Shown here: positions 1 through 44,163 of the stretch, in pieces | How positions within the stretch are numbered: the stretch's first letter is position 1 | Layout of the letters: every line of letters starts with the position of its first letter | Source: Pseudomonadota bacterium | GTDB lineage: Bacteria; Desulfobacterota; Desulfobulbia; Desulfobulbales; JAGXFP01 | NCBI GenBank assembly: GCA_018814305.1 | Contig: JAHJAA010000007.1 | Coordinates: 1 to 44,163 of the forward strand | Direction: 5' to 3' | Length of the DNA: 44,163 nt | Translations under genes and position numbers: made by a program | Notes under the pieces: generated by a model | What the model saw: the letters and a program-made list of their open reading frames with translations, nothing else | Databases searched by the model: none | Told to the model about the DNA's origin: nothing

Positions 1-141
1 CCTCGAAGCCATCAACGGCCTTATTCAGGCGGTCAAAAGAAGAGCCAGAGGTTATCGAACAACCAAGAACCTGATCAACATGGCCTACCTTATTGCCGGC
101 AAACTGGATTTCATGTTACCCACTTGAAATAGCGAAGAGCC
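1..141 (+). mobile_element. Right end of an ISL3-family insertion sequence (left part outside window)
   Basis: The first 141 bases carry the 3' end of a transposase gene and a terminal inverted repeat like that at the right end of the intact element at 37072-38372. The GAGCC outer end lies at 137-141. The protein tail is closely similar to, but not identical with, the complete copy, with several synonymous differences, so the two elements are related rather than a recent duplication. The left end and target duplication cannot be seen. Confidence 0.85.
2..127 (+). CDS. ISL3-family transposase, C-terminal fragment
   Basis: Only the last 41 residues lie in the window, ending with TGA at 125-127. 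They include the segment around the third catalytic acid of the DDE transposase (LEAINGLIQA) and the basic RRARGYRTTKNL stretch. The fragment aligns without gaps to the end of the complete transposase at 37138-38358. Whether the rest of the gene is intact cannot be judged from this window. Confidence 0.85.
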   Translation, partial: LEAINGLIQAVKRRARGYRTTKNLINMAYLIAGKLDFMLPT

Positions 142-692
142 GGAAAAGACAATAAAATTATTACAAGTCTTGTAGAGAAATATCGCTCAAAACTCTCAGT
201 CGAGAAATTGATGCAGTTGCAAAGAGAATTTTGAGAATCCATTTATGGTCAAGGGCTTAAGCTCTGAAAGAAACACCTGGACTTTAGCAACCACCTTGTC
301 GCTGCTTCATTTAAACGGTACATTTATCGAAAGAATATCTGTCAAGACTTCAATTGTAACAGATAGAATCATATACTTTTCGCCTAATGGTTGGGTGATT
401 AGCATCCCCAGAAGTTGTGTCCATGGGGGGCGGTGGGAAGACCAGAGAAATCATACGTTCTCTACCAAACGAAGTGATTGAAAAGTTGTTAACTTATTAA
501 ATTATCGTTAATTTCTTACAAAGAACCCGAACCATATCTATCTAAAAACGTCAATACACGGTGTTTTTTCAAGGGTATTGTGCTGTTTGTGCAAATATAT
601 ATCACGGAACAACAAAATTATCTTTGACATAATTATTCTTAACCACTAATAATATTACCTGTTTATCTAAATTTATTAAAGATGGTGGCTAA
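142..692. other. Intergenic, AT-rich; no convincing gene
   Basis: The stretch between the IS end and abiEi carries only a 78-codon open frame at 245-481. It lacks a ribosome binding site and its protein resembles nothing I recognise, so I treat it as non-coding. The last 70 bases hold the probable abiE promoter. Confidence 0.5.
624..652 (+). promoter_or_regulatory. Probable sigma-70 promoter of abiE
   Basis: TTGACA at 624-629 is followed after 17 bases by TAATAA at 647-652, about 40 bases before the abiEi ATG. AbiEi proteins are known to repress their own operon, so this is also the likely operator region. I did not identify a clear repeat that would be the operator. Confidence 0.5.
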
Positions 693-1490
693 ATGCGTGC
701 CAAAGAGTTCTTTGCCACCCATCCGGTATTTACCAATGCTGAGTTCACCAAGCACCTGGAAGCCGGAGGGAGCAGCAACATAAAGACCAAAGAATCACTC
801 CTGGCCTATCATGTCCGGCAGGGGAACCTGTTACGTATCCGCCGGGGGCTCTATATGTCCGTGCCTCTGGGGATGAAACCGGAAACCTGCCCGACTGACC
901 CCTATCTTATAGCAGCGAAAATGACCGATGATGCGGTTCTAGCCTATCACACAGCTTTAGAGTTCCACGGCAAGGCTTATTCCGTATTTGAACAATTCCA
1001 GTACCTGACCATGCGGTCTGGCCGTCAAACCAAATTCAGATCATATACTTTCTCCGGCGTCCGCCCTCCCAAAGCACTGGGTGATCAAAATATAAAGTTC
1101 GGCATAAAAACCATGGAACGCAGCGGACTTGATGTCCGGGTCACAAGCCTGGAGAGGACCTTGGTTGACCTAATGGATCGTCCGATACTCGGAGGCAGTT
1201 GGGAAGAAATCTGGCGATCTTTAGAAGGAATCGAGTTCTTTGATTTGAAAAAAGTGGTCAAATACGCCCTACTACTTCGCAATGCCACCACCGTAGCCCG
1301 AGTTGGATTTTTTCTTGAGCAGCACCAGGAATCCTTGATGGTAACCGACCACTATCTTGAAATGCTTCGCAAACATAAACCTAACGCCCCACACTACTTT
1401 GAACGTGGCAAACCAGGCCGCTTGGTCAAACCATGGAACCTGATGGTGCCGGAATCAATCCTGGAACGATCCTGGCAGGAGGTGGTGTGA
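693..1490 (+). CDS. abiEi: AbiEi-family antitoxin / transcriptional regulator
   Basis: This 265-residue protein has the layout of type IV antitoxins of the AbiE family. An N-terminal winged-helix segment spans residues about 1-55 (ending RIRRGLYM), and a larger domain follows with the typical PYLIAAKMTDDAVLAYHTAL and VTSLERTLVDLMDRP motifs. The family represses its own promoter and counteracts the AbiEii nucleotidyltransferase without stable binding. The stop codon overlaps the downstream GTG start in a GTGA arrangement (1487-1490), so the two genes should be translationally coupled. Length matches full-size family members, and the gene looks intact. Confidence 0.9.
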   Translation: MRAKEFFATHPVFTNAEFTKHLEAGGSSNIKTKESLLAYHVRQGNLLRIRRGLYMSVPLGMKPETCPTDPYLIAAKMTDDAVLAYHTALEFHGKAYSVFEQFQYLTMRSGRQTKFRSYTFSGVRPPKALGDQNIKFGIKTMERSGLDVRVTSLERTLVDLMDRPILGGSWEEIWRSLEGIEFFDLKKVVKYALLLRNATTVARVGFFLEQHQESLMVTDHYLEMLRKHKPNAPHYFERGKPGRLVKPWNLMVPESILERSWQEVV

Positions 1491-2452
1491 AGGTTTCAAA
1501 AGAGAAACTTTACAGCGAAGCCCAGGCAACCGGCTTTCGACCAGAGATTCTGGAAAAGGTAATCCAGCTCCTCAATTTACTGGAAGCCTTCCAGGGCCAC
1601 CCGTTTCTGCAAGGCCGTCTGGTACTCAAAGGGGGAACCGCCCTAAATCTGTTTTATTTTGACGTGCCCAGGCTATCGGTTGATATAGATCTTAACTATA
1701 TCGGGGCAGTAAGCAGAGAAACCATGCTCGAAGAAAGACCAAAGCTTGAAGAAGCTGTTCAGGCTGTTTGTTCCAGAGAGGGATTCATAATCCGCCGTCT
1801 ACCCACAGATCATGCCGGAGGCAAATGGCAATTACGTTATGAAAGCAGCATCGGCCAGTCTGGCAACCTGGAAGTAGATCTGAATTTCATGTTTCGTGTA
1901 CCACTTTGGCCGATAAGTTTAATGGACTCAAAACAGGTAGGTTCTTATCAGGCCACTGCTGTGCCTATTCTGGATATTCATGAAATAGCCGCTGGTAAAA
2001 TTGCAGCCCTCTTGGCCCGGCAGGCAAGCCGTGATCTTTTTGATGCCCATCTACTTTTAACTCAACAAGAATTAGATCCCCGGATGCTCCGGCTGGCTTT
2101 TGTTGTCTATGGAGCAATGAACCGAGTAGATTGGCGATCAGTCTCCATTGATGATGTCAACTTCAATGCAAGGGAACTTGGAAACAGCCTTATTCCTGTG
2201 CTGGCCGGAAATGCCCTTGATGGTACCGACATTGAAACATGGACAAACTCTCTCGTGGAGGAATGCAGAGCAGCACTCGCTGTAGTCCTTCCTTTGGCGG
2301 AAAATGAAAGAGAATTTCTGGATGGATTACTTGACCGTGGAAGGATCGATCCTTCTTTGCTAACAGACGATCCTGACATGACAGACCGGATAAATTCTCA
2401 TCCATTATTGGCCTGGAAGGCCTTGAATGTAAAGAATCACAAAAACGGCTGA
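1487..2452 (+). CDS. abiEii: AbiEii-family nucleotidyltransferase toxin
   Basis: The frame is open from 1433, but I place the start at GTG 1487. It overlaps the abiEi stop and follows an AGGAGG at 1477-1482, giving about 321 residues. The catalytic signature of the AbiEii/MenT-like nucleotidyltransferase fold is visible: LKGGTALN near residue 48 and the metal-binding DIDLN near residue 66. The later conserved IHEIAAGKIAALLARQASRD segment is also present. Family members block growth by transferring nucleotides to tRNA or other targets and give abortive infection. Together with abiEi this is a complete toxin-antitoxin pair. A second copy lacking the catalytic N-terminus lies at 43374-43979. Confidence 0.9.
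   Translation: MKVSKEKLYSEAQATGFRPEILEKVIQLLNLLEAFQGHPFLQGRLVLKGGTALNLFYFDVPRLSVDIDLNYIGAVSRETMLEERPKLEEAVQAVCSREGFIIRRLPTDHAGGKWQLRYESSIGQSGNLEVDLNFMFRVPLWPISLMDSKQVGSYQATAVPILDIHEIAAGKIAALLARQASRDLFDAHLLLTQQELDPRMLRLAFVVYGAMNRVDWRSVSIDDVNFNARELGNSLIPVLAGNALDGTDIETWTNSLVEECRAALAVVLPLAENEREFLDGLLDRGRIDPSLLTDDPDMTDRINSHPLLAWKALNVKNHKNG
1888..2440 (+). repeat. Direct repeat: AbiEii C-terminal half, copy 1 (partner at 43404-43960)
   Basis: About 550 bases are strongly similar to 43404-43960 in the same orientation. The similarity includes long identical stretches, and most differences are single bases. The repeat brackets almost the whole window and could support homologous excision of the 41 kb between. 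Confidence 0.8.
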
Positions 2453-2505
2453 AATGACTACTACTCGTTACAGTGTTCAAGACAACCATAGAATTAAGGA
2501 TAGTT

Positions 2506-3396
2506 ATGCCTCTTTTCAAAGAAGAAAAAGGAAAGCTCAAAAAGCTTAAATCTATTTCGATTGCCAAAGAAAAACATCTTCAGTCGCTGGTTGAAGAAAA
2601 CCTGTTTGAAGCTTTGGATATGCACTTTTTGGCAACAGAGTATCAAACTACATTTGGTGGCCGGATCGATACTTTGGCCGTAGACATAGATGGTGCACCA
2701 GTCATCATTGAGTATAAGCGGAATCGTAATGATAACGTTATCAACCAGGGACTATCCTATTTGAAATGGTTGCAGGCTCAAAAGGTTGAGTTTTTTGAAA
2801 TGTTGATAATCAAGAAACTTGGTGAAAAAGTAGCTGGTTCAATCAAAGTAGATTGGAAAAATCCGCGGGTGGTATGTATCGCAGAGTCATACAGTAAATT
2901 TGATATTGATACGGTTGAGGTGATCCCGATGCGTATCGAGCTTTTTAAATATCGTTACTATGACGACGAGATTTTCAGTCTTGAGCCATTGGCTGTCAGT
3001 GAACAACAGGCAAGGTCTTCTTCGACTGTAGCTATAGAAAAAGCGGTGGTAGACCAGTCGGTTGATGCCCACCTCGAAAGAGCGTCACAAGCTACCAAGA
3101 CATTGTTTTCTGATTTACGTGAGCGGATTCTTGAACTGGATGAAAACATAAAAGAAAAGGCCACAGCTTTATACATCTCATATCGTGTAGCCAAAAATTT
3201 TGTCGAAATAACCTTTCTCAAAGATGGGCTGAAGATCCATTTACGACCAGTTGATTATGATGACCCTAGTGGTCTGGTCGATAAAATATCGCCAGGGTAC
3301 AACTGGACGATGGATCGCAGGGTCTATCTGAAATCCCCTAAAGACCTTGATTATGTCTTCGGGATAATCGAGCAATCCTACAAAGATGTTCTTTAA
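2506..3396 (+). CDS. DUF5655-type protein with NucS/PD-(D/E)XK-like nuclease domain
   Basis: I chose ATG 2506 ([10 protein letters not shown]) over the upstream GTG 2473, because AAGGA at 2496-2500 is correctly spaced; the protein is about 296 residues. Residues about 25-110 carry a nuclease-like core: [21 protein letters not shown] gives the D ... E-x-K pattern of NucS-like and other restriction-fold nucleases. The C-terminal third (residues about 200-296: [18 protein letters not shown] ... LRPV) fits the DUF5655 domain, often found in proteins of defence islands. It lies 14 bases upstream of hsdM, so it may be transcribed with the restriction operon. Its target is unknown. Family assignment is from motif recognition only. 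Confidence 0.7.
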
Positions 3397-3410
3397 TTAT
3401 TAAGGAAAAA

Positions 3411-5720
3411 ATGACCCAATCAACCAACAACCTCGCTGCCTATATCTGGTCTCTGGCCGACCTACTGCGGGGTGATTTCAAGCAAAGCCAATATGGCCGG
3501 GTGATCCTGCCCTTTACTCTGTTACGCCGCCTGGAAGGGGTTCTGGCAGAAACCAAAGAGGCGGTACTGGCTAAGTATGAAGACGTTAAAAAGCAGAGCC
3601 TTCCGGAAAAATCAGAGGAAAAACTGCTGCTACGGGCCACTGGAGGCTTATCATTTTATAACATCTCCAAGATGGATCTCGCCAAGTTGGGTGAGGCCGG
3701 GATTAAAGATAACCTGGAATCGTATATTCAGGGGTTTTCCAGGGATGGCCGGGAGATCTTTGAGCATTTCAAGTTCGGCGAGTTTATTGGCCAGCTTAAC
3801 GATGCCAACCTGCTCTACAAGGTGGTGCAGAAGGTCCGGCAGACCGATCTCAGCCCCAAGGCGATCTCCAACCATGAGATGGGCTTGGTCTTTGAAGAGC
3901 TGATCCGCCGCTTTGCTGAGAGTTCCAACGAGACCGCCGGCGAGCACTTTACCCCGCGCGATATTGTCCGCCTCACCACCTCGCTGGTCTTTATGGAAGA
4001 TGATGACGCCCTGACCAAGCCGGGCATTATCCGCACCATTTACGACCCCACCGCCGGGACCGGCGGCTTCCTCTCGGCCGGGATGGAATACGTCTATGAG
4101 CTCAACCCCCAGGCGGCGATGCTAGCTTTTGGTCAGGAGCTTAACCCGGAGAGTTACGCGATCTGTAAAGCGGATATGCTGATCAAAGGTCAGGAGGTCA
4201 AAAATATTAAATTGGGCAACACCCTGTCTAATGACCAGCTCTATAGAGATAAATTTGATTATATGCTCTCCAACCCACCCTTTGGCGTCGATTGGAAAAA
4301 GATCGAAGGGGATATCAAGGACGAACACAACCTCAAAGGTTTTGACGGTCGCTTCGGGCCGGGTCTGCCTCGGGTCTCGGATGGTTCGCTGCTCTTTCTC
4401 ATGCACCTGCTCAGCAAGATGAGGGATGGATCGGAAGGTGGCGGGCGGATCGGCATTATCCTCAACGGCTCACCCCTCTTTACCGGTGGCGCAGGTTCGG
4501 GGGAATCGGAGATCCGCCGTTATATTCTGGAAGCCGATCTCCTGGAAACCATCGTCGCCCTGCCCACTGATATGTTCTACAACACCGGCATTTCCACCTA
4601 TGTCTGGGTGCTGTCCAATAAGAAATCAAAAGAGCGCAAAGGCAAGGTGCAGTTGATTAACGGCGTCAACCTCTGCGGCAAGATGCGCAAATCCCTAGGC
4701 TCTAAACGCAATGTGATGGATGACGAGGACATTGCCACCATTACCCGCGCCTTTGGTAATTTCGAGGTGGTCGATGGCCGGGAGCTTGATAAACCGGTGG
4801 CCCAGAAAAGCAATCGTGGCCGGCAAGCGGCAAATCCGAAAGCGGAAGCCCCGAAGACCTTTGGCAGCAAGATCTTCCACTCCCATGAATTTGGCTATCG
4901 GCGGATCACCATCGAGCGGCCCCTGCGGGAATCCTATCAGTTCAGTGATGAGCGGATCGGCGAGCTACGGTTTGCCGCCAAACCACTCAATGCCGTGATG
5001 AAATGGGTTTACGGGGAATACGGGCAGGACTGGTCCGATGATCTTGATTGCCAGCACTATGGCCGGTTAGGCGAACAGGCTGCGGATATTCGCCTCCATA
5101 TTAAAATCAACTTCAGCGAGCTGAAAGAGAAACAGATCAAGGATCTGCTCGATCGCAAAACCTGGCTCGCCCAGAAACAGATCTTGCGCAAGGCCAGACA
5201 ACTGCAACAGGCCCTTGGCACCGACCAGCATGATGATATGAACGGCTATGACGCAGCCCTCAAGACCACCGGGATTGCGCTGGATGCCAAAGAGAAAAAC
5301 CAGATCACCGATGCGGTCAGCTGGAAAAACCCGGCGGCCGAGAAGGTCATCAAGAAGATGCATAAGGGCAAGGTCAATCCGCTTTACGGGTTGTTTGCGT
5401 TGGCGGGTAAGGTGGTTGAGTATAAAAGCGATGGCGATCTGCGTGATCACGAAAACGTCGCCCTTGATCCGGTGAGATCGGTGAATGAACTCAACGAAGG
5501 CTACTTTGCCAAAGAGGTATTACCCCATGTGGCGGATGCCTGGATCGATGCTGGCAAAAAAGACACCAAGGATGGGGAGATCGGCATTGTCGGTTATGAA
5601 ATTCCCTTTAATCGTCATTTCTATGTCTATCAGCCGCCCCGGGATTTGCTGGAAATCGATGCGGATTTGGACAAGGTCAGTTCGGAGATTATGGACCTGC
5701 TTCGGGAGGTGCATTCATAA
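3411..5720 (+). CDS. hsdM: Type I restriction-modification system, DNA methyltransferase subunit
   Basis: This 769-residue protein has the HsdM order: an N-terminal helical domain ([20 protein letters not shown]), the AdoMet motif [11 protein letters not shown] near residue 215, and the adenine-methyltransferase catalytic NPPFG near residue 287. It methylates adenine at the host recognition sites and forms the M2S core with HsdS. At 769 residues it is longer than the classical subunit of about 500. The extra C-terminal region after about residue 480 is charged and helical and matches the long HsdM form. Its TAA stop overlaps the hsdS start by one base, indicating an operon. Codon use is GC-richer than the variable parts of hsdS. 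Confidence 0.95.
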
Positions 5721-7113
5721 TGCCGGGGAGATATCAGTCATATCCTGAATATAAGGATTCTGGGGTGGAGTGGTTGGGAAATGTTCCTCTAGTTTGGAAA
5801 GTTTTGCCGTTGAAATTTGTGTCGGAAAACAGAGTAAAAGATGGTCCGCACGAAACACCTAAATTCATAGATGAAGGAGTACCTTTTTTCTCGGTAGATA
5901 GTATCCAAGACCATCAATTGATTTTTGAAGGTTGTCGTTATATATCGCCAGATGATCATAAAAGGTTTTCGTTAAAGTGCTTACCAAAGAAAGGTGACGT
6001 GCTTTTGGGGAAAGCAGCATCCGTAGGGAAAGTAGCCTATGTGGATACTGAAAGGGAATTTAATGTTTGGTCGCCACTGGCTGTAATCACACCTCAAAAT
6101 GGGAACTTAGGTAAGTTTATTTTTTATAGTTTTCAATCCGCAGGGTTACAGGCTCAGTGCGATATATTTAGCAATTCAAATACTCAAAAAAATCTAAGTA
6201 TGCAGGTCATTGACAATCTTACATTCGCACTTCCATCTATAGGCGAAGCTAATCACATTGCCAACTTCCTCGACCACGAAACCGCTAAAATCGATACCCT
6301 GATCGAAAAACAACAACAGCTCATCAAGCTGCTCAAAGAAAAACGCCAGGCCGTGATTAGCCATGCCGTGACCAAGGGGCTGAATCCCGAGGCTCCCACG
6401 CGCAACTCAGGGGTTGAGTGGTTGGGGGATGTGCCTGAACATTGGAGAATTGTAAGGCGAATTAAATTTATATCCTCACTAAAGGGGCGTCTTGGTTGGC
6501 AAGGGTTGAAGGCAGATGAATATATTGATGAAGGTCCGTACGTCCTTAGTAGTGCGCATTTTAGCAATTATATAATTCAATGGGATGCTTGTCCCCACGT
6601 TTCCTTAGAGCGTTATAAACTTGATAGTAATATTCAACTCGCTGAAGGAGATATTTTACTTATGAAAGATGGTGCGGCTCTGGGTAAATTGGCTTATGTC
6701 GATAACCTCCCAGGTAAGGCTTGCCTCAACAGCCACTTACTTCTCTTCCGGCCTGTTAAGAAAAATGGAGAAATGAGTTACATCCCTAAATTCATGTTTT
6801 ACTTCATGCAAACAGATTTATTTCAAGATTATGTAAAAGTAAATGGAACTGGTGCTACATTCCTTGGAATATCGCAACAGGCTGTAGGTAATTATCGCCT
6901 AGCATTTCCCCCACAAACAGAACAACAGGAGATAGTCGATTATTTGGAAATGGAGACTTTCAAATTGGATTCGCTTGAAGAAAAACAGCGACAGATGATG
7001 AATCTATTGCAAGAACGCCGCACCGCCCTCATCTCCGCCGCCGTGACCGGTAAAATCGATGTCCGCAACTGGCAAGCCCCAGCCCAAAACCAAATCAATA
7101 AGGAAGAAGCCGC

Positions 7114-7117
<4 letters not shown>
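5720..7117 (+). CDS. hsdS: Type I restriction-modification system, specificity subunit
   Basis: The 465-residue protein shows the internal duplication of HsdS. Two target-recognition domains each open with SGVEWLGxVPxxW (residues about 12 and 230) and each close with a coiled-coil spacer (KQQQLIKLLKEKRQAVISHAV; KQRQMMNLLQERRTALISAAV). Each domain reads one half of the bipartite DNA target, so the target itself cannot be deduced from sequence. The DNA coding for the two recognition domains is clearly more AT-rich than the spacers and the flanking hsd genes, as expected from domain shuffling. The TGA stop overlaps the hsdR ATG (ATGA at 7114). Confidence 0.95.
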
Positions 7118-10377
<3,260 letters not shown>

Positions 10378-10431
10378 GGCCAAGCTCAATAAGCTTGACG
10401 CCAGAGGATTAAGAAAAAAAGGAAGAAATTA

Positions 10432-11928
10432 GTGAGTAAACACACTTCCACAATCGGTTTAAGTAAAACTTCTCTCCTTAAGGGCATGCAATGCCTGAAA
10501 GCGTTGTACCTTTCCAAGAACCCTCCTGCGTTTGAAATACCTTTCGATCCTGATCTTGAAGCCAAATTCACCTTGGGGCATGAAGTAGGGTTTCTCGCCC
10601 AGCAGCTATTTCCAGGCGGCACGGAAGTACCCTTCTCCGGTTTAACCGTTACAGAACAGATCGCTAAAACCCAGGAACTTATCAACGCCGGGGCCGAGGT
10701 TATTTACGAGGCCTCTTTTGCCTTTGATGGCATTTTCATCAAGGCCGATATTCTGGTGAGGAACGGGGCTGCTTGGGAAATTCACGAAGTAAAGATGGGT
10801 ACCAAAGTCAAGGACCCCAATTCTGATGATGCGGCGATCCAGTATTACGTGGTCACCAACTCCGGTCTGCCGGTTGCCAAAGTGTTTCTCGTCCATATCA
10901 ACAACCAGTACGTTCGACAGGGCGAGATTGACGTGCAGCAGTTGTTCACCAGCGAGGATCTGACCGAAACGGCCCTGGCCCGACAAGCAGCTCTGCCGGG
11001 TATTGTTGCCGACCTGCGTCAGGTTCTTAAGGGCGATGAACCGGCCATCGATATTGGCCCGTATTGCTCAACCCCATACGATTGCGAATTTGTCCCCTAC
11101 TGCTGGCAGCACATTCCCGAAGATTCGATTTTCTCCCTCAGAGGCCGTGGCATCAACAAGTTCGACTATTACCGTCAGGGAATTATCCGGCTTGAAGACC
11201 TGCCGCTGGACAAGCTGAACGACGCCCAACGCTTTCAGGCAATCTCCACAATCAACAAAAAAGACACCACCGAGCCTTCCGGGGTGAAGGCTTTTCTCGA
11301 CAGCCTCTGGTACCCCCTCTGTCATCTCGACTTCGAGACCTTCGATGCGCCGATTCCGCCTTTTGACGGCACCAGACCCTACCAGAAAATTCCATTCCAG
11401 TATTCCCTGCATATCCAGGAAAGCGAAGGCGCGGAACCGGTTCATTACGAATATCTGGTCGAACCCGGCAAAGATCCCCGCCGTGAACTGGCGGAAAAGC
11501 TGCTGGCGGAGATCCCGGAGGATAGTTGCATCCTGACTTACAACCAGACCTTTGAAAAAGGAGTCCTGAAGAATCTGGCGGGAACCTTCCCCGATCTGGC
11601 TCCGGCCATCAATACCCGGATCGAAAACATCCGCGACCTGATGGCCCCTTTCAAAAGGCGGGATATCTATCGCTGGCAGATGAAAGGATCTTATTCGATC
11701 AAAGCAGTTTTGCCAGCTCTGGTGCCTGACCTTTCTTATAATGGGCTCGACGTTTCGGACGGCATGATGGCCATGCGAGTTTACCATGAGATGTGTAAAA
11801 CTGATGATTCGGTAAAAGTTGTCGTGCTGCGCGGAGGACTTTTGGAATACTGCCGGTTGGATACATTGGCAATGGTAAAGATACTTAGAGAAACTAGCCG
11901 CTTTGTTTTAAGTGATGATGGGCCATAA
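10432..11928 (+). CDS. DUF2779 protein: Cas4/RecB-like Fe-S nuclease fused to DEDD-type exonuclease domain
   Basis: The start is GTG 10432 after a purine-rich AGGAAGAA. The N-terminal half resembles Cas4/AddB-type nucleases. It has an early cysteine (KGMQCLKALYL), an EVK catalytic element (EIHEVKMGTKVKD, residues about 118-130), and a late cluster of three cysteines spaced six apart (CSTPYDCEFVPYC), which with the first could bind a 4Fe-4S cluster. The C-terminal half, DUF2779, carries acidic motifs of an RNase H-like 3'-5' exonuclease (HLDFETF near residue 302, and YCRLDTLAM near the end). The protein lies 54 bases after hsdR within the defence cluster. Its substrate is unknown. Confidence 0.8.
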   Translation: MSKHTSTIGLSKTSLLKGMQCLKALYLSKNPPAFEIPFDPDLEAKFTLGHEVGFLAQQLFPGGTEVPFSGLTVTEQIAKTQELINAGAEVIYEASFAFDGIFIKADILVRNGAAWEIHEVKMGTKVKDPNSDDAAIQYYVVTNSGLPVAKVFLVHINNQYVRQGEIDVQQLFTSEDLTETALARQAALPGIVADLRQVLKGDEPAIDIGPYCSTPYDCEFVPYCWQHIPEDSIFSLRGRGINKFDYYRQGIIRLEDLPLDKLNDAQRFQAISTINKKDTTEPSGVKAFLDSLWYPLCHLDFETFDAPIPPFDGTRPYQKIPFQYSLHIQESEGAEPVHYEYLVEPGKDPRRELAEKLLAEIPEDSCILTYNQTFEKGVLKNLAGTFPDLAPAINTRIENIRDLMAPFKRRDIYRWQMKGSYSIKAVLPALVPDLSYNGLDVSDGMMAMRVYHEMCKTDDSVKVVVLRGGLLEYCRLDTLAMVKILRETSRFVLSDDGP

Positions 11929-11956
11929 GGCCTTTAACTTTAGGTGGAGAGATTAA

Positions 11957-13183
11957 ATGGACAATTTCCATGACCCTGTTCGACATTTAAAATACCTTAG
12001 GCAATCACTATCGCAAGATAATGAATCAATTGGCTTTTTCATATCTGCAGGATGCCCTTTAGCTGTTGCTATGCCAGAAGGAGATTGGCCGTTAATACCA
12101 GCAGTTGAAGAACTCACCAAATTCATTAATGAGCAGTTGAAAAACAATGGAAAATATAAGTTGCTACTAGATGAACTAAAGAAAGCTGAAAAAAATATCG
12201 AAAATATCGAAGATATTTTAAGTTTTCTTAGGAGCTTATTACTAGTGTCCAAGGGCGGTGATGTAAGGGGGCTGAGCGAAACTGATTTGTTGGGCTTGGA
12301 GCGGGATATTTGCGCAGAAATCGTAAAAAAACTTGACGTATATTTGCCTGACAACGAAACACCATACCACCGTCTTTGTAAGTGGATAAGGTCAATAGAT
12401 AGAAAAATTGCGGTAGAGTTATTTACAACGAATTACGATTTGTTAATGGAACAAGCGTTGGAAGATTTAGAGGTTCCTTATTTTGATGGTTTTGTGGGCT
12501 CAAGAAGGTCTTTCTTTGACCTTAGAGCGGTCGAAGATAATCTGATACCTACTCACTGGTCGAGGTTATGGAAAATACACGGGTCAATTAATTGGTATCA
12601 AGAGGAAATTGACGGCCAGAAAAAAGTATATCGATCTTCAGAAATAAAGAAAGACGCATCGCATTTGATATATCCATCCCATCTTAAATATGAAGAAAGT
12701 CGGAAGATGCCATACCTAGCATTGATCGATCAATTAAACAGGTTCATACGAAAGAAATCTTCTTTTCTTATCCTCTCTGGTTATTCGTTTAATGATGGCC
12801 ATTTGAACGACACAATTATAAATGCACTAAAAGCAAACCCAACAGCAATGGTTCTTGGGTTAATGTATGACAGATACGAAATAAAATCTGGCGCTGATAA
12901 ATTCGCCGAAAGATACCCCGCAGCATATAGATTAGCCAAAAACCAACATAATCTTAACATTTGGACATTTGACAAAGCTATTATCGGAACAAATTTGGGA
13001 TACTGGAAGAGAATTAAAAACAAGGACGATGACGATATAGATTTGCTGCATTTTATTTGTCGCGAGGAAAAAGCTGCCGATGCCGATGCCCATGAGGACC
13101 TAATTAAACTTGGGAATTTCTCTGTATTTACGGACTTCCTTAAAAAGATAATAGGCATACCCAGGGAAGGTCAGGATGACTAA
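11957..13183 (+). CDS. SIR2-domain NADase of a SIR2-HerA defence pair
   Basis: The 408-residue protein has SIR2-like motifs: FFISAGCPL near residue 28 in place of the classical GAGxS loop, TTNYDLLMEQAL near residue 155, and WKIHGSINW near residue 205, with the His in the usual catalytic position. Bacterial SIR2 proteins in defence loci usually degrade NAD+ rather than deacetylate. The gene overlaps the next (HerA-like) gene by 8 bases. SIR2-HerA pairs are known antiphage systems in which the two proteins form a large complex; this is established family knowledge, not shown here. The coding DNA is more AT-rich than the hsd genes, suggesting a separate origin. Confidence 0.85.
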   Translation: MDNFHDPVRHLKYLRQSLSQDNESIGFFISAGCPLAVAMPEGDWPLIPAVEELTKFINEQLKNNGKYKLLLDELKKAEKNIENIEDILSFLRSLLLVSKGGDVRGLSETDLLGLERDICAEIVKKLDVYLPDNETPYHRLCKWIRSIDRKIAVELFTTNYDLLMEQALEDLEVPYFDGFVGSRRSFFDLRAVEDNLIPTHWSRLWKIHGSINWYQEEIDGQKKVYRSSEIKKDASHLIYPSHLKYEESRKMPYLALIDQLNRFIRKKSSFLILSGYSFNDGHLNDTIINALKANPTAMVLGLMYDRYEIKSGADKFAERYPAAYRLAKNQHNLNIWTFDKAIIGTNLGYWKRIKNKDDDDIDLLHFICREEKAADADAHEDLIKLGNFSVFTDFLKKIIGIPREGQDD

Positions 13184-15047
13184 TAAAGAAACCTACCTTG
13201 GTGATGTGCAAGATGTTAATGGAACCACCGTCAGTATTTCATTATCGAAGGAATCTTTAACGGGATTTGTATACATTGACGGCCAGGGATATCGTGTAGG
13301 CCAAATAGGTAGTTTTATAAGAATACCTATAGGTTTTAATGACCTGTTCGGTATTATCAGTCAAGTTGGCGCAAGCGCTATTCCTGAAAAACAAGCTGAC
13401 AACCAAGTTCATGGTAATAGGTGGATGACAATCCAGTTGATAGGAGAAGGCCCAAGAAACGGAACATTCCAAAGAGGACTTTCACAGTACCCAACCATTG
13501 GCGACGAAGTTCATTTAGTATCAGAAAAAGAACTAAAAAATATTTATGGGCAACCGGACAAACCATATTTTGTAAGGCTTGGGCACATATCAAACGCAGA
13601 TTCAATTCCGGCATTAATCGATGTAAATAAGCTAATCACAAGACATTCCGCTGTAGTCGGTACAACCGGTTCCGGAAAATCTACCACAGTGGCAAGCATC
13701 ATGAATGCGCTGTCTGATAGTGAGATGTATCCTTCTTCAAGAATTATCCTGCTAGATCTCCACGGAGAATACGGACAAGCGTTACAAGAGAAGGCACATA
13801 TTTATAAAATAAAAGGAGATGCATTTTCAAAGTTAAAAGAGCAAGAATTGCACATACCCTTTTGGGCATTAAATTTCGACGAGTTATGCGAGATTAGCTT
13901 CGGCGAGTTTAATAATGAAAAAGATAGAAATATAGTAATGGAGAGAGTGCAAAAATACAAAATTGAATCCTTGGCAAAACACCCACGAAAAGGAGTAACT
14001 GCCGACACACTTAGTGTTGACTCGCCAATTCCGTTCAGTATCCACCATTTGTGGCATGAGTTATTCATTGAAGTGTTTGGAACTTACTATAAAGGGAGAG
14101 CCGGTAAACCTATTGATAATCTGGCTTACGAAACGGACACCAATGGGAATGAGTTAAAAGGAATTCCAGAAAAAGGTATCCCTCCTATTTTTAAAAATAT
14201 CGTAACCGAAGCAGGTGAAGAAAAAATCAATTACTTGCCAGGTTCATTAAATGTAGGAAAGCAAGTTCTATTGTTGGGAACCAAACTAAGAATTCCTAGG
14301 TATGATTTTATTTTGAAGCCCGGTGATTTGACACCTGACGTTGAAGGAAAAGTCGTACAAGACTTAGATTTCCTTCTTAAGAATTGGATAGGTAGCAATA
14401 GGCCCGTTACGATACTAGATCTGTCTGGAATACCTGCCGATATTTTACAAACAACGATAGGTGCACTTCTTAGATTGCTGTATGAAGCTTTGTTTTGGGC
14501 TAGAAATTTGTCTCAAGGTGGTAGGCATAGGCCTCTGCTAGTAGTCATGGAAGAAGCGCATATTTATTTAAATGATGATTTAAAAGGCATGGCGTCAAAG
14601 ATAGTTCAGCGCATTGTTAAAGAGGGGCGAAAATATGGGATTGGTGGCATGATCGTGAGCCAGAGACCCTCAGAAATTAACCCTACAATACTTTCGCAAT
14701 GTGGCACATTCTTCGCTCTCAGGTTAACTAACGGTTCGGATAGAAAGCATATCACATCTGCTTTGTCAGATAACCTGGACGGCCTAACGGGCATGTTGCC
14801 CATATTAAGAACGGGCGAAGCAATAATTTTGGGCGAAGCTGTCAAATTGCCAATGCGGACAACAATAGAAGCGCCACCGAAGAATAGAAGGCCAGATAGT
14901 CAAGATCCCATTGTTTATGATGAGATCCCGTCAGACAAATCGCAAAACCCTGGTGGATGGGGTGTTAAGATGGAAGCGGAACCTAACTACGAAGAACTTG
15001 TTGAAGCCTGGAGAGCACAGAATCCGAAAATAGATAGAGTAAAATAA
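13176..15047 (+). CDS. HerA-family ATPase/DNA translocase of a SIR2-HerA pair
   Basis: The 623-residue protein starts with a small beta-rich HAS-barrel-like domain (residues about 1-130). The FtsK/HerA ATPase core follows: Walker A VVGTTGSGKST near residue 160, the LLDLHGEYG strand, and Walker B LLVVMEEAHIYL near residue 455. The conserved VSQRPSEINPTILSQCGT segment and the arginine-rich end follow. Such proteins form hexameric rings. In SIR2-HerA systems the ring assembles with SIR2, and both NAD+ consumption and DNA cleavage have been reported. All motifs look intact. It is followed 13 bases later by the small KTSC gene. Confidence 0.9.
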   Translation: MTNKETYLGDVQDVNGTTVSISLSKESLTGFVYIDGQGYRVGQIGSFIRIPIGFNDLFGIISQVGASAIPEKQADNQVHGNRWMTIQLIGEGPRNGTFQRGLSQYPTIGDEVHLVSEKELKNIYGQPDKPYFVRLGHISNADSIPALIDVNKLITRHSAVVGTTGSGKSTTVASIMNALSDSEMYPSSRIILLDLHGEYGQALQEKAHIYKIKGDAFSKLKEQELHIPFWALNFDELCEISFGEFNNEKDRNIVMERVQKYKIESLAKHPRKGVTADTLSVDSPIPFSIHHLWHELFIEVFGTYYKGRAGKPIDNLAYETDTNGNELKGIPEKGIPPIFKNIVTEAGEEKINYLPGSLNVGKQVLLLGTKLRIPRYDFILKPGDLTPDVEGKVVQDLDFLLKNWIGSNRPVTILDLSGIPADILQTTIGALLRLLYEALFWARNLSQGGRHRPLLVVMEEAHIYLNDDLKGMASKIVQRIVKEGRKYGIGGMIVSQRPSEINPTILSQCGTFFALRLTNGSDRKHITSALSDNLDGLTGMLPILRTGEAIILGEAVKLPMRTTIEAPPKNRRPDSQDPIVYDEIPSDKSQNPGGWGVKMEAEPNYEELVEAWRAQNPKIDRVK

Positions 15048-15060
15048 TCAGGAGGTAATT

Positions 15061-15270
15061 ATGGAAATGACGAGTGTGGATTCTAGTAATGTCGAGTCAG
15101 TCGGTTACGATGAGGATAGTTCAACACTACAGATTGAATTCAAAAATGGTTCGACGTACCAATACTTCGATGTTCCCGAAGATGTGTTTATCGGATTACG
15201 TGATGCAGATTCCGTTGGCAGATATTTAGCGGCAAGGATTAAGGGGACATATCGATACTCGAGAGTATAG
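15061..15270 (+). CDS. KTSC-domain small protein
   Basis: This 69-residue protein spans the whole KTSC domain (named from lysyl-tRNA synthetase C-termini): it begins with SSNVESVGYDEDSSTLQIEF and continues with YQYFDVPEDVF and a C-terminal GTYRYSRV. It has a strong AGGAGG ribosome binding site (15051-15056) and follows herA by 13 bases, so it should be translated from the same message. The biochemical role of isolated KTSC proteins is not known. The position suggests an accessory or sensor role in the SIR2-HerA module, but this is inference. Confidence 0.85.
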   Translation: MEMTSVDSSNVESVGYDEDSSTLQIEFKNGSTYQYFDVPEDVFIGLRDADSVGRYLAARIKGTYRYSRV

Positions 15271-15372
15271 ATAAATAAAAGAGGGAATAAACTAGAGTGA
15301 TCTCTCTTACTCTAGCCCTAGGTTTAATCTCTAGCTTTTTCCCGCAAGTAAATGAACCAAATAGAGAAGTTG

Positions 15373-15404
15373 ATACCCCGTCAGTTTGCTACGGGGGTAT
15401 TTTA
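15373..15404 (+). terminator. Rho-independent terminator after the SIR2-HerA-KTSC operon
   Basis: The arms ATACCCCGT (15373-15381) and ACGGGGGTAT (15391-15400) pair with one bulged base around a 9-base loop and are followed by TTT and an A-rich stretch. This separates the SIR2-HerA operon from the STAND operon starting at 15497. Confidence 0.65.
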
Positions 15405-15496
15405 AAAAATAATTATCAGGCGGCTTTAACTCGACTTTTCGCTGCTTACACATCAACGCATTAACCGGGCATTGTGCCTATCAAACGGAGTTATTA

Positions 15497-18214
15497 ATGT
15501 CAGATGCTTTTAGGCAGTCGGTAATCAGTACTCTCATAAACGAAGTTTCCCTACTCACTGGTGGGCAATTTGAGCAATTTGGTTACAGAGTGATGGAAAT
15601 TGTATTTCCAGCGCAGTGGGTCGAGCGTGGTACTACAGTCGAAGGTGCGCCGCGTGGATACACTGTTGACACCTCGACGAATGGTGCCGCGCTCGTTGCG
15701 GAAATGAGCTCAGAAAGTGATTATTTCCATGGCGATATGGGTAAGCCAACACGGGACTTGCACCACTCGATCATCTTGCACCCAGATGTGAAACGTATCT
15801 GGCTTCTATCGTCCCGAGAAGCAACGGCAGGTGAAACGACGAAATGCGCTAACTTGGAAACAGAGTTCATAAAAGAGCACAAGTTATTGACGCAAGTCGA
15901 GATACTAGATGCCCGAAAAATCGCTGTGCACATCTTCAACAACATAGAAACTGAACGATTTGTCAGCTCTTTAACTACTTATTTGCCGAGCCTCGGAAGA
16001 TTGGCAGACGAAAATGCGTTCAGCCACCGAATACCGATTTATTCTGGTTACCAGCAACGTCTGGAATTAGAGGACATTGTAATTGCTCGACTTACAGATT
16101 CCTCCTGTGTCGTCGTTAGTGGTATCAGTGGAATAGGAAAAAGCGCGCTCGTTGCACACGTTGCGGAGAGACTTCGTTCAGATTTCGATACGATCATCTG
16201 GTATGACGCCCGTAATCTAGGAAATGTTGCGGAACTCTCTGATGTTGACATACGGCGAATTGGCACCAGGCACAACATTACCAGTTTACTCCTTCGGCAC
16301 AAGTGCCTTCTCATTCTCGACGATGCAGTACTTTCTAAGGAAAATATCGCCCAAATAGATTGTGGGGAATCAAAAGTGATTCTCACGTGCCAAGTAAGTT
16401 CTGAGCCAAATTCCATCGAGGTTGGTGAGTTTGATTTCGATTCGGCACGGATTTTATTGCAAGCAGGTGTAACAATTCCTTGCTCAGACGAGGTCTTCCA
16501 ACGCGTGTTTTCGAGCATTGGAGGCTATCCCCTTCTTTTAAGTGCGTTAAACAGGGTAGCCCAAGATGATGGGTGGGAGGCCGTGGATGATTGCTGTGAA
16601 GATGCTACAAGTTCAATTGAAGATGAGCGCCACAACAAGATTTGTCAGAGGATTCTCATGCGGCACCGGGAGTCGTTGGCTTTAGAGTTAGAGTTCGTCA
16701 ATTGGTGTGGCGGCTCGTGTTTCGACTCCGAACTAGCTGCCGTATGCGTTTCACCCAGGGCCGTGAAGAATCTCCAAAAGCGTGCGTTCTTAGCTGCGAC
16801 AACATCTGGCGACATCCGAGTACATGACGTTGTTTATAAGTCTATTCTCGCTGTTATTGATGTGACTGAACATCGTGATACAACCTTTCGTGACAAGCTG
16901 GACAATTTCATCTGCTCGGAATGCGAAAAGGAGAGGCATGTCCTTAGTCGCATCGTGACCCTCCATGCACCGTTAGTCAAAAGACTGGTGGGCGTGGATT
17001 CACGTCCGTCATTTATTTACTCATTGGCTCTCGCCAGGATGAATGACACACCGGTCGACCTACTAGGCGACCCAGTCGCCGCCGCAAAATCTTTAGTTGC
17101 ACTTGATCACTGGGATGGGCGGGAAATCGAAATCCGCGCTGTCATTGAGGTCGTCGAAGCCCTGTATACACTAACATCTGCCAACTACGGGGTGGAGGCT
17201 GCCAAAGCATCTTTAAATGAGAATATCGCAGCATTGGATCTTCTTCTCCACAGCCCTTTGGCTAAAAATGAGTTACTGAGGGATCTCAAACATCATTATG
17301 CCAAAATGCTAATTCGCCTCGAATATTTTTCAGAGGCTGAGACTGAATTTCGATCTATACTCTCCGAATACCCAATGTTTGCTGCTGGGAGGCTTCAGCT
17401 CGCCAGACTTCTAGGGCAACGGGATAAAAAGACCGCTCTTGACGAGTGTGGGGAAATCATCAACCAACACCTATGTAAACAAGGGACAGTATCCCCTCCT
17501 ATTCTACTCGAAACTCTGCGATTATTGGCCAACTTTGGTTCGGCTAACGACGTGAGGCCGCATGAAGGACTAATAATTTCATGCCTAGAGGATGCCCGTG
17601 AATTCGATAAGGCGCTAACATTACGCCTCATTGCCTCAGTTGCCCAAAAGACTTGGTACAAGATGCCGAAGCTCGTATCGCGCATGTTCGATGCGATAGA
17701 GTGGCGTGATGCTGTCCCGGCATCGGATTCCGAACGTTTTGATTGGGCACAGGCCCACAAAGCGGCGGCCAAGGTGGCTGCCGTCGGTGATTCGCGAAGA
17801 CGTGATTTTCTCATAGCAGCTGACGATACGTACAAGAGCATCGTGGCTCCACGTAGCTATAACAGGGTACAGCATGCAGAGGCGCTCATTTTACTCAACA
17901 GATTTGAAGAGGCGAACTCTGTCCTAGATCTTGTGCCTGATAGTGATCATGAATCATTCTGGTGGCATCGGAAGTCCCAAGCTCTGTTTGGATTACAGCA
18001 CAATGATACTGCGCTGGAGGCAATCAACAATGCGCTACAGCTTTTGAAGGGTAATGCTTACAAGGCTGCTTTTCTTAAAGTCCGCCATGATATCAGAGAG
18101 TCCCTATCTGATGCAGGAGCAAGAGATGATCTCTTGGCAGCGATCAATACCCTGCCTGAAGGTGATAAATATAGAAAGGAGTTAGAGTCAAAGCTGGCGG
18201 ATTTGACCAAATGA
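15497..18214 (+). CDS. STAND-type NTPase with restriction-like N-terminus and TPR-like C-terminus
   Basis: The 905-residue protein has three parts. Residues about 1-170 look like a degenerate restriction-fold domain (RGYTVDTSTNGAALVAEMSS, then GKPTRDLHH and a DARKIA segment). Residues about 195-450 are a STAND/NB-ARC-like NTPase with Walker A VSGISGIGKSALVAHV near residue 205 and Walker B CLLILDDAV near residue 270. The rest is helical and TPR-like (AETEFRSILSEYPMFAAGRLQLARLL), the usual ligand-sensing arm. This resembles Avs-type or other NLR-like immune proteins, though I cannot assign a named family. The start is supported by GGAG at 15486-15489. The TGA stop overlaps the next ATG (ATGA at 18211). 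Confidence 0.75.
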   Translation: MSDAFRQSVISTLINEVSLLTGGQFEQFGYRVMEIVFPAQWVERGTTVEGAPRGYTVDTSTNGAALVAEMSSESDYFHGDMGKPTRDLHHSIILHPDVKRIWLLSSREATAGETTKCANLETEFIKEHKLLTQVEILDARKIAVHIFNNIETERFVSSLTTYLPSLGRLADENAFSHRIPIYSGYQQRLELEDIVIARLTDSSCVVVSGISGIGKSALVAHVAERLRSDFDTIIWYDARNLGNVAELSDVDIRRIGTRHNITSLLLRHKCLLILDDAVLSKENIAQIDCGESKVILTCQVSSEPNSIEVGEFDFDSARILLQAGVTIPCSDEVFQRVFSSIGGYPLLLSALNRVAQDDGWEAVDDCCEDATSSIEDERHNKICQRILMRHRESLALELEFVNWCGGSCFDSELAAVCVSPRAVKNLQKRAFLAATTSGDIRVHDVVYKSILAVIDVTEHRDTTFRDKLDNFICSECEKERHVLSRIVTLHAPLVKRLVGVDSRPSFIYSLALARMNDTPVDLLGDPVAAAKSLVALDHWDGREIEIRAVIEVVEALYTLTSANYGVEAAKASLNENIAALDLLLHSPLAKNELLRDLKHHYAKMLIRLEYFSEAETEFRSILSEYPMFAAGRLQLARLLGQRDKKTALDECGEIINQHLCKQGTVSPPILLETLRLLANFGSANDVRPHEGLIISCLEDAREFDKALTLRLIASVAQKTWYKMPKLVSRMFDAIEWRDAVPASDSERFDWAQAHKAAAKVAAVGDSRRRDFLIAADDTYKSIVAPRSYNRVQHAEALILLNRFEEANSVLDLVPDSDHESFWWHRKSQALFGLQHNDTALEAINNALQLLKGNAYKAAFLKVRHDIRESLSDAGARDDLLAAINTLPEGDKYRKELESKLADLTK

Positions 18215-18801
18215 ACCAAGACAAAATCTTAAAAAAACTCATTACAAAATATTGTGGCAAACAAAAGGCTGATGAGTATTTTTCTTTTAAATTGGAAGGT
18301 AAGCAAGTCCTCATTGATACTGCTCAAGAGTTATTAGAAAGTCTACCACCATCTTTTGGTGCCTGTGCTCTAATAAGTGCGACGTGGGCAGGTTTTTTAC
18401 GGGATAAATATTCTGTCCCTGCAATTGTCGTAGCAGGTGATCTTGAAATAGAAGATAAAAAGATTTTTAAATGTCGGAAAAATCTCCCTGTACCCAAAAA
18501 AACCGGAAAACTCGTGCTCGGCAAATGGGATGGCCATTGTTGGATAGAGGTTGATGGAATAATTGGTGATTTATCCATTTTTAGAACAGCATACGCGGTC
18601 AAGGGCCCAAGTATACTTAAGGAATATATCGTTTCAAATTTTGGTATAGGCCGTGGCGCATTCCTGTGTCCAAAAAACGAATTTCCAACAGACTTAAAAT
18701 ATGTCCCTAAATACGTGCTAGATCGCAAGCAAATTAATGGCTTGATATCAGGCATGATGTATCAACTTGAACATGGGAACAACATCGGACAAGTTAAATG
18801 A
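18211..18801 (+). CDS. Putative transglutaminase/papain-like cysteine peptidase fold protein
   Basis: I do not recognise a named family. The 196-residue protein shows what looks like a Cys-His-Asp triad in the order used by transglutaminase-like and NlpC/P60-type peptidases: Cys52 in FGACALISATW, His109 in WDGHCWIEVDG and Asp120 in IIGDLSIFRT. The GHCWIEV-GIIGDLS layout is typical of the two strands carrying the His and Asp in that fold. There is no signal peptide or membrane segment, so it should act in the cytoplasm. It overlaps both neighbours by 4 bases. Proteases controlled by STAND NTPases are known in bacterial immunity, so an effector role is plausible. Confidence 0.6.
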   Translation: MNQDKILKKLITKYCGKQKADEYFSFKLEGKQVLIDTAQELLESLPPSFGACALISATWAGFLRDKYSVPAIVVAGDLEIEDKKIFKCRKNLPVPKKTGKLVLGKWDGHCWIEVDGIIGDLSIFRTAYAVKGPSILKEYIVSNFGIGRGAFLCPKNEFPTDLKYVPKYVLDRKQINGLISGMMYQLEHGNNIGQVK

Positions 18802-19496
18802 ATATATATTCTGAAGTCGTTGATGGCTTAGCGGGATGGCTAAACTTTGAGATGCGCGCAAAGAGAGACAACCTTTTTTCGGAAGCATATCTCGCTAACC
18901 CACTAGGGCAACTATTGAATGCGTCCTTCCCAGGGCGTATCTTAACAGAAATGCAGCATCCCATTCTTGCAGATAAAATGCAAGGTCCTGGTAAGAGACC
19001 TCAGGTAGATTTTGTTGTCACAGGCAATTATGGTAAATGGGATCTTGCTATTGAGACTAAATGGATCTCAAAATCGCCTACTTTGCATCAGGACATAATT
19101 AAAGATGTAATTAGACTGGATCTGCTGGTCCCAACTTACGCTCGTGAAGGGATTTTAATAGTCGCTGGAAACAAAAGAGATTTCTCCGATTTTTTTGAAG
19201 ACAATAAATTCAAAAAACACCCTGATCAGCCAAGCAGTAATCCTCTTTTACCAATTGAGAACCATACCGCCGGTTCAGTACGATTCTTGCCTACATCGGC
19301 ATTCCGGAAAGATATATATAATAAAGCACTCAAACCATTCCGGGGAGTTGAAATTTCCCAAATTATCCGCCTTCAAAGAAGTGGCCCATTTCCAAGAAAC
19401 CCGAATAACGAGCATTATGAAGTTTATTTATGGAAAATCAGAACAGACCGATTAAAGGAGGCTTCTTTCCTCCCAGAAGAACATTTTGACATTTAA
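18798..19496 (+). CDS. Putative PD-(D/E)XK-like nuclease, third gene of the STAND operon
   Basis: The 232-residue protein is not from a family I can name. Residues 66-90 read KRPQVDFVV ... WDLAIETKW, which gives the Asp71 ... Glu86-x-Lys88 pattern of a restriction-endonuclease-fold active site, preceded by a possible helix-strand Glu51. The rest is a mix of charged helices, with a proline-rich end. Its start overlaps the preceding stop (ATGA at 18798), so it belongs to the same operon. A nuclease effector or a partner of the degenerate nuclease domain of the STAND protein is the simplest idea. The function is inferred from motifs only. Confidence 0.6.
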   Translation: MNIYSEVVDGLAGWLNFEMRAKRDNLFSEAYLANPLGQLLNASFPGRILTEMQHPILADKMQGPGKRPQVDFVVTGNYGKWDLAIETKWISKSPTLHQDIIKDVIRLDLLVPTYAREGILIVAGNKRDFSDFFEDNKFKKHPDQPSSNPLLPIENHTAGSVRFLPTSAFRKDIYNKALKPFRGVEISQIIRLQRSGPFPRNPNNEHYEVYLWKIRTDRLKEASFLPEEHFDI

Positions 19497-19957
19497 CAGC
19501 GATCAACATAACAAATACTTAGGCGGTCATCGTGAATGACTGTGCGCGCTATTCGCGCCAAGTACATTGGCGCCGTCTGCTGACTATAGGCGCTATAGAA
19601 AAGGGGTCGCGTCTTTGCTTGACTCACCTTGAATTAACTCGTCAATCAACATACCGCCCTAGTATTTTGACTAGGTTTAAAGTCGACATATCTCTTGAAA
19701 TTGGACACCTGGTATTCCGCCTCTTAGGCTTTTCAGGACGTTCAACATATCAAAGAGGCCTTCAACCTGCAAAAATGCAAAAAAACAAAAAGGACCAAAT
19801 ATCGGCTCAAAATCGCAATATCCAGCTTGTTGTTCAAAATCTTTGAACAATATTTCCGGGAAAGAACGTTCCTGTTTGCCAGCCTCAAACATTCGCTATT
19901 TAATGAGATTACCACCAAACAATGACACACGTAAACATCTGGAATAACATCAAAAAT
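19497..19957. other. Intergenic stretch with no convincing gene
   Basis: A 104-codon open frame at 19532-19846 has no ribosome binding site and an implausible composition. Reading its TGA as Gly adds only 21 residues and does not improve it. I see no RNA gene here. The junction between the STAND operon and the recoded block must lie in this stretch or just after it. Confidence 0.5.
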
Positions 19958-19985
19958 TTGACAAGCAGAAAATTTTCAGTATAAT
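19958..19985 (+). promoter_or_regulatory. Strong sigma-70-type promoter reading into the TGA-rich block
   Basis: TTGACA at 19958-19963 and TATAAT at 19980-19985 are both perfect consensus hexamers, 16 bases apart. The expected start point is near 19992, directly at the tRNA T-arm-like fragment and about 40 bases before the first ORF of the block. Confidence 0.7.
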
Positions 19986-19990
19986 TTATT

Positions 19991-20009
19991 CACGGTTCGA
20001 ATCCGGGCC
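19991..20009 (+). other. tRNA T-arm-like fragment
   Basis: CGGTTCGAATCCGG contains the invariant TTCGAAT loop of a tRNA T-arm with a short stem (CGG/CCG). No D-arm, anticodon arm or matching acceptor strand can be found upstream, where the promoter lies instead. It is probably the 3' end of a tRNA gene left as an attachment-site remnant. A deleted tRNA gene directly behind a tRNA-like promoter is the alternative. Confidence 0.4.
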
Positions 20010-20034
20010 AATTATTTTCTAACCAAATCTCCTC

Positions 20035-20292
20035 ATGCCTACACCTACCTACATGACATCGATTCAGGTCGATGTATTCGAGTCCTGAAACAATTCGAAA
20101 ACACCGGGATCTTCGGCTGCTTCCACCCATCGCACCAAGGTCTATTACGACCTTGTTGAACTGACTCCCGATCAAATCAAAGTAATTGTAAAAATGACAG
20201 CAATCTTGAGTCGTGGAATTTACGACTCCCACCTGCCCCAGTCTCTGGAAGAACAGGTAACCGGAGAGTTGAATATAAATTGCCCTGAGTAA
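20035..20292 (+). CDS. Small protein, unknown; one in-frame TGA (read as Gly)
   Basis: Read with TGA as glycine, this frame runs 85 residues from ATG 20035 to TAA 20290-20292, with one TGA at 20086-20088 in an ESGNNSKTPG context. The later half (KVYYDLVELTPDQIKVIVKM and SLEEQVTGELN) looks like ordinary helical protein. In the standard code it would be cut to 17 residues. It lies just behind the strong promoter at 19958 and is followed by the hairpin at 20313. No Shine-Dalgarno sequence is visible. I know no family. It is the weakest of the four TGA-containing genes because only one TGA is present. Confidence 0.45.
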
Positions 20293-20312
20293 TGGCCTTC
20301 AGTAGCCAAAAC

Positions 20313-20335
20313 TGGCTGTTTCTCAGAAACAGCCA
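20313..20335. terminator. Perfect 10-bp hairpin, possible terminator
   Basis: TGGCTGTTTC (20313-20322) and GAAACAGCCA (20326-20335) form a perfect stem with a 3-base loop, 20 bases after the TAA at 20290. There is no T-run on the plus strand, but a short one follows on the minus strand. It may act as a transcription or processing signal. Confidence 0.4.
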
Positions 20336-20382
20336 TAAAACAACGAAAACCAAAACAAAAATACCCCTTAACACCATATAGT

Positions 20383-21756
20383 ATGAAGAGATCAAAAACA
20401 GAATCTATACTGACCCACCTGACTCATTTTCTTAAATGGCTCTATCGCCCATTTCAGATTTATTCTCTGCACACCTTTTATTTCAGGATGAGAAAAATAC
20501 TCCCGCTCCACGCCTTTAAAAGACACGGATATATCGTCGCCTCTTCCGGTAGTGGGAAGAGTGAATTCATAAAAGTTCTGCTGTATCGTGAACTGATCAA
20601 AAAGAACCCGAATAACAGCATTATTGTCATTGACCCACATTGAGACCTTGTAGAAGAAATAGCCAGACTCAAGCCGATGAAAAAACGTCGGATTTCCAAC
20701 CGCGTGGTCTATATCGATCCTTCTCTTCACCCAGGATACAGCCCCAGCATCAATCCCTTTGAAATTGATGACCGTAGTGAGAAAACCATCGCCCTGATGA
20801 CTCAGGAACTGAGGAGCATTTTCGAAATTCTGCTGCAGGATGCCAGTACAACAAACCAGATGAGCGCGATTTTGAGCCCGTGCATCGCCACCCTGCTCAG
20901 AAGGCCAGACAGCGATTTTTCCGATCTGCAAAGGTTTATGGATGACAACAACAATCAGGACTTGGTGGCACTTGGTGCACAGTCTCCCAATCCCCAGCAT
21001 CGTACCCTGTTCCAGACTCGCTTCTACAACAAAATGTATTCCGCGACAAAGCACGGACTTTATACCCGTATGCAGGTGCTGCTGAACGAACCTGTTTTTC
21101 AGAACCTGATATCCAATACGACAAGCCTAAAATTGAAGCAGCTCATTAACCAGAAGAAAATCATCCTGTTCAAACTGTCCTTGTGAGAGTCTGGAAGTGA
21201 CAGTGTGCAATCCTACGGAAGATTTATTGTGGGCCTCCTGCGCATTTTGGCATTCCAGAGGAGCAGTATTCCCAAGGAATTCAGGGTGCCGACCTACCTG
21301 TTTATCGATGAATTCCAAAACTTTATTTCAGCTGATATTGAAAAAGCGCTTACCCAACTGAGGAAATATGGCCTTCATTTGGTTTTGGCCAATCAGTATA
21401 TCGGCCAGGTGGCATCCCCTGCATTGCAAAAAGCCCTCTTCTCAGCTGGGATCCTGATAGCCGGGAAAAATGAACGTAACAGCTTACGTGCGATCAGCAG
21501 GGAACTGGATGTCCCGATTCCTCTTTTGATGAACATGTCCGTAGGAGAATTCCTGGTGAGCACTCACCACCGGAAGCCATTGCTGATCAAGTCTCCCAAG
21601 CTGCTGCTGGATGGAAATTATTGTGTATCAAGCGAGGAGTGGCAAGAAATCAAAGCCAGAAATCTCCGCCAGTACTACTGTAAGCTCAGACCTTGGGTAA
21701 GCAACACCAGTAACTCCAGGGTCAGTAGATGACAAAAACCTGATACACTCCCCTAA
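20383..21756 (+). CDS. TraG/TraD/HerA-type conjugation ATPase with three in-frame TGA codons (UGA = Gly)
   Basis: In the standard code this is broken into three ORFs (20383-20643, 20677-21186, 21205-21732), all in one frame and separated only by TGA. Read with TGA as glycine it gives 457 residues ending at TAA 21754-21756. TGAs are at 20641, 21184 and 21730. Motifs run on across them: Walker A VASSGSGKSEF near residue 55, then VIDPH-TGA-DLVEEI, where the family has DPHGDL or DPKGDL, then FKLSL-TGA-ESGSDS, then Walker B-like TYLFIDEFQNF near residue 307 and LVLANQYIGQ. No frameshift and no internal TAA or TAG occur. It would be a DNA-transfer ATPase. No Shine-Dalgarno sequence precedes the ATG. 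Confidence 0.8.
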
Positions 21757-21791
21757 TCGCCTAACCCACCTATTTCTTAACCCTTCGTCCT

Positions 21792-22625
21792 ATGAATATC
21801 TCAGTCAACCAATTTATTATTTTGATGGCCCTGGCCAGATTCAAATTTCTGACATCTTCCCAGTTGAAACTCATATTGGGTTGCAAAAGCCTGAGTACGG
21901 TTAACAGTGCACTTCGTGGATTGAAATGATTTCGTTACCCATTGGTAAAAAGTATGGATTTCTGAGTTGCCCCTTGAAAATGAAGACTGGCACCAATCCA
22001 TCACTTGACCAAGACATGAAAGGATCAATTGCTGGAAGGAACCTCACTCACCCTGGAGGAGATTCAAAAGCCATCCTGAAGCGCCGTATTTTTCCAGAAT
22101 GATTATTTTCATCGTGTTTCCACTGTCCGGTTTGCCGTTTTGTTTCAGAAATGGCTGGCCGTCAATAATTATGGATTGGTTGAAATGGACCTCTACTTTA
22201 ACAGCAGGTACTTTGACGGCCAATTTCATACAGCCACCAGAACCTGGTCGCATGGCCGCGTTGTCGAGCCTGATGCCACCGCTATTTACAGCGCCAAAGG
22301 CGTCTACCACACCATTTTGTTCGAGCAACATAACGGTAGAGATGCCAAACGTGCACTGAAACAAATTAAGCAACACTGCCTTTGATTACTGAACGAGCGA
22401 TATCTGGTCCGTTTCACCCAGCGTGACGATATCCGCATCATTTATCTTTTTGAGAACCATCGCTGCATGAATGTGGTTATGAAATGAATGATGGTGAATC
22501 CGTTGATGAGATCTATTCAACACCTTTTCCTGTTCAAAGATGAAGATGAACTGCAACTGAGCTTTGCAGACGGATGGCATCATCCCGATGAAACAATCGT
22601 TTCATTCCTGCCCGGAGCCAAATAG
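21792..22625 (+). CDS. Replication-relaxation family protein with eight in-frame TGA codons (UGA = Gly)
   Basis: No standard-code ORF longer than about 90 codons exists here, yet one frame from ATG 21792 to TAG 22623-22625 gives a coherent 277-residue protein if TGA is glycine. TGAs lie at 21927, 21963, 21975, 21981, 22017, 22077, 22383 and 22485. The N-terminus is a winged helix (ALARFKFLTSSQLKLILG, then VNSALRGLK), followed by HHLTKT-TGA-KDQLLEG, where the family has a conserved LTxxG. The NDYFHRVSTVRFAV, VEPDATAIYSAKG and HTILFEQHNGRDAKRA segments match the C-terminal domain of replication-relaxation proteins of mobilisable elements. There is no internal TAA or TAG and no frameshift. Confidence 0.8.
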
Positions 22626-22713
22626 TAACCTATCCCCTCCGATTTAGCTGGACCCCGCTGTTCTCGACATAGGGTCGAGGATGGCGCCTGTCCAACTAAA
22701 AAGGAGTCTACTG

Positions 22714-23040
22714 ATGAGTACATTGCTTACAAAAGAATTGGTCAAAATGTTTGAGAATTACCCTCTCTATGCTCAGGACGGTGAGTCAGATCCTTTGGTG
22801 GTCGCCAAATTGTTTGATGCATATGGTTCGGGCACCTGGTATCTGACCGAATATAACCCGGCAGAACAGGTTGCGTTTGGCTATGTCACAGGCTTGGCGT
22901 ATGACGAATGGGGCTATGTCTCACTGAAAGAGCTCGAGGAAATTCGACATCCATTCTTTAAGGTAAACCGTATCGAACGAGACCTCTATTTTGTTCAACG
23001 GCGTTTCTCTGCACTCGGTCTCAAGGAGGCCACTCGGTAG
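22714..23040 (+). CDS. DUF2958 domain protein
   Basis: I chose ATG 22714 because AAGGAG lies at 22701-22706, giving 108 residues that end with TAG. It matches the DUF2958 family of small plasmid and integrative-element proteins: NYPLYAQDGESDPLVVAKLFDAYGSGTWYLTEYNP, then FGYVTGLAYDEWGYVSLKEL and the IERDLYF end (segments of one continuous stretch). It contains no TGA at all, so it is compatible with either code, and its stop is TAG. It is the only gene of the block with a clear Shine-Dalgarno sequence. The function of the family is unknown. A strong hairpin follows the stop. Confidence 0.8.
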   Translation: MSTLLTKELVKMFENYPLYAQDGESDPLVVAKLFDAYGSGTWYLTEYNPAEQVAFGYVTGLAYDEWGYVSLKELEEIRHPFFKVNRIERDLYFVQRRFSALGLKEATR

Positions 23041-23047
23041 AGAGGAT

Positions 23048-23074
23048 ATCAGCCAGGGAAACCTGGCTGATTTT
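23048..23074 (+). terminator. Terminator-like hairpin after the DUF2958 gene
   Basis: ATCAGCCAGG (23048-23057) and CCTGGCTGAT (23062-23071) form a perfect 10-bp stem with a GAAA tetraloop followed by TTT. It starts 7 bases after the TAG stop. Confidence 0.7.
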
Positions 23075-23456
23075 GCGAGTTTTGCATGTCGGATCTAACT
23101 CCTCAGCAAATCATCGCAATACGGAACTAATCGTCCATCGGTGCCTACGAAACGTCCCTGCCAACTTCCACGAAAAGACAACATCAATCCCCGGCAATTG
23201 TACGGTCCCCTTTCAAGGCAGTTTCTGCTTTTGGCTGCCGCCACAGCCGAACAGCTCTTGAAACCTCAACCATTAAAATTTTTCGGAAAAATATTCTCCT
23301 CCCCAAAAATCATCATTTTTTCTGGAAGACATTCATCCCAGTGTTTGCCATCAGCTCCCCTATTCCAATTTTTTTCAGATAAATTTGAGTGGCCTCGGAG
23401 CACCGTGGTCAATACCTGGGATTGATCGTCCCGATTTATTTTTTAATTTTTTGTTT
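23075..23456. other. Intergenic; no gene recognised
   Basis: Open frames at 23073-23261 and 23141-23425 overlap in different frames, lack ribosome binding sites and stay implausible whether or not TGA is read as Gly. The stretch is pyrimidine-rich toward its right end. It may contain the promoter of the next small gene, but I see no clear consensus. Confidence 0.4.
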
Positions 23457-23825
23457 ATGAACAATGAATTGCACAAATACGCTGAGTCGTATGAGGCTGA
23501 ACTCCTAGCCTATGAACAACTTGAACCAGTTGATTTTATCAAGGAGTACATCGATTCAAATTACACTGGTGACAGTGATGACGAGGATATGATGATCCAC
23601 GAATACTTCGATTGTTTAGAAGTTCAATATTACAAGAATGAACAATCAGATTATGACTATTTCGAAATCACTCTTGGCTACGGGTGACCGAATATCTATC
23701 TGAGTGTCAACAGCAGATGGAAAAGCGTTGAGTACATCATCGCCTGGTGAGGAGATAACTTTACAAAGGATCTCTCACACCTCTATGACACAGTCGTGCA
23801 GCTTTATGCATTGGACTGTTATTAA
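23457..23825 (+). CDS. Small acidic GGPN-motif plasmid protein with two in-frame TGA codons (UGA = Gly)
   Basis: In the standard code the frame stops after 76 residues. Read with TGA as glycine it runs 122 residues from ATG 23457 to TAA 23823-23825. The TGAs at 23685 and 23748 fall in FEITLGYG-TGA-PNIYL and YIIAW-TGA-GDNFT. Small proteins of conjugative elements with a C-terminal GGPN...W(G)GD pattern have glycine at both places. The N-terminus is acidic and helical (residues 1-50). The GTGATTA-free ending and the strong terminator 7 bases downstream support the extended reading. The function is unknown. Confidence 0.75.
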
Positions 23826-23832
23826 TATACTG

Positions 23833-23859
23833 CCCCGGCTTCGGCTGGGGTTTTTTTTT
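23833..23859 (+). terminator. Strong rho-independent terminator
   Basis: CCCCGGC (23833-23839), a TTCG tetraloop and GCTGGGG (23844-23850) are followed by nine T residues. It starts 7 bases after the TAA of the extended GGPN-motif protein. If TGA 23685 were the true stop, it would lie almost 150 bases away, so its place favours the recoded reading. Confidence 0.9.
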
Positions 23860-24111
23860 GTGATGTTAAAAATTGAACGTAAATGAGCTCCATTTCGCTC
23901 TTCATTTTATTCAGAGAGTGAGAAATTTCTTTTATCATTCTTGATGACCACACTTGAAAATCCCCCCAAATTTGATTTAATAGCTACTCAGGGACGATAC
24001 TGAGGCAAGATTGCATGTTCGTAACGAACTTGCGAACCTTGCCAGGGCCAGCCCTAGAACCCGGACTGCACCAGCCGAGCTGGGCAATCGAAAAAGGTCG
24101 GAGATTTTGAG
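23860..24111. other. Intergenic between recoded block and mobilisation operon
   Basis: This AT-rich stretch holds no gene that I can support. It contains the inverted repeats of the putative transfer origin at 24004-24043, and it marks the place where TGA usage changes from sense codon on the left to stop codon on the right. Confidence 0.5.
24004..24043 (+). other. oriT: Putative origin of transfer (oriT): nested inverted repeats
   Basis: Outer arms GGCAAG (24004-24009) and CTTGCC (24038-24043) enclose inner arms GCATGTTCG (24013-24021) and CGAACTTGC (24025-24033), which pair with one mismatch around TAA. It lies 68 bases upstream of the mobC-like gene and its relaxase. Nested repeats next to mobC are where MOBP origins are usually found. 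The nick site cannot be determined by eye. Confidence 0.5.
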
Positions 24112-24492
24112 ATGGATGACAACAGGTCTACCTATCAAAAGTCGTACCGTAAGCGGCATGCCGAAAGGCACCGACGGATCAGCATCTCTGTGTCCAATGC
24201 CGAGTACTCTGCCCTGGAACATATGGCACGCCGAGAGAACACCAAGGTTACTACCCTGGTCCGGGACTATGCCTTCGCCGGACTTTCCAGAACTCTTTCC
24301 GTGCCAAACGAACTGAAAGGCGAACTCCAGCAACTGAGTTTCCTGGTCCGGAATATTGCCAACAATGTGAATCAAGCCGCCCACTACTCGCATACACTCC
24401 GACAGGTAGCCGACGAAAATGGCTTGCTGCAACAGATCAAAAAACTGGAGGAAACTATTCATGCCTTCGTCCAAGAGAGGATGAAGCCATGA
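24112..24492 (+). CDS. mobC: MobC-like ribbon-helix-helix mobilisation accessory protein
   Basis: The 126-residue protein has a basic N-terminus and a ribbon-helix-helix-like segment (RRISISVSNAEYSALEHMA, residues about 20-40). The MobC signature LVRNIANNVNQAAH follows near residue 84, then a coiled C-terminus. MobC proteins bind oriT and help the relaxase open the DNA. GGAG at 24100-24103 precedes the ATG. Its TGA stop overlaps the relaxase ATG (ATGA, 24489-24492), so here TGA clearly acts as stop, unlike in the block just upstream. Confidence 0.8.
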   Translation: MDDNRSTYQKSYRKRHAERHRRISISVSNAEYSALEHMARRENTKVTTLVRDYAFAGLSRTLSVPNELKGELQQLSFLVRNIANNVNQAAHYSHTLRQVADENGLLQQIKKLEETIHAFVQERMKP

Positions 24493-25445
24493 TTATCAAA
24501 TCCATGTCCCGCAAGGAGTCCTCCTTCAATCAGCTGATCGACTACATGGGGTCTGGGAGAGCAGATGAGCGCTTCACTATCCTTCACAATATCTTTAGCC
24601 GGAACCCGGATCAAATCAAGGATGAATTTTACCAAAATGCTGGGTTCCTCCATCGCCGGACAGGCGGCAACTACATGTATCACGAAGTAATCTCTATAAC
24701 CCGGAGTGATCGACTGAGACTTGACGAGCAGAAGGAGAAATTACGGCAGATTGCAATGGATTACATCCGTGACCGTGCCGAAAATAACCTGGCCTATGGT
24801 GCCCTGCACGATGACCATGACAATAATATCCATTTTCATCTGATTATCAGTGCCAATGAGGTTTATTCCCGCAACCGACACCGACTCTCCAAGTATCGGT
24901 TTGACCAGATCAAGAAGGATTTGGAAAAACGAGTACTGGAATGCTATCCAGAGCTGCAGCAAAAAGAACTGATCAATCGCTCAGCAGGAGAACGCATATC
25001 AAACAAAGGTTCCGAGCTGAAGCGGCGAACCGGAAAAACCCCTCAACGTGATTTGGTCAGGGAAAAGGTCAAGACCATTTTTGAACAGGTTTCGACCAGA
25101 GAGGAGTTCCTTGAAAGTTTTGAGAAGGCTGGTTTGAATTTTTATATCCGGGGGAAAGCGCCTGGGGTGATCGATCTGCAGACCGGGCGGAAATTTCGCA
25201 TTAAAACACTAGGATTTCTCTCCCAGTATGAAAACATATCCCAGAAAATTGAAATGAACCTGATGCAGAAGTATGGACATACTGGCAATAAAAAAGCCCA
25301 AATGCATCAGGAAGAGAAATCGACAAAGAAGTGCTCGAAAATAACAAAAGAGGAACGAAACGACAAACGGAAGCAAGAGAAAATGGCCCGTCATCGAGCT
25401 CGTTCGCAGCAATCTGCAGGGGAAAAAGATGGCCACAAACGATGA
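24489..25445 (+). CDS. mobA: MOBP-type relaxase (MobA/VirD2-like)
   Basis: The 318-residue protein shows relaxase motifs: an N-terminal tyrosine in NQLIDYMGSG (residue about 19), the probable nicking residue, and the metal-binding histidine motif HDDHDNNIHFHLIIS near residue 108. The C-terminal third is very basic and Lys/Arg-rich. It would nick oriT and lead the strand through transfer. It overlaps the next gene by 17 bases. There is no large primase or helicase domain, so this is a small mobilisation relaxase. The TGA stop is genuine, because reading through would add only two residues before TAG and the overlap with virD4 is normal. Confidence 0.85.
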   Translation: MIIKSMSRKESSFNQLIDYMGSGRADERFTILHNIFSRNPDQIKDEFYQNAGFLHRRTGGNYMYHEVISITRSDRLRLDEQKEKLRQIAMDYIRDRAENNLAYGALHDDHDNNIHFHLIISANEVYSRNRHRLSKYRFDQIKKDLEKRVLECYPELQQKELINRSAGERISNKGSELKRRTGKTPQRDLVREKVKTIFEQVSTREEFLESFEKAGLNFYIRGKAPGVIDLQTGRKFRIKTLGFLSQYENISQKIEMNLMQKYGHTGNKKAQMHQEEKSTKKCSKITKEERNDKRKQEKMARHRARSQQSAGEKDGHKR

Positions 25446-26973
25446 TTGGAATAGTTGGTCAGGAAAAAAACGCCCCTCTTCAAAGAGCGTTCCACTTGGC
25501 GGATCACTGTTGTCAGATACCATGAAGGGAATCTTCAAAGGCGGCTTGTACCTTCTTGGCCGGAAACTCAACCGCTCAAAAGAAGGAGCAACCTTCGACT
25601 CAGAGTCTGATTATTCAAGCTATCTGAATTCGAGCAATAATGGACTGCTTCTGGATGGCGACAAACTGCGCCTTTCAGAAAGAGACAGCATACAGAATGT
25701 CTGTGTGATGGCCCGCATCGGAGCTGGAAAAACGTCTCGGTACATCATCCCGAATGTACTTGGTAGAGCCCGATCTAAATGCTCAATTGTAGTGAATGAC
25801 CCGAAGGGAGAAGTGTATCAAAACACCTCTGAGCATATGCGCAGGAGTGGATTCAAGGTTGTGGCCATCAACCCGGAAAATCTTGACGGAACCAGTCACT
25901 TCAATCCCCTTTCTGAAGCTAGGAGTGACATCGAGATAGAGCAGATTGCCGAAATTCTAGTGCGCAGTGGCACGCCAACGCATGGTGGGAAGGATGACTT
26001 CTGGATACAGGGATCTATTCGCTTTGCCAATCTATTCATCAAGTGCCTAAAGAATGCAGGTCGGACTAACCAAGGCTACTACAACCTCCATAACCTTTAT
26101 TACCTGTTCCAGAATTTTGGAGAAGATGGGAGGGACCTTGATAAATTCATGGTCAGGTATGCGAAAAATCCAGACGACCCACTCGACGATACCCTCTGGC
26201 ATGAGTGGCAGGGTGTGCTGACCGGCAACAAGGAGGGGGTTCAAAGTTTTATCCTGAATGGTATTACCGCTCTTAAAAGTTTATCCAACCGGAATCTTGC
26301 CGAGCTCACCTCTTATTCCGATATCAGCCTTGAGGATATTCGCAAGGAAAAGACTATCATATACATGATCACCCCTGCCCAGCATGCTGAATACTACAGT
26401 TTCCTCACCAGTCTGTTTTTTCGGAGTGTTTTCAATGCCTGCATGCGACAACTGCCAGACAAGCGGACGCTACCAGTCTACGTCCTCTACGATGAATTCG
26501 GGCACTCTACAATTCCCAATTTTGTTTCGACAGCGAACACCATCAGGGGCTACGGCGTTTCAATATCCATAATCCTGCAAAGCATAAGTCAGCTCAGGGC
26601 CAGGTATGGTGCGGAATACGCCAACTCGATCCAAGGTGGCTTTAATACCTATCTGACGTACGCAGGTGCCGATCCTGTGACTGCCGATTTTTTTGAGAAA
26701 GTTGTTGGTCGAGTTCGGCTGCGGCAAAAAGAAAATTACTTCGACCATGTAGAGCAATATCAAGAGTACAACCTGATGAATGCAGGAGAAGTCAGGACAA
26801 TAGATTCAGATGAAGCGCTGGTCGTTTCCGGCAACCGACAACCCATCAAGTTGAAAACTCTTCCCTATTTTCAAAATTGGTCCTTGATGCGCTGCGCGAA
26901 CAAAGGGCCAGCGCACCTGGCTCCCCCTGAATCGGCTGGTAAGAGGCTGCAGTATGTTGGGCTAGATAAATGA
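25429..26973 (+). CDS. virD4: VirD4/TraG-family type IV coupling protein
   Basis: The 514-residue protein has the coupling-protein core: Walker A ARIGAGKTSRYIIPNVL near residue 97, Walker B-like VVNDPKGEVYQ near residue 121, the VLYDEFGH motif near residue 350 and ILQSISQLRARYG near residue 383. It feeds the relaxase-DNA complex to a type IV channel. The usual N-terminal transmembrane anchor is missing. The two small membrane proteins directly downstream could supply it, which is an inference. No channel genes (VirB4, VirB6 and so on) are in the window, so the element is probably mobilisable rather than self-transmissible. Confidence 0.9.
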   Translation: MATNDDWNSWSGKKRPSSKSVPLGGSLLSDTMKGIFKGGLYLLGRKLNRSKEGATFDSESDYSSYLNSSNNGLLLDGDKLRLSERDSIQNVCVMARIGAGKTSRYIIPNVLGRARSKCSIVVNDPKGEVYQNTSEHMRRSGFKVVAINPENLDGTSHFNPLSEARSDIEIEQIAEILVRSGTPTHGGKDDFWIQGSIRFANLFIKCLKNAGRTNQGYYNLHNLYYLFQNFGEDGRDLDKFMVRYAKNPDDPLDDTLWHEWQGVLTGNKEGVQSFILNGITALKSLSNRNLAELTSYSDISLEDIRKEKTIIYMITPAQHAEYYSFLTSLFFRSVFNACMRQLPDKRTLPVYVLYDEFGHSTIPNFVSTANTIRGYGVSISIILQSISQLRARYGAEYANSIQGGFNTYLTYAGADPVTADFFEKVVGRVRLRQKENYFDHVEQYQEYNLMNAGEVRTIDSDEALVVSGNRQPIKLKTLPYFQNWSLMRCANKGPAHLAPPESAGKRLQYVGLDK

Positions 26974-26998
26974 ATCTCAGGCAATGGCAGGATAGAAA

Positions 26999-27277
26999 AT
27001 GTATTTGCATGAAATAGCCATTTTTGCTGCGATTGGATACCTGAATGGATACCTGTTTCGTGATATTGGGCCGTTCAAAATAATCGCTCTATTTTTTATC
27101 CTGCCAGCAAGTCTCGATATTCTGATTCAGTTGGATCACGTAAAAATCGCCACTATTCCTTTTTTATTGATGGCTATTCTTGGATTTCTTGGACCAGTAA
27201 AAACTCGACAGCGCCTGGGCAAACTCGCCAGTGATACTCAGTATCATGTTGGATACTTCATGAGACGCAGGCGATGA
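26999..27277 (+). CDS. Small membrane protein of the mobilisation operon
   Basis: The 92-residue protein is strongly hydrophobic, with two or three probable membrane helices (residues about 4-18, 28-45 and 48-68), and ends in a basic RRRR tail. It starts 25 bases after virD4 and its TGA overlaps the next ATG (ATGA at 27274). I know no family. Its place suggests a membrane anchor for the soluble coupling protein or for the relaxosome. Confidence 0.65.
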   Translation: MYLHEIAIFAAIGYLNGYLFRDIGPFKIIALFFILPASLDILIQLDHVKIATIPFLLMAILGFLGPVKTRQRLGKLASDTQYHVGYFMRRRR

Positions 27278-27522
27278 ACGAGACAGAACAAATTTTTACT
27301 CATATTTTCGCCTTTGGCTTAGGGTATGCCATTGCGTTCTCGGTGAAAAACGTGGGGAGAATTTACAAGGAGTGGGGGCTTCTTATCAGCGGTCTTCTTT
27401 TTCCGTCAATTGCCATCGGATTGATTCTTGCTGCCGCAATGATAGCAGATAAGAAAAGTCTGATTTTAAGCTCGGTATTTGGTGCAGGTTTCCTTATCAG
27501 AATGTTGAAGTCACGCTCATGA
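27274..27522 (+). CDS. Small membrane protein of the mobilisation operon
   Basis: The 82-residue protein has about two membrane helices (residues 10-24 and 36-58: LLISGLLFPSIAIGLILAAA) and a short basic end. It overlaps both neighbours through ATGA junctions, so the three membrane-protein genes are one translational unit. No family is recognised, and it may be a diverged relative of the preceding protein. Confidence 0.6.
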   Translation: MNETEQIFTHIFAFGLGYAIAFSVKNVGRIYKEWGLLISGLLFPSIAIGLILAAAMIADKKSLILSSVFGAGFLIRMLKSRS

Positions 27523-28274
27523 AAAGCCTTTCATCGTACATATTTATTGCTGTCATTATGTCCAGCGTGGGCTACATGGCAACCAGAACAAAGAATTTCA
27601 ATATCTGGAAGATGGGGCTGTTAGCATTTATAGCAGCTCCAATTATCATGTCTCTGGAAAATTCTGAAACAGCAGCCTGGGTGGCGGTAACTGCGTTTTT
27701 TGCCGGATATCTTTTGCCTCATGCACATATCTTGGATGGTTTCTTCGGTACAATTAGTGATTTGGTTAATAGTGTCCGCTATAGGGATGATCGTAGACGC
27801 ATCAATTCACAGAAAGAAGAGTTAAGGAGAAGAGAGGAAGAACTGCGCCGCCAAGAGGAAGAACTGGAACGACTCCGCCGGGCTTACGAAGAGGCAATGC
27901 GAAACAGCCAACAGTCTCAACAACATTTTGAAGAAAAAAATAGTCAGGGCGGGCGACAATATGAAAAAGGGGGTAGGGGAAAGCATGAGGATTTTGGCAG
28001 GAAAAAATCCGGTGACAACACGAATTCTAGCTCGAATACAAGGAGACAACCCGACCCAGAATCGAAAAGAACAATCCACCTTAAGGCATTGGGATTCGAT
28101 CCAAACAAGCAATACTCGGAGGATGAAATAAAAATCAGGAAGAGGATGCTGTTGCAAAAGTATCACCCCGACAAACACTACCGAAAGAGCGCAGAAGAGC
28201 TCCACAAAGTGAACGAAAAAACGCAGGAAATTATTCAGGCGGCTTACTGGCTGGAGAGACACCCTGACGAGTAA
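27519..28274 (+). CDS. Membrane-anchored J-domain protein with coiled coil
   Basis: The 251-residue protein has three parts. Two or three membrane helices lie in residues about 5-75. A long, highly charged coiled coil rich in R and E follows at residues about 90-135. After a low-complexity linker comes a C-terminal J-domain-like segment (residues about 185-245) with the diagnostic HPD in LLQKYHPDKHY. J-domains recruit and stimulate DnaK/Hsp70. Fused to membrane helices in a mobilisation operon, it may help remodel the relaxosome or transfer protein, which is inference. It ends with TAA. Confidence 0.75.
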   Translation: MKSLSSYIFIAVIMSSVGYMATRTKNFNIWKMGLLAFIAAPIIMSLENSETAAWVAVTAFFAGYLLPHAHILDGFFGTISDLVNSVRYRDDRRRINSQKEELRRREEELRRQEEELERLRRAYEEAMRNSQQSQQHFEEKNSQGGRQYEKGGRGKHEDFGRKKSGDNTNSSSNTRRQPDPESKRTIHLKALGFDPNKQYSEDEIKIRKRMLLQKYHPDKHYRKSAEELHKVNEKTQEIIQAAYWLERHPDE

Positions 28275-28296
28275 TGAGTCATAAAGGAAGGCAACA

Positions 28297-28662
28297 ATGG
28301 AAACAGGGCATATTTACACACCAGAAAACGACACCTATCAAGCGAGACTCTCAGCACTCCAGGAGGTCCTTCGTGCACGTGAGCAGGTTAAACGTAGCCG
28401 TTTACACGCTGATTCGCCCGAGTGGTCAAATGCATTAGGTAGTCTTGAAGAGATTGAACAAGCCGAAGAGGTCATTGATGCCAGTTTCTCTATGGCAGCA
28501 CAGGATTTCAATAGAGAGGAACTCCAGCAGGCAAGGAGTGACAAAGCACTGACCGACAACCAATTGACAGAAATTATCAACGCTGTTCGCACCAAAGAGA
28601 TCGACGCGAAACGAAATGACAACAGTTCTGATGAAAAATCCAATTCGAATACACGCTCATGA
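28297..28662 (+). CDS. Unknown helical protein of the mobilisation operon
   Basis: The 121-residue protein is predicted to be almost entirely helical and rich in Glu, Gln and Ser (for example SLEEIEQAEEVIDASFSMAAQDF). GGAAGG at 28286-28291 precedes the ATG. Its TGA overlaps the next ATG (ATGA at 28659). I recognise no family or motif. Confidence 0.6.
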   Translation: METGHIYTPENDTYQARLSALQEVLRAREQVKRSRLHADSPEWSNALGSLEEIEQAEEVIDASFSMAAQDFNREELQQARSDKALTDNQLTEIINAVRTKEIDAKRNDNSSDEKSNSNTRS

Positions 28663-29093
28663 AAAATCAGCCATTCTCAGACAACATGAAAGAGATCGCC
28701 GACAGCATGGGCATTTCTTTGTACCAGCGGTTCAGCCTCAATGAAGCATCTCTCTTTCTGCGTTGTTCAACAGAGGACCTTTTGAAGATCACGAAATCAC
28801 ACACAATCTCCTTTATCCAGGTAACCCGGGATCAGGTCGATTTCTTTGGTTTCCAACTCCTGGATTATTTGCTGAATAACGTAGTAACCAAAGCCCAGCC
28901 AGCTCCTTCTAAATCAAAGACCAACCCAGAGCGAATTGTTCGGGCAAAAGAACTCCAGGAATTGACTGGATTGTCACGAACAACTATCTGGAGAATGGAA
29001 CGGGACGGCAAATTCCCCTCGCGAGTCCCCCTTTCAGGGAGCAGCGTAGGATGGCGATATACTGAGCTTATGGATTGGATGAGGACGAGATAA
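28659..29093 (+). CDS. AlpA-like helix-turn-helix regulator
   Basis: The 144-residue protein ends in a MerR/AlpA-type helix-turn-helix (residues about 95-140: RAKELQELTGLSRTTIWRME, then DGKFPSRV and a GWRYTELMDWM end), as in phage and integrative-element regulators. The N-terminal half has a second helix-turn-helix-like part (FSLNEASLFLRCSTEDLLK). As last gene of the mobilisation operon it may regulate transfer or excision. No integrase gene is seen nearby. Confidence 0.75.
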   Translation: MKNQPFSDNMKEIADSMGISLYQRFSLNEASLFLRCSTEDLLKITKSHTISFIQVTRDQVDFFGFQLLDYLLNNVVTKAQPAPSKSKTNPERIVRAKELQELTGLSRTTIWRMERDGKFPSRVPLSGSSVGWRYTELMDWMRTR

Positions 29094-29383
29094 AGGAACT
29101 GAAGTTTGTTTTAGAACACAGGACTTGAGATTTTGTGACCTTTACGCTTATTTTCTGAAACAAAAACCGACCTACTTAGTGTTTTGCTGGTCTAGCTGAA
29201 ATTACGCATAAAATACACTGAGAATACTCTAGCAAACATATTGCTTTACTACTATTTTTAAAAGTATACAGTAGTTGTCTGGGAGGCATATACACACTCT
29301 CTGGATGTAAAAACATACTATGTTACGTATAAAAAATGCAGAAATGCTCTGAAAATTTGAGCTGCTTAGGGGTTAAATCGAAA
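29094..29383. promoter_or_regulatory. AT-rich intergenic region with possible promoter
   Basis: No gene is visible here. TTGCTT at 29241-29246 and TATACA at 29265-29270, 18 bases apart, form a possible sigma-70 promoter for the three-gene system that follows. The base composition drops sharply from here to about 37 kb. Confidence 0.4.
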
Positions 29384-31825
29384 ATGAAAATTACTGATGG
29401 CTCAGGAGCAGACCTTACTTCAAACAAAGTTATTGATAGCCTTAGAAACAAAAAAATAAATATAAGACTTAAAACTGAGCATTCAATTTTAGGAATTAAG
29501 GGGCGCAAACAGTTAGCTAAGCTATTTGATGTTGTTAGCGAGTTTCTTCAAAATAAGAAAATAAATCCCGGTCATATCAAGGGGATGATTGAAATTGTGT
29601 TTGACCCTCATACAAAGAGTTTCGATCCTACAGTTGCCGCTTGGGGGATTCTCTTTTCAGGATTGTTGACTAAGGTTACTTTTAGGTTTTCCTTTCCTCA
29701 TGGAGACGTAGGTAAGAGCCCCGCTTTATATCGCCTGAGTCAAATACTTCTTCCACATCTTGTGTTGAAGAAAACCAATATTGAGTTGCGGTCCTATGAT
29801 ATAGGAAGACCTGGGAAGCTATTCTCTTGGCAAAATTTTCTGCGTCAACACCTTAGGGTCTCATCAGCATATCTGCCACCAATAAATCTTAACAATAAAA
29901 ATTATGTTTTTTACTTCGATAATAACGCAAGGGTTATCTGGAATAGTCTATTTAATGCAAGTGAAATTGCGAAGCTACTTGAAAAAAATGTTCCCCATAA
30001 ATCAACCTCTTCATCAAAAGACAAAGACATAGGTAAATTAATATTTAATATTATTCGTGAAAGATTGTTAGATGAATTGTTTGATAATGGTGAAGTTAAT
30101 TATGAAAGAATTGTAAATGTTTTACTAGTATTATATATGGCAAAAGCAATAACATTATTGAAATGTTGGATAGTAGTCCTTGATAAATATATTTCAGAAG
30201 GAAGTAATGCTCGACTATATCGTTATGTGTCAGGAAAGTCTAGCAAGGTAGGCTCACTAAAATATAACGAAAAACTAGAATACTATAAGAAAAACAAAGA
30301 AATACTAAGTCAAGTATTTGATAGTTCTCCTTTTTCAGTCTTTTTGTTTTCTTTTTTTCTAATCAACAATTACTCCCCAAACATGTATTCAGGTGATCCC
30401 GATCATCAACTTGACAAATTATTAAGTCAAATAAAGTCTATTCGAAACGTTTCTGTTGAAATCTATTCAGGGGTTTATGAGTTAGCTAAAAACATTGTTG
30501 AACATGTTCCAGAAGGAAATGGTTTTATAATTGGCAGGGTGTTTACAGCTGATTATTTAAAGGAAATTTACTCAGAGGAGTATGAGGATTTCAGGACCTA
30601 CATAAATTCATTTCAAGGTGATCAGCAATTTTTTAATTGTGTTGTCTTTGATAATGGGAAAAAGGGCATTTTGTATAAAACTCAAAGCAAAATTACCAAG
30701 CTAATACCGTCGGTTCAAAACAAGATTCTTAAAAAGCATTTATCAGATGAATTGGAGTGTTTTAATAATCAAACACTGGGGTTGCATGATTTTTTTGATT
30801 TGAAACATGTTCGAATGTTTCACCAGAAAATCAGGACCGCCGCGAGCCTCGGTCTGTTAATGCTAACAAATATGCTACGCATTAATAACGGTTTTTTATC
30901 TGTCAGTAGTGTTGATAAACATGGAACTCAGGGGATAGTTTACTATGGGAATGAAACAAAATCTCTACAAGGGGAATGGTGGGCAAATATTGGTACCCAA
31001 TTTGAATTATTTGTGCCCGTGTCCGCCAAAAAACCTCTTGAGTTACGAGCTCGACAGTATAGGCCTGTAGAGCCAATTATAGCAGGCGATGCATATGAGG
31101 GGCTTCTTAACTATTGTACCATAGATGAGAAAGATGAAATTCATAGCTCCTGTAATATTTGTGATCCTCATGTATTGTGTCTACATAATTCCTCAACTAC
31201 CAATGTTCATTGGGAATCATTTCATCTAGAGCATGCAAAACTATTTAACAAAATCAGTAGTTCTAAATGTAATGATCACCATAGAAAAGTTTTCACAATT
31301 AAGATCGAAGACAATAACAATTTTATAGATGCGAGCGACCTATTTCGTTTGTTAGCACAGCTGCAAATTGAGGTGGGATATAATGCTGTCGTAATTTATA
31401 ACCTCAAAGAAGAAACGTTACATACCTTTTTTGAGATATTCAGAATATATGGAGAACTTTTGGGAATGGATGTTTGGAGTGGACACCAAACTGCACTTTT
31501 TTATTATGTCCCACAGAGTTCGTCATCCCATAAAAAGTTTAGCGCTTTTTTAGTTACAGGTCGAACTTTAAGGGATTTAGTGAATTCAAACGAAACCATA
31601 CATTCCCATAGCCCCGGTGATCCAATATGGAATGATTTCTTTCCTATGACGCAGAAAAGTGGAGAAGATGAAGATCTTATGGAGAAACAAATTGACAATC
31701 CACTGGTTATTGATGGGAAATACTTGATTCCACTGGATTTGGTGCTAAAAGTTGATGGGCTTTCGTTGTTCGAATGGAATATGCGCACTAACCTCTTAGA
31801 TGAATTGTTAGGAGGTGACTTGTGA
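29384..31825 (+). CDS. Large GHKL-ATPase-like protein, first gene of an unnamed three-gene system
   Basis: The frame is open from ATG 29336, but I prefer ATG 29384 (MKITDGSGADL), as no ribosome binding site precedes the first, giving about 813 residues. I do not recognise a named family. The middle has features of a GHKL/histidine-kinase ATPase: an N-box-like VYELAKNIVEHVPEGNG near residue 370, a D-box-like VVFDNGKKGI near residue 420, and a G-box-like AASLGLLMLTNMLRINNGFLSVSS near residue 490. A cysteine-rich stretch (SSCNICDPHVLC) follows near residue 590, which could bind metal. No His phosphoacceptor domain is evident. The coding DNA is very AT-rich. The stop overlaps the next GTG. Confidence 0.65.
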   Translation: MKITDGSGADLTSNKVIDSLRNKKINIRLKTEHSILGIKGRKQLAKLFDVVSEFLQNKKINPGHIKGMIEIVFDPHTKSFDPTVAAWGILFSGLLTKVTFRFSFPHGDVGKSPALYRLSQILLPHLVLKKTNIELRSYDIGRPGKLFSWQNFLRQHLRVSSAYLPPINLNNKNYVFYFDNNARVIWNSLFNASEIAKLLEKNVPHKSTSSSKDKDIGKLIFNIIRERLLDELFDNGEVNYERIVNVLLVLYMAKAITLLKCWIVVLDKYISEGSNARLYRYVSGKSSKVGSLKYNEKLEYYKKNKEILSQVFDSSPFSVFLFSFFLINNYSPNMYSGDPDHQLDKLLSQIKSIRNVSVEIYSGVYELAKNIVEHVPEGNGFIIGRVFTADYLKEIYSEEYEDFRTYINSFQGDQQFFNCVVFDNGKKGILYKTQSKITKLIPSVQNKILKKHLSDELECFNNQTLGLHDFFDLKHVRMFHQKIRTAASLGLLMLTNMLRINNGFLSVSSVDKHGTQGIVYYGNETKSLQGEWWANIGTQFELFVPVSAKKPLELRARQYRPVEPIIAGDAYEGLLNYCTIDEKDEIHSSCNICDPHVLCLHNSSTTNVHWESFHLEHAKLFNKISSSKCNDHHRKVFTIKIEDNNNFIDASDLFRLLAQLQIEVGYNAVVIYNLKEETLHTFFEIFRIYGELLGMDVWSGHQTALFYYVPQSSSSHKKFSAFLVTGRTLRDLVNSNETIHSHSPGDPIWNDFFPMTQKSGEDEDLMEKQIDNPLVIDGKYLIPLDLVLKVDGLSLFEWNMRTNLLDELLGGDL

Positions 31826-34800
31826 ACCGAGGTTACGCCTTTCTTGGTGCTCATGTTAAGCTAGGAGCAAAAATCCACATAAGAGATTTTTTCTTTGGAC
31901 GACATATATTCCAAAATAGTTATTACTCCTTAAGGTGTGCTTTTTTAGTTTCAGGAAAAATTTGTGATCTAATAGAGGAAAAAAGAAAAAATGAGTATAT
32001 TGAAGTAAAAAGTATTTCAATACTAATGAACGGATCTTATGGCGAGTTGCTTGCAAGTAATGTATGCAGGTTTATCTCTGATAAAATAAAAAGCATTACA
32101 GCAAACTATATCATTTATGATGACCTGAGCAATTCATTTTTGGATCTTGATGAGTTAAATGAATATTATTGCGTGGTTGTTCCTATTGCTAGTACTTTGT
32201 CGACAGCAAACAAAATGATTCGGTGCGTTAACATAGAAAACAAAAAACAATCTAAATCACTTGGACATCCAATAAATGTAATAATTGCTGGTCATAAAGA
32301 ACTTTCGGATATAGTCGATGATAGTGGTTTAGTAACTGATACATTAGTCAAAAATTATTGGGAACGAATTGATGTTGACAAAAGAGTAATTAGTCTCTCT
32401 CGTGGCCGTGGAAAGCAGGAGTATTGCGTATACGTACCCAGTCAGTGGGAATCTGGAAAAAATTGCTCATTATGTTTTCCTGATGATCCACTTATCGAGA
32501 AGTTTCTATACCATGTTCATAAAGCCTCACTAGTCCCGCCCCTAATATTAGACTTTCCTGAATCAAAAAAAGATGGTGGAAAATTTTCAGTTGCTATTAA
32601 CTTTTTATTAGGAAGTAGTAGAAATAGAATATCCCCACCGGAAATATCCTCTCCGGAAAATCATGAATATCCCGCTATTCTGACAGATAAAGTACTTGAA
32701 TATAATCATTACACTCGTGGCTCTAATCATTTCATTTATTACATAGATACAGTTAAATTTTTTGAAGAGAACGTATCCCAAGTAGAAAAGTGGTTAGAAA
32801 GAATTTCTCCTACAGTATTTAAGAATATTTCTGCTGCTGAATCTGTGCTGTTAATTTCTCCGGCTCACCCAACTAATTCGGGTTTTGTTAATATTATTAA
32901 CAGGAAGTTATTCGGTAGTACTGCGGAAATTTATCACTGTGAAATTGGTGAGGAATACAAACAAGATATTGACCGCTTTTTTTCTCGAAGAATTAAAGAA
33001 AACACTAAAATATATTACGTTGATGATGCTATTTGTAGCGGGGGGACCTTTTCTAGATTGAGTCACCTTCTTGGATGGCAATCTTTTAATGGTAATAGCA
33101 GGAAGTTCGATGGGGCCTTTTTTCTTATTAATAGGCTTTCAGTTGAAGCGGATAGTTCAATTAGAAAAAGACTTGATGAGGTCCTCTTTTCTTTTGTCAT
33201 GCTTGAACTTCCTGTGATGTTAAGCTCCAACCGTAATTGTTATTTATGTAAAGCGCTGGAGGACGAAAAAGACATTCTCTCGTCAATAATTTTAGATGCT
33301 GTTGCAACTAGAAGTTACAAAAGAGTTAGTAAGCTGTCTCCTACAGATGCCTTATGTAAAGAGGATAAAACAAGTAGCAAACAATTCACAAAACACCGTA
33401 TGGGAGCTGAAAAACCAGGGCGCTATCTCGAAAGAATGCAGATGGAGCATGATTTAGTTAGATGCTTTTCTTTTGAACCCCATCAAAGTGAATTAAAAGA
33501 AATATTTTCTGAATATGAAAAATCACAGAATGGTGTTGATCGCATATTGCATATATTAAATAAAAATATCAGCACATTAGAGAATAGAATTAATCTTATT
33601 AAGATTATTACTCTTCCTCCTTTGTCCTCATATAATCTTATAAGGTCTGCGTCTCTTAAATGGGTCCTTTTTGAGTTCATTGAAACTGAGAAAATATTTT
33701 CAAAGCTTTTAGATGACTTTTTTTCTAGTGATGAACGTAATGTAGAGATTTATAGGCGCTTAATAAACCGTGTCAGGTATATAAAGTTTTTAATAAGGCG
33801 GCTGGCTCACCTCAGGTCAAATTTTCTTGTGAGGAAAAAGTTCTTCTCAATTTTAAACTCTTTCTATGAAAGAATCAGGAAGGTTTATGATTGTATTCGT
33901 GAAGTTAAGACATCTATAAGCTCTGGGAATATAAAGGATAATAAATCAAATAAACCGTCACAACAAACAGTTGGTCAAAGTCTTCAGAAATTGACAGTAG
34001 TAGAAATTGATTCTGTTATTAAGCTGCTTGATGAATTTAATGTTTTTCTTACATACTGCATAAAGTCGATTGTATTCAATGATGAGACCAAAGCTCTTCG
34101 GCTTGAAGAAACACTTGACTATGTTGAATCAGAACGTCATTTCCATCCAACATTTAAAACACTATGTAGAATGATCAGGATCGAGAATGTCAACCCTGTT
34201 CAAGATTTTTTAAAGCTCATTACTAGTAATAAAGTTCTGCTAGAAGAGAATTTTCTTTTTACAAAACGTAAAATTAATCAAGACAAAGATCGAATCAATT
34301 TTATATTAAAATCTGAAAGTTTTTTAAATCTACATAGGCTCGAACCATTTTATAAGTTTATCGGATTGGATATTAATCCTTTTGATACTGATACCCTGTT
34401 AGAGGATTTACTTATAAAAAGTCCTTTGTGGGACCAAAAAATTCTTCCTTTAATCCTATTGAAAGTTTTCCTTGCCAAAGGAACTAATGTTGAACCCGGT
34501 GAAGAATCACATCTGAAATATATTCTATCATTACTATGTCAAATTTTAGGCATGGCTGATGATACATCAGGTGCATTTTGTCTCTCACGCTATTCAACTA
34601 ATAAGCAGGATGGGGAAGGTTCTTTTTTGACAACAGTCACTGCCAATGTTTTCCCAAGTGAATTGGATGATAATTTTAAACCTAACCTTATTGAAGATCG
34701 ACAAGTAATACCTCGTCTTTTTTCTCATAAAATACTCGAGGGAAACATCCCACCTTTGTCGAAAATACCTTGGACGAATTATGAGGTACTTGCCGAAAGG

Positions 34801-35793
34801 GATCGATATTATGGATATAGTTCTTTGGATGTTACAGAGGATTTTGAAGAGCGTCTTTTCCTTCCAGGAGCCCAGCATTTTTTCTTTTTTAGGTTGGCGC
34901 CAGATGACCCACAGGAGGCCCCGACTGGCATAATATGCTTCTACAAGTTTAATAGGGATTTAATCCCCCTTAACACTATGAGGCTTGTATTATGCATGAG
35001 AAAGGAGTTGTCTGATTACTTTAGCAAGAATTTTGATAATGATATTTTTCGAGAATCTCTAAATGAGAAACATCGAAATGAAGTAGTTGCGGCAATGGGA
35101 CATGGTGTAAAACACTTAATGGAAAAGTTGTTGTTATGCGCAAGAGAAGAGATCGACCCTCAACATTTAAATAAATATGAATCCCTTCACAGCCTATTAT
35201 TTCTTAAAGCACAATTGGCAGAAGCAAATTTACCCAGAAAATTAGTGGGCCTAGGCGAAAATCGATACCGGGTTTTGGGGCAACATGGCTTTCGGTGTGA
35301 TAAGGCACCACAACTACAAATTATATACGATAAAGTCGTGCCAGTAGTTCAAGCCATATTTAGTGGCAAAGTTGTTGTTGATTGCCCTGATGAAAATTTC
35401 CGTAATAACTACTATCGTTTTCCCCCGCATCTTTTGAAAAATATCCTGCTGGAATATGCTCATAATGTCTCTAAAAAACACAATGAATTAGGAGAGGGGA
35501 GTAGTAGGGAAAACAAGGGCGATCCCACGTTAGGAATTAGAATAACCTCAGATCCCCGGTATCTTGGGGAGCATAGATATGAACTTGAGATTTGGGACAA
35601 TCTGGGAAGTTTGAGCCCTTCAAAGTTGGCCATTTTAAACAAAATCGGCCATATTAAAAGCGGTGGAGGTTTAGATCAAGCAGCAATTTTATGGCGCTTG
35701 TTGAATGAAGATGAAGCACCTAAATTTTTAAATAAATCTAATAATATTTTCAGTATTATTCTTCCTTGGAGGTTGGATAAATGGCGGTCTTAA
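31822..35793 (+). CDS. Giant protein with phosphoribosyltransferase motif and C-terminal histidine-kinase-like ATPase
   Basis: The 1323-residue protein starts at GTG 31822, overlapping the previous stop, with GGAGGTGA at 31810-31817. Residues about 395-412 read KIYYVDDAICSGGTF, the PRPP-binding loop of type I phosphoribosyltransferases. CxxC pairs flank it (NCSLC near 214, NCYLC near 475). The middle is helical. The C-terminus looks like a histidine kinase: AAMGHGVKHLMEKLL near residue 1090 with a possible phosphoacceptor His, N-box-like LLEYAHNVSKKH near 1213, D-box-like EIWDNLGSLSP near 1258, and a GGGLDQAAI end. The combination is unusual, and I know no named family. A nucleotide-sensing or nucleobase-modifying kinase would be one reading. 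Confidence 0.65.
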   Translation: MNRGYAFLGAHVKLGAKIHIRDFFFGRHIFQNSYYSLRCAFLVSGKICDLIEEKRKNEYIEVKSISILMNGSYGELLASNVCRFISDKIKSITANYIIYDDLSNSFLDLDELNEYYCVVVPIASTLSTANKMIRCVNIENKKQSKSLGHPINVIIAGHKELSDIVDDSGLVTDTLVKNYWERIDVDKRVISLSRGRGKQEYCVYVPSQWESGKNCSLCFPDDPLIEKFLYHVHKASLVPPLILDFPESKKDGGKFSVAINFLLGSSRNRISPPEISSPENHEYPAILTDKVLEYNHYTRGSNHFIYYIDTVKFFEENVSQVEKWLERISPTVFKNISAAESVLLISPAHPTNSGFVNIINRKLFGSTAEIYHCEIGEEYKQDIDRFFSRRIKENTKIYYVDDAICSGGTFSRLSHLLGWQSFNGNSRKFDGAFFLINRLSVEADSSIRKRLDEVLFSFVMLELPVMLSSNRNCYLCKALEDEKDILSSIILDAVATRSYKRVSKLSPTDALCKEDKTSSKQFTKHRMGAEKPGRYLERMQMEHDLVRCFSFEPHQSELKEIFSEYEKSQNGVDRILHILNKNISTLENRINLIKIITLPPLSSYNLIRSASLKWVLFEFIETEKIFSKLLDDFFSSDERNVEIYRRLINRVRYIKFLIRRLAHLRSNFLVRKKFFSILNSFYERIRKVYDCIREVKTSISSGNIKDNKSNKPSQQTVGQSLQKLTVVEIDSVIKLLDEFNVFLTYCIKSIVFNDETKALRLEETLDYVESERHFHPTFKTLCRMIRIENVNPVQDFLKLITSNKVLLEENFLFTKRKINQDKDRINFILKSESFLNLHRLEPFYKFIGLDINPFDTDTLLEDLLIKSPLWDQKILPLILLKVFLAKGTNVEPGEESHLKYILSLLCQILGMADDTSGAFCLSRYSTNKQDGEGSFLTTVTANVFPSELDDNFKPNLIEDRQVIPRLFSHKILEGNIPPLSKIPWTNYEVLAERDRYYGYSSLDVTEDFEERLFLPGAQHFFFFRLAPDDPQEAPTGIICFYKFNRDLIPLNTMRLVLCMRKELSDYFSKNFDNDIFRESLNEKHRNEVVAAMGHGVKHLMEKLLLCAREEIDPQHLNKYESLHSLLFLKAQLAEANLPRKLVGLGENRYRVLGQHGFRCDKAPQLQIIYDKVVPVVQAIFSGKVVVDCPDENFRNNYYRFPPHLLKNILLEYAHNVSKKHNELGEGSSRENKGDPTLGIRITSDPRYLGEHRYELEIWDNLGSLSPSKLAILNKIGHIKSGGGLDQAAILWRLLNEDEAPKFLNKSNNIFSIILPWRLDKWRS

Positions 35794-36755
35794 TTATTGA
35801 AGATGTGGATGATCATTTTAAAAGAATCAGTACATTTATCAGTGAGCAAGCTGGGCACTCCATAGTTTATCCTGAATCAATAGAGGAAAATCGCAAGTTC
35901 ATTAATTCACTACGATCTTGGTTAAAAAACGAAAAATGGCCAGAAGATGAAGGCAAGCTTGACGCATACTTAGAGCACGATATTGATGTTATCATACTTG
36001 ATATGTGGTTAGAAGATGCACTAAAAGAGAAGAGTGGTAAAAAAGTACTTAAACAAATTAGAACTTCACTTGAGGCAAAGCATAAATATACTCCTGTCAT
36101 AATTCTAACAAGTGATCAACTTGAGAATATTGAAGACTGTTTCTTATCTGAAGATGTAGTAGCAAATTATTATTTGAATAAGTCGTTAGATGGAGTGGTT
36201 TTAAGTGATCAATTTTTAGAGCATCGGTTGAGGACAGCTATTTCAATGTTAACATATTGGAAGAGAGTAGCCTTTGCCAAAGCTGACTTATATGAAGTGA
36301 TTGAAGAGAATAAACAAGAATTAATTTCAGTTATTTACGACCAGTATGGCTTGTTGACCGCAAAAATTGATGATAGTACAGAGGAGATTATTATTGTTTC
36401 AAAAATCCTTTTACGAGTTATTCAAGCACAAATAAGAGAGAATGATCCACGGCTCAATGTGTTGGTTGATAAGTTTTTAGCTGGGTTTCTAAATGAGGAT
36501 TTTGATGAACTTCCTGAAGTTAAGTCAAAGCGTGATGATATTTATCAAAAACTGTCGGAAGGAAAAGAAGAATTGAGGCGACTCCTGAGAGAGGGCGCAG
36601 AGGACACATTGAAACAAGAGTTTATGGAATTTGTAAAAGCAAGCGTTAAAGACATCTCCGGTTGCAAAGATGACACGCCATTGTCAATTGCAATTGCGAA
36701 ATTGATTTATAGGTCAGCTGCCCAGACATGGGAATTTCTATCTTTGAAAGCATAG
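35781..36755 (+). CDS. Receiver-domain protein with unknown C-terminal domain
   Basis: The 324-residue protein starts inside the end of the previous gene (13-base overlap), with GGAGG at 35768-35772. Residues 1-150 form a receiver domain: acidic pair in LIIEDVDDH, phosphoacceptor Asp in DVIILDMWLED near residue 73, Thr in VIILTSDQ near 111, and Lys in YYLNKSLDG near 133. The acceptor helix is longer than usual (an insert at about 45-65). The C-terminal 170 residues are helical and charged with no DNA-binding motif that I recognise, so the output is probably protein-protein or enzymatic. With the two upstream kinase-like proteins it makes a two-component-like system. Confidence 0.75.
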   Translation: MAVLIIEDVDDHFKRISTFISEQAGHSIVYPESIEENRKFINSLRSWLKNEKWPEDEGKLDAYLEHDIDVIILDMWLEDALKEKSGKKVLKQIRTSLEAKHKYTPVIILTSDQLENIEDCFLSEDVVANYYLNKSLDGVVLSDQFLEHRLRTAISMLTYWKRVAFAKADLYEVIEENKQELISVIYDQYGLLTAKIDDSTEEIIIVSKILLRVIQAQIRENDPRLNVLVDKFLAGFLNEDFDELPEVKSKRDDIYQKLSEGKEELRRLLREGAEDTLKQEFMEFVKASVKDISGCKDDTPLSIAIAKLIYRSAAQTWEFLSLKA

Positions 36756-37071
36756 TCTTTGATTTCATGCGAACATATCAATATTTATCTGTTTAAAGTG
36801 AGTGAAAGGGGCAATAACATTTAAATTTCTTAGAAAACAAAAACCTGCTATACTATCAGCAATTCCCGGTGTACTCAGAAACCCAATAATACGAGGGGAT
36901 CTGCAGCAGTAGTTTCATAAACTTTTTTGCAGCCTGTTGTTTTTAACACTTTGTTTTTACTTAAAAAATATTTTACTGGCAAAAGCATTGTCAATAAACA
37001 CCACTTGAAATGCTGTGGGGTACAAGTTGGGGTATCTGTAGTAGGGCACCTTGCTAAGCATTTGAAAAACA
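36756..37071. other. Intergenic stretch before the ISL3 element; no gene seen
   Basis: AT-rich sequence with no open frame of note. The last 8 bases (37064-37071, GAAAAACA) are the left copy of the target duplication of the IS. Confidence 0.5.
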
Positions 37072-38372
37072 GGCTCGTCGCTATTCCGAGTGGTTAATGG
37101 TATGACAATGGTTCATTCCACTCTGGAGGTATAATCATTGAATTCTGAATCCTTGTTCACCGTGGCCCTTGGTATAACTCCCCCTTTGCATGTTGAGGGG
37201 GTCGAGTTCTCCAAAGAGAACAAGCGGCTTGACATCAAAATCGGCTTCCAGCGCGGTGCCACCTTTGCCTGCCCTGTTTGCGGAACCGCCGCCCCTGTGC
37301 ATGACACCAGCGAAAAAACCTGGCGGCATCTGAACTTCTTCCAGTTTGAGGCCTATCTGACAGCCCGTGTTCCGAGAGTAAAGTGCCCCAATGCCGATCA
37401 TGGGGTAAAACAGGTCCAGGTCCCTTGGGCCAGGGCCGGTTCCGGTTTCACGCTGCTTTTCGAGGCGCTCGTCATGGCCCTGGTTAGGGAGATGCCGGTG
37501 AAGGCGGCCGCGGCCATGTTGGGCGAACACGACACCCGCATCTGGCGGGTTATCGATCATTACGTTCAGAGTGCCCGCGCCCAAGCTGACTACTCGGAAG
37601 TTCGTCGTGTCGGTATGGATGAAACCTCCGCCAGGAGAGGCCAAGACTACATCTCCCTCTTTTTTGACATGGACGAGCGCCAGCTCCTGTTTGGCACCGC
37701 AGGGCATGACCATGAAACCGTCAAAGCCTTCACGGAAGATCTCAAGGCCCACAATGGGGTTCCGGAGAATATCACCGACGCCTGTCTCGATATGTCAAAG
37801 GCGTTTATCAAGGGGGTCACCGAAGCCCTGCCCAACGCCGAAATTACCTTTGACCCATTCCATCTGATCAAGCACATGAACGATGCCTTAAGCCAGGTGC
37901 GGGCCGAGGAAGCCAAGTTCTATCCCGAGATGATGAAAGGCAGCCGCTATGCCTTCCTGAAGAACCCCGAGAATCTGACCCCAAAACAGGATGCAACCTT
38001 ACACAGACTATGCGGCTACCGGCTGAAGACAGCTAGGGCCTATCTGCTCAAACTGGCCCTCCAAGATGTCTACTTCGCCCCTTCTCACGAGGAGGCTACT
38101 ATCCGTCTCAAGAACTGGTACTCCAGGGCAATCCGCTGTCAGATTAAGCAGGTCAGAGAAGTCGCTAAAACCGTCAAAAATCATTGGCACGGAATTCTGT
38201 CCTGGTTCAACAGCCAGCTTTCAAACGGATTCCTGGAAGCGGTCAACGGCCTTATCCAGGCGGCCAAAAGAAGAGCCAGAGGATACCGAACCACCAAGAA
38301 TCTGATCAACATGGCTTACCTCATTGCTGGCAAGCTTGATTTCAGGCTACCCACATGAAACAGCGAGGAGCC
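37072..38372 (+). mobile_element. Complete ISL3-family insertion sequence with 8-bp target duplication
   Basis: The left end GGCTCGTCGCTATTCCGAGT (from 37072) and the reverse complement of the right end (GGCTCCTCGCTGTTTCATGT, ending at 38372) match at about 15 of their first 20 positions. The element is 1301 bp and carries one transposase gene. The 8 bases on each side are identical (GAAAAACA at 37064-37071 and 38373-38380), a perfect target duplication of the length known for ISL3. The insertion is therefore intact and its flanks have not been rearranged since. Confidence 0.92.
37138..38358 (+). CDS. tnp: ISL3-family transposase
   Basis: The 406-residue protein starts at TTG 37138 with GGAGGT at 37125-37130. 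It has the ISL3 layout: an N-terminal zinc-finger (FACPVCGTAAPVHD ... VKCPNADHG, residues about 40-90), a helix-turn-helix (REMPVKAAAAMLGEHDTRIW), and a DDE catalytic domain with GMDETSARRG near residue 162, CLDMSKAFIKG near 216 and the Glu in GFLEAVNGLIQ near 366. It cuts and pastes the element. No frameshift is seen, so it should be active. Confidence 0.92.
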   Translation: MNSESLFTVALGITPPLHVEGVEFSKENKRLDIKIGFQRGATFACPVCGTAAPVHDTSEKTWRHLNFFQFEAYLTARVPRVKCPNADHGVKQVQVPWARAGSGFTLLFEALVMALVREMPVKAAAAMLGEHDTRIWRVIDHYVQSARAQADYSEVRRVGMDETSARRGQDYISLFFDMDERQLLFGTAGHDHETVKAFTEDLKAHNGVPENITDACLDMSKAFIKGVTEALPNAEITFDPFHLIKHMNDALSQVRAEEAKFYPEMMKGSRYAFLKNPENLTPKQDATLHRLCGYRLKTARAYLLKLALQDVYFAPSHEEATIRLKNWYSRAIRCQIKQVREVAKTVKNHWHGILSWFNSQLSNGFLEAVNGLIQAAKRRARGYRTTKNLINMAYLIAGKLDFRLPT

Positions 38373-38437
38373 GAAAAACAAGTGATTTGTTGCCATGTGG
38401 GCGGTATGATGTAAAGCCTAAGCCTTTGCCGTTTTAT

Positions 38438-38468
38438 AAAAAAGGGCCTGGTGCAGGGCCCTTTTTTT
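38438..38468 (+). terminator. Rho-independent terminator upstream of tRNA-Met
   Basis: GGGCC (38444-38448) and GGCCC (38457-38461) pair, extended by A-run/T-run pairing, and are followed by seven T. It separates the IS region from the tRNA transcript. The flanking A and T runs would let it act in both directions. Confidence 0.7.
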
Positions 38469-38469
38469 A

Positions 38470-38500
38470 TTGACAAGATGACGAAAATTTTACATATAGT
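38470..38500 (+). promoter_or_regulatory. Probable promoter of tRNA-Met
   Basis: TTGACA at 38470-38475 is a perfect -35 box. The -10 lies within TACATATAGT (38491-38500), with CATATA giving the ideal 17-base spacing. The tRNA begins 23 bases further on. Confidence 0.55.
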
Positions 38501-38522
38501 CAAACTCTTGTGATCAAAATTT

Positions 38523-38599
38523 GGCGATGTAGCTCAGCTGGTTAGAGCATGCGGCTCATATCCGCAGTGTCCGGGGTTCAAGTCCCTGCATCGCCACCA
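38523..38599 (+). tRNA. tRNA-Met (anticodon CAU), CCA encoded
   Basis: A complete cloverleaf is visible: acceptor GGCGATG/CATCGCC, D-arm GCTC/GAGC, anticodon stem TGCGG/CCGCA around loop CTCATAT (anticodon CAT at 38557-38559), and T-arm with loop TTCAAGT. The discriminator A and genomic CCA end at 38599. The elongator-type first pair G-C argues against initiator tRNA. tRNA-Ile2 (CAU read after lysidine modification) is the alternative. It is a possible integration site for the accessory DNA, but no integrase is seen. Confidence 0.95.
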
Positions 38600-38633
38600 A
38601 GCCAATATCCGGTATCATCCGATACTGTCCCGA

Positions 38634-38662
38634 AAGCCCTGAGTAATCAGGGCTTTTTCTTT
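38634..38662 (+). terminator. Terminator after tRNA-Met
   Basis: AAGCCCTGA (38634-38642) and TCAGGGCTT (38647-38655) form a perfect 9-bp stem with loop GTAA, followed by a T-rich stretch (TTTCTTTTTC). It ends the tRNA transcript and lies just before the truncated start of the HigB-like gene. Confidence 0.85.
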
Positions 38663-38696
38663 TTCTGTTGTCCAGTTCATCAGTTTCGAAGAATTT

Positions 38697-39038
38697 TTGA
38701 ATAAGGTTTTTGATGAACTGGCAGCTGCCATATGTAAAAAAATTTATGGCTTTGTAGTGCATGATGACATTTATATCGGCAATCGCATAAAAATTCTGAA
38801 ACCAAAGATTTGGGGCTATAAAGGAACCATTTATAAGCTGCGTGTTTATTGCGGTAAAGAGTCCCCCCGGGTACTGTTTGTAAAAACGCCACACAACGAC
38901 ATTGTGCTATTGCATGGGTTTATTAAAAAAACTCGAAAGACACCGAAGAAAGACGCAGAAATTGCCATAAGAAATCTTGAGCGGCTTAAAAACAAGGTCG
39001 AAACAGCTCAGTTACCATTGGCGAAGTATTTGTTATGA
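38697..39038 (+). CDS. HigB/RelE-superfamily toxin (Gp49-like, DUF891), copy 1, 5'-truncated
   Basis: The 113-residue frame has the toxin core KPKIWGYKGTIYKLRV, then LFVKTPHNDIVLLHGFIKKTRKTPKKDAEIAI, typical of HigB-type mRNA interferases with the KKTxKTP motif. It aligns along its whole length with copy 2 (42282-42677). Homology continues upstream of the TTG start (FISFEEFLNKVF) without an ATG, so the first 24 or so residues of copy 2 were replaced at the tRNA-Met terminator. Translation may use TTG 38697 or may be lost. Only a decayed remnant follows where the antitoxin should be. Confidence 0.7.
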   Translation: MNKVFDELAAAICKKIYGFVVHDDIYIGNRIKILKPKIWGYKGTIYKLRVYCGKESPRVLFVKTPHNDIVLLHGFIKKTRKTPKKDAEIAIRNLERLKNKVETAQLPLAKYLL

Positions 39039-39154
39039 GTGGTCAGGTTTTGGCTTCGAAGATACTGCCTGTTAAGCCTGATATCCTGTATCTGCGTCTG
39101 AGTATCCATAACGAGCCAATATTGGCCCTGGGAAGGGCTGCCTTTTTGCAGTGA
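39035..39154 (+). pseudogene. Remnant of antitoxin-like gene after HigB copy 1
   Basis: A 39-residue frame starts with an ATGA overlap with the toxin stop. Its beginning (MSGQVLASKILPVK) matches the start of the equivalent frame after copy 2 (MSTQVLALQRLTVK), after which both diverge and stop. No helix-turn-helix remains. It is probably the first part of a lost HigA-like antitoxin. Confidence 0.4.
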
Positions 39155-39360
39155 TTCATTCTATTTTTTGTGGAGCATGACTCATGAAATCAAATAGTTA
39201 TCTTGGTTCGACCCCCTTGCTCCCTTGCTGATTGTTCGGTGGCCAAGAAAACACCCAGCCGTGAAGAATTAATTTGCCCGTATTGAAGATGTTCGATATC
39301 TTTCATCAAGAACATGTGAATTGATCGTGAATACAGGTGTATCAATCTAAAGGAATGTCA
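39155..39360. other. Intergenic upstream of the sensor kinase
   Basis: No gene is visible. AAAGGA at 39349-39354 is the ribosome binding site that decides the kinase start at 39361. Confidence 0.5.
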
Positions 39361-42036
39361 ATGCCTCGTCTGTTCAGCTCACTGAAATCAAAATTTCTGT
39401 TTTTCTTCTCGCTGATCTTTGGTGTAACCCTTCTCATCCATTTTCTCTATCTGACCCCTTTGATCAAAGAGCGTGAACTTGAGGAGACTATTGAATTCCA
39501 GGGGCATCTGGCCCAACAGCTGCAAATCACCCTGGAAAATTCATTTCAGAAAACCATCAATGAACTTGAGGCCATTACCTTCCTCATCGAAAAAACCGGG
39601 ATGGAACAGGAAAACCTAGATCGAATCCTGACGGAGATGGATGCGGTTACCCAGTTCTTTAATTATCATTTTATCCTTGATGCCGAGGGCTACTGGCTTT
39701 CCCGTCCTTCAAAACCGGACATGGTCGGAAAAAGGCTCAGTAACAGGTCCTGGGTGAATGAAGCATTAGCCGCAGGGAAGACCAGTTTTCTTGATGTCCA
39801 CCAGGCCCAAACCTCCAAGGCGCTGGTGACTGGTTTTGTCACCCCTATTCATGATGCTGCCGGCCAGACCCTGGCATTGATGCGCGGAGTCTACGTTATT
39901 TCGGAAGAGAACAGTCTGCTTAAACAGGTCAAATCGCTCAAATTCGGCAAAGGTGGATATGCCTATATCGTGGACTCCACGGGCCGGTTGATTGTCGATC
40001 CCAAAATTTCGCTGCACTATGAAAATTTTACCCAGTACGATTTCAAGGAACTGCCACCAGTTGCACGGGTGCTGAAGGGTGAATCCGGTTCTGTTGAATT
40101 CGAGGATGAAGGCTCCCTCTGGGTTGCGTCCTATCGCCCCATACCGACCACGGGCTGGGGCGTCATTGTTCAGCAGCCCAAGGCGGAAATGCTTAAACTT
40201 GCCGATGAGGAAGCCGGCACCTTCGGTAAATTCATCTTTTTTACGTTTCTCCTCATGGCCACCATGGTGGTCATCCTCGGCCATTATACCTTGCGGCCTC
40301 TTAGCCGGCTGGCCGAGGCGATTCGGGGAGGGAAACCTTGCAGCCCCGATTATTTTCCGCAGGATGAGGTCGGGCTTCTGGCCGGTAGTATCAATACCTA
40401 TCGGGAAAACCTCGAAGATCTGGTGGTCACCCGAACCGCAGAATTAGAAAAGGAAGTTGCCGCGCATCAGCAGGCGAAGGAGATTCTGCTCGCGAGTGAA
40501 GAGAAATACCGTTCGTTCGTTCAGAATTTTAACGGCATAGCGTTTCGCGGTAATCTTGATTTTACCCTGGTCTTTTTTCACGGCAATGTGGCTGAGATTA
40601 CCGGCTACTCCGAAGATGAATTTCTGAGCGGCAGTATCCGCTGGGATCAGATAATTCATCCCGATGATCTGGCCTCTCTCCCTGGGTATAAAGAATTACG
40701 CACCGTAAAGGATTATTCCTGCAGCCGGGAGTATCGAATCCGGCACAAATCAGGCGCCACCAGATGGGTTTCGGAACGGAATCAGAATGTCTGTGATGAA
40801 AAGGGGGAAATAACCTGGGTGCAGGGCATTATCTACGACATCACCAGGAAAAAGCAGGAAGAGGAAGAACAAAAACTCTTCGAGCAAAAGCTTCAGCATG
40901 TGCAAAAACTGGAGAGCCTCGGGATATTGGCCGGCGGCATCGCCCATGATTTCAACAACCTGCTGATGGGAATCATGGGCCATACCGAACTGGCCCAGAT
41001 CAAAGTGCCGCCGCTCTCTCCTGCCCATGATAACCTTCGGGCAATCCAGAACTCCACTGAAAGGGCGGCCGATCTCTGTGGGCAGATGCTGGCCTACTCC
41101 GGTAAAGGCCATTTTGTCACCCAGGCCCTGAACCTCAATGAACTGGTCCATGAGATGACCCATATGCTGGAGGTGTCCATCTCCAAAAAGGCCTCTCTGA
41201 AAATCAATCTTGACGACCAGCTTCCAGCTTTTAATGCCGATGTCACCCAGATCAGACAAATACTCATGAACCTCATTGTCAATGCCTCGGAAGCGCTGGG
41301 GGATGAGACTGGTCTTATTTCAATATCCACCGGCACCATTGAATGTGACTCCCGTTATTTTGAGCAGACCTTAATGGACAAACAACTGCCGGCCGGGAAA
41401 TACGTCTATCTGGAGGTGGCCGATACCGGGGTCGGGATGGACAGCGAGACCAGGGATAAACTCTTTGACCCGTTTTTTACCACCAAATTTACCGGCCGCG
41501 GGCTGGGCCTTTCTGCCGTCCTCGGCATTATCCGGGGCCATCAGGGTGGTATCATTGTTTATAGCGAAAAAGGAAAGGGCAGCACCTTTAAACTGCTTTT
41601 CCCTGCCCTGGAGGATACGCTGCCCCGGAGTCTTGATACCTCGAATAATAATGAAGAACAGTGGCGCGGTCAGGGTACGATCCTCCTGGTTGACGATGAT
41701 GAGATCGTCCTCGAAGTGGGCAAAGAGATGATTGAATATTTGGGTTTTACGGTGCTGACTGCGGTCCATGGCCTGGAAGCCCTTGAGGTTTTCCGGCGAC
41801 AACCGGCGGCAATTGATTGCGTGATTCTTGATCTCACCATGCCGCAGATGGGCGGGGAAGAGGCATTAGTTGAGTTGCGCAAGATAAGGCCCGATATCAG
41901 GGTCATCATGTCAAGCGGCTATAATGAGCAGGAAATTTCCCGCCATTTTTCCGAACAAGGGACGGTCGATTTTATCCAGAAACCCTATCAGATTCAGATG
42001 CTGTCTACAAAACTGCGGGACGTTCTCGGCGGATGA
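39361..42036 (+). CDS. Hybrid sensor histidine kinase (Cache-HAMP/linker-PAS-HisKA-HATPase-REC)
   Basis: I chose ATG 39361, as AAAGGA lies 6 bases before it; the upstream GTG 39337 has no such site. The protein is about 891 residues. Order: membrane helix (residues about 8-30), periplasmic double-Cache sensor (about 35-285, with KTSFLDVHQAQTSKALVTGF and FGKGGYAYIVDSTGRLIVDP), second helix (about 288-310), short HAMP-like linker, PAS domain (about 383-500), HisKA with His529 in GGIAHDFNNLL, HATPase with VADTGVGMD near 685 and a GLGLSAVLGII box, and a C-terminal receiver with Asp near 822 (CVILDLTMPQMGG). It senses a small extracellular ligand. No separate response regulator is adjacent. Confidence 0.93.
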   Translation: MPRLFSSLKSKFLFFFSLIFGVTLLIHFLYLTPLIKERELEETIEFQGHLAQQLQITLENSFQKTINELEAITFLIEKTGMEQENLDRILTEMDAVTQFFNYHFILDAEGYWLSRPSKPDMVGKRLSNRSWVNEALAAGKTSFLDVHQAQTSKALVTGFVTPIHDAAGQTLALMRGVYVISEENSLLKQVKSLKFGKGGYAYIVDSTGRLIVDPKISLHYENFTQYDFKELPPVARVLKGESGSVEFEDEGSLWVASYRPIPTTGWGVIVQQPKAEMLKLADEEAGTFGKFIFFTFLLMATMVVILGHYTLRPLSRLAEAIRGGKPCSPDYFPQDEVGLLAGSINTYRENLEDLVVTRTAELEKEVAAHQQAKEILLASEEKYRSFVQNFNGIAFRGNLDFTLVFFHGNVAEITGYSEDEFLSGSIRWDQIIHPDDLASLPGYKELRTVKDYSCSREYRIRHKSGATRWVSERNQNVCDEKGEITWVQGIIYDITRKKQEEEEQKLFEQKLQHVQKLESLGILAGGIAHDFNNLLMGIMGHTELAQIKVPPLSPAHDNLRAIQNSTERAADLCGQMLAYSGKGHFVTQALNLNELVHEMTHMLEVSISKKASLKINLDDQLPAFNADVTQIRQILMNLIVNASEALGDETGLISISTGTIECDSRYFEQTLMDKQLPAGKYVYLEVADTGVGMDSETRDKLFDPFFTTKFTGRGLGLSAVLGIIRGHQGGIIVYSEKGKGSTFKLLFPALEDTLPRSLDTSNNNEEQWRGQGTILLVDDDEIVLEVGKEMIEYLGFTVLTAVHGLEALEVFRRQPAAIDCVILDLTMPQMGGEEALVELRKIRPDIRVIMSSGYNEQEISRHFSEQGTVDFIQKPYQIQMLSTKLRDVLGG

Positions 42037-42281
42037 GAACGTTCGATCGGTAAAGGCAGGATCGCAAGAGGTGGCACGCGATGGGGGCGCCTCACGTCAA
42101 CCGGCTCCTGGTTCGATCCCGTGATCCTTATAAGTCAGGGTTATGAATTCCGAACGAGAAGGGCGTGATGATTTCTTTGGTGATGAACCTTCTGGGCCAG
42201 GACAAAAAAATAATGAGCCATTAATAATGGCGAAAACAGCATAAATGCCAATAGCCGCCAGTCCCCCTCCTTTCTTGCCAC
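42037..42281. other. Intergenic with tRNA-like 3' fragment
   Basis: GGTTCGATCCC at 42110-42120 resembles a tRNA T-arm, and GGATCGC (42059-42065) can pair with GTGATCC (42121-42127). However, the parts do not fit a standard cloverleaf, so I do not call a tRNA. It could be the remnant of an attachment site. Confidence 0.35.
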
Positions 42282-42677
42282 ATGAAAATACTAACTCTAC
42301 AAGAGCATACTGACGTATCAGAATTCGAAGTATTTCTGAATACTGTTTCTGACGAACTGGCCGCTGCCATATGTAAGAAAATTCATGGTTACGCTGAGCA
42401 TGATGACATTTATAGTGGCAACAGCCTGAAAATTCTGAAACCAAAAATCTGGGGCTATAAAGGAACCATTTACAAGCTTCGGGTCGATTGCGGTAAAGAG
42501 TCTGCCCGGGTGTTGTTTGTTAAAACGCCAAACAATGACATTGTGCTGTTGCATGGGTTTATTAAAAAAACTCGAAAGACACCGAAGAAAGACGCTACTA
42601 TTGCCATAAGAAATTTCGAGCGGTTAAAAAACAACGTAGAAACAACTCCATTGCCATTGGCAAAGTATTCATTATGA
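42282..42677 (+). CDS. HigB/RelE-superfamily toxin (Gp49-like, DUF891), copy 2
   Basis: The 131-residue protein is the longer copy, starting MKILTLQEHTDVSEFEVFL and holding the same core as copy 1: KPKIWGYKGTIYKLRV, LFVKTPNNDIVLLHGF and KKTRKTPKKDATIAI. It is probably an mRNA interferase. Most differences from copy 1 are single substitutions, so the two arose by duplication of about 400 bases. The antitoxin gene that should follow is reduced to 30 codons, so the toxin is either inactive, weakly expressed or controlled from elsewhere. Confidence 0.75.
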   Translation: MKILTLQEHTDVSEFEVFLNTVSDELAAAICKKIHGYAEHDDIYSGNSLKILKPKIWGYKGTIYKLRVDCGKESARVLFVKTPNNDIVLLHGFIKKTRKTPKKDATIAIRNFERLKNNVETTPLPLAKYSL

Positions 42678-42766
42678 GCACTCAGGTTTTGGCTTTACAG
42701 AGACTGACTGTAAAAGCTGAAATCCTCAATTCGCGTCTCACCTTTGGTGGCCGGCAAGGTCAATAG
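42674..42766 (+). pseudogene. Remnant of antitoxin-like gene after HigB copy 2
   Basis: A 30-residue frame overlaps the toxin stop through ATGA and ends with TAG. Its start resembles the equivalent remnant after copy 1. The DNA-binding part expected of a HigA antitoxin is gone. Confidence 0.4.
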
Positions 42767-42893
42767 GGCAAGAGTCAAGCATAGATCTGATTCCTCGTAG
42801 GCCCCTTTTATTATCCCAAAAAAGAAACTATTTGTCTGTGAAGCGAAAAGCGCATACTATCGTTTCATTTGGTGAAGCGAATGGGGGTTTTAA

Positions 42894-43358
42894 ATGAATC
42901 ATTATATCTGGCAACATAAAGAGTGGCCGATTTTTACCTGGCAGAACGATCAACTCCTTTCTCCGCTGAACCATTGTAATTTCATGCGGGGACAGTTACT
43001 TGGCCGAATCGCATCCCTGGGTATGGAGCAAGGACGGGAAGCACAGGCTGAAGTGCTGATTGCCGAGGTGATGCAAACCTCGGCAATTGAAGGTCATTCT
43101 CTTGATCCCGACTCGGTTCGTTCCTCCGTGTCCAGGCGACTGGTATTGCCGGATGCGGGACTGTCCCGGCAGGACAGGTACACCGATGGTCTGGTGGAGG
43201 TTCTCCTCGATGCCACCATCAAATATGATCAGTCCCTTACCTGTGAGCGGCTCCATGGCTGGCAGGCGGCTCTTTTTCCAACCGGATATTCCGGGATACG
43301 TCGGCTCAGCAATCAGTTGTCGTGGTCCGACCTCAGCGAAATAATAATAGTTGAATGA
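42894..43358 (+). pseudogene. Fic/DUF4172 protein, truncated after the N-terminal part
   Basis: The 154 residues match the N-terminal DUF4172 region of Fic-family AMPylases: YIWQHKEWPIFTWQNDQLL at the start, EVMQTSAIEGHSLDPDSVRSSV with the SxxxEG-like inhibitory motif near residue 65, then RYTDGLVEVLLDAT. The frame stops just where the Fic domain begins (ERLHGWQAALFPTGYSGI), so the catalytic HPFxxGNGR motif is absent. It is therefore very probably a dead fragment. The next fragment (AbiEii copy 2) begins 15 bases later, indicating a recombination join here. Confidence 0.75.
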
Positions 43359-43373
43359 GGGGAAAATGTTTAA

Positions 43374-43979
43374 ATGTTAAGGGCGTCCCCAGGTGGCCCC
43401 CGCATGTTTCGCGTTCCTCTGTGGCCGATCAATTTAATGGACTCAAAACAGGTAGGTTCTTATCAGGCCCCCGGTGTGCCTATTCTGGATATTCATGAAA
43501 TAGCCGCCGGGAAACTTGCAGCACTCCTTACCAGACAGGCAAGCCGTGATCTTTTTGATGCCCATCTACTTTTAACCCAACAAGAATTGGATTCCCAGAT
43601 GCTTCGCCTCGCTTTTGTAGTCTACGGGGCTATGAACCGGGTAGATTGGCGGTCAGTCTCCCTTGATGATGTCAACTTCGATGCAAGGGAACTTGAAAAC
43701 AGCCTTATTCCAGTACTGGCCGGAAATGCCCTTGATGGTAGCGACATTGAAACATGGACAAACTCTCTCGTGGAGGAATGCAGAGCAGCACTCTCTGTCG
43801 TCCTTCCTTTGTCGGAAAATGAAAGAGAATTTCTGGATGGATTGCTTGACTGTGGAAGAATCGATCCTTCTTTGCTAACAGACGATCCTGACATGACAGA
43901 CCGGATACATTCTCACCCTCTATTGGCCTGGAAGGCCTTGAATGTAAAGCAGCACAATGCTGACCCTGATTTTACATGA
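43374..43979 (+). pseudogene. AbiEii toxin, second copy lacking the catalytic N-terminus
   Basis: From MFRVPLWPINLMDSKQ (43404) to the end this is nearly identical in protein and DNA to the C-terminal half of the complete abiEii (about 1890-2440). The nucleotidyltransferase motifs GGTALN and DIDLN are missing, as is the abiEi antitoxin gene. The first ten codons are unrelated sequence. It cannot act as a toxin. It marks a duplication or an old recombination end, and ends with TGA. Confidence 0.8.
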
Positions 43980-44163
43980 AACGGGTTAGCCGAATATTTA
44001 CGTCCGACCCCAACTTCTAATTCTTAGTCAGAATTATCACAAGTTTGGTGCAATTTTCAATCCAGGTCGGTAATCTCAAGGCCTGACATTTAATCATGAT
44101 CTCAAAATGTAGAAGACAGAACAAAAGCCAAGCGCGGACATCCCCCTTCTCCTTTCGCTTTTC
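43980..44163. other. End of window; no gene seen
   Basis: Nothing that I can support lies in the last 184 bases. Confidence 0.5.

Follow-up and report, generated by a model that had tools for sequence, protein, structure and literature searches.

How does a bacterium in which UGA is a stop codon come to carry genes that read straight through it? Differing genetic codes are thought to hinder gene exchange, and UGA is known to encode glycine in the Absconditabacteria (SR1) and Gracilibacteria (BD1-5), which use genetic code 25. The window analysed here, a stretch of 44,163 nt from a Pseudomonadota bacterium (GCA_018814305.1, JAHJAA010000007.1:1-44163), contains ORFs at 20035-23825 that a first-pass annotation had placed in that code within a standard-code region. 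Its reading frames hold up: four ORFs continue through 14 TGA codons (1, 3, 8 and 2) with no internal TAA, TAG or frameshift, ending at TAA, TAA, TAG and TAA. Three of the four sets of limits stand as given; for the fourth, the ATG at 23457 is a better start than 23385.

Layout of the element and its copies

All four ORFs are recoded, but the block is not uniform, since a DUF2958 gene of standard style lies inside it. It is also part of a larger feature, which continues through standard-code mobilisation genes to ~28.2 kb; tblastn matches to a second copy, in genome G258, reach ~28178. The window reads as follows:

1..378, + strand: recoded ORF at the contig start, beside the replication initiator (Rep tail or an ORF downstream of it), 2 in-frame TGA
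693..19496, + strand: cargo genes in standard code, lying between Rep tail and recoded module (Pfam, PADLOC and NCBIfam matches)
19958..19985, + strand: promoter of the recoded module, TTGACA-16 nt-TATAAT, read in the sequence and recurring at the corresponding position of the second copy
20035..20292, + strand: recoded gene P0004, 85 aa, 1 TGA, stop TAA (code-25 translation)
20383..21756, + strand: recoded VirD4/HerA-like DNA-translocating ATPase (DUF87/T4SS-DNA_transf), 3 TGA, stop TAA (Pfam)
21792..22625, + strand: recoded replication-relaxation protein, a predicted nickase, 8 TGA, stop TAG (weak Pfam match, relatives, predicted fold)
22714..23040, + strand: DUF2958 gene, standard style, 0 TGA, stop TAG (Pfam PF11171, leader, stops)
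23047..23075, + strand: terminator-like hairpin ATCAGCCAGGGAAACCTGGCTGATTTT, kept in the second copy after DUF2958/RadC
23255..23456, no strand assigned: conserved non-coding stretch upstream of P0003 (DNA identity to the second copy)
23457..23825, + strand: recoded gene P0003, 122 aa, 2 TGA, stop TAA (64% identical in the second copy)
24112..24492, + strand: MobC/NikA-like mobilisation protein, standard code, stop TGA (Pfam matches below cut-off)
24489..25445, + strand: MobA/VirD2-like relaxase, standard code, stop TGA (Pfam PF03432, 6e-8)
25429..26973, + strand: TraG/VirD4 coupling protein, standard code, stop TGA (Pfam PF02534, 8e-55)
26999..28274, + strand: small ORFs, the third J-domain-like by eye, standard code (tblastn synteny with the second copy)
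28659..29093, + strand: AlpA-like regulator (Pfam PF05930, 1.5e-16)

The cargo comprises AbiE, type I restriction-modification genes (hsdM, S and R), SIR2-HerA, an NB-ARC-type ATPase and others, many of them ending in TGA; G258 has no such block between the same two landmarks, the Rep-side ORF and the recoded module. The Rep-side ORF of the window is truncated by the contig start and its frame breaks near 130-150, and positions 154-339 align by tblastn (code 25; 47% over 62 aa) with the G258 ORF that follows Rep, which has 2 TGA, one of them common to both. In G258 a TAG follows after 303 aa of the Rep region. With these interruptions on the Rep side, the integrated copies may be impaired.

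Within the module, the ATPase matches Pfam PF01935 (1.4e-12) and PF02534 (4.6e-11); a weak terminase-like match is due to the ATPase fold. The replication-relaxation gene matches PF13814 weakly, and its annotated relatives adjoin the same ATPase in Rhizobiaceae plasmids. In Foldseek its AlphaFold model (pLDDT 82) resembles FokI and N.BspD6I, a nickase, only weakly, and the predicted architecture is a winged helix with a nickase/restriction-endonuclease-like fold. The predicted structure of P0003 was of too low confidence for use. On the standard-code side, the MobC/NikA-like gene has matches below cut-off to NikA-like (1.3e-4) and MobC (0.0064) families, and its TGA stop overlaps the MobA start (ATGA). 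DUF2958 is well supported (PF11171, 3e-16; ORF 22681-23037). ORF 27519-28274 has no Pfam match. The non-coding stretch at 23255..23456, which across 61 nt has 85% DNA identity to the second copy, with long unbroken matches (genes, ~69%), is a possible origin or regulatory site.

The second copy (L046) is deeply diverged and lies in a contig of chromosomal genes, beside tRNA-Asn on a gammaproteobacterial chromosome, with gene order kept. Relaxase and coupling protein (MobA, PF03432; TraG, PF02534) are present, as for an integrative mobilisable element; no integrase could be recognised in the vicinity of the two copies, no attachment repeat was found beside the tRNA-Asn in G258, and both contigs end inside the element. 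Identities between the copies are 57% for P0004 (one TGA common, one opposite GGA), 68% for the ATPase (8 TGA in G258), 45% for the nickase (7 TGA in G258), 64% for P0003 (2 TGA in G258, one common to both), 61-65% for MobA and 70% for TraG.

The recoded genes contain 14 in-frame TGA in the window and 22 in the second copy, and none of nine ends in TGA; the DUF2958/RadC/mob genes contain none in 1066 and 1232 codons respectively, and in each copy MobC is free of internal TGA and terminates at one. This comparison establishes one element in two codes, a recoded module joined to standard-coded transfer and cargo genes. The first-pass attribution of the DNA to a recoded lineage or its mobile element was right in spirit and incomplete: the recoded genes form one module of a mobile element that is otherwise standard-coded. 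A third, more distant version of the same gene pair is found in a Bacteroidota MAG (L014), where a serine recombinase, a D12 methyltransferase, the ATPase and the nickase are recoded, the methyltransferase motif GGG being written TGA-TGA-TGA, and where the genes beside them have no TGA in 1732 codons. The two-code split is kept in two deeply diverged syntenic copies, with recoded relatives of the gene pair in a third host. With synonymous divergence saturated between the two syntenic copies, the association of module and mob genes is old.

The meaning of UGA in the recoded genes

Frames that stay open under code 25 are not in themselves unusual: 24 frames of at least 200 codons in the window contain at least three TGA and no TAA or TAG, two of the recoded genes among them, the rest mostly shadow or read-through frames. 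What decides the matter is the comparison between copies. At 12 of the 23 TGA sites not shared by the two copies, the other copy has GGN (background ~3%; P ~2e-10), the remaining 11 facing non-glycine residues, and TGA is conserved much as an ordinary glycine codon would be: between window and G258, glycine is kept at 22 of 33 TGA sites (67%) and at 40 of 59 GGN sites (68%). Glycine is encoded as TGA in a share of 0.30 and 0.35 in the two copies, and of 0.27-0.81 in 13 code-25 genomes.

Which residue do the protein families expect at these positions? The motifs singled out in the first-pass annotation (DPH-TGA-DL, LTKT-TGA-KDQLL, GYG-TGA-PN and AW-TGA-GD) are present in the sequence, and its claim that several TGA fall where conserved families have glycine was examined by placing candidate residues at TGA and scoring against family profiles. 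The claim stands for the D12 methyltransferase of the third copy, where glycine was best (85 vs 62-74 bits), and for the DUF87 profile with both ATPases (39.9 vs 31-33 and 48.6 vs 43-47). With the T4SS profile glycine was nearly tied with serine in the window copy; the resolvase profile did not discriminate, and the recombinase zinc ribbon slightly favoured W, R or S. The TGA columns are nonetheless enriched for glycine, and the central proposal, UGA as glycine inside a standard-code genome, is shown for the module genes by comparison, with much stronger support than open frames by themselves could give.

Random decay, doubted from the outset, is indeed an unlikely source of these codons: TGA makes up 18% of the stops reachable by a single mutation, so that 14 of 14 has P ~4e-11 under neutral decay. 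Decay shared by both copies was a further concern, and TGA codons common to both do exist in a standard-code genome; the TGA/GGN exchanges and dN/dS values below 0.2 nevertheless argue that they are not shared decay.

Hosts, translational style and a possible shuttle between codes

In the window host (G000), UGA is an ordinary stop: release factor RF2 is encoded (prfB, 515 bits) and TGA is a frequent stop codon. The recoded genes are nevertheless unlike their neighbours in more than the meaning of one codon. Shine-Dalgarno sites precede none of nine recoded genes and seven of ten others (P 0.003), and G occupies 4% of positions -25..-4 as against 23% (P 6e-9). In 13 code-25 genomes the corresponding values are 3% with Shine-Dalgarno sites and 10% leader G, and G-poor, T-rich leaders of this kind are found only before the recoded genes of the element. 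SR1 RAAC1 is listed as Shine-Dalgarno-scarce, without the conserved CCUCC core (PMC10783764). The DUF2958 gene, preceded by AAGGAG, behaves in leader and codon use like a standard-code gene within the recoded block. At a GC3 similar to that of its neighbours, the window module also avoids CGA and CGG (4 of 52 Arg codons vs 40 of 84 in neighbours; P 5e-7); in the low-GC G258 copy the figures are 6 of 51 and 13 of 71, which is not distinctive. CGA and CGG are reported to be reassigned to Trp in Absconditabacteria, and CGG also in some Gracilibacteria (PMC8629427); in the code-25 genomes analysed here CGG is rare and some CGA is used.

These features are probably best explained by an element that shuttles between cells of two codes, its transfer and cargo genes being read in standard-code hosts and its replication/ATPase/nickase module in hosts where UGA is glycine. 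MobC, MobA, TraG, DUF2958 and the defence cargo, with standard code and start sites, would be made in ordinary carrier bacteria; the module (the ORF beside Rep, P0004, the VirD4-like ATPase, the replication-relaxation protein and P0003) would be written for a cell that reads UGA as glycine, makes no use of Shine-Dalgarno sites and avoids CGR, that is, one of the Absconditabacteria or Gracilibacteria. Translation of the module in a standard-code host would stop at UGA and yield truncated proteins alone; code-25 cells would make the full-length proteins, which could then see to replication, processing and export of the element. The code would thereby switch the module on or off by host as the element moves between standard-code bacteria and code-25 cells near or on them. 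That the element enters code-25 cells, that it shuttles repeatedly and what each module does are inferred, since none of the code-25 genomes searched was found to hold the element; we are reasonably, if slightly less firmly, inclined to see a natural shuttle between organisms of different codes, with two modules for mobilisation or maintenance on one DNA, each in the codon meaning and start-site style of one type of host, so that the genetic code decides which module works in which cell.

An alternative, which we consider unlikely, is suppression in the standard-code host: a UGA suppressor tRNA charged with glycine would be produced intermittently by element or host, and expression of the recoded genes would be confined to those periods, as in alternatively coded phages with suppressor tRNAs. 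Prophages that switch code in this way have been described from standard-code hosts and are discussed in PMC10746230, and the ends of the element, outside the contigs, could carry a tRNA. Module GC3 is close to that of the neighbours within each element, as if the module had been ageing in these hosts. However, no suppressor or UCA tRNA was found in the element parts of the window or second copy (ARAGORN, Rfam), the Rfam scan giving only the tRNA-Asn of G258 and two chance matches below cut-offs. Nor was tRNA-Gly(UCA) found among 79 pattern hits in G000 and G258, whereas the same pattern matched it in four of four code-25 genomes, with a full tRNA confirmed in two. The absence of Shine-Dalgarno sites, the code-25-like leaders and the avoidance of CGR, in the same genes only, would be left unexplained. 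A tRNA-like tail at 19995-20010 was weighed both as a site of attachment and as a UCA tRNA in disguise, and rejected: it directly follows the conserved promoter and forms no cloverleaf.

Equally doubtful is a one-way relic, a code-25 plasmid captured long ago by standard-code mobile elements, whose recoded genes would be passengers with residual conservation. Both copies have a broken Rep-side stretch, full-length translation of the recoded genes should not be possible in these hosts, and no recoded donor has come to light: no genome with the element was found among 49 of the code-25 order, where the nickase profile had no match, or among 288 of the wider class, where ATPase matches were distant only. 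What argues against a relic is that function has been kept: synonymous divergence between the copies is saturated or nearly so, P0004 has a dN/dS of 0.15 and the remaining recoded genes, much like the mob genes, lie below 0.09-0.18, and the ATPase, nickase, P0003 and P0004 ORFs are free of TAA, TAG and frameshifts. Together these mean that the genes were translated with UGA as glycine through most of the divergence of the copies, while linked to mob genes.

The shuttle reading has to contend with the GC3 of the window module, which at ~0.5 is high for code-25 lineages, although genomes of up to 0.53 GC are reported for them (PMC8629427). It also has to contend with artefact, nearly all of the evidence coming from MAGs and draft assemblies, in which a code-25 plasmid might have been joined to a standard-code contig in assembly or binning; this is very improbable, as the module-DUF2958-MobC-MobA-TraG junctions and conserved intergenic DNA recur in two independent assemblies from different hosts, and the G258 element sits beside tRNA-Asn among chromosomal genes. 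Ordinary pseudogenes with mutational TGA, or UGA as another amino acid such as tryptophan, to which the 11 sites opposite non-glycine residues might point, can practically be set aside, given stops that are TGA only, TGA that behaves as GGN, and profile scores in which glycine clearly beats W, R, S and C for the D12 methyltransferase and also exceeds them for DUF87 with both ATPases.

Relatives and wider significance

No further copies were found in the class and order of the window host (258 genomes), in the order of G258 (24 genomes) or in a draw from its class (369). Close nickase relatives were absent from the viral contigs, genome contigs and plasmids searched, and viral sequences scanned with the pairs of ATPase and of MobA proteins gave none either. 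The closest outside relatives apart from L014 (in Magnetospirillum, a Microcystis phage and plasmids) are standard-coded. The same ATPase and replication-relaxation pair occurs in small Rhizobiaceae plasmids (pAtCFBP6624, pSfHH103a2) and Microcystis phage Mwe-JY31 at 26-32% identity, in standard code there. The mob genes are nearest, among plasmids, to MobA-TraG of a Sulfitobacter sp. S223 plasmid (34-38% identity), which has no recoded module in the stretch examined.

The module resembles the genomes of Absconditabacteria and Gracilibacteria in reading UGA as glycine, in a similar TGA share of glycine, in few Shine-Dalgarno sites, in T-rich, G-poor leaders and in little CGG; unlike those lineages, it comprises only some genes of one element, in genomes where UGA is a stop and tRNA-Gly(UCA) is not detectable. 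Alternatively coded phages and prophages that use suppressor tRNAs offer a parallel, since part of their gene set likewise depends on a stop codon being decoded as an amino acid within a standard-code host. Here, however, no suppressor tRNA was recognised, nor any phage structural or lysis gene among the genes scanned (Pfam, NCBIfam, PADLOC, PHROGs), and the recoded genes also have the initiation and codon style of another lineage. Code-11-compatible phages of Gracilibacteria and Absconditabacteria have been suggested to pass between hosts of the two codes (PMC10746230), as we propose here; they do so by avoiding in-frame TGA, with one text for both hosts, whereas this element would have one module per host.

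If the shuttle reading is true, separate gene sets in two codes would mean regular DNA traffic across the code barrier, the likely partners being code-25 bacteria with an episymbiotic or predatory life and the ordinary bacteria around them. We know of no earlier plasmid-like element whose genes are switched according to host by the genetic code. Such exchange would be testable, and the element could serve as a marker for the partners of uncultured Gracilibacteria and Absconditabacteria. Standard gene callers break recoded genes of this kind into fragments.

Copies of the element

The four ORFs with 14 TGA codons that the first-pass annotation read in code 25 are present in the window as it stated. 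They are indeed open under that code, but openness alone is weak evidence: 24 long frames in the window have several TGA and no TAA or TAG, the majority being shadow or read-through frames, and relatives were therefore sought. Gene starts were assigned by rule. The ATPase (DUF87/T4SS-DNA_transf) and the next gene, the putative nickase, correspond to a pair known from plasmids, in which a VirD4-like ATPase is accompanied by a replication-relaxation protein; this pair occurs in Rhizobiaceae plasmids and Microcystis phage Mwe-JY31, standard-coded in both.

When 84,980 prokaryote species were scanned with an ATPase profile, a second copy emerged, L046 (67% identical; JADGAU010000010.1, Gammaproteobacteria MAG nPCRbin5, genome G258). 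On this contig come first chromosomal genes in the standard code (uvrB and one for an aspartate aminotransferase, both identified by eye), next tRNA-Asn and then the element, in the order Rep (3 in-frame TGA), P0004 (2), ATPase (8), nickase (7), DUF2958, RadC, P0003 (2), MobC, MobA, TraG. The two are collinear between about 19996 and 28178 of the window, and the recoded ORF downstream of Rep has its match at window 154-339; beside Rep there is a possible lesion. The assemblies compared are drafts whose contigs lack the ends of the element. The window copy also carries:

Between the 154-339 match and ~19996: defence cargo (AbiE, type I RM, SIR2-HerA, NB-ARC-type ATPase)

Searches of 258 genomes from the host class/order, 24 from the order of G258 and 369 drawn from the G258 class gave no further copy. 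An ATPase-nickase pair with no TGA (L096) lies in genome G514, an unusually large bin (2.7 Mb) sampled under the Gracilibacteria-containing class, and may be contamination. Patescibacteria MAG UR.bin204 contains an ATPase relative with two in-frame TGA (L052, 6001-6921) and may be a code-25 genome.

Glycine at UGA

When the window and L046 copies were aligned codon by codon, 12 of the 23 non-shared TGA codons stood opposite GGN (expected ~3%; P ~2e-10), and glycine was retained at 67% of TGA sites versus 68% of GGN sites. Exchange sites include the Walker A and DPHGD glycines in the ATPase and three in the GxxPGxGRL stretch of the nickase. At synonymous sites the two copies have reached saturation or nearly so; dN/dS is 0.15 in P0004, <0.09-0.18 in the remaining recoded genes and similar in the mob genes. 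Glycine kept at TGA, TGA/GGN exchange and low dN/dS together indicate that UGA has been decoded as glycine through most of the two copies' divergence, bearing out the proposed glycine enrichment of the TGA columns.

Profile scores vary in how far they discriminate. The D12 methyltransferase of a third copy, L014, falls from 85 bits with glycine at TGA to 62-74 with other amino acids, and the DUF87 score of both ATPases drops likewise; the T4SS profile gives a near tie for the window ATPase, and recombinase profiles do not distinguish among residues.

Two codes and their hosts

The recoded genes hold 14 (window) and 22 (L046) in-frame TGA and no TGA stops, whereas the 1066 and 1232 codons of DUF2958, RadC and the mob genes include none, with TGA as the MobC stop in both copies. 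Shine-Dalgarno sequences precede 0/9 recoded versus 7/10 other genes, with 4% versus 23% G upstream of the start. The recoded leaders resemble those of 266 genes from 13 code-25 genomes (recognised by coding density, four also by tRNA), where TTTATT-like runs lie ~20 nt upstream; SR1 RAAC1 is listed as SD-scarce and lacking a conserved CCUCC core (PMC10783764). CGA/CGG make up 4/52 arginine codons in the window module versus 40/84 in neighbouring genes of similar GC3; in the low-GC G258 copy this signal does not stand out. Both codons are reported to have become Trp codons in Absconditabacteria, as has CGG in some Gracilibacteria (PMC8629427). Proteomics validated UGA = Gly in a BD1-5 bacterium whose community also contained sulfur-oxidising Gammaproteobacteria (PMC4032931).

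The window's own genome, G000, encodes RF2, and TGA is the main stop among its sampled genes. A tRNA-Gly(UCA) pattern matching 4/4 code-25 genomes (complete tRNA in both genomes checked) found none in G000, nor in G258 as far as assembled. No nickase copy was found in 49 genomes of the code-25 order.

The nickase model (pLDDT 82) weakly resembles FokI-type nucleases and nickase N.BspD6I (best E 1e-3). With its ATPase, it could be a second mobilisation set alongside MobC-MobA-TraG: each set would serve one host type, and UGA would silence the replication/nickase set inside standard-code hosts.

Third copy and other features

L014 (JAIUNZ010000007.1, Bacteroidetes MAG FLAVO1; its host, like that of G258, assigned from MAG title and contig content) is ~34% identical to the other copies. 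Its ATPase and nickase have 7 and 3 TGA, its methyltransferase 7, three consecutive ones forming the GGG motif; neighbouring ORFs have none in 1732 codons. It also includes:

L014 3-1634, minus strand: serine recombinase, 15 in-frame TGA, Bacteroidota MAG

If only code-25 cells can read this recombinase, they may be where integration is controlled.

Elsewhere in the window:

38685-38984 and 42324-42623: two direct copies of 300 nt with 86% identity, one on either side of a histidine kinase gene
29336-36755: three genes in a stretch of low GC (829, 1323, 324 aa)
42894-43979: DUF4172 ORF, then an AbiEii-like fragment, additional to the AbiE pair at 693-2452

The three genes match no recognised defence families; the 324-aa product has a weak response-regulator match. 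The direct copies lie close to tRNA-Met (38523) and an ISL3 transposase.

Follow-up and report, generated by a model that had tools for sequence, protein, structure and literature searches.

A mobilizable island with neighbouring genes in the standard code and in a code with UGA as glycine

What is a transfer ATPase gene that is open only when UGA is read as glycine doing among genes that stop at UGA? The gene lies in a 44,163-nucleotide stretch of DNA, hereafter the window, which is the entire contig 25 of a 4,152,853-base genome in 92 contigs (96.7% complete). Most genes in the window stop at UGA, several of them with ATGA overlaps, and the presence of TGA stops in the same contig implies that RF2 is present in the cell.

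The ATPase and its in-frame UGA codons

A preliminary description, made from the letters of the window, had proposed a TraG/HerA-like ATPase interrupted by UGA at conserved glycines. The frame contains exactly three internal TGA codons, and its first TAA or TAG is the TAA at 21754–21756:

20383–21756, + strand: DUF87/TraG-like ATPase (P0001), UGA as glycine, no Shine–Dalgarno (SD) site
20641–20643, + strand: in-frame TGA at residue 87, invariant Gly/TGA column
21184–21186, + strand: in-frame TGA at residue 268, invariant Gly/TGA column
21730–21732, + strand: in-frame TGA at residue 450, variable tail

When translated with TGA as glycine, the gene matched PF01935 (E 1.4e-12) and PF02534 (E 4.6e-11) in a profile search. 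The DUF87 and T4SS-DNA_transf profiles together with the P-loop identify it as a HerA/TraG-type transfer ATPase, as proposed; the closest solved structure is TrwB (1e9r, E 9e-5). At residue 87, the eight aligned relatives have Gly (six) or TGA (two) and nothing else, and at residue 268 the seven aligned relatives have Gly (four) or TGA (three) and nothing else. Family alignments without Gly at these two columns had been named beforehand as the result that would speak against the proposal; the alignments were run, and Gly or TGA was found in every aligned relative. The third TGA adds the predicted eight residues before the TAA, in a non-conserved tail where three aligned relatives have Leu, Asn and Asn. 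The ATPase frame is open only with UGA as glycine.

A scan of 84,980 species genomes with the ATPase yielded 80 loci. In seven of these (L002–L008) the protein is 57–83% identical to the window copy. In-frame TGA was looked for in L002–L012 and in genome G158: it occurs, at partly different positions, in all eight relatives that are at least 46% identical (L002–L008 and G158), and is absent from L009–L012, which are 27–33% identical. The carriers include the isolate Colwellia sp. 1_MG-2023 I2R04 (L005, 345-kb contig), a Colwellia MAG (L007, 396-kb contig), and a chromosome of 4,773,423 bases in a single contig from the same family as Colwellia (G158); the remaining carriers include marine MAGs. 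Only the window's own copy was matched among the 257 genomes of its order, and only G001 itself among the 394 genomes of the order of G001. In viral contigs, the ATPase matched two distant relatives (29% and 26%), and Rep3, recombinase and Replic_Relax queries gave no match.

A simple plasmid of CPR bacteria, as implied by the preliminary description, is not supported by these data: the window is a whole contig of a 4.15-Mb genome, most of its genes stop at UGA, and relatives occur in Colwellia and other standard-code genomes. What had been seen as a single gene is part of a gene-by-gene mixture of two codes within one element.

Two gene sets side by side

Four genes in the window, all within 20035–23825, are open only with TGA read through; elsewhere their genome reads UGA as stop. 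The genes of this UGA=Gly set end in TAA or TAG. Besides the ATPase, this run and the part of the window related to it contain:

20035–20292, + strand: small protein of 85 aa, one TGA, first of the UGA=Gly run, no Pfam match
21792–22625, + strand: replication-relaxation protein (P0007), eight TGA, no SD site
22714–23040, + strand: DUF2958 protein in the standard code, strong SD site, no need for TGA read-through, flanked by two UGA=Gly genes
23212–23386, + strand: conserved structured non-coding stretch with covarying helices, between the DUF2958 gene and the next UGA=Gly gene
23457–23825, + strand: 122-aa protein (P0006, motif GYGGPNIY), two TGA, no SD site, no Pfam match
24004–24062, + strand: candidate oriT upstream of MobC, with a 66-bp alignment to L005 (76%) and also similar to L006; putative function
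24112–24492, + strand: MobC-like protein, standard code, its TGA stop overlapping the relaxase ATG
24489–25445, + strand: MobA/VirD2-like relaxase (PF03432), standard code, TGA stop
25429–26973, + strand: TraG/VirD4 coupling protein (PF02534), standard code, TGA stop
28659–29093, + strand: AlpA-type regulator (PF05930), standard code, with a relative in a Colwellia element
693–15047, + strand: standard-code defence cargo, comprising AbiEi/AbiEii (693–2452), type I restriction-modification (3411–10377) and a SIR2-HerA pair (11957–15047)

In G158, a 78-aa ORF with three TGA codons occupies the same place as the 85-aa gene. The window copy of the replication-relaxation protein has no Pfam match itself; its relatives in L003, L006 and G158 match PF13814 (Replic_Relax), and PF05713 is matched by the L005 relative of the window MobC. 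A Rep3 initiator with TGA codons is additionally present in L004, L005, L006 and L007.

The MobC–relaxase–TraG module lies directly 3′ of the UGA=Gly run, and UGA=Gly genes are found near this standard-code module in all five elements in which transfer genes were seen (window, L005, L006, L007 and G158). The elements of L005 and L007 resemble each other over about 16–20 kb and not in their flanks, which indicates different insertion sites. A chimera of assembly or binning, in which a code-25 contig was joined to a standard-code one, might be suspected, since the window, like several relatives, comes from a MAG and contamination by code-25 contigs is known (passages in PMC8629427). We consider this highly improbable, however, because the same arrangement is found on the 345-kb isolate contig of L005 and on the single-contig 4.77-Mb chromosome of G158, because the alignment of the window with L006 spans both gene sets, and because the standard-code DUF2958 gene sits between UGA=Gly genes.

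With a relaxase, MobC and a coupling protein, the window has the mobilization genes of an integrative mobilizable element. No integrase was identified among the window ORFs scanned against families; a standard-code tyrosine integrase follows groEL in G158 (PF00589) and, as identified by similarity, in genome G002. Exact attachment repeats of at least 14 bp were not found in the flanks tried for G002 and G158, nor any of at least 12 bp for the L006 element. Outside the UGA=Gly and mobilization genes, the contig is rich in defence genes, and the like layout in relatives suggests that the cargo at 693–15047 is part of the element.

The structured stretch forms helices at 23212–23262 and 23276–23386 and is present in the window, L003, L005, L006 and L007. 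It contains 31 pairs, with 94% of cells paired and 11 pairs changed on both sides, and its covariation exceeds that of all 500 shuffles. It was not matched by ARAGORN or Rfam and is a candidate origin or regulatory RNA.

Several other features were observed. A promoter-like site, TTGACA-16-TATAAT, precedes the UGA=Gly run at 19958–19985, and a similar hexamer pair occurs in L008; the UGA=Gly genes may thus be transcribed in the present host. A tRNA remnant at 19985–20015 was considered as an attachment site and rejected for lack of conservation in L008 and L002. A 555-bp direct repeat (91% identical; 1888–2442 and 43403–43957) lies in AbiEii genes near both contig ends. Large genes in an AT-rich stretch (29336–36755, about 35% GC) encode proteins of 829 and 1323 aa that match no family well, followed by a weak response-regulator match; the stretch is taken to be foreign cargo, perhaps an undescribed defence system. 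An ISL3-family transposase (37138–38358) and a tRNA-Met gene (38523–38599) follow. Two further TGA=Gly candidates were seen in G158:

L150:13203–14783, given as − strand: serine recombinase, 18 in-frame TGA, just past the TraG end
L151:4141–5889, given as − strand: 582-aa protein, family not recognised, 14 in-frame TGA

Codon meaning, translation starts and selection

The meaning of UGA was determined in four families (ATPase, Replic_Relax, Rep3 and the 122-aa protein) from columns with TGA in one member and a sense codon in another. The 106 TGA codons fell in 59 usable columns, in which Gly had a weight of 38%, versus 3.3% at randomly masked positions; the highest of 20,000 random draws was 15%. 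Glycine was the best of the 20 residues for these columns (mean BLOSUM62 1.28), followed by Ser (0.14). An earlier run, in which some L002 codons containing N were counted as TGA, gave 1.18 for Gly, 0.13 for Ser, −2.32 for Trp and −2.37 for Cys. Trp and Cys or selenocysteine are thereby excluded, in agreement with the initial view that Trp or selenocysteine would be wrong at the DPHGD motif. The four families, including the ATPase, use UGA as in code 25. A change of GGA to TGA is a single mutation, and an ordinary pseudogene with chance nonsense mutations might thus be imagined. The large number of TGA codons in the four families, their enrichment at Gly and their varying positions among relatives leave this practically without credence.

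In the UGA=Gly set, CGG fell in six columns, for which Trp scored highest (2.2) and Arg did not rank among the top four. Apart from CGG, two of the columns are Trp (WWWWF and WWWWW), and it is on these two, neither from the window, that the assignment rests; the other four are variable or hydrophobic. In MobC, relaxase and TraG of the five elements, Arg was best for CGG (26 columns, 1.94, in the run with some L002 N codons counted). These alignments suggest that CGG probably encodes Trp in the UGA=Gly set and Arg in the standard-code set. Passages in PMC8629427 describe CGG as Trp in Absconditabacteria and some Gracilibacteria, in a GC range of 0.21–0.53. That the element as a whole is written in two codes we regard as very nearly certain.

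The two sets also differ in their translation starts. At annotated starts, an SD energy of −4 or below was found for none of 26 UGA=Gly genes and for 28 of 42 standard-code genes, after 1 of 27 and 3 of 45 rows, respectively, had been left out because no start codon stood at the stated position. When every candidate start was scored, with homologues counted apart, the Mann–Whitney p value was 5e-10, which overstates independence because the hand-picked gene lists and starts include homologues from several elements. All eight TGA-set gene families tested lack an SD site. For comparison, two Absconditabacteria (SR1) genomes are listed as having SD sites at 2% and 7% of their genes and as lacking the CCUCC core (PMC10783764, Table 4); no figure for Gracilibacteria was found in the literature searched.

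Selection was measured between the two Colwellia elements, L005 and L007, as other pairs were mostly saturated at synonymous sites and no ratio was formed for them. Under code 25, dN/dS was 0.129 for Rep3, 0.103 for the ATPase, 0.087 for Replic_Relax and 0.135 for the 122-aa protein; under code 11, it was 0.025 for MobC, 0.104 for the relaxase and 0.055 for TraG. The pS values were similar, 0.27–0.42 in the UGA=Gly set versus 0.30–0.39 in the mobilization set. Both gene sets are under purifying selection; the low dN/dS and similar pS show that both are kept as proteins, each in its own code, and diverge together. GC3 of the UGA=Gly genes is close to that of the neighbouring mobilization genes (0.52 and 0.535 in the window; 0.356 and 0.329 in the L005 element), which points to genes that have long resided in hosts of the present kind or have ameliorated to them.

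An island divided between two possible hosts

How the UGA=Gly set could be read in the present host was examined through its tRNAs. The window's genome has 43 tRNAs above the Rfam cut-off plus weak matches, and a UCA anticodon was found only in tRNA-Sec (G000:C19:3890–3979, L135), which indicates that this host uses UGA for selenocysteine besides stop. G158 has 92 tRNAs, none with UCA and with Gly anticodons GCC and TCC only, among the 150 of 334 first-look candidates scored. In the element stretches, ARAGORN, Rfam and a loose cloverleaf script returned nothing convincing for a UCA tRNA. As searched, the element, the window genome and G158 thus lack the tRNA-Gly(UCA) that goes with code 25, and the elements lack a suppressor tRNA of the kind expected for a recoded phage-like element.

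One explanation would be a dead import, in which genes captured a single time from a code-25 plasmid have since fallen silent and are decaying next to an ordinary mobilizable island. It would agree with the lack of any means of reading the set in the host as searched, and with the stops at residues 87 and 268, which would cut the ATPase. We think it unlikely, however, given a dN/dS of about 0.1 under code 25, the lack of TAA and TAG in 6,529 codons of UGA=Gly genes (in ORFs picked as open), and the linkage to the mobilization module, kept among elements with ATPases 46–68% identical. Alternatively, recoding could be regulated within the standard-code host, with a suppressor tRNA-Gly(UCA) switching the UGA=Gly genes on like the late genes of recoded phages. 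Phages with such tRNAs are in print (discussion of PMC10746230), and genes that follow host GC3 under purifying selection would be expected. Against it, UCA tRNA was found only as the tRNA-Sec of the window's genome, in the searches described, and a suppressor would leave the missing SD sites and CGG as Trp unexplained; we therefore consider this, too, a doubtful alternative.

The best explanation, and in our judgement a fairly probable one, is a mobilizable island that passes back and forth between a host with the standard code and a code-25 bacterium. A code-25 host is favoured because it accounts for TGA, missing SD sites and CGG together, whereas a suppressor accounts for TGA alone. The sequence-level basis consists of the two codes, the two types of start, joint descent, purifying selection and location in standard-code chromosomes. 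The UGA=Gly set includes the 85-aa protein, the DUF87/TraG ATPase, Replic_Relax and the GGPNIY protein, to which relatives add Rep3 and, next to the G158 element, a serine recombinase. The standard-code set includes MobC, relaxase, TraG, AlpA, DUF2958 and defence genes, and in relatives a tyrosine integrase. A division of labour between the sets seems plausible, since the latter corresponds to the needs of an integrated island and the former to those of a plasmid in another cell.

In the present host, the standard-code set would integrate, excise, be mobilized and defend the host, while the UGA=Gly set would remain silent. The element would then be transferred into a code-25 bacterium of the Gracilibacteria or Absconditabacteria type, attached to or preying on the host. 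There, Rep3 would replicate it as a plasmid, and Replic_Relax and the ATPase would send it onward. Whether this cycle across the code barrier is obligate, with the code deciding which genes are active in which cell, we judge to be evenly balanced. The second, code-25 host is a predicted one. A Gracilibacterium is described as rising in abundance with Colwellia, sharing a rare repeat with it and possibly having taken up its genes (passages in PMC6851277). PMC10746230 describes phages that code-25 and standard-code bacteria both target.

No relatives in code-25 genomes were found, but the sample could not have shown them because it contained no visible code-25 genome: ribosomal protein L2, used to spot such genomes, matched 107 of 116 Patescibacteria genomes, none with TGA. 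In 379 Patescibacteria genomes, the ATPase gave a distant match in 374 (best E 4e-40), with no TGA among the approximately 150 matches listed; query P0009 matched none of 361 genomes, at a threshold that was too strict.

The UGA=Gly set shares its reading of UGA with the code-25 bacteria (Gracilibacteria BD1-5 and Absconditabacteria SR1), their plasmids and phages, as well as scarce SD sites, as tabulated for SR1 (PMC10783764), and CGG as Trp, as described for part of the group (PMC8629427). Unlike in those bacteria, the genes lie in standard-code chromosomes, alternate with standard-code genes and have no tRNA-Gly(UCA) that we could find. Recoded and standard genes in one replicon are likewise found in crAss-like and Lak phages; those, however, have suppressor tRNAs (passages in PMC10746230), whereas the searches here returned none, and SD sites are missing from the recoded set as well. 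Phages of both code-25 CPR and standard-code bacteria, also described there, resemble the element in their proposed life in both kinds of cell, but they mostly avoid in-frame TGA and use one gene set in both hosts, whereas a separate set for each host is proposed here.

The element further resembles integrative mobilizable islands that have a P4-type integrase and AlpA: it shares with them AlpA, relaxase, coupling protein and defence cargo and, in relatives, a tyrosine integrase with an arm domain and a location beside groEL (G002 and G158). It differs in its additional genes, which are written in another code and include a replication initiator and an ATPase of their own. A plasmid of Sulfitobacter sp. 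S223 (NZ_CP083562.1) carries a related TraG (38%), a relaxase, a replication initiation protein and type I restriction-modification; unlike the present element, it is annotated in the standard code throughout, and the match covers only the standard-code module.

Phages are known in which a single replicon mixes codes, and differing genetic codes are usually regarded as an obstacle to the exchange of genes. This element seems to exploit such a difference, in that neither host could read the genes meant for the other. The literature searched contained no case of codes divided according to host, with a separate set of translation signals for each and no suppressor tRNA found. This reading can be tested now, as one carrier, Colwellia sp. 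1_MG-2023 strain I2R04, is an isolate. If true, such elements would record in DNA which standard-code bacteria come into contact with Gracilibacteria-like cells. They would also offer a natural shuttle vector for an uncultured group and a novel means of limiting gene expression to a single host.

Follow-up and report, generated by a model that had tools for sequence, protein, structure and literature searches.

Genes with in-frame TGA and their surroundings

The window, the 44,163-nucleotide stretch of DNA analysed here, is a contig of a 4.15-Mb genome that is 97% complete. Most of it is written in the standard code, as seen from frequent TGA stops and ATGA start/stop overlaps (at 7114, 18211, 18798, 24489, 28659 and 31822); a gracilibacterial contig and the use of code 25 over its whole length are both ruled out, since the neighbouring genes stop at TGA. 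Between 20035 and 23825, on the other hand, four genes contain in-frame TGA. They lie on the + strand, as do the other genes of the element in the window, and encode a small conserved protein termed P4 (20035–20292; 85 residues, one TGA), a TraG/VirD4/HerA-like ATPase with a TraM-recognition region (20383–21756; 457 residues, three TGA codons read as glycine, including that of a DPHG motif), the replication-relaxation-like protein RR (21792–22625) and a conserved acidic protein termed P3 (23457–23825; 122 residues, two TGA codons read as glycine, in YGGPNIY and WGGD), for which no match was found in Pfam or PADLOC. A fifth code-25 gene, encoding a replication initiator (Rep), is present in relatives of the element only; neither Rep nor an integrase similar to that of the relative L010 (relatives are described below) was found on the window contig.

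The RR gene had been predicted to become readable only if TGA is taken as glycine, and this was borne out: translated with table 25, its frame extends from ATG to TAG over 277 codons with eight TGA and zero internal TAA or TAG, while table 11 yields no ORF of at least 100 amino acids in the RR frame. The TGA codons occupy positions 46, 58, 62, 64, 76, 96, 198 and 232. The five at codons 46–76 fall within 93 bases (21927–22019), matching the cluster of about 90 bases originally described, and Gly76 is the conserved glycine of an LTxxG-like motif (HHLTKTGK). Orthologues at five other loci are 40–57% identical to the window protein over their full or available length and display TGA or GGN at identical conserved columns of the alignment. 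The RR frame is far beyond chance expectation because of these orthologues, the preserved TGA/GGN columns and the purifying selection reported below.

The window RR matches the PF13814 (Replic_Relax) profile weakly (E 0.098; 13.2 bits, with a cut-off of 25.3), but its code-25 orthologues in L006 and L009 score 26.7 (above the cut-off) and 25.3 (reaching it); RR is a divergent member of the Replic_Relax family, and the family assignment of the original prediction stands through these orthologues, the window copy itself remaining below the threshold. The AF2 model of RR (pLDDT 83, pTM 0.84) comprises an N-terminal winged helix and a C-terminal nuclease-like domain, for which a Foldseek search against the PDB returned weak matches (best E 1.1e-3) to PadR/MarR-type winged helices and to FokI/XisH/AF2093. 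The traits of replication-relaxation proteins, namely a winged helix, an LTxxG-like motif and a nuclease-like domain, are all present, the two folds being those of the model. The TGA-encoded residues had been expected in turns, and most of them are indeed placed in loops (five of eight: 46, 58, 62, 64 and 96), but residue 76 is at the start of a helix and residues 198 and 232 are inside helices.

The ATPase scores above the cut-offs for DUF87 (48.6 bits), T4SS-DNA_transf (42.7 bits) and TraG-D_C (23.1 bits) and contains the Walker A sequence ASSGSGKS, as expected of a coupling protein of the HerA/TraG type; its structure prediction was poor (pLDDT 50) and was left unused. A DUF2958 gene (22714–23040), compatible with the standard code and preceded by the Shine–Dalgarno (SD) sequence AAGGAG, sits among the code-25 genes. 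It is followed, beyond P3, by genes encoding a MobC/NikA-like mobilization protein (24112–24492; Pfam scores below the cut-offs), a MobA/VirD2-type relaxase (PF03432; 24489–25445), a TraG/VirD4 coupling protein (25429–26973), a DnaJ-like protein (27519–28274; profile match below the cut-off), a small ORF weakly similar to one of the Colwellia elements' ORFs (28297–28662; 28% over 76 residues) and an AlpA-type regulator (28659–29093), which marks the right end of the recognizable core. MobC, the relaxase, TraG and the small ORF all stop at TGA.

Several noncoding features accompany these genes. Upstream of P4, a palindrome, TTGTTCAAAATCTTTGAACAA (19830–19850), is a possible operator or Rep site, and is followed on the + strand by a sigma70-like promoter (TTGACA ... 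TATAAT; 19958–19985); similar versions of both are found in L005, L009 and L011. A leader hairpin recognized by eye (GGTTCG-AATC-CGGGCC; 19994–20009, + strand) has counterparts in the relatives that differ in sequence and also form hairpins; the tRNA-like GGTTCGAATCC at 19994 is ruled out as a tRNA, being this leader hairpin with unrelated sequence in the relatives. Between P3 and MobC, a conserved stretch (24007–24062) is oriT-like, a function suggested by its position and conservation. The original prediction was right in reading TGA as glycine and in the protein family, but had missed the standard-code surroundings, the two-code element and its differing ribosome-binding signals; the finding is larger than first described, RR being one of five code-25 genes in an element family.

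Codon use, start signals and selection in the two gene sets

The genes of the element fall into two sets. Set B consists of Rep, P4, the TraG/HerA-like ATPase, RR and P3, while set A contains the integrase where present, AlpA, MobC, the MOB relaxase, the TraG coupling protein and DUF2958, as well as the DnaJ-like protein and the small ORF of the window. Sense TGA makes up 71 of the 214 glycine codons of set B versus 0/207 in set A, and SD sequences precede 0/22 set-B genes versus 15/22 set-A genes, most of which have AAGGA-like sites; these counts, like those given below for YTAAY and for CGA and CGG, include homologous genes, so that Fisher values overstate their independence, and the TGA and SD contrasts recur in every element examined. 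A YTAAY motif is found within −4 to −22 of the start in 18 of 23 set-B genes (mean 5.1 and maximum 11 in 500 shuffles), compared with none of 20 set-A genes and 12 of 87 host ORFs, and in set B it mostly ends 8–11 nt upstream of the ATG, which is a ribosome-binding distance. In the window, it precedes the ATG of P4 (CTAACC; 20019–20024), the ATPase (CTTAACACC; 20367–20375), RR (CTTAACCC; 21776–21783) and P3 (TTAATT; 23443–23448), in each case on the + strand. CGA and CGG are also rarer among the CGN codons of set B (31/159, versus 91/192 in set A). The 31 set-B codons lie in arginine-like contexts, several of them in columns conserved as arginine, and none was found at a tryptophan position; they are still read as arginine.

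In alignments, TGA falls on conserved glycine columns, where it is exchanged for GGN among homologues; these columns include both Walker A glycines, DPHG and the LTxxG motif. With an HMM built exclusively from 72 standard-code homologues, glycine reached a sum of +21.6 nats over 24 columns, two of which hold ambiguous bases rather than TGA and do not favour glycine, and the next best residue, alanine, reached −10. Readings of TGA as Trp, Cys or Ser are ruled out by the same HMM. In the window, both Colwellia elements and L009, set-B genes terminate at TAA or TAG only, as in code 25, and their frames are free of internal TAA and TAG. Judged from sequence, TGA almost certainly stands for glycine in a selected set of genes located inside standard-code chromosomes.

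A comparison of the two Colwellia elements gives dN/dS values of 0.02–0.145 for set B, at dS 0.3–0.57, similar to those of the relaxase (0.11) and TraG (0.06) of set A; two TGA positions of one element are GGG or GGC in the other. By these ratios, set B is under purifying selection. This bears on the possibility that set B is a relic, which a standard-code element would have picked up on one occasion from a code-25 bacterium and which would since have drifted along untranslated. Code 25 and the missing SD sequences would fit such a donor, as would the lack of a visible decoder in the standard-code hosts tested, but the dN/dS values and the TGA/GGN exchanges between close relatives largely refute a relic, and the uninterrupted set-B frames of the four elements named above and the conservation of the code-25 genes across at least six divergent elements also oppose it, making it improbable. 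The GC3 of set B tracks that of the standard-code host (about 0.47–0.55, 0.23–0.37 and 0.18–0.35), and the elements therefore spend much of their history, and seemingly undergo most of their mutation, in a standard-code host.

Relatives of the element and their hosts

Relatives were sought with the ATPase in 84,980 species genomes (GTDB), which yielded seven close relatives with 57–84% identity, all containing in-frame TGA. Three are short contigs of metagenome-assembled genomes (MAGs; L005, L006 and L011), while the others belong to a Flavobacteriaceae MAG (L007), a gammaproteobacterial MAG (L009), a Colwellia MAG (L010) and a Colwellia isolate, Colwellia sp. 1_MG-2023, in which the element lies on a 345-kb contig (L008). 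The ATPase genes of L005 and L006 are nearly identical, yet their bins are assigned to Gammaproteobacteria and Neomarinimicrobiota, respectively, with bin names that suggest Saanich Inlet samples; neither for these two short contigs nor for L011 can the bin assignment be relied upon.

The core order in the relatives is AlpA, Rep_3 initiator (PF01051/PF21205, above the cut-off), P4, ATPase, RR, DUF2958, P3, MobC, relaxase and TraG, with matching gene order in the window, L008, L009 and L010. The L009 element is flanked by genes for UvrB, LeuA, QueA and RecN, with a tRNA-Asn upstream, while the L010 element has groEL and, next to it, a tyrosine integrase gene as neighbours; these two elements and that on the 345-kb contig of the isolate reside in standard-code chromosomes. 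Misjoined or misbinned code-25 contigs might mimic such an arrangement: MAGs are the source of the window and of most relatives, the nearly identical L005 and L006 were binned to different phyla and assemblies contaminated with code-25 sequence have been described (PMC8629427). Such an artefact is nevertheless very improbable in view of the recurring gene order, the chromosomal flanks of L009 and L010 and the host-like GC3, and the 345-kb contig of the isolate effectively refutes it, barring a misjoin in this contig as well.

Among 394 genomes of the order of the Colwellia isolate the element was found only in the isolate itself, and searches of viral contigs and plasmids revealed no close relative. 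No code-25 genome with a relative was apparent among the best 80 matches of the GTDB scan. None of 379 sampled Patescibacteria was recognized as code 25 (a minority was not individually checked), so that this sample is no test of code-25 carriage, and a search of IMG/VR for code-25 phages with a tRNA-Gly(UCA) pattern gave no usable match. The nearest standard-code relative of the ATPase and RR pair is found in an Arcobacter MAG (L012), with an ATPase homologue of 33% identity and an RR homologue of 30%, no TGA and AAGG before RR.

Decoding of TGA and the possible life of the element

Set B might be translated in the standard-code host by an unrecognized UGA-to-Gly decoder, an aberrant tRNA or other RNA provided by the element or by another replicon, combined with alternative initiation. 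The intactness and selection of set B in standard-code chromosomes and its host-like GC3 would agree with this, and there is precedent in the stop-recoded phages of standard-code hosts (cited in PMC10746230). On the other hand, ARAGORN, as well as Rfam at gathering and lax thresholds (up to E 5–10), revealed no UCA-anticodon tRNA on the elements, and the 47 Rfam tRNA hits in the draft genome of the Colwellia isolate include none either; a UCA anticodon/T-arm pattern, which is unspecific, gave no match verified as a tRNA in five genomes. These searches speak against a suppressor tRNA, which would also not explain the missing SD sequences of set B.

The element does bear a conserved, branched, structured RNA-like stretch before P3 (23201–23432, + strand, ends approximate), which counts in favour of decoding within the host. 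It spans about 215 nt, is shared by five elements (at about 8210–8430 in L009 and 2520–2740 in L006) and shows double, compensatory changes in 15 of 50 predicted pairs; it has no Rfam match. It is no obvious decoder, because its loops vary and none contains a conserved UCA; a leader RNA is one possibility, and a single-strand promoter folded within the leading region is another. Decoding within the standard-code host, with recoding then serving as a switch much like that of phages whose late genes are recoded, is the main rival to the explanation given next, but is less likely than it.

The explanation that we favour, with about an even chance of being correct, is that of a bilingual shuttle element, the second gene set of which serves a Gracilibacteria-like code-25 host. 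Set A, with the standard code and mostly SD sequences, would act in the standard-code host during integrated life, while set B, with code 25 and YTAAY, would serve a plasmid-like life in epibionts that read TGA as glycine; genetic code and start signal would jointly constitute a host-specific expression lock. These last two proposals, taken jointly, come close to an even chance. Set B would be silent in the standard-code host and expressed in the second, most probably in Gracilibacteria-like epibionts, with YTAAY as its putative start signal. After conjugative transfer to this second host, Rep would replicate the element, which would then use its own ATPase and RR. The integrase, relaxase and TraG would thus work in the standard-code host and Rep, the ATPase and RR in the code-25 host. 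In this reading, the rare family would be one of integrative, mobilizable elements with gene sets for two translation systems.

The combination of recoded TGA and missing SD sequences speaks for a second host that translates differently rather than for a suppressor tRNA in the first host. The presumed oriT separates set B from the relaxase, which places set B where a leading region, the first part to enter a recipient, would be expected. Absconditabacteria, which use code 25, are SD-scarce and have a noncanonical anti-SD (PMC10783764), and Absconditicoccaceae are epibionts of Gammaproteobacteria (PMC13059738). Because the CGA and CGG codons of set B remain arginine, a Gracilibacteria-like host fits better than Absconditabacteria, in which both codons are predicted to encode tryptophan (PMC8629427). 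In an oil-degrading community, the abundance of a Gracilibacterium increased alongside that of Colwellia, with which it may be associated (PMC6851277). Weighed against the lack of a code-25 carrier among the best 80 GTDB matches, the host-like GC3 of set B and the window without Rep or integrase, the shuttle reading is left evenly poised.

The element shares with the code-25 genomes and prophages of Absconditabacteria and Gracilibacteria (PMC10746230; PMC13059738) the reading of TGA as glycine, and set B shares with Absconditabacteria the scarcity of SD sequences, but its recoded genes are embedded in standard-code chromosomes, next to genes with TGA stops, and the CGA and CGG codons of the recoded genes align with arginine. 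Lak and other stop-recoded phages of standard-code hosts likewise combine host-code and recoded-stop genes in one mobile genome, as far as their citation in PMC10746230 describes them. The element is, however, not a phage: its genes are of the Rep, Mob and TraG type, the recoded ones being those of replication and transfer, TGA is read as glycine, no suppressor tRNA was found and the start signals differ as well. Phages crossing both codes have been inferred, with code-11-compatible phages predicted for code-25 CPR and standard-code bacteria (PMC10746230); these are also mobile elements proposed to cross the code boundary, but avoid in-frame TGA everywhere, whereas the element keeps a separate code for each gene set. 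Set A has the parts of mobilizable elements with AlpA, a tyrosine integrase, MobC, a MobA-type relaxase and TraG, from which the element differs by a second coupling-type ATPase, RR and Rep_3 in another code. No earlier report of such a two-code element was found in the open-access literature, most subscription papers being outside this scope.

Differences in genetic code are generally regarded as an obstacle to gene exchange, yet this element family keeps selected genes in two codes, and with two start signals, side by side in standard-code chromosomes. If the shuttle reading is correct, conjugation would be seen to cross a code boundary, and the element would hint at the hosts on which code-25 epibionts live; otherwise, the element would contain a new way of reading TGA as glycine. 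Standard-code gene callers miss the set-B genes.

Elsewhere in the window, an AT-rich block to the right of the element core (29336–36755; GC about 0.35) contains two very long ORFs, the first of which (29336–31825) has no match in Pfam or PADLOC. Two very similar protein stretches at 38451–39197 and 42282–42677 (DELAAAICKKI...IRILK/NSLKILKPKIWGYKGTIYKLRV...) surround a large sensor kinase gene and represent a local duplication. A two-gene SIR2–HerA defence system lies upstream of the element at 11957–15047 (PADLOC: SIR2 517 bits, HerA 545 bits), and an AbiEi/AbiEii pair at 693–2452 has a second AbiEii-like copy, with nearly the same protein stretch, near the opposite end of the contig (43374–43979).

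Follow-up and report, generated by a model that had tools for sequence, protein, structure and literature searches.

A gene block with UGA at glycine positions adjoins standard-coded mobilization genes: a possible two-code mobilizable element

The window analysed here, a stretch of 44,163 nucleotides, carries on its plus strand a small gene for an acidic protein of the GGPN family (23457..23825), the frame of which opens with ATG at 23457 and is closed by TAA (23823-23825), giving 122 amino acids if two in-frame UGA codons, codon 77 (23685..23687, plus strand) and codon 98 (23748..23750, plus strand), are read as glycine. Translation in this way yields the motifs GYGGPN and AWGGDN, which the preliminary description of the locus had also obtained by recoding, and its distances hold on recounting. 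The intrinsic terminator (23832..23858, plus strand), an 8-bp hairpin with a TTCG loop at 23832-23851 and a T run, starts 144 nt past the first TGA (about 145 had been given for a stop at 23685) and 6 nt past the TAA (given as 7). The position of the terminator was presented there as evidence of recoding, independent of protein families; taken alone, it is weak. No family is assigned to the small protein in Pfam, PHROGs or NCBIfam, and Foldseek with a low-confidence model (pLDDT 62) gave no usable match. Searches with tblastn found none among plasmids (E 0.01 and 10) or phages (E 10), HMM searches of 257 genomes of the class and 395 of the phylum returned no further member of the family, and weak matches at three loci (L003, L013, and L014) were judged to be due to chance or unrelated.

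A second copy, L004, was the one relative found by exact peptide patterns across a genome collection of 84,980 species, and sits on a metagenomic contig of 3.1 kb that belongs to a Desulfuromusa MAG. The two proteins are 89% identical, both UGA codons stand at matching positions, and L004 also shares the TAA and the terminator, the pairing of which is preserved via G-U changes. Synonymous divergence between the two genes is about 1.2 per site, and the 45 codons past the first TGA differ by 15 synonymous and 4 amino-acid changes, an excess of synonymous change with a Fisher p of 1.3e-10. The Nei-Gojobori dN/dS is 0.058 ahead of the first TGA and 0.031 past it; between the two UGA codons it is 0 (6 synonymous and zero amino-acid changes), and past the second it is 0.047. 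Because most differences past the first UGA leave the amino acid unchanged (dN/dS about 0.03), translation covered the entire frame, and the ratios in all three segments mean that protein-level selection acted beyond both UGA codons, in two diverged elements, after the copies had separated. Neither a pseudogene nor a sequencing error would yield the observed dN/dS pattern.

Which residue occupies the two sites can be read from more distant relatives, reached by way of a self-written probe that led to a Finegoldia plasmid protein (L058), from there to phage proteins and finally to relatives on viral contigs. The alignment comprises 80 of 366 matching viral-contig loci and 5 others, with UGA entered as X. 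At the first site all 83 relatives that have a residue carry glycine, the remaining 2 being gaps, so that none of the 85 is a homologue ending at the equivalent of 23685, the observation by which, according to the preliminary description, recoding would fall. At the second site the same 85 sequences have W in 76, G in 4, Y in 3, F in 1 and a gap in 1, glycine being found in L149, the nearest outside relative, and in Finegoldia; these counts lean to G and W, because the probe carried G at both sites and the viral patterns contained GGPN and W[WG]. The results from L004, L149 and the coupling ATPase discussed below are independent of the G-bearing probe. With UGA read as a residue, the small protein has the GGPN motif followed by a W-x-[GS]-[DE] motif, and similarity extends past both UGA codons, to L149 with 41% over 78 amino acids (E 1e-16) and weakly to Finegoldia. 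L149 has UGA at the first site and an ordinary glycine codon at the second. It was first found by a pattern requiring UGA at the first site, and a pattern without this requirement, run on 2.9 million viral contigs, gave two matches, with L149 as the sole true relative. The other (L153) was set aside as chance, as were 7 of the 8 matches to the UGA-requiring pattern as chance frames, and a Photobacterium match (H1) lies inside an unrelated 454-aa ORF. The source record of L149, G636, is a phage of 59.6 kb with 26% GC that uses UGA as glycine throughout, with up to 211 UGA codons in a single ORF. Judged from these alignments, glycine fits best at both sites, and UGA is very probably read as glycine.

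The small protein shares with the unnamed GGPN family (e.g., Finegoldia WP_041250679.1 and Vibrio phage 142E35-1 CAH9015771.1) an acidic N-terminus and the core GGPN(I)(Y/W)...W(W/G)(G/S)(D/E), and differs from it in the strands of its beta-hairpin, which are two residues longer; otherwise this feature is seen only in L004 and in the code-25 phage relative L149. The Finegoldia relative likewise has no family in Pfam or PHROGs. A further member, at L063 828-1202, stands first among the annotated genes of Roseobacter phage CRP-227 (Autographiviridae), as gp1, and may be an early gene that enters the cell first, as may the plasmid copies close to oriT.

UGA as glycine is a property of a block of genes, larger than the single gene first noted, and the block of code-25 genes spans about 20,013-23,858. 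It includes a VirD4/HerA-type ATPase (T4CP2; 20383..21756, plus strand, 457 aa) with three in-frame UGA codons. Codon 87 is the glycine of DPHGD and is glycine in 5/5 readable alignments with Desulfuromonadia homologues, and codon 268 is the glycine of LSKG-type motifs and is glycine in 4/5, both counts being taken from five homologue alignments with a sixth homologue (L159) left out; two further loci (L166 and L167) are distant relatives. The next ORF (21792..22625, plus strand, 277 aa) holds eight UGA codons and no TAA or TAG ahead of its stop, and has a weakly Replic_Relax-like N-terminus (best Pfam match, E 0.098). A possible fourth member, tentatively assigned, is an ORF of 85 aa (20035..20292, plus strand) with one UGA and the same 5' signal as the others. 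Within the three block frames there is no TAA or TAG, where shuffles expect 16.6, 10.6 and 5.9. UGA makes up 13 of 42 glycine codons in the block against 0 of 724 in 30 standard ORFs (Fisher 5.6e-18), and comparison with the zero of the mobilization genes gives a Fisher value of 2e-6. The three genes have codon-usage scores near those of mobC and the relaxase, and in GC content and codon usage the block agrees with the window's standard genes, not with the 26% GC phage. A standard DUF2958 gene (22681..23040, plus strand; probable start at 22714 behind a Shine-Dalgarno (SD) site, no UGA, TAG stop) sits inside the block, downstream of the 8-UGA ORF and upstream of the small gene. No second recoded copy of T4CP2 or of the 8-UGA ORF was found, hence selection is demonstrated only for the small gene. 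For that gene, UGA as glycine is well supported by the dN/dS against L004, the family alignment and the two further UGA=Gly ORFs of the window. Immediately upstream of the block, a tRNA T-arm-like fragment (GGTTCGAATCCGGGCC, 19994-20010) has a 14-nt match to part of the host tRNA-Thr(GGT) locus and is perhaps the remnant of an attachment site; a 12/12 match to a sigma-70 promoter lies at 19958-19985, ahead of fragment and block.

The start signals also set the block apart from the standard genes. No SD match was found at the three block genes, at the tentative fourth or at the L004 copy, compared with 12 of the 21 standard starts listed for the window. Every block ORF has TAYYYYYTAAY 9-11 nt ahead of its ATG, namely TATTTTCTAAC (20013..20023, 11 nt ahead of ATG 20035), TACCCCTTAAC (20362..20372, 10 nt ahead of ATG 20383), TATTTCTTAAC (21771..21781, 10 nt ahead of ATG 21792) and TATTTTTTAAT (23437..23447, 9 nt ahead of ATG 23457), all on the plus strand, and the L004 counterpart is TATTTCTTAAT, 9 nt ahead of its ATG. 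These four places are the only plus-strand occurrences of the motif in the window; the minus strand has two matches with no ATG following. The shorter form YTAAY, 13-15 nt ahead of ATG in the block and scored wherever its TAA began between -16 and -12, is present in 4/4 block ORFs and in L004, compared with 0/25 standard ORFs and 11/866 plus-strand ATG, a test that is post hoc for the window, the motif having first been spotted by eye. A separate test used the phage record G636, where 38/46 ORFs have a TAA beginning at -15 to -12, against 387/1841 ATG, and 35/36 longer ORFs are without SD; the leader of L149 itself has TAA at -15, without the full YTAAY. The block thus carries the code-25-type signal (no SD, TAA about 13 nt ahead of ATG), as defined by a comparison standard of one phage record. 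It is possible that the TAA enrichment is the start signal of code-25 bacteria, and SR1/Absconditabacteria genomes are described in a survey as SD-scarce and without a conserved CCUCC (PMC10783764).

Beyond the terminator lies an oriT-like stretch (24006..24061, plus strand) that contains inverted repeats (GTTCGTAACGAAC; AGGGCCAGCCCT), is for the most part conserved in L004 and, as we infer, is an oriT. It is followed on the plus strand by three genes in the standard code, a MobC/NikA-like gene with an SD site (24112..24492), a MobA/VirD2-type relaxase (24489..25445) and a type IV coupling protein (25429..26973), each ending in UGA. In L004 the mobC stop is also UGA and the relaxase stop is TAA; the coupling-protein gene is truncated by the contig end. 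The mobilization proteins of the two copies are 66-80% identical, and in the parts compared they have zero in-frame UGA beside 49 glycine codons in the window and 47 in L004. Extension of the coupling protein at 25429 past its UGA was tried and gave no convincing continuation by eye, therefore this UGA is taken as a stop. Altogether 18 of the 30 standard ORFs of the window end in UGA, and UGA as a sense codon is not window-wide. The succession of GGPN gene, terminator, oriT-like stretch and mobC is identical in two independent, diverged assemblies; since L004 has the same junction of recoded and standard genes, the mosaic predates both copies and is hardly an assembly join.

The host genome, a MAG that is 96.7% complete, has 43 tRNA matches plus a tRNA-Sec (59 bits), which adjoins a selB-like ORF and bears the only UCA anticodon found in the host. 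The MAG yielded no tRNA-Gly(UCA), and the 44 kb window neither that tRNA nor a suppressor tRNA. The earlier proposal of read-through of two UGA codons in a GGPN protein therefore divides: both are well supported as sense glycine codons, and read-through in the present host is unsupported, given that the sole UCA anticodon belongs to tRNA-Sec, that UGA serves as a stop elsewhere in the window and that the genes lack SD. At 96.7% completeness a host suppressor tRNA could be missing from the assembly. With no decoder found and selenocysteine unfit, either the MAG lacks a tRNA-Gly(UCA) that the host has, or a different cell reads the block; we favour the second alternative. Known Absconditicoccaceae are described as episymbionts, and one of their phages carries a tRNA-Gly(TCA) (PMC13059738).

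On balance, the account that fits somewhat better than not is a code-25 block of the Absconditabacteria/Gracilibacteria type, with 5' signals like those of a UGA=Gly phage, inside a mobilizable element with standard-coded mobilization genes. That the element shuttles between a bacterium with the standard code and a patescibacterial partner that reads UGA as glycine has about an even chance of being right, and slightly less may be claimed for the fuller proposal, which we offer tentatively, of a two-code element. Here one DNA molecule would hold gene sets for two cell types that differ in their reading of UGA and in translation start, the code would act as a host-specific switch, and movement would take place across the contact between epibiont and host. 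Mobilization would carry the element between two cells in contact, a bacterium of standard code and an epibiont that reads UGA as glycine, and each cell type would fully read only its own gene set. From the small gene, a standard-code cell would make a 76-aa stump and a UGA=Gly cell the full acidic protein of 122 aa, where T4CP2 and the Replic_Relax-like protein could form a pair for onward transfer. Against the account count the standard DUF2958 gene within the block, the local GC content and codon usage of the block, the lack of a second recoded copy for T4CP2 and the 8-UGA ORF, the incomplete YTAAY of the L149 leader and the 96.7% completeness of the MAG. Nor did the element or any of its genes turn up in a cellular genome with UGA=Gly, the kinship searches having covered groups other than that one.

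It is unlikely, in our view, that the Desulfuromonadia host itself reads the block by means of a tRNA-Gly(UCA) that is unassembled or carried elsewhere and perhaps present only upon induction of the element; suppression limited to an induced element is an idea that has been proposed for code-switching phages. Purifying selection on the small gene demands translation somewhere, the codon usage of the block matches that of local genes, the sigma-70 promoter match lies just upstream, and a patescibacterial phage encodes tRNA-Gly(TCA) (PMC13059738), all of which this reading would accommodate. It has to contend with the absence of Gly(UCA) among the 43 tRNAs and tRNA-Sec of the host and from the 44 kb window, with the UGA stops of 18/30 standard ORFs, which would suffer read-through, and with block ORFs that have a different 5' signal and no SD. 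If the code-25 genes had instead been acquired from a UGA=Gly organism and were dead in the present host, the want of a known decoder would be expected, and for T4CP2 and the 8-UGA ORF a second copy that could reveal selection is missing. However, the small gene kept both UGA codons and a strongly conserved protein despite high synonymous change, beside the same mobilization genes, and two long frames free of TAA and TAG show no decay, so that we regard this as improbable.

Lower still stands a chimeric contig or misbinning that joined code-25 with code-11 sequence, which is very improbable even though both sources are draft assemblies and L004 is a short metagenomic contig, since two independent diverged assemblies have the same junction from the GGPN gene to mobC and DUF2958 is interleaved in the block. 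Two ways of decoding UGA other than as glycine can be given hardly any credence. For selenocysteine speak the host tRNA-Sec with its adjacent selB-like ORF and a hairpin 3' of the first UGA in both copies, a possible SECIS, but the hairpin form at the second UGA is not preserved, hairpin z-scores are only -1.5 to -0.2, the aligned relatives have glycine at site 1 and Trp, Gly, Tyr or Phe at site 2 and never Cys, and the neighbouring ORF has eight UGA codons. A low-level regulatory read-through by leaking near-cognate tRNA-Trp would suit the Trp that phage relatives mostly have at the second site (76 of 84), and the C that follows the first UGA, UGA then C being a weak stop context. It conflicts with glycine in 83/83 at the first site and with the ordinary look of the host tRNA-Trp(CCA), which has a 5-bp anticodon stem by eye, and a leak through eight UGA codons in one neighbouring ORF is implausible.

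The proposed two-code element resembles known systems in part. With code 25 of Absconditabacteria (SR1)/Gracilibacteria and their phages it shares UGA at conserved glycine codons, the lack of SD and the TAA-rich 5' signal, the last as seen in one code-25 phage record, and it differs from code-25 genomes in that only about 3-4 ORFs are recoded while the contig's other ORFs are standard. Code-switching phages, as Borges et al. are said to have reported in 2022, recode a subset of their genes and have their own suppressor tRNA, with UAG as Gln or UGA as Trp. The likeness consists in the recoding of a subset of one mobile element's genes in a standard-code host; here, in contrast, UGA stands for glycine, the element is mobilizable and not a phage, and no suppressor tRNA was found in 44 kb. 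Code-11-compatible phages of Gracilibacteria/Absconditabacteria avoid in-frame UGA, which makes all their genes legible in both codes (PMC10746230); they resemble the present element as mobile elements for which passage between hosts of the standard and the UGA=Gly code has been proposed, and differ from it in that the present element divides its genes between two codes and two start signals. The titles and abstract openings of the papers found by literature searches gave no account of an element that does so. Different genetic codes are usually viewed as a barrier to gene exchange, and if the two-code proposal is true, this barrier would be usable: a gene could travel in silence in one host and become active only in a different one. 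The signature of in-frame UGA, no SD and a YTAAY leader could then reveal DNA exchange of patescibacterial epibionts with their hosts, and could point from UGA=Gly bacteria to partners hitherto unknown, for example Desulfuromonadia.

The rest of the window includes a defence island at 693-19496 with AbiEi/AbiEii, a type I restriction-modification system, a SIR2-HerA pair and an NB-ARC-type ATPase. Two overlapping large ORFs, 29336-31825 (829 aa) and 31822-35793 (1323 aa), lie in a stretch of 34-36% GC and have no Pfam match above the curated cut-off. A 300-nt direct repeat (38685-38984 and 42324-42623, 86% identical) is found near a tRNA-Met (38523) and an ISL3 transposase (37138).

Follow-up and report, generated by a model that had tools for sequence, protein, structure and literature searches.

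An integrative mobilisable element family with genes apparently sorted between the standard genetic code and UGA = glycine

The window, by which is meant the whole stretch of DNA analysed here, is the entire contig C25 (44,163 bp) of a standard-code genome of 4.15 Mb that is 96.7% complete. At its centre, a short repeat common to genomes of the same family or order (19598–19704) forms the standard-host DNA immediately left of a block of recoded genes, and a consensus sigma70-type promoter (TTGACA-16-TATAAT, 19958–19985, forward strand) lies upstream of the recoded operon. All genes of the block are on the forward strand: a small gene (20035–20292, 85 aa, one TGA), a gene for a VirD4/HerA-like ATPase (20383–21756, 457 aa, three TGA), one for a Replic_Relax-like protein (21792–22625, 277 aa, eight TGA) and, beyond a DUF2958 gene of the standard-code class with a Shine-Dalgarno start (22714–23040), one for a protein labelled DUF123 here (23457–23825, 122 aa, two TGA). 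The last belongs to no known family or fold and gave no meaningful structural match, and the structure model of the small protein was of low confidence. An intrinsic terminator on the same strand (23832–23851) closes the operon and is followed by an oriT-like nested inverted repeat (24004–24043). Further right, again on the forward strand and in the standard code, come genes for a MobC/NikA-like protein (24112–24492), a MobA/VirD2-like relaxase (24489–25445) and a type IV coupling protein of the VirD4/TraG type (25429–26973), each with a TGA stop, then three accessory genes of the mobilisation operon (26999–28274), the last with a weak DnaJ match, a 121-aa gene (28297–28662) and an AlpA-type regulator (28659–29093). 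Neither a Rep gene nor an integrase was seen in the window. A T-arm-like stretch at 19994–20009 (GGTTCGAATCCGGGCC) was considered as an attachment site or tRNA remnant and was rejected: its position falls within what is presumed to be the operon's 5' leader, and the relatives have a different sequence there.

On the left, positions 693–19496 hold a defence island in the standard code, with AbiE-type genes, a type I restriction-modification system (3411–10377), a SIR2 and HerA pair (11957–15047) and a STAND/TPR protein (15497–18214). As a related element (L013) carries defence-type genes between its Rep and ATPase genes, part of this island may be cargo. Directly after AlpA, a run of three genes (29336–36755; 829, 1323 and 324 aa) of low GC content (about 35%), for which weak matches to DUF7222 and to a response-regulator-like domain were the sole family assignments, is perhaps cargo too. 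Two 555-bp copies that are 91% identical lie in regions of AbiE-type genes (1888–2442 and 43403–43957), with a third on contig C66, and a repeat at 1–147 and 38232–38378 recurs on three or more other contigs of the genome; the window's contig begins inside one such repeat.

The four recoded genes of the window are open only if UGA is a sense codon. In-frame TGA is found in the small gene at 20086, in the ATPase gene at 20641, 21184 and 21730, in the Replic_Relax-like gene at 21927, 21963, 21975, 21981, 22017, 22077, 22383 and 22485, and in the DUF123 gene at 23685 and 23748. Relatives of the ATPase, with 58–84% identity, were located on seven genome contigs from ecologically diverse carriers, with in-frame TGA in every one. 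Like the window, most of these are contigs of metagenome-assembled genomes (MAGs); they include a 396-kb contig of a Colwellia MAG (L016) and a 39-kb contig of a gammaproteobacterial MAG (L015), but L014 is a 345-kb contig of Colwellia sp. 1_MG-2023, a cultured marine isolate. For the short MAG contigs (L011, L012, L013 and L017), the assigned host is unreliable. The near-identical element fragments L011 and L012 from Saanich Inlet were placed in two MAGs, one gammaproteobacterial and the other of Neomarinimicrobiota, which is a warning about the binning of mobile elements.

When 60 alignment columns bearing TGA were scored with BLOSUM62, glycine was the best assignment (+84), followed by serine (+17), and tryptophan scored −141; a reading of UGA as tryptophan or any other residue was ruled out by these scores. 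Glycine made up 37% of the aligned residues in such columns against a background of about 3%, 19 columns were otherwise all glycine, and UGA and GGN interchanged at conserved glycines in the manner of synonymous codons. In the window, 14 of the 46 glycine codons of recoded genes were UGA, as were 22/62, 22/62 and 22/68 in L015, L014 and L016, whereas the standard genes gave 0/105, 0/60, 0/60 and 0/64, respectively. Across the four elements, the UGA share of glycine codons is 30–35% in recoded genes, against none of 289 in standard genes; for the standard genes of the window, the probability of finding no TGA at the recoded rate was 3e-17 (Fisher 1e-8).

The sequence-only reading had described a sharp switch of code between adjacent modules, with TGA as sense only everywhere left of 23825. 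The switch itself proved real, as the genes at 20035–22625 and 23457–23825 need UGA to be glycine and the mobilisation genes from 24112 stop at UGA; TGA stops were confirmed right of that position for MobC, the relaxase, the coupling protein and three further genes, and no TGA occurs among the 105 glycine codons of the window's standard genes. Sense-only use of TGA, however, held for those two intervals alone, the genes up to 19496 being in the standard code, and no single boundary was found. The standard-type DUF2958 gene sits amid recoded genes, and the switch is therefore made gene by gene rather than at one border. Its assignment is based on its start after AAAAAGGAG and on the orthologues in L012, L014 and L016, which end in TGA. 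The change between 23.83 and 24.11 kb coincides with the terminator and the oriT-like repeat.

The same mosaic was found in the relatives. In L014, L015 and L016, the Rep3 initiator, the small gene, the ATPase, the Replic_Relax gene and DUF123 are recoded, and DUF2958, MobC, the relaxase and the coupling protein are in the standard code, as are AlpA in L014 and L016, the integrase in L016 and the cargo of L014 and L013 (a subtilase plus an AAA ATPase; an ABC-3C-like system). The small gene is kept in L011 and L013–L017, and in L015 and L017 it is likewise preceded by a consensus sigma70-type promoter pattern. At the junction, the order DUF123, terminator, oriT-like repeat and MobC is unchanged in L015, with a terminator-like hairpin at the equivalent place, a conserved inverted repeat and identical order of the three accessory genes. 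A homologue of the 121-aa gene lies near AlpA in L014 and L016, and the AlpA of the window is 55–57% identical to that of the Colwellia elements. Every relative spanning both blocks was mixed; a complete element with TGA as glycine throughout, which had been named as contrary evidence, was not among them. The two Colwellia elements occupy different insertion sites, that of L016 following groL, with a P4-type integrase, a tyrosine recombinase, beside groL and chromosomal flanks on both sides; direct repeats were not found at the ends of the L016 element. The relaxase and accessory MobC are predicted from Pfam matches, and the oriT from its repeat kept in L015. In the ORFs of the regions read and in their Pfam matches, no VirB4 or other mating-pair formation genes were noticed. 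No phage structural genes were present among the element's Pfam and PHROG matches, and no tRNA was found in the element.

It was also considered that a Gracilibacteria contig had been joined to a normal one by misassembly or contamination, given that the window and the majority of its relatives come from MAGs and that the ATPases of L011 and L012 are 98% identical despite bins of different phyla. The gene order is the same, however, in independent assemblies that include the isolate's 345-kb contig, which refutes such an artefact for the element family, and the ends of the window's contig bear repeats that recur in other contigs of that genome. In addition, the GC and GC3 of the recoded genes track those of the standard host (GC3 of 0.52 in the window versus 0.51 and 0.55), unlike low-GC Gracilibacteria. 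The chance of a chimera is therefore considered negligible. The agreement in GC3 also indicates that most mutation seems to occur in the standard host.

The earlier reading had further offered a fusion of two elements as one origin of the mosaic. An accidental fusion was not upheld, as the mosaic recurs in L014, L015 and L016 and the two gene classes resemble each other in synonymous divergence and in the purifying selection acting on them. Between L014 and L016, pS was 0.24–0.40 and dN/dS 0.02–0.15 for the recoded genes, compared with 0.28–0.37 (AlpA 0.59) and 0.03–0.15 for the standard genes; the two classes have thus evolved together, with neither recent fusion nor decay. These values bear equally on the possibility that a standard-code mobilisable element took up a plasmid module of Gracilibacteria type in the distant past and now carries it as dead weight. 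The lack of any copy found in Gracilibacteria-class genomes would fit such a relic, as would the missing Rep of the window and the in-frame TAG that interrupts the Rep of L015. Purifying selection equal in recoded and standard genes (dN/dS about 0.1) argues strongly against it, however, as do the UGA sites themselves, of which 21 were kept between L014 and L016, two were changed to GGN and none to other codons, and the open frames of all 29 recoded gene copies save for the one TAG. A relic is accordingly judged very unlikely.

Four elements have UGA as the eleventh codon of Rep (L014 7559, L016 8113, L015 8166 and L013 57), which in a cell with the standard code would end the initiator at ten residues. 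This early UGA is suggestive of a selected lock, but all-UGA columns were not clearly beyond chance. The ATPase and Replic_Relax genes of L014 (10001–12270), L015 (9977–12114) and L016 (9986–12255) overlap by ATGA with a TAA two codons on, and the ATPase would therefore end almost identically in either code.

Several features of the recoded genes point to the kind of cell that would read them. CGA and CGG together made up 33 of 328 arginine codons in recoded genes and 121 of 376 in standard genes, and CGG alone 9/328 against 43/376 (p = 8e-6). CGG is predicted to encode tryptophan in some Gracilibacteria (PMC8629427), and in UGA-recoded genomes of the Gracilibacteria class, over stretches of 7–18 kb, it contributed 0–4% of arginine codons. 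CGG fell in columns that are otherwise all tryptophan in two of six cases for recoded genes and in none of 31 for standard genes; the two columns are carried by L014, L016 and L015, the CGG codons of the window standing at arginine-compatible or variable columns. Start signals differed as well. A Shine-Dalgarno site preceded 0 of 29 recoded genes versus 15 of 24 standard genes of the same elements (p = 2e-7), and of the 28 recoded genes whose upstream region was complete, 26 had a TAA at −16 to −12. This TAA was present in 97 of 159 genes (61%) from UGA-recoded genomes of the Gracilibacteria class (L237–L246), with Shine-Dalgarno sites at 3%, and in 9 of 60 genes (15%) flanking the Colwellia elements, with 28%. 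The motif is not exclusive, being known from Bacteroidota and from other Patescibacteria as well, and is thus stronger evidence against a Colwellia-type reader than for a Gracilibacterium. The sequence-only reading had put forward an element that shuttles between a normal host and an epibiont-like partner with the altered code, and this gained support from all of these signatures: UGA as glycine, CGG at tryptophan columns, CGA/CGG avoidance, missing Shine-Dalgarno sites and the upstream TAA.

The recoded host could instead be an unsampled UGA = glycine lineage other than a Gracilibacterium. The carriers are ecologically diverse, and no orthologues of the ATPase and Rep were found in 353 genomes of the class holding the recoded Gracilibacteria, where the best ATPase match was 30%. 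Plasmids are frequently lost from MAGs. In IMG/VR no orthologue was found, the ATPase query giving distant matches only and the Rep and Replic_Relax queries none, and PLSDB held no close relative. Bacterial UGA = glycine is, however, known only in Gracilibacteria and Absconditabacteria, with CGG = tryptophan predicted in some (PMC8629427), and an unsampled lineage is considered improbable.

A decoder for UGA was sought in both element and host. No UCA tRNA was detected in the elements by ARAGORN, by cmscan at gathering and permissive thresholds or by pattern scan. In genome G000, with 43 tRNA matches, none was found, nor among the at least 47 matches listed for the draft genome of the Colwellia isolate (G041), for which 150 of 316 candidates were scored; a pattern scan of G000, G041 and G043 was likewise negative. 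As a positive control, ARAGORN called a UCA tRNA in Gracilibacteria-class DNA. In UGA-recoded genomes of that class (L247–L256), the UCA tRNA belongs to a conserved cluster of tRNA genes, and ARAGORN names it tRNA-SeC. Because no such tRNA was found, it is plausible from the sequences that the recoded genes would be silent in a normal host, which is the expression lock proposed by the earlier reading.

These searches also bear on whether a single standard-code host might suffice, with a phage or plasmid occasionally bringing a UCA glycine tRNA and the recoded genes being on only then, as happens with late genes in recoded phages. Phages that combine recoding with suppressor tRNAs are known (PMC10879173, PMC10746230), the GC3 of the recoded genes equals that of the standard host, and those of the window follow a consensus sigma70-type promoter. 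Such helper gating would, however, leave the start signals (no Shine-Dalgarno sites, a TAA motif) unexplained, along with the avoidance of CGA and CGG and the presence of CGG at tryptophan columns, and UCA tRNA was absent from the elements and not found in three host genomes. It is held to be unlikely.

Taken as a whole, we consider it likely that this is an integrative mobilisable element written stably in two codes, sorted by gene, with two hosts of which the recoded one is of Gracilibacteria type. With somewhat less assurance, we lean towards a new class of element with an obligate two-host, two-code cycle, in which genes are written and started for the cell where they act and the code, not a repressor, locks replication. 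That it is new is judged within the open-access literature, where no comparable element was found. In a standard-code bacterium, such as Colwellia, other gammaproteobacteria or the host of the window, the element would sit in the chromosome and its cargo, often defence genes, would be expressed. Integrase and AlpA would provide integration and excision, and DUF2958, MobC, the relaxase and the coupling protein would serve mobilisation, with the recoded genes locked both by UGA and by their start signals. Nicked at oriT, the element would be mobilised by its own relaxase and coupling protein via a resident conjugation apparatus into a physically associated UGA = glycine cell, most likely a Gracilibacteria-type epibiont. 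There the replication genes would be readable, and the element would replicate as a plasmid and then return. The recoded set, comprising the Rep3 initiator, the Replic_Relax-like protein, the motor ATPase and two small proteins, would thus cover replication and maintenance. The transfer step and the epibiont stage are inferred; the host-like GC3 of the recoded genes suggests long residence in the standard host, selection acting whenever the element passes through the recoded cell. Weighing against this reading are the failure to find the ATPase or Rep in the 353 Gracilibacteria-class genomes, in IMG/VR or, as a close relative, in PLSDB, the host-like GC and GC3 of the recoded genes, the lack of Rep in the window and its in-frame TAG in L015, the wider occurrence of the TAA motif and the small number of columns, two, behind a tryptophan reading of CGG. 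A closed genome of a marine Gracilibacterium was obtained from a Colwellia-dominated enrichment, and its authors proposed an association (PMC6851277); two of the carriers found here are Colwellia.

With the code of Gracilibacteria and Absconditabacteria (NCBI table 25, with CGG = tryptophan in some lineages; PMC8629427), the recoded genes share UGA = glycine, rare CGA and CGG, CGG at two tryptophan columns, the lack of Shine-Dalgarno sites and TAA before the start; unlike in those bacteria, only five gene families are recoded, in standard-code chromosomes, with the tRNA not found and host-like GC. Recoded-stop phages of standard hosts (crAss-like, Lak and others) (PMC10746230, PMC10879173) resemble the element in having both codes on one element and possible timing by code, but they bring a suppressor tRNA; this element has none found, is not a phage and differs in its start signals and second codon. 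Phages predicted to be code-compatible with Gracilibacteria and standard-code hosts (PMC10746230) are likewise inferred to cross the boundary between UGA = glycine and the standard code; however, by avoiding in-frame UGA they keep every gene functional in either host, whereas this element splits its genes by code. Integrative mobilisable elements are alike in the relaxase, MobC and coupling protein, the oriT-like repeat, AlpA, the P4-type integrase (L016) and defence-type cargo, no transfer apparatus having been noticed in the regions read, but here the replication genes are unreadable in the carrying host. The Rep of L014 shares the Rep3_N and Rep3_C domains of the Rep3/RepM initiators of Acinetobacter and Moraxella plasmids, with distant RepM matches; against these, the element's Rep is 22–29% identical and UGA-recoded.

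Differing genetic codes are usually regarded as a barrier to gene transfer. Here the difference is apparently exploited, the genes of the element being divided between two codes. Standard gene callers miss the recoded genes because these look like pseudogenes, and UGA-recoded genes in standard-code genomes offer a means of finding the hosts of Gracilibacteria. With an isolate among the two Colwellia carriers, the idea is testable in culture. If true, the element would be a natural case of expression restricted by the genetic code and a direct genetic record of exchange between uncultured epibionts and partners known by name, including Colwellia.
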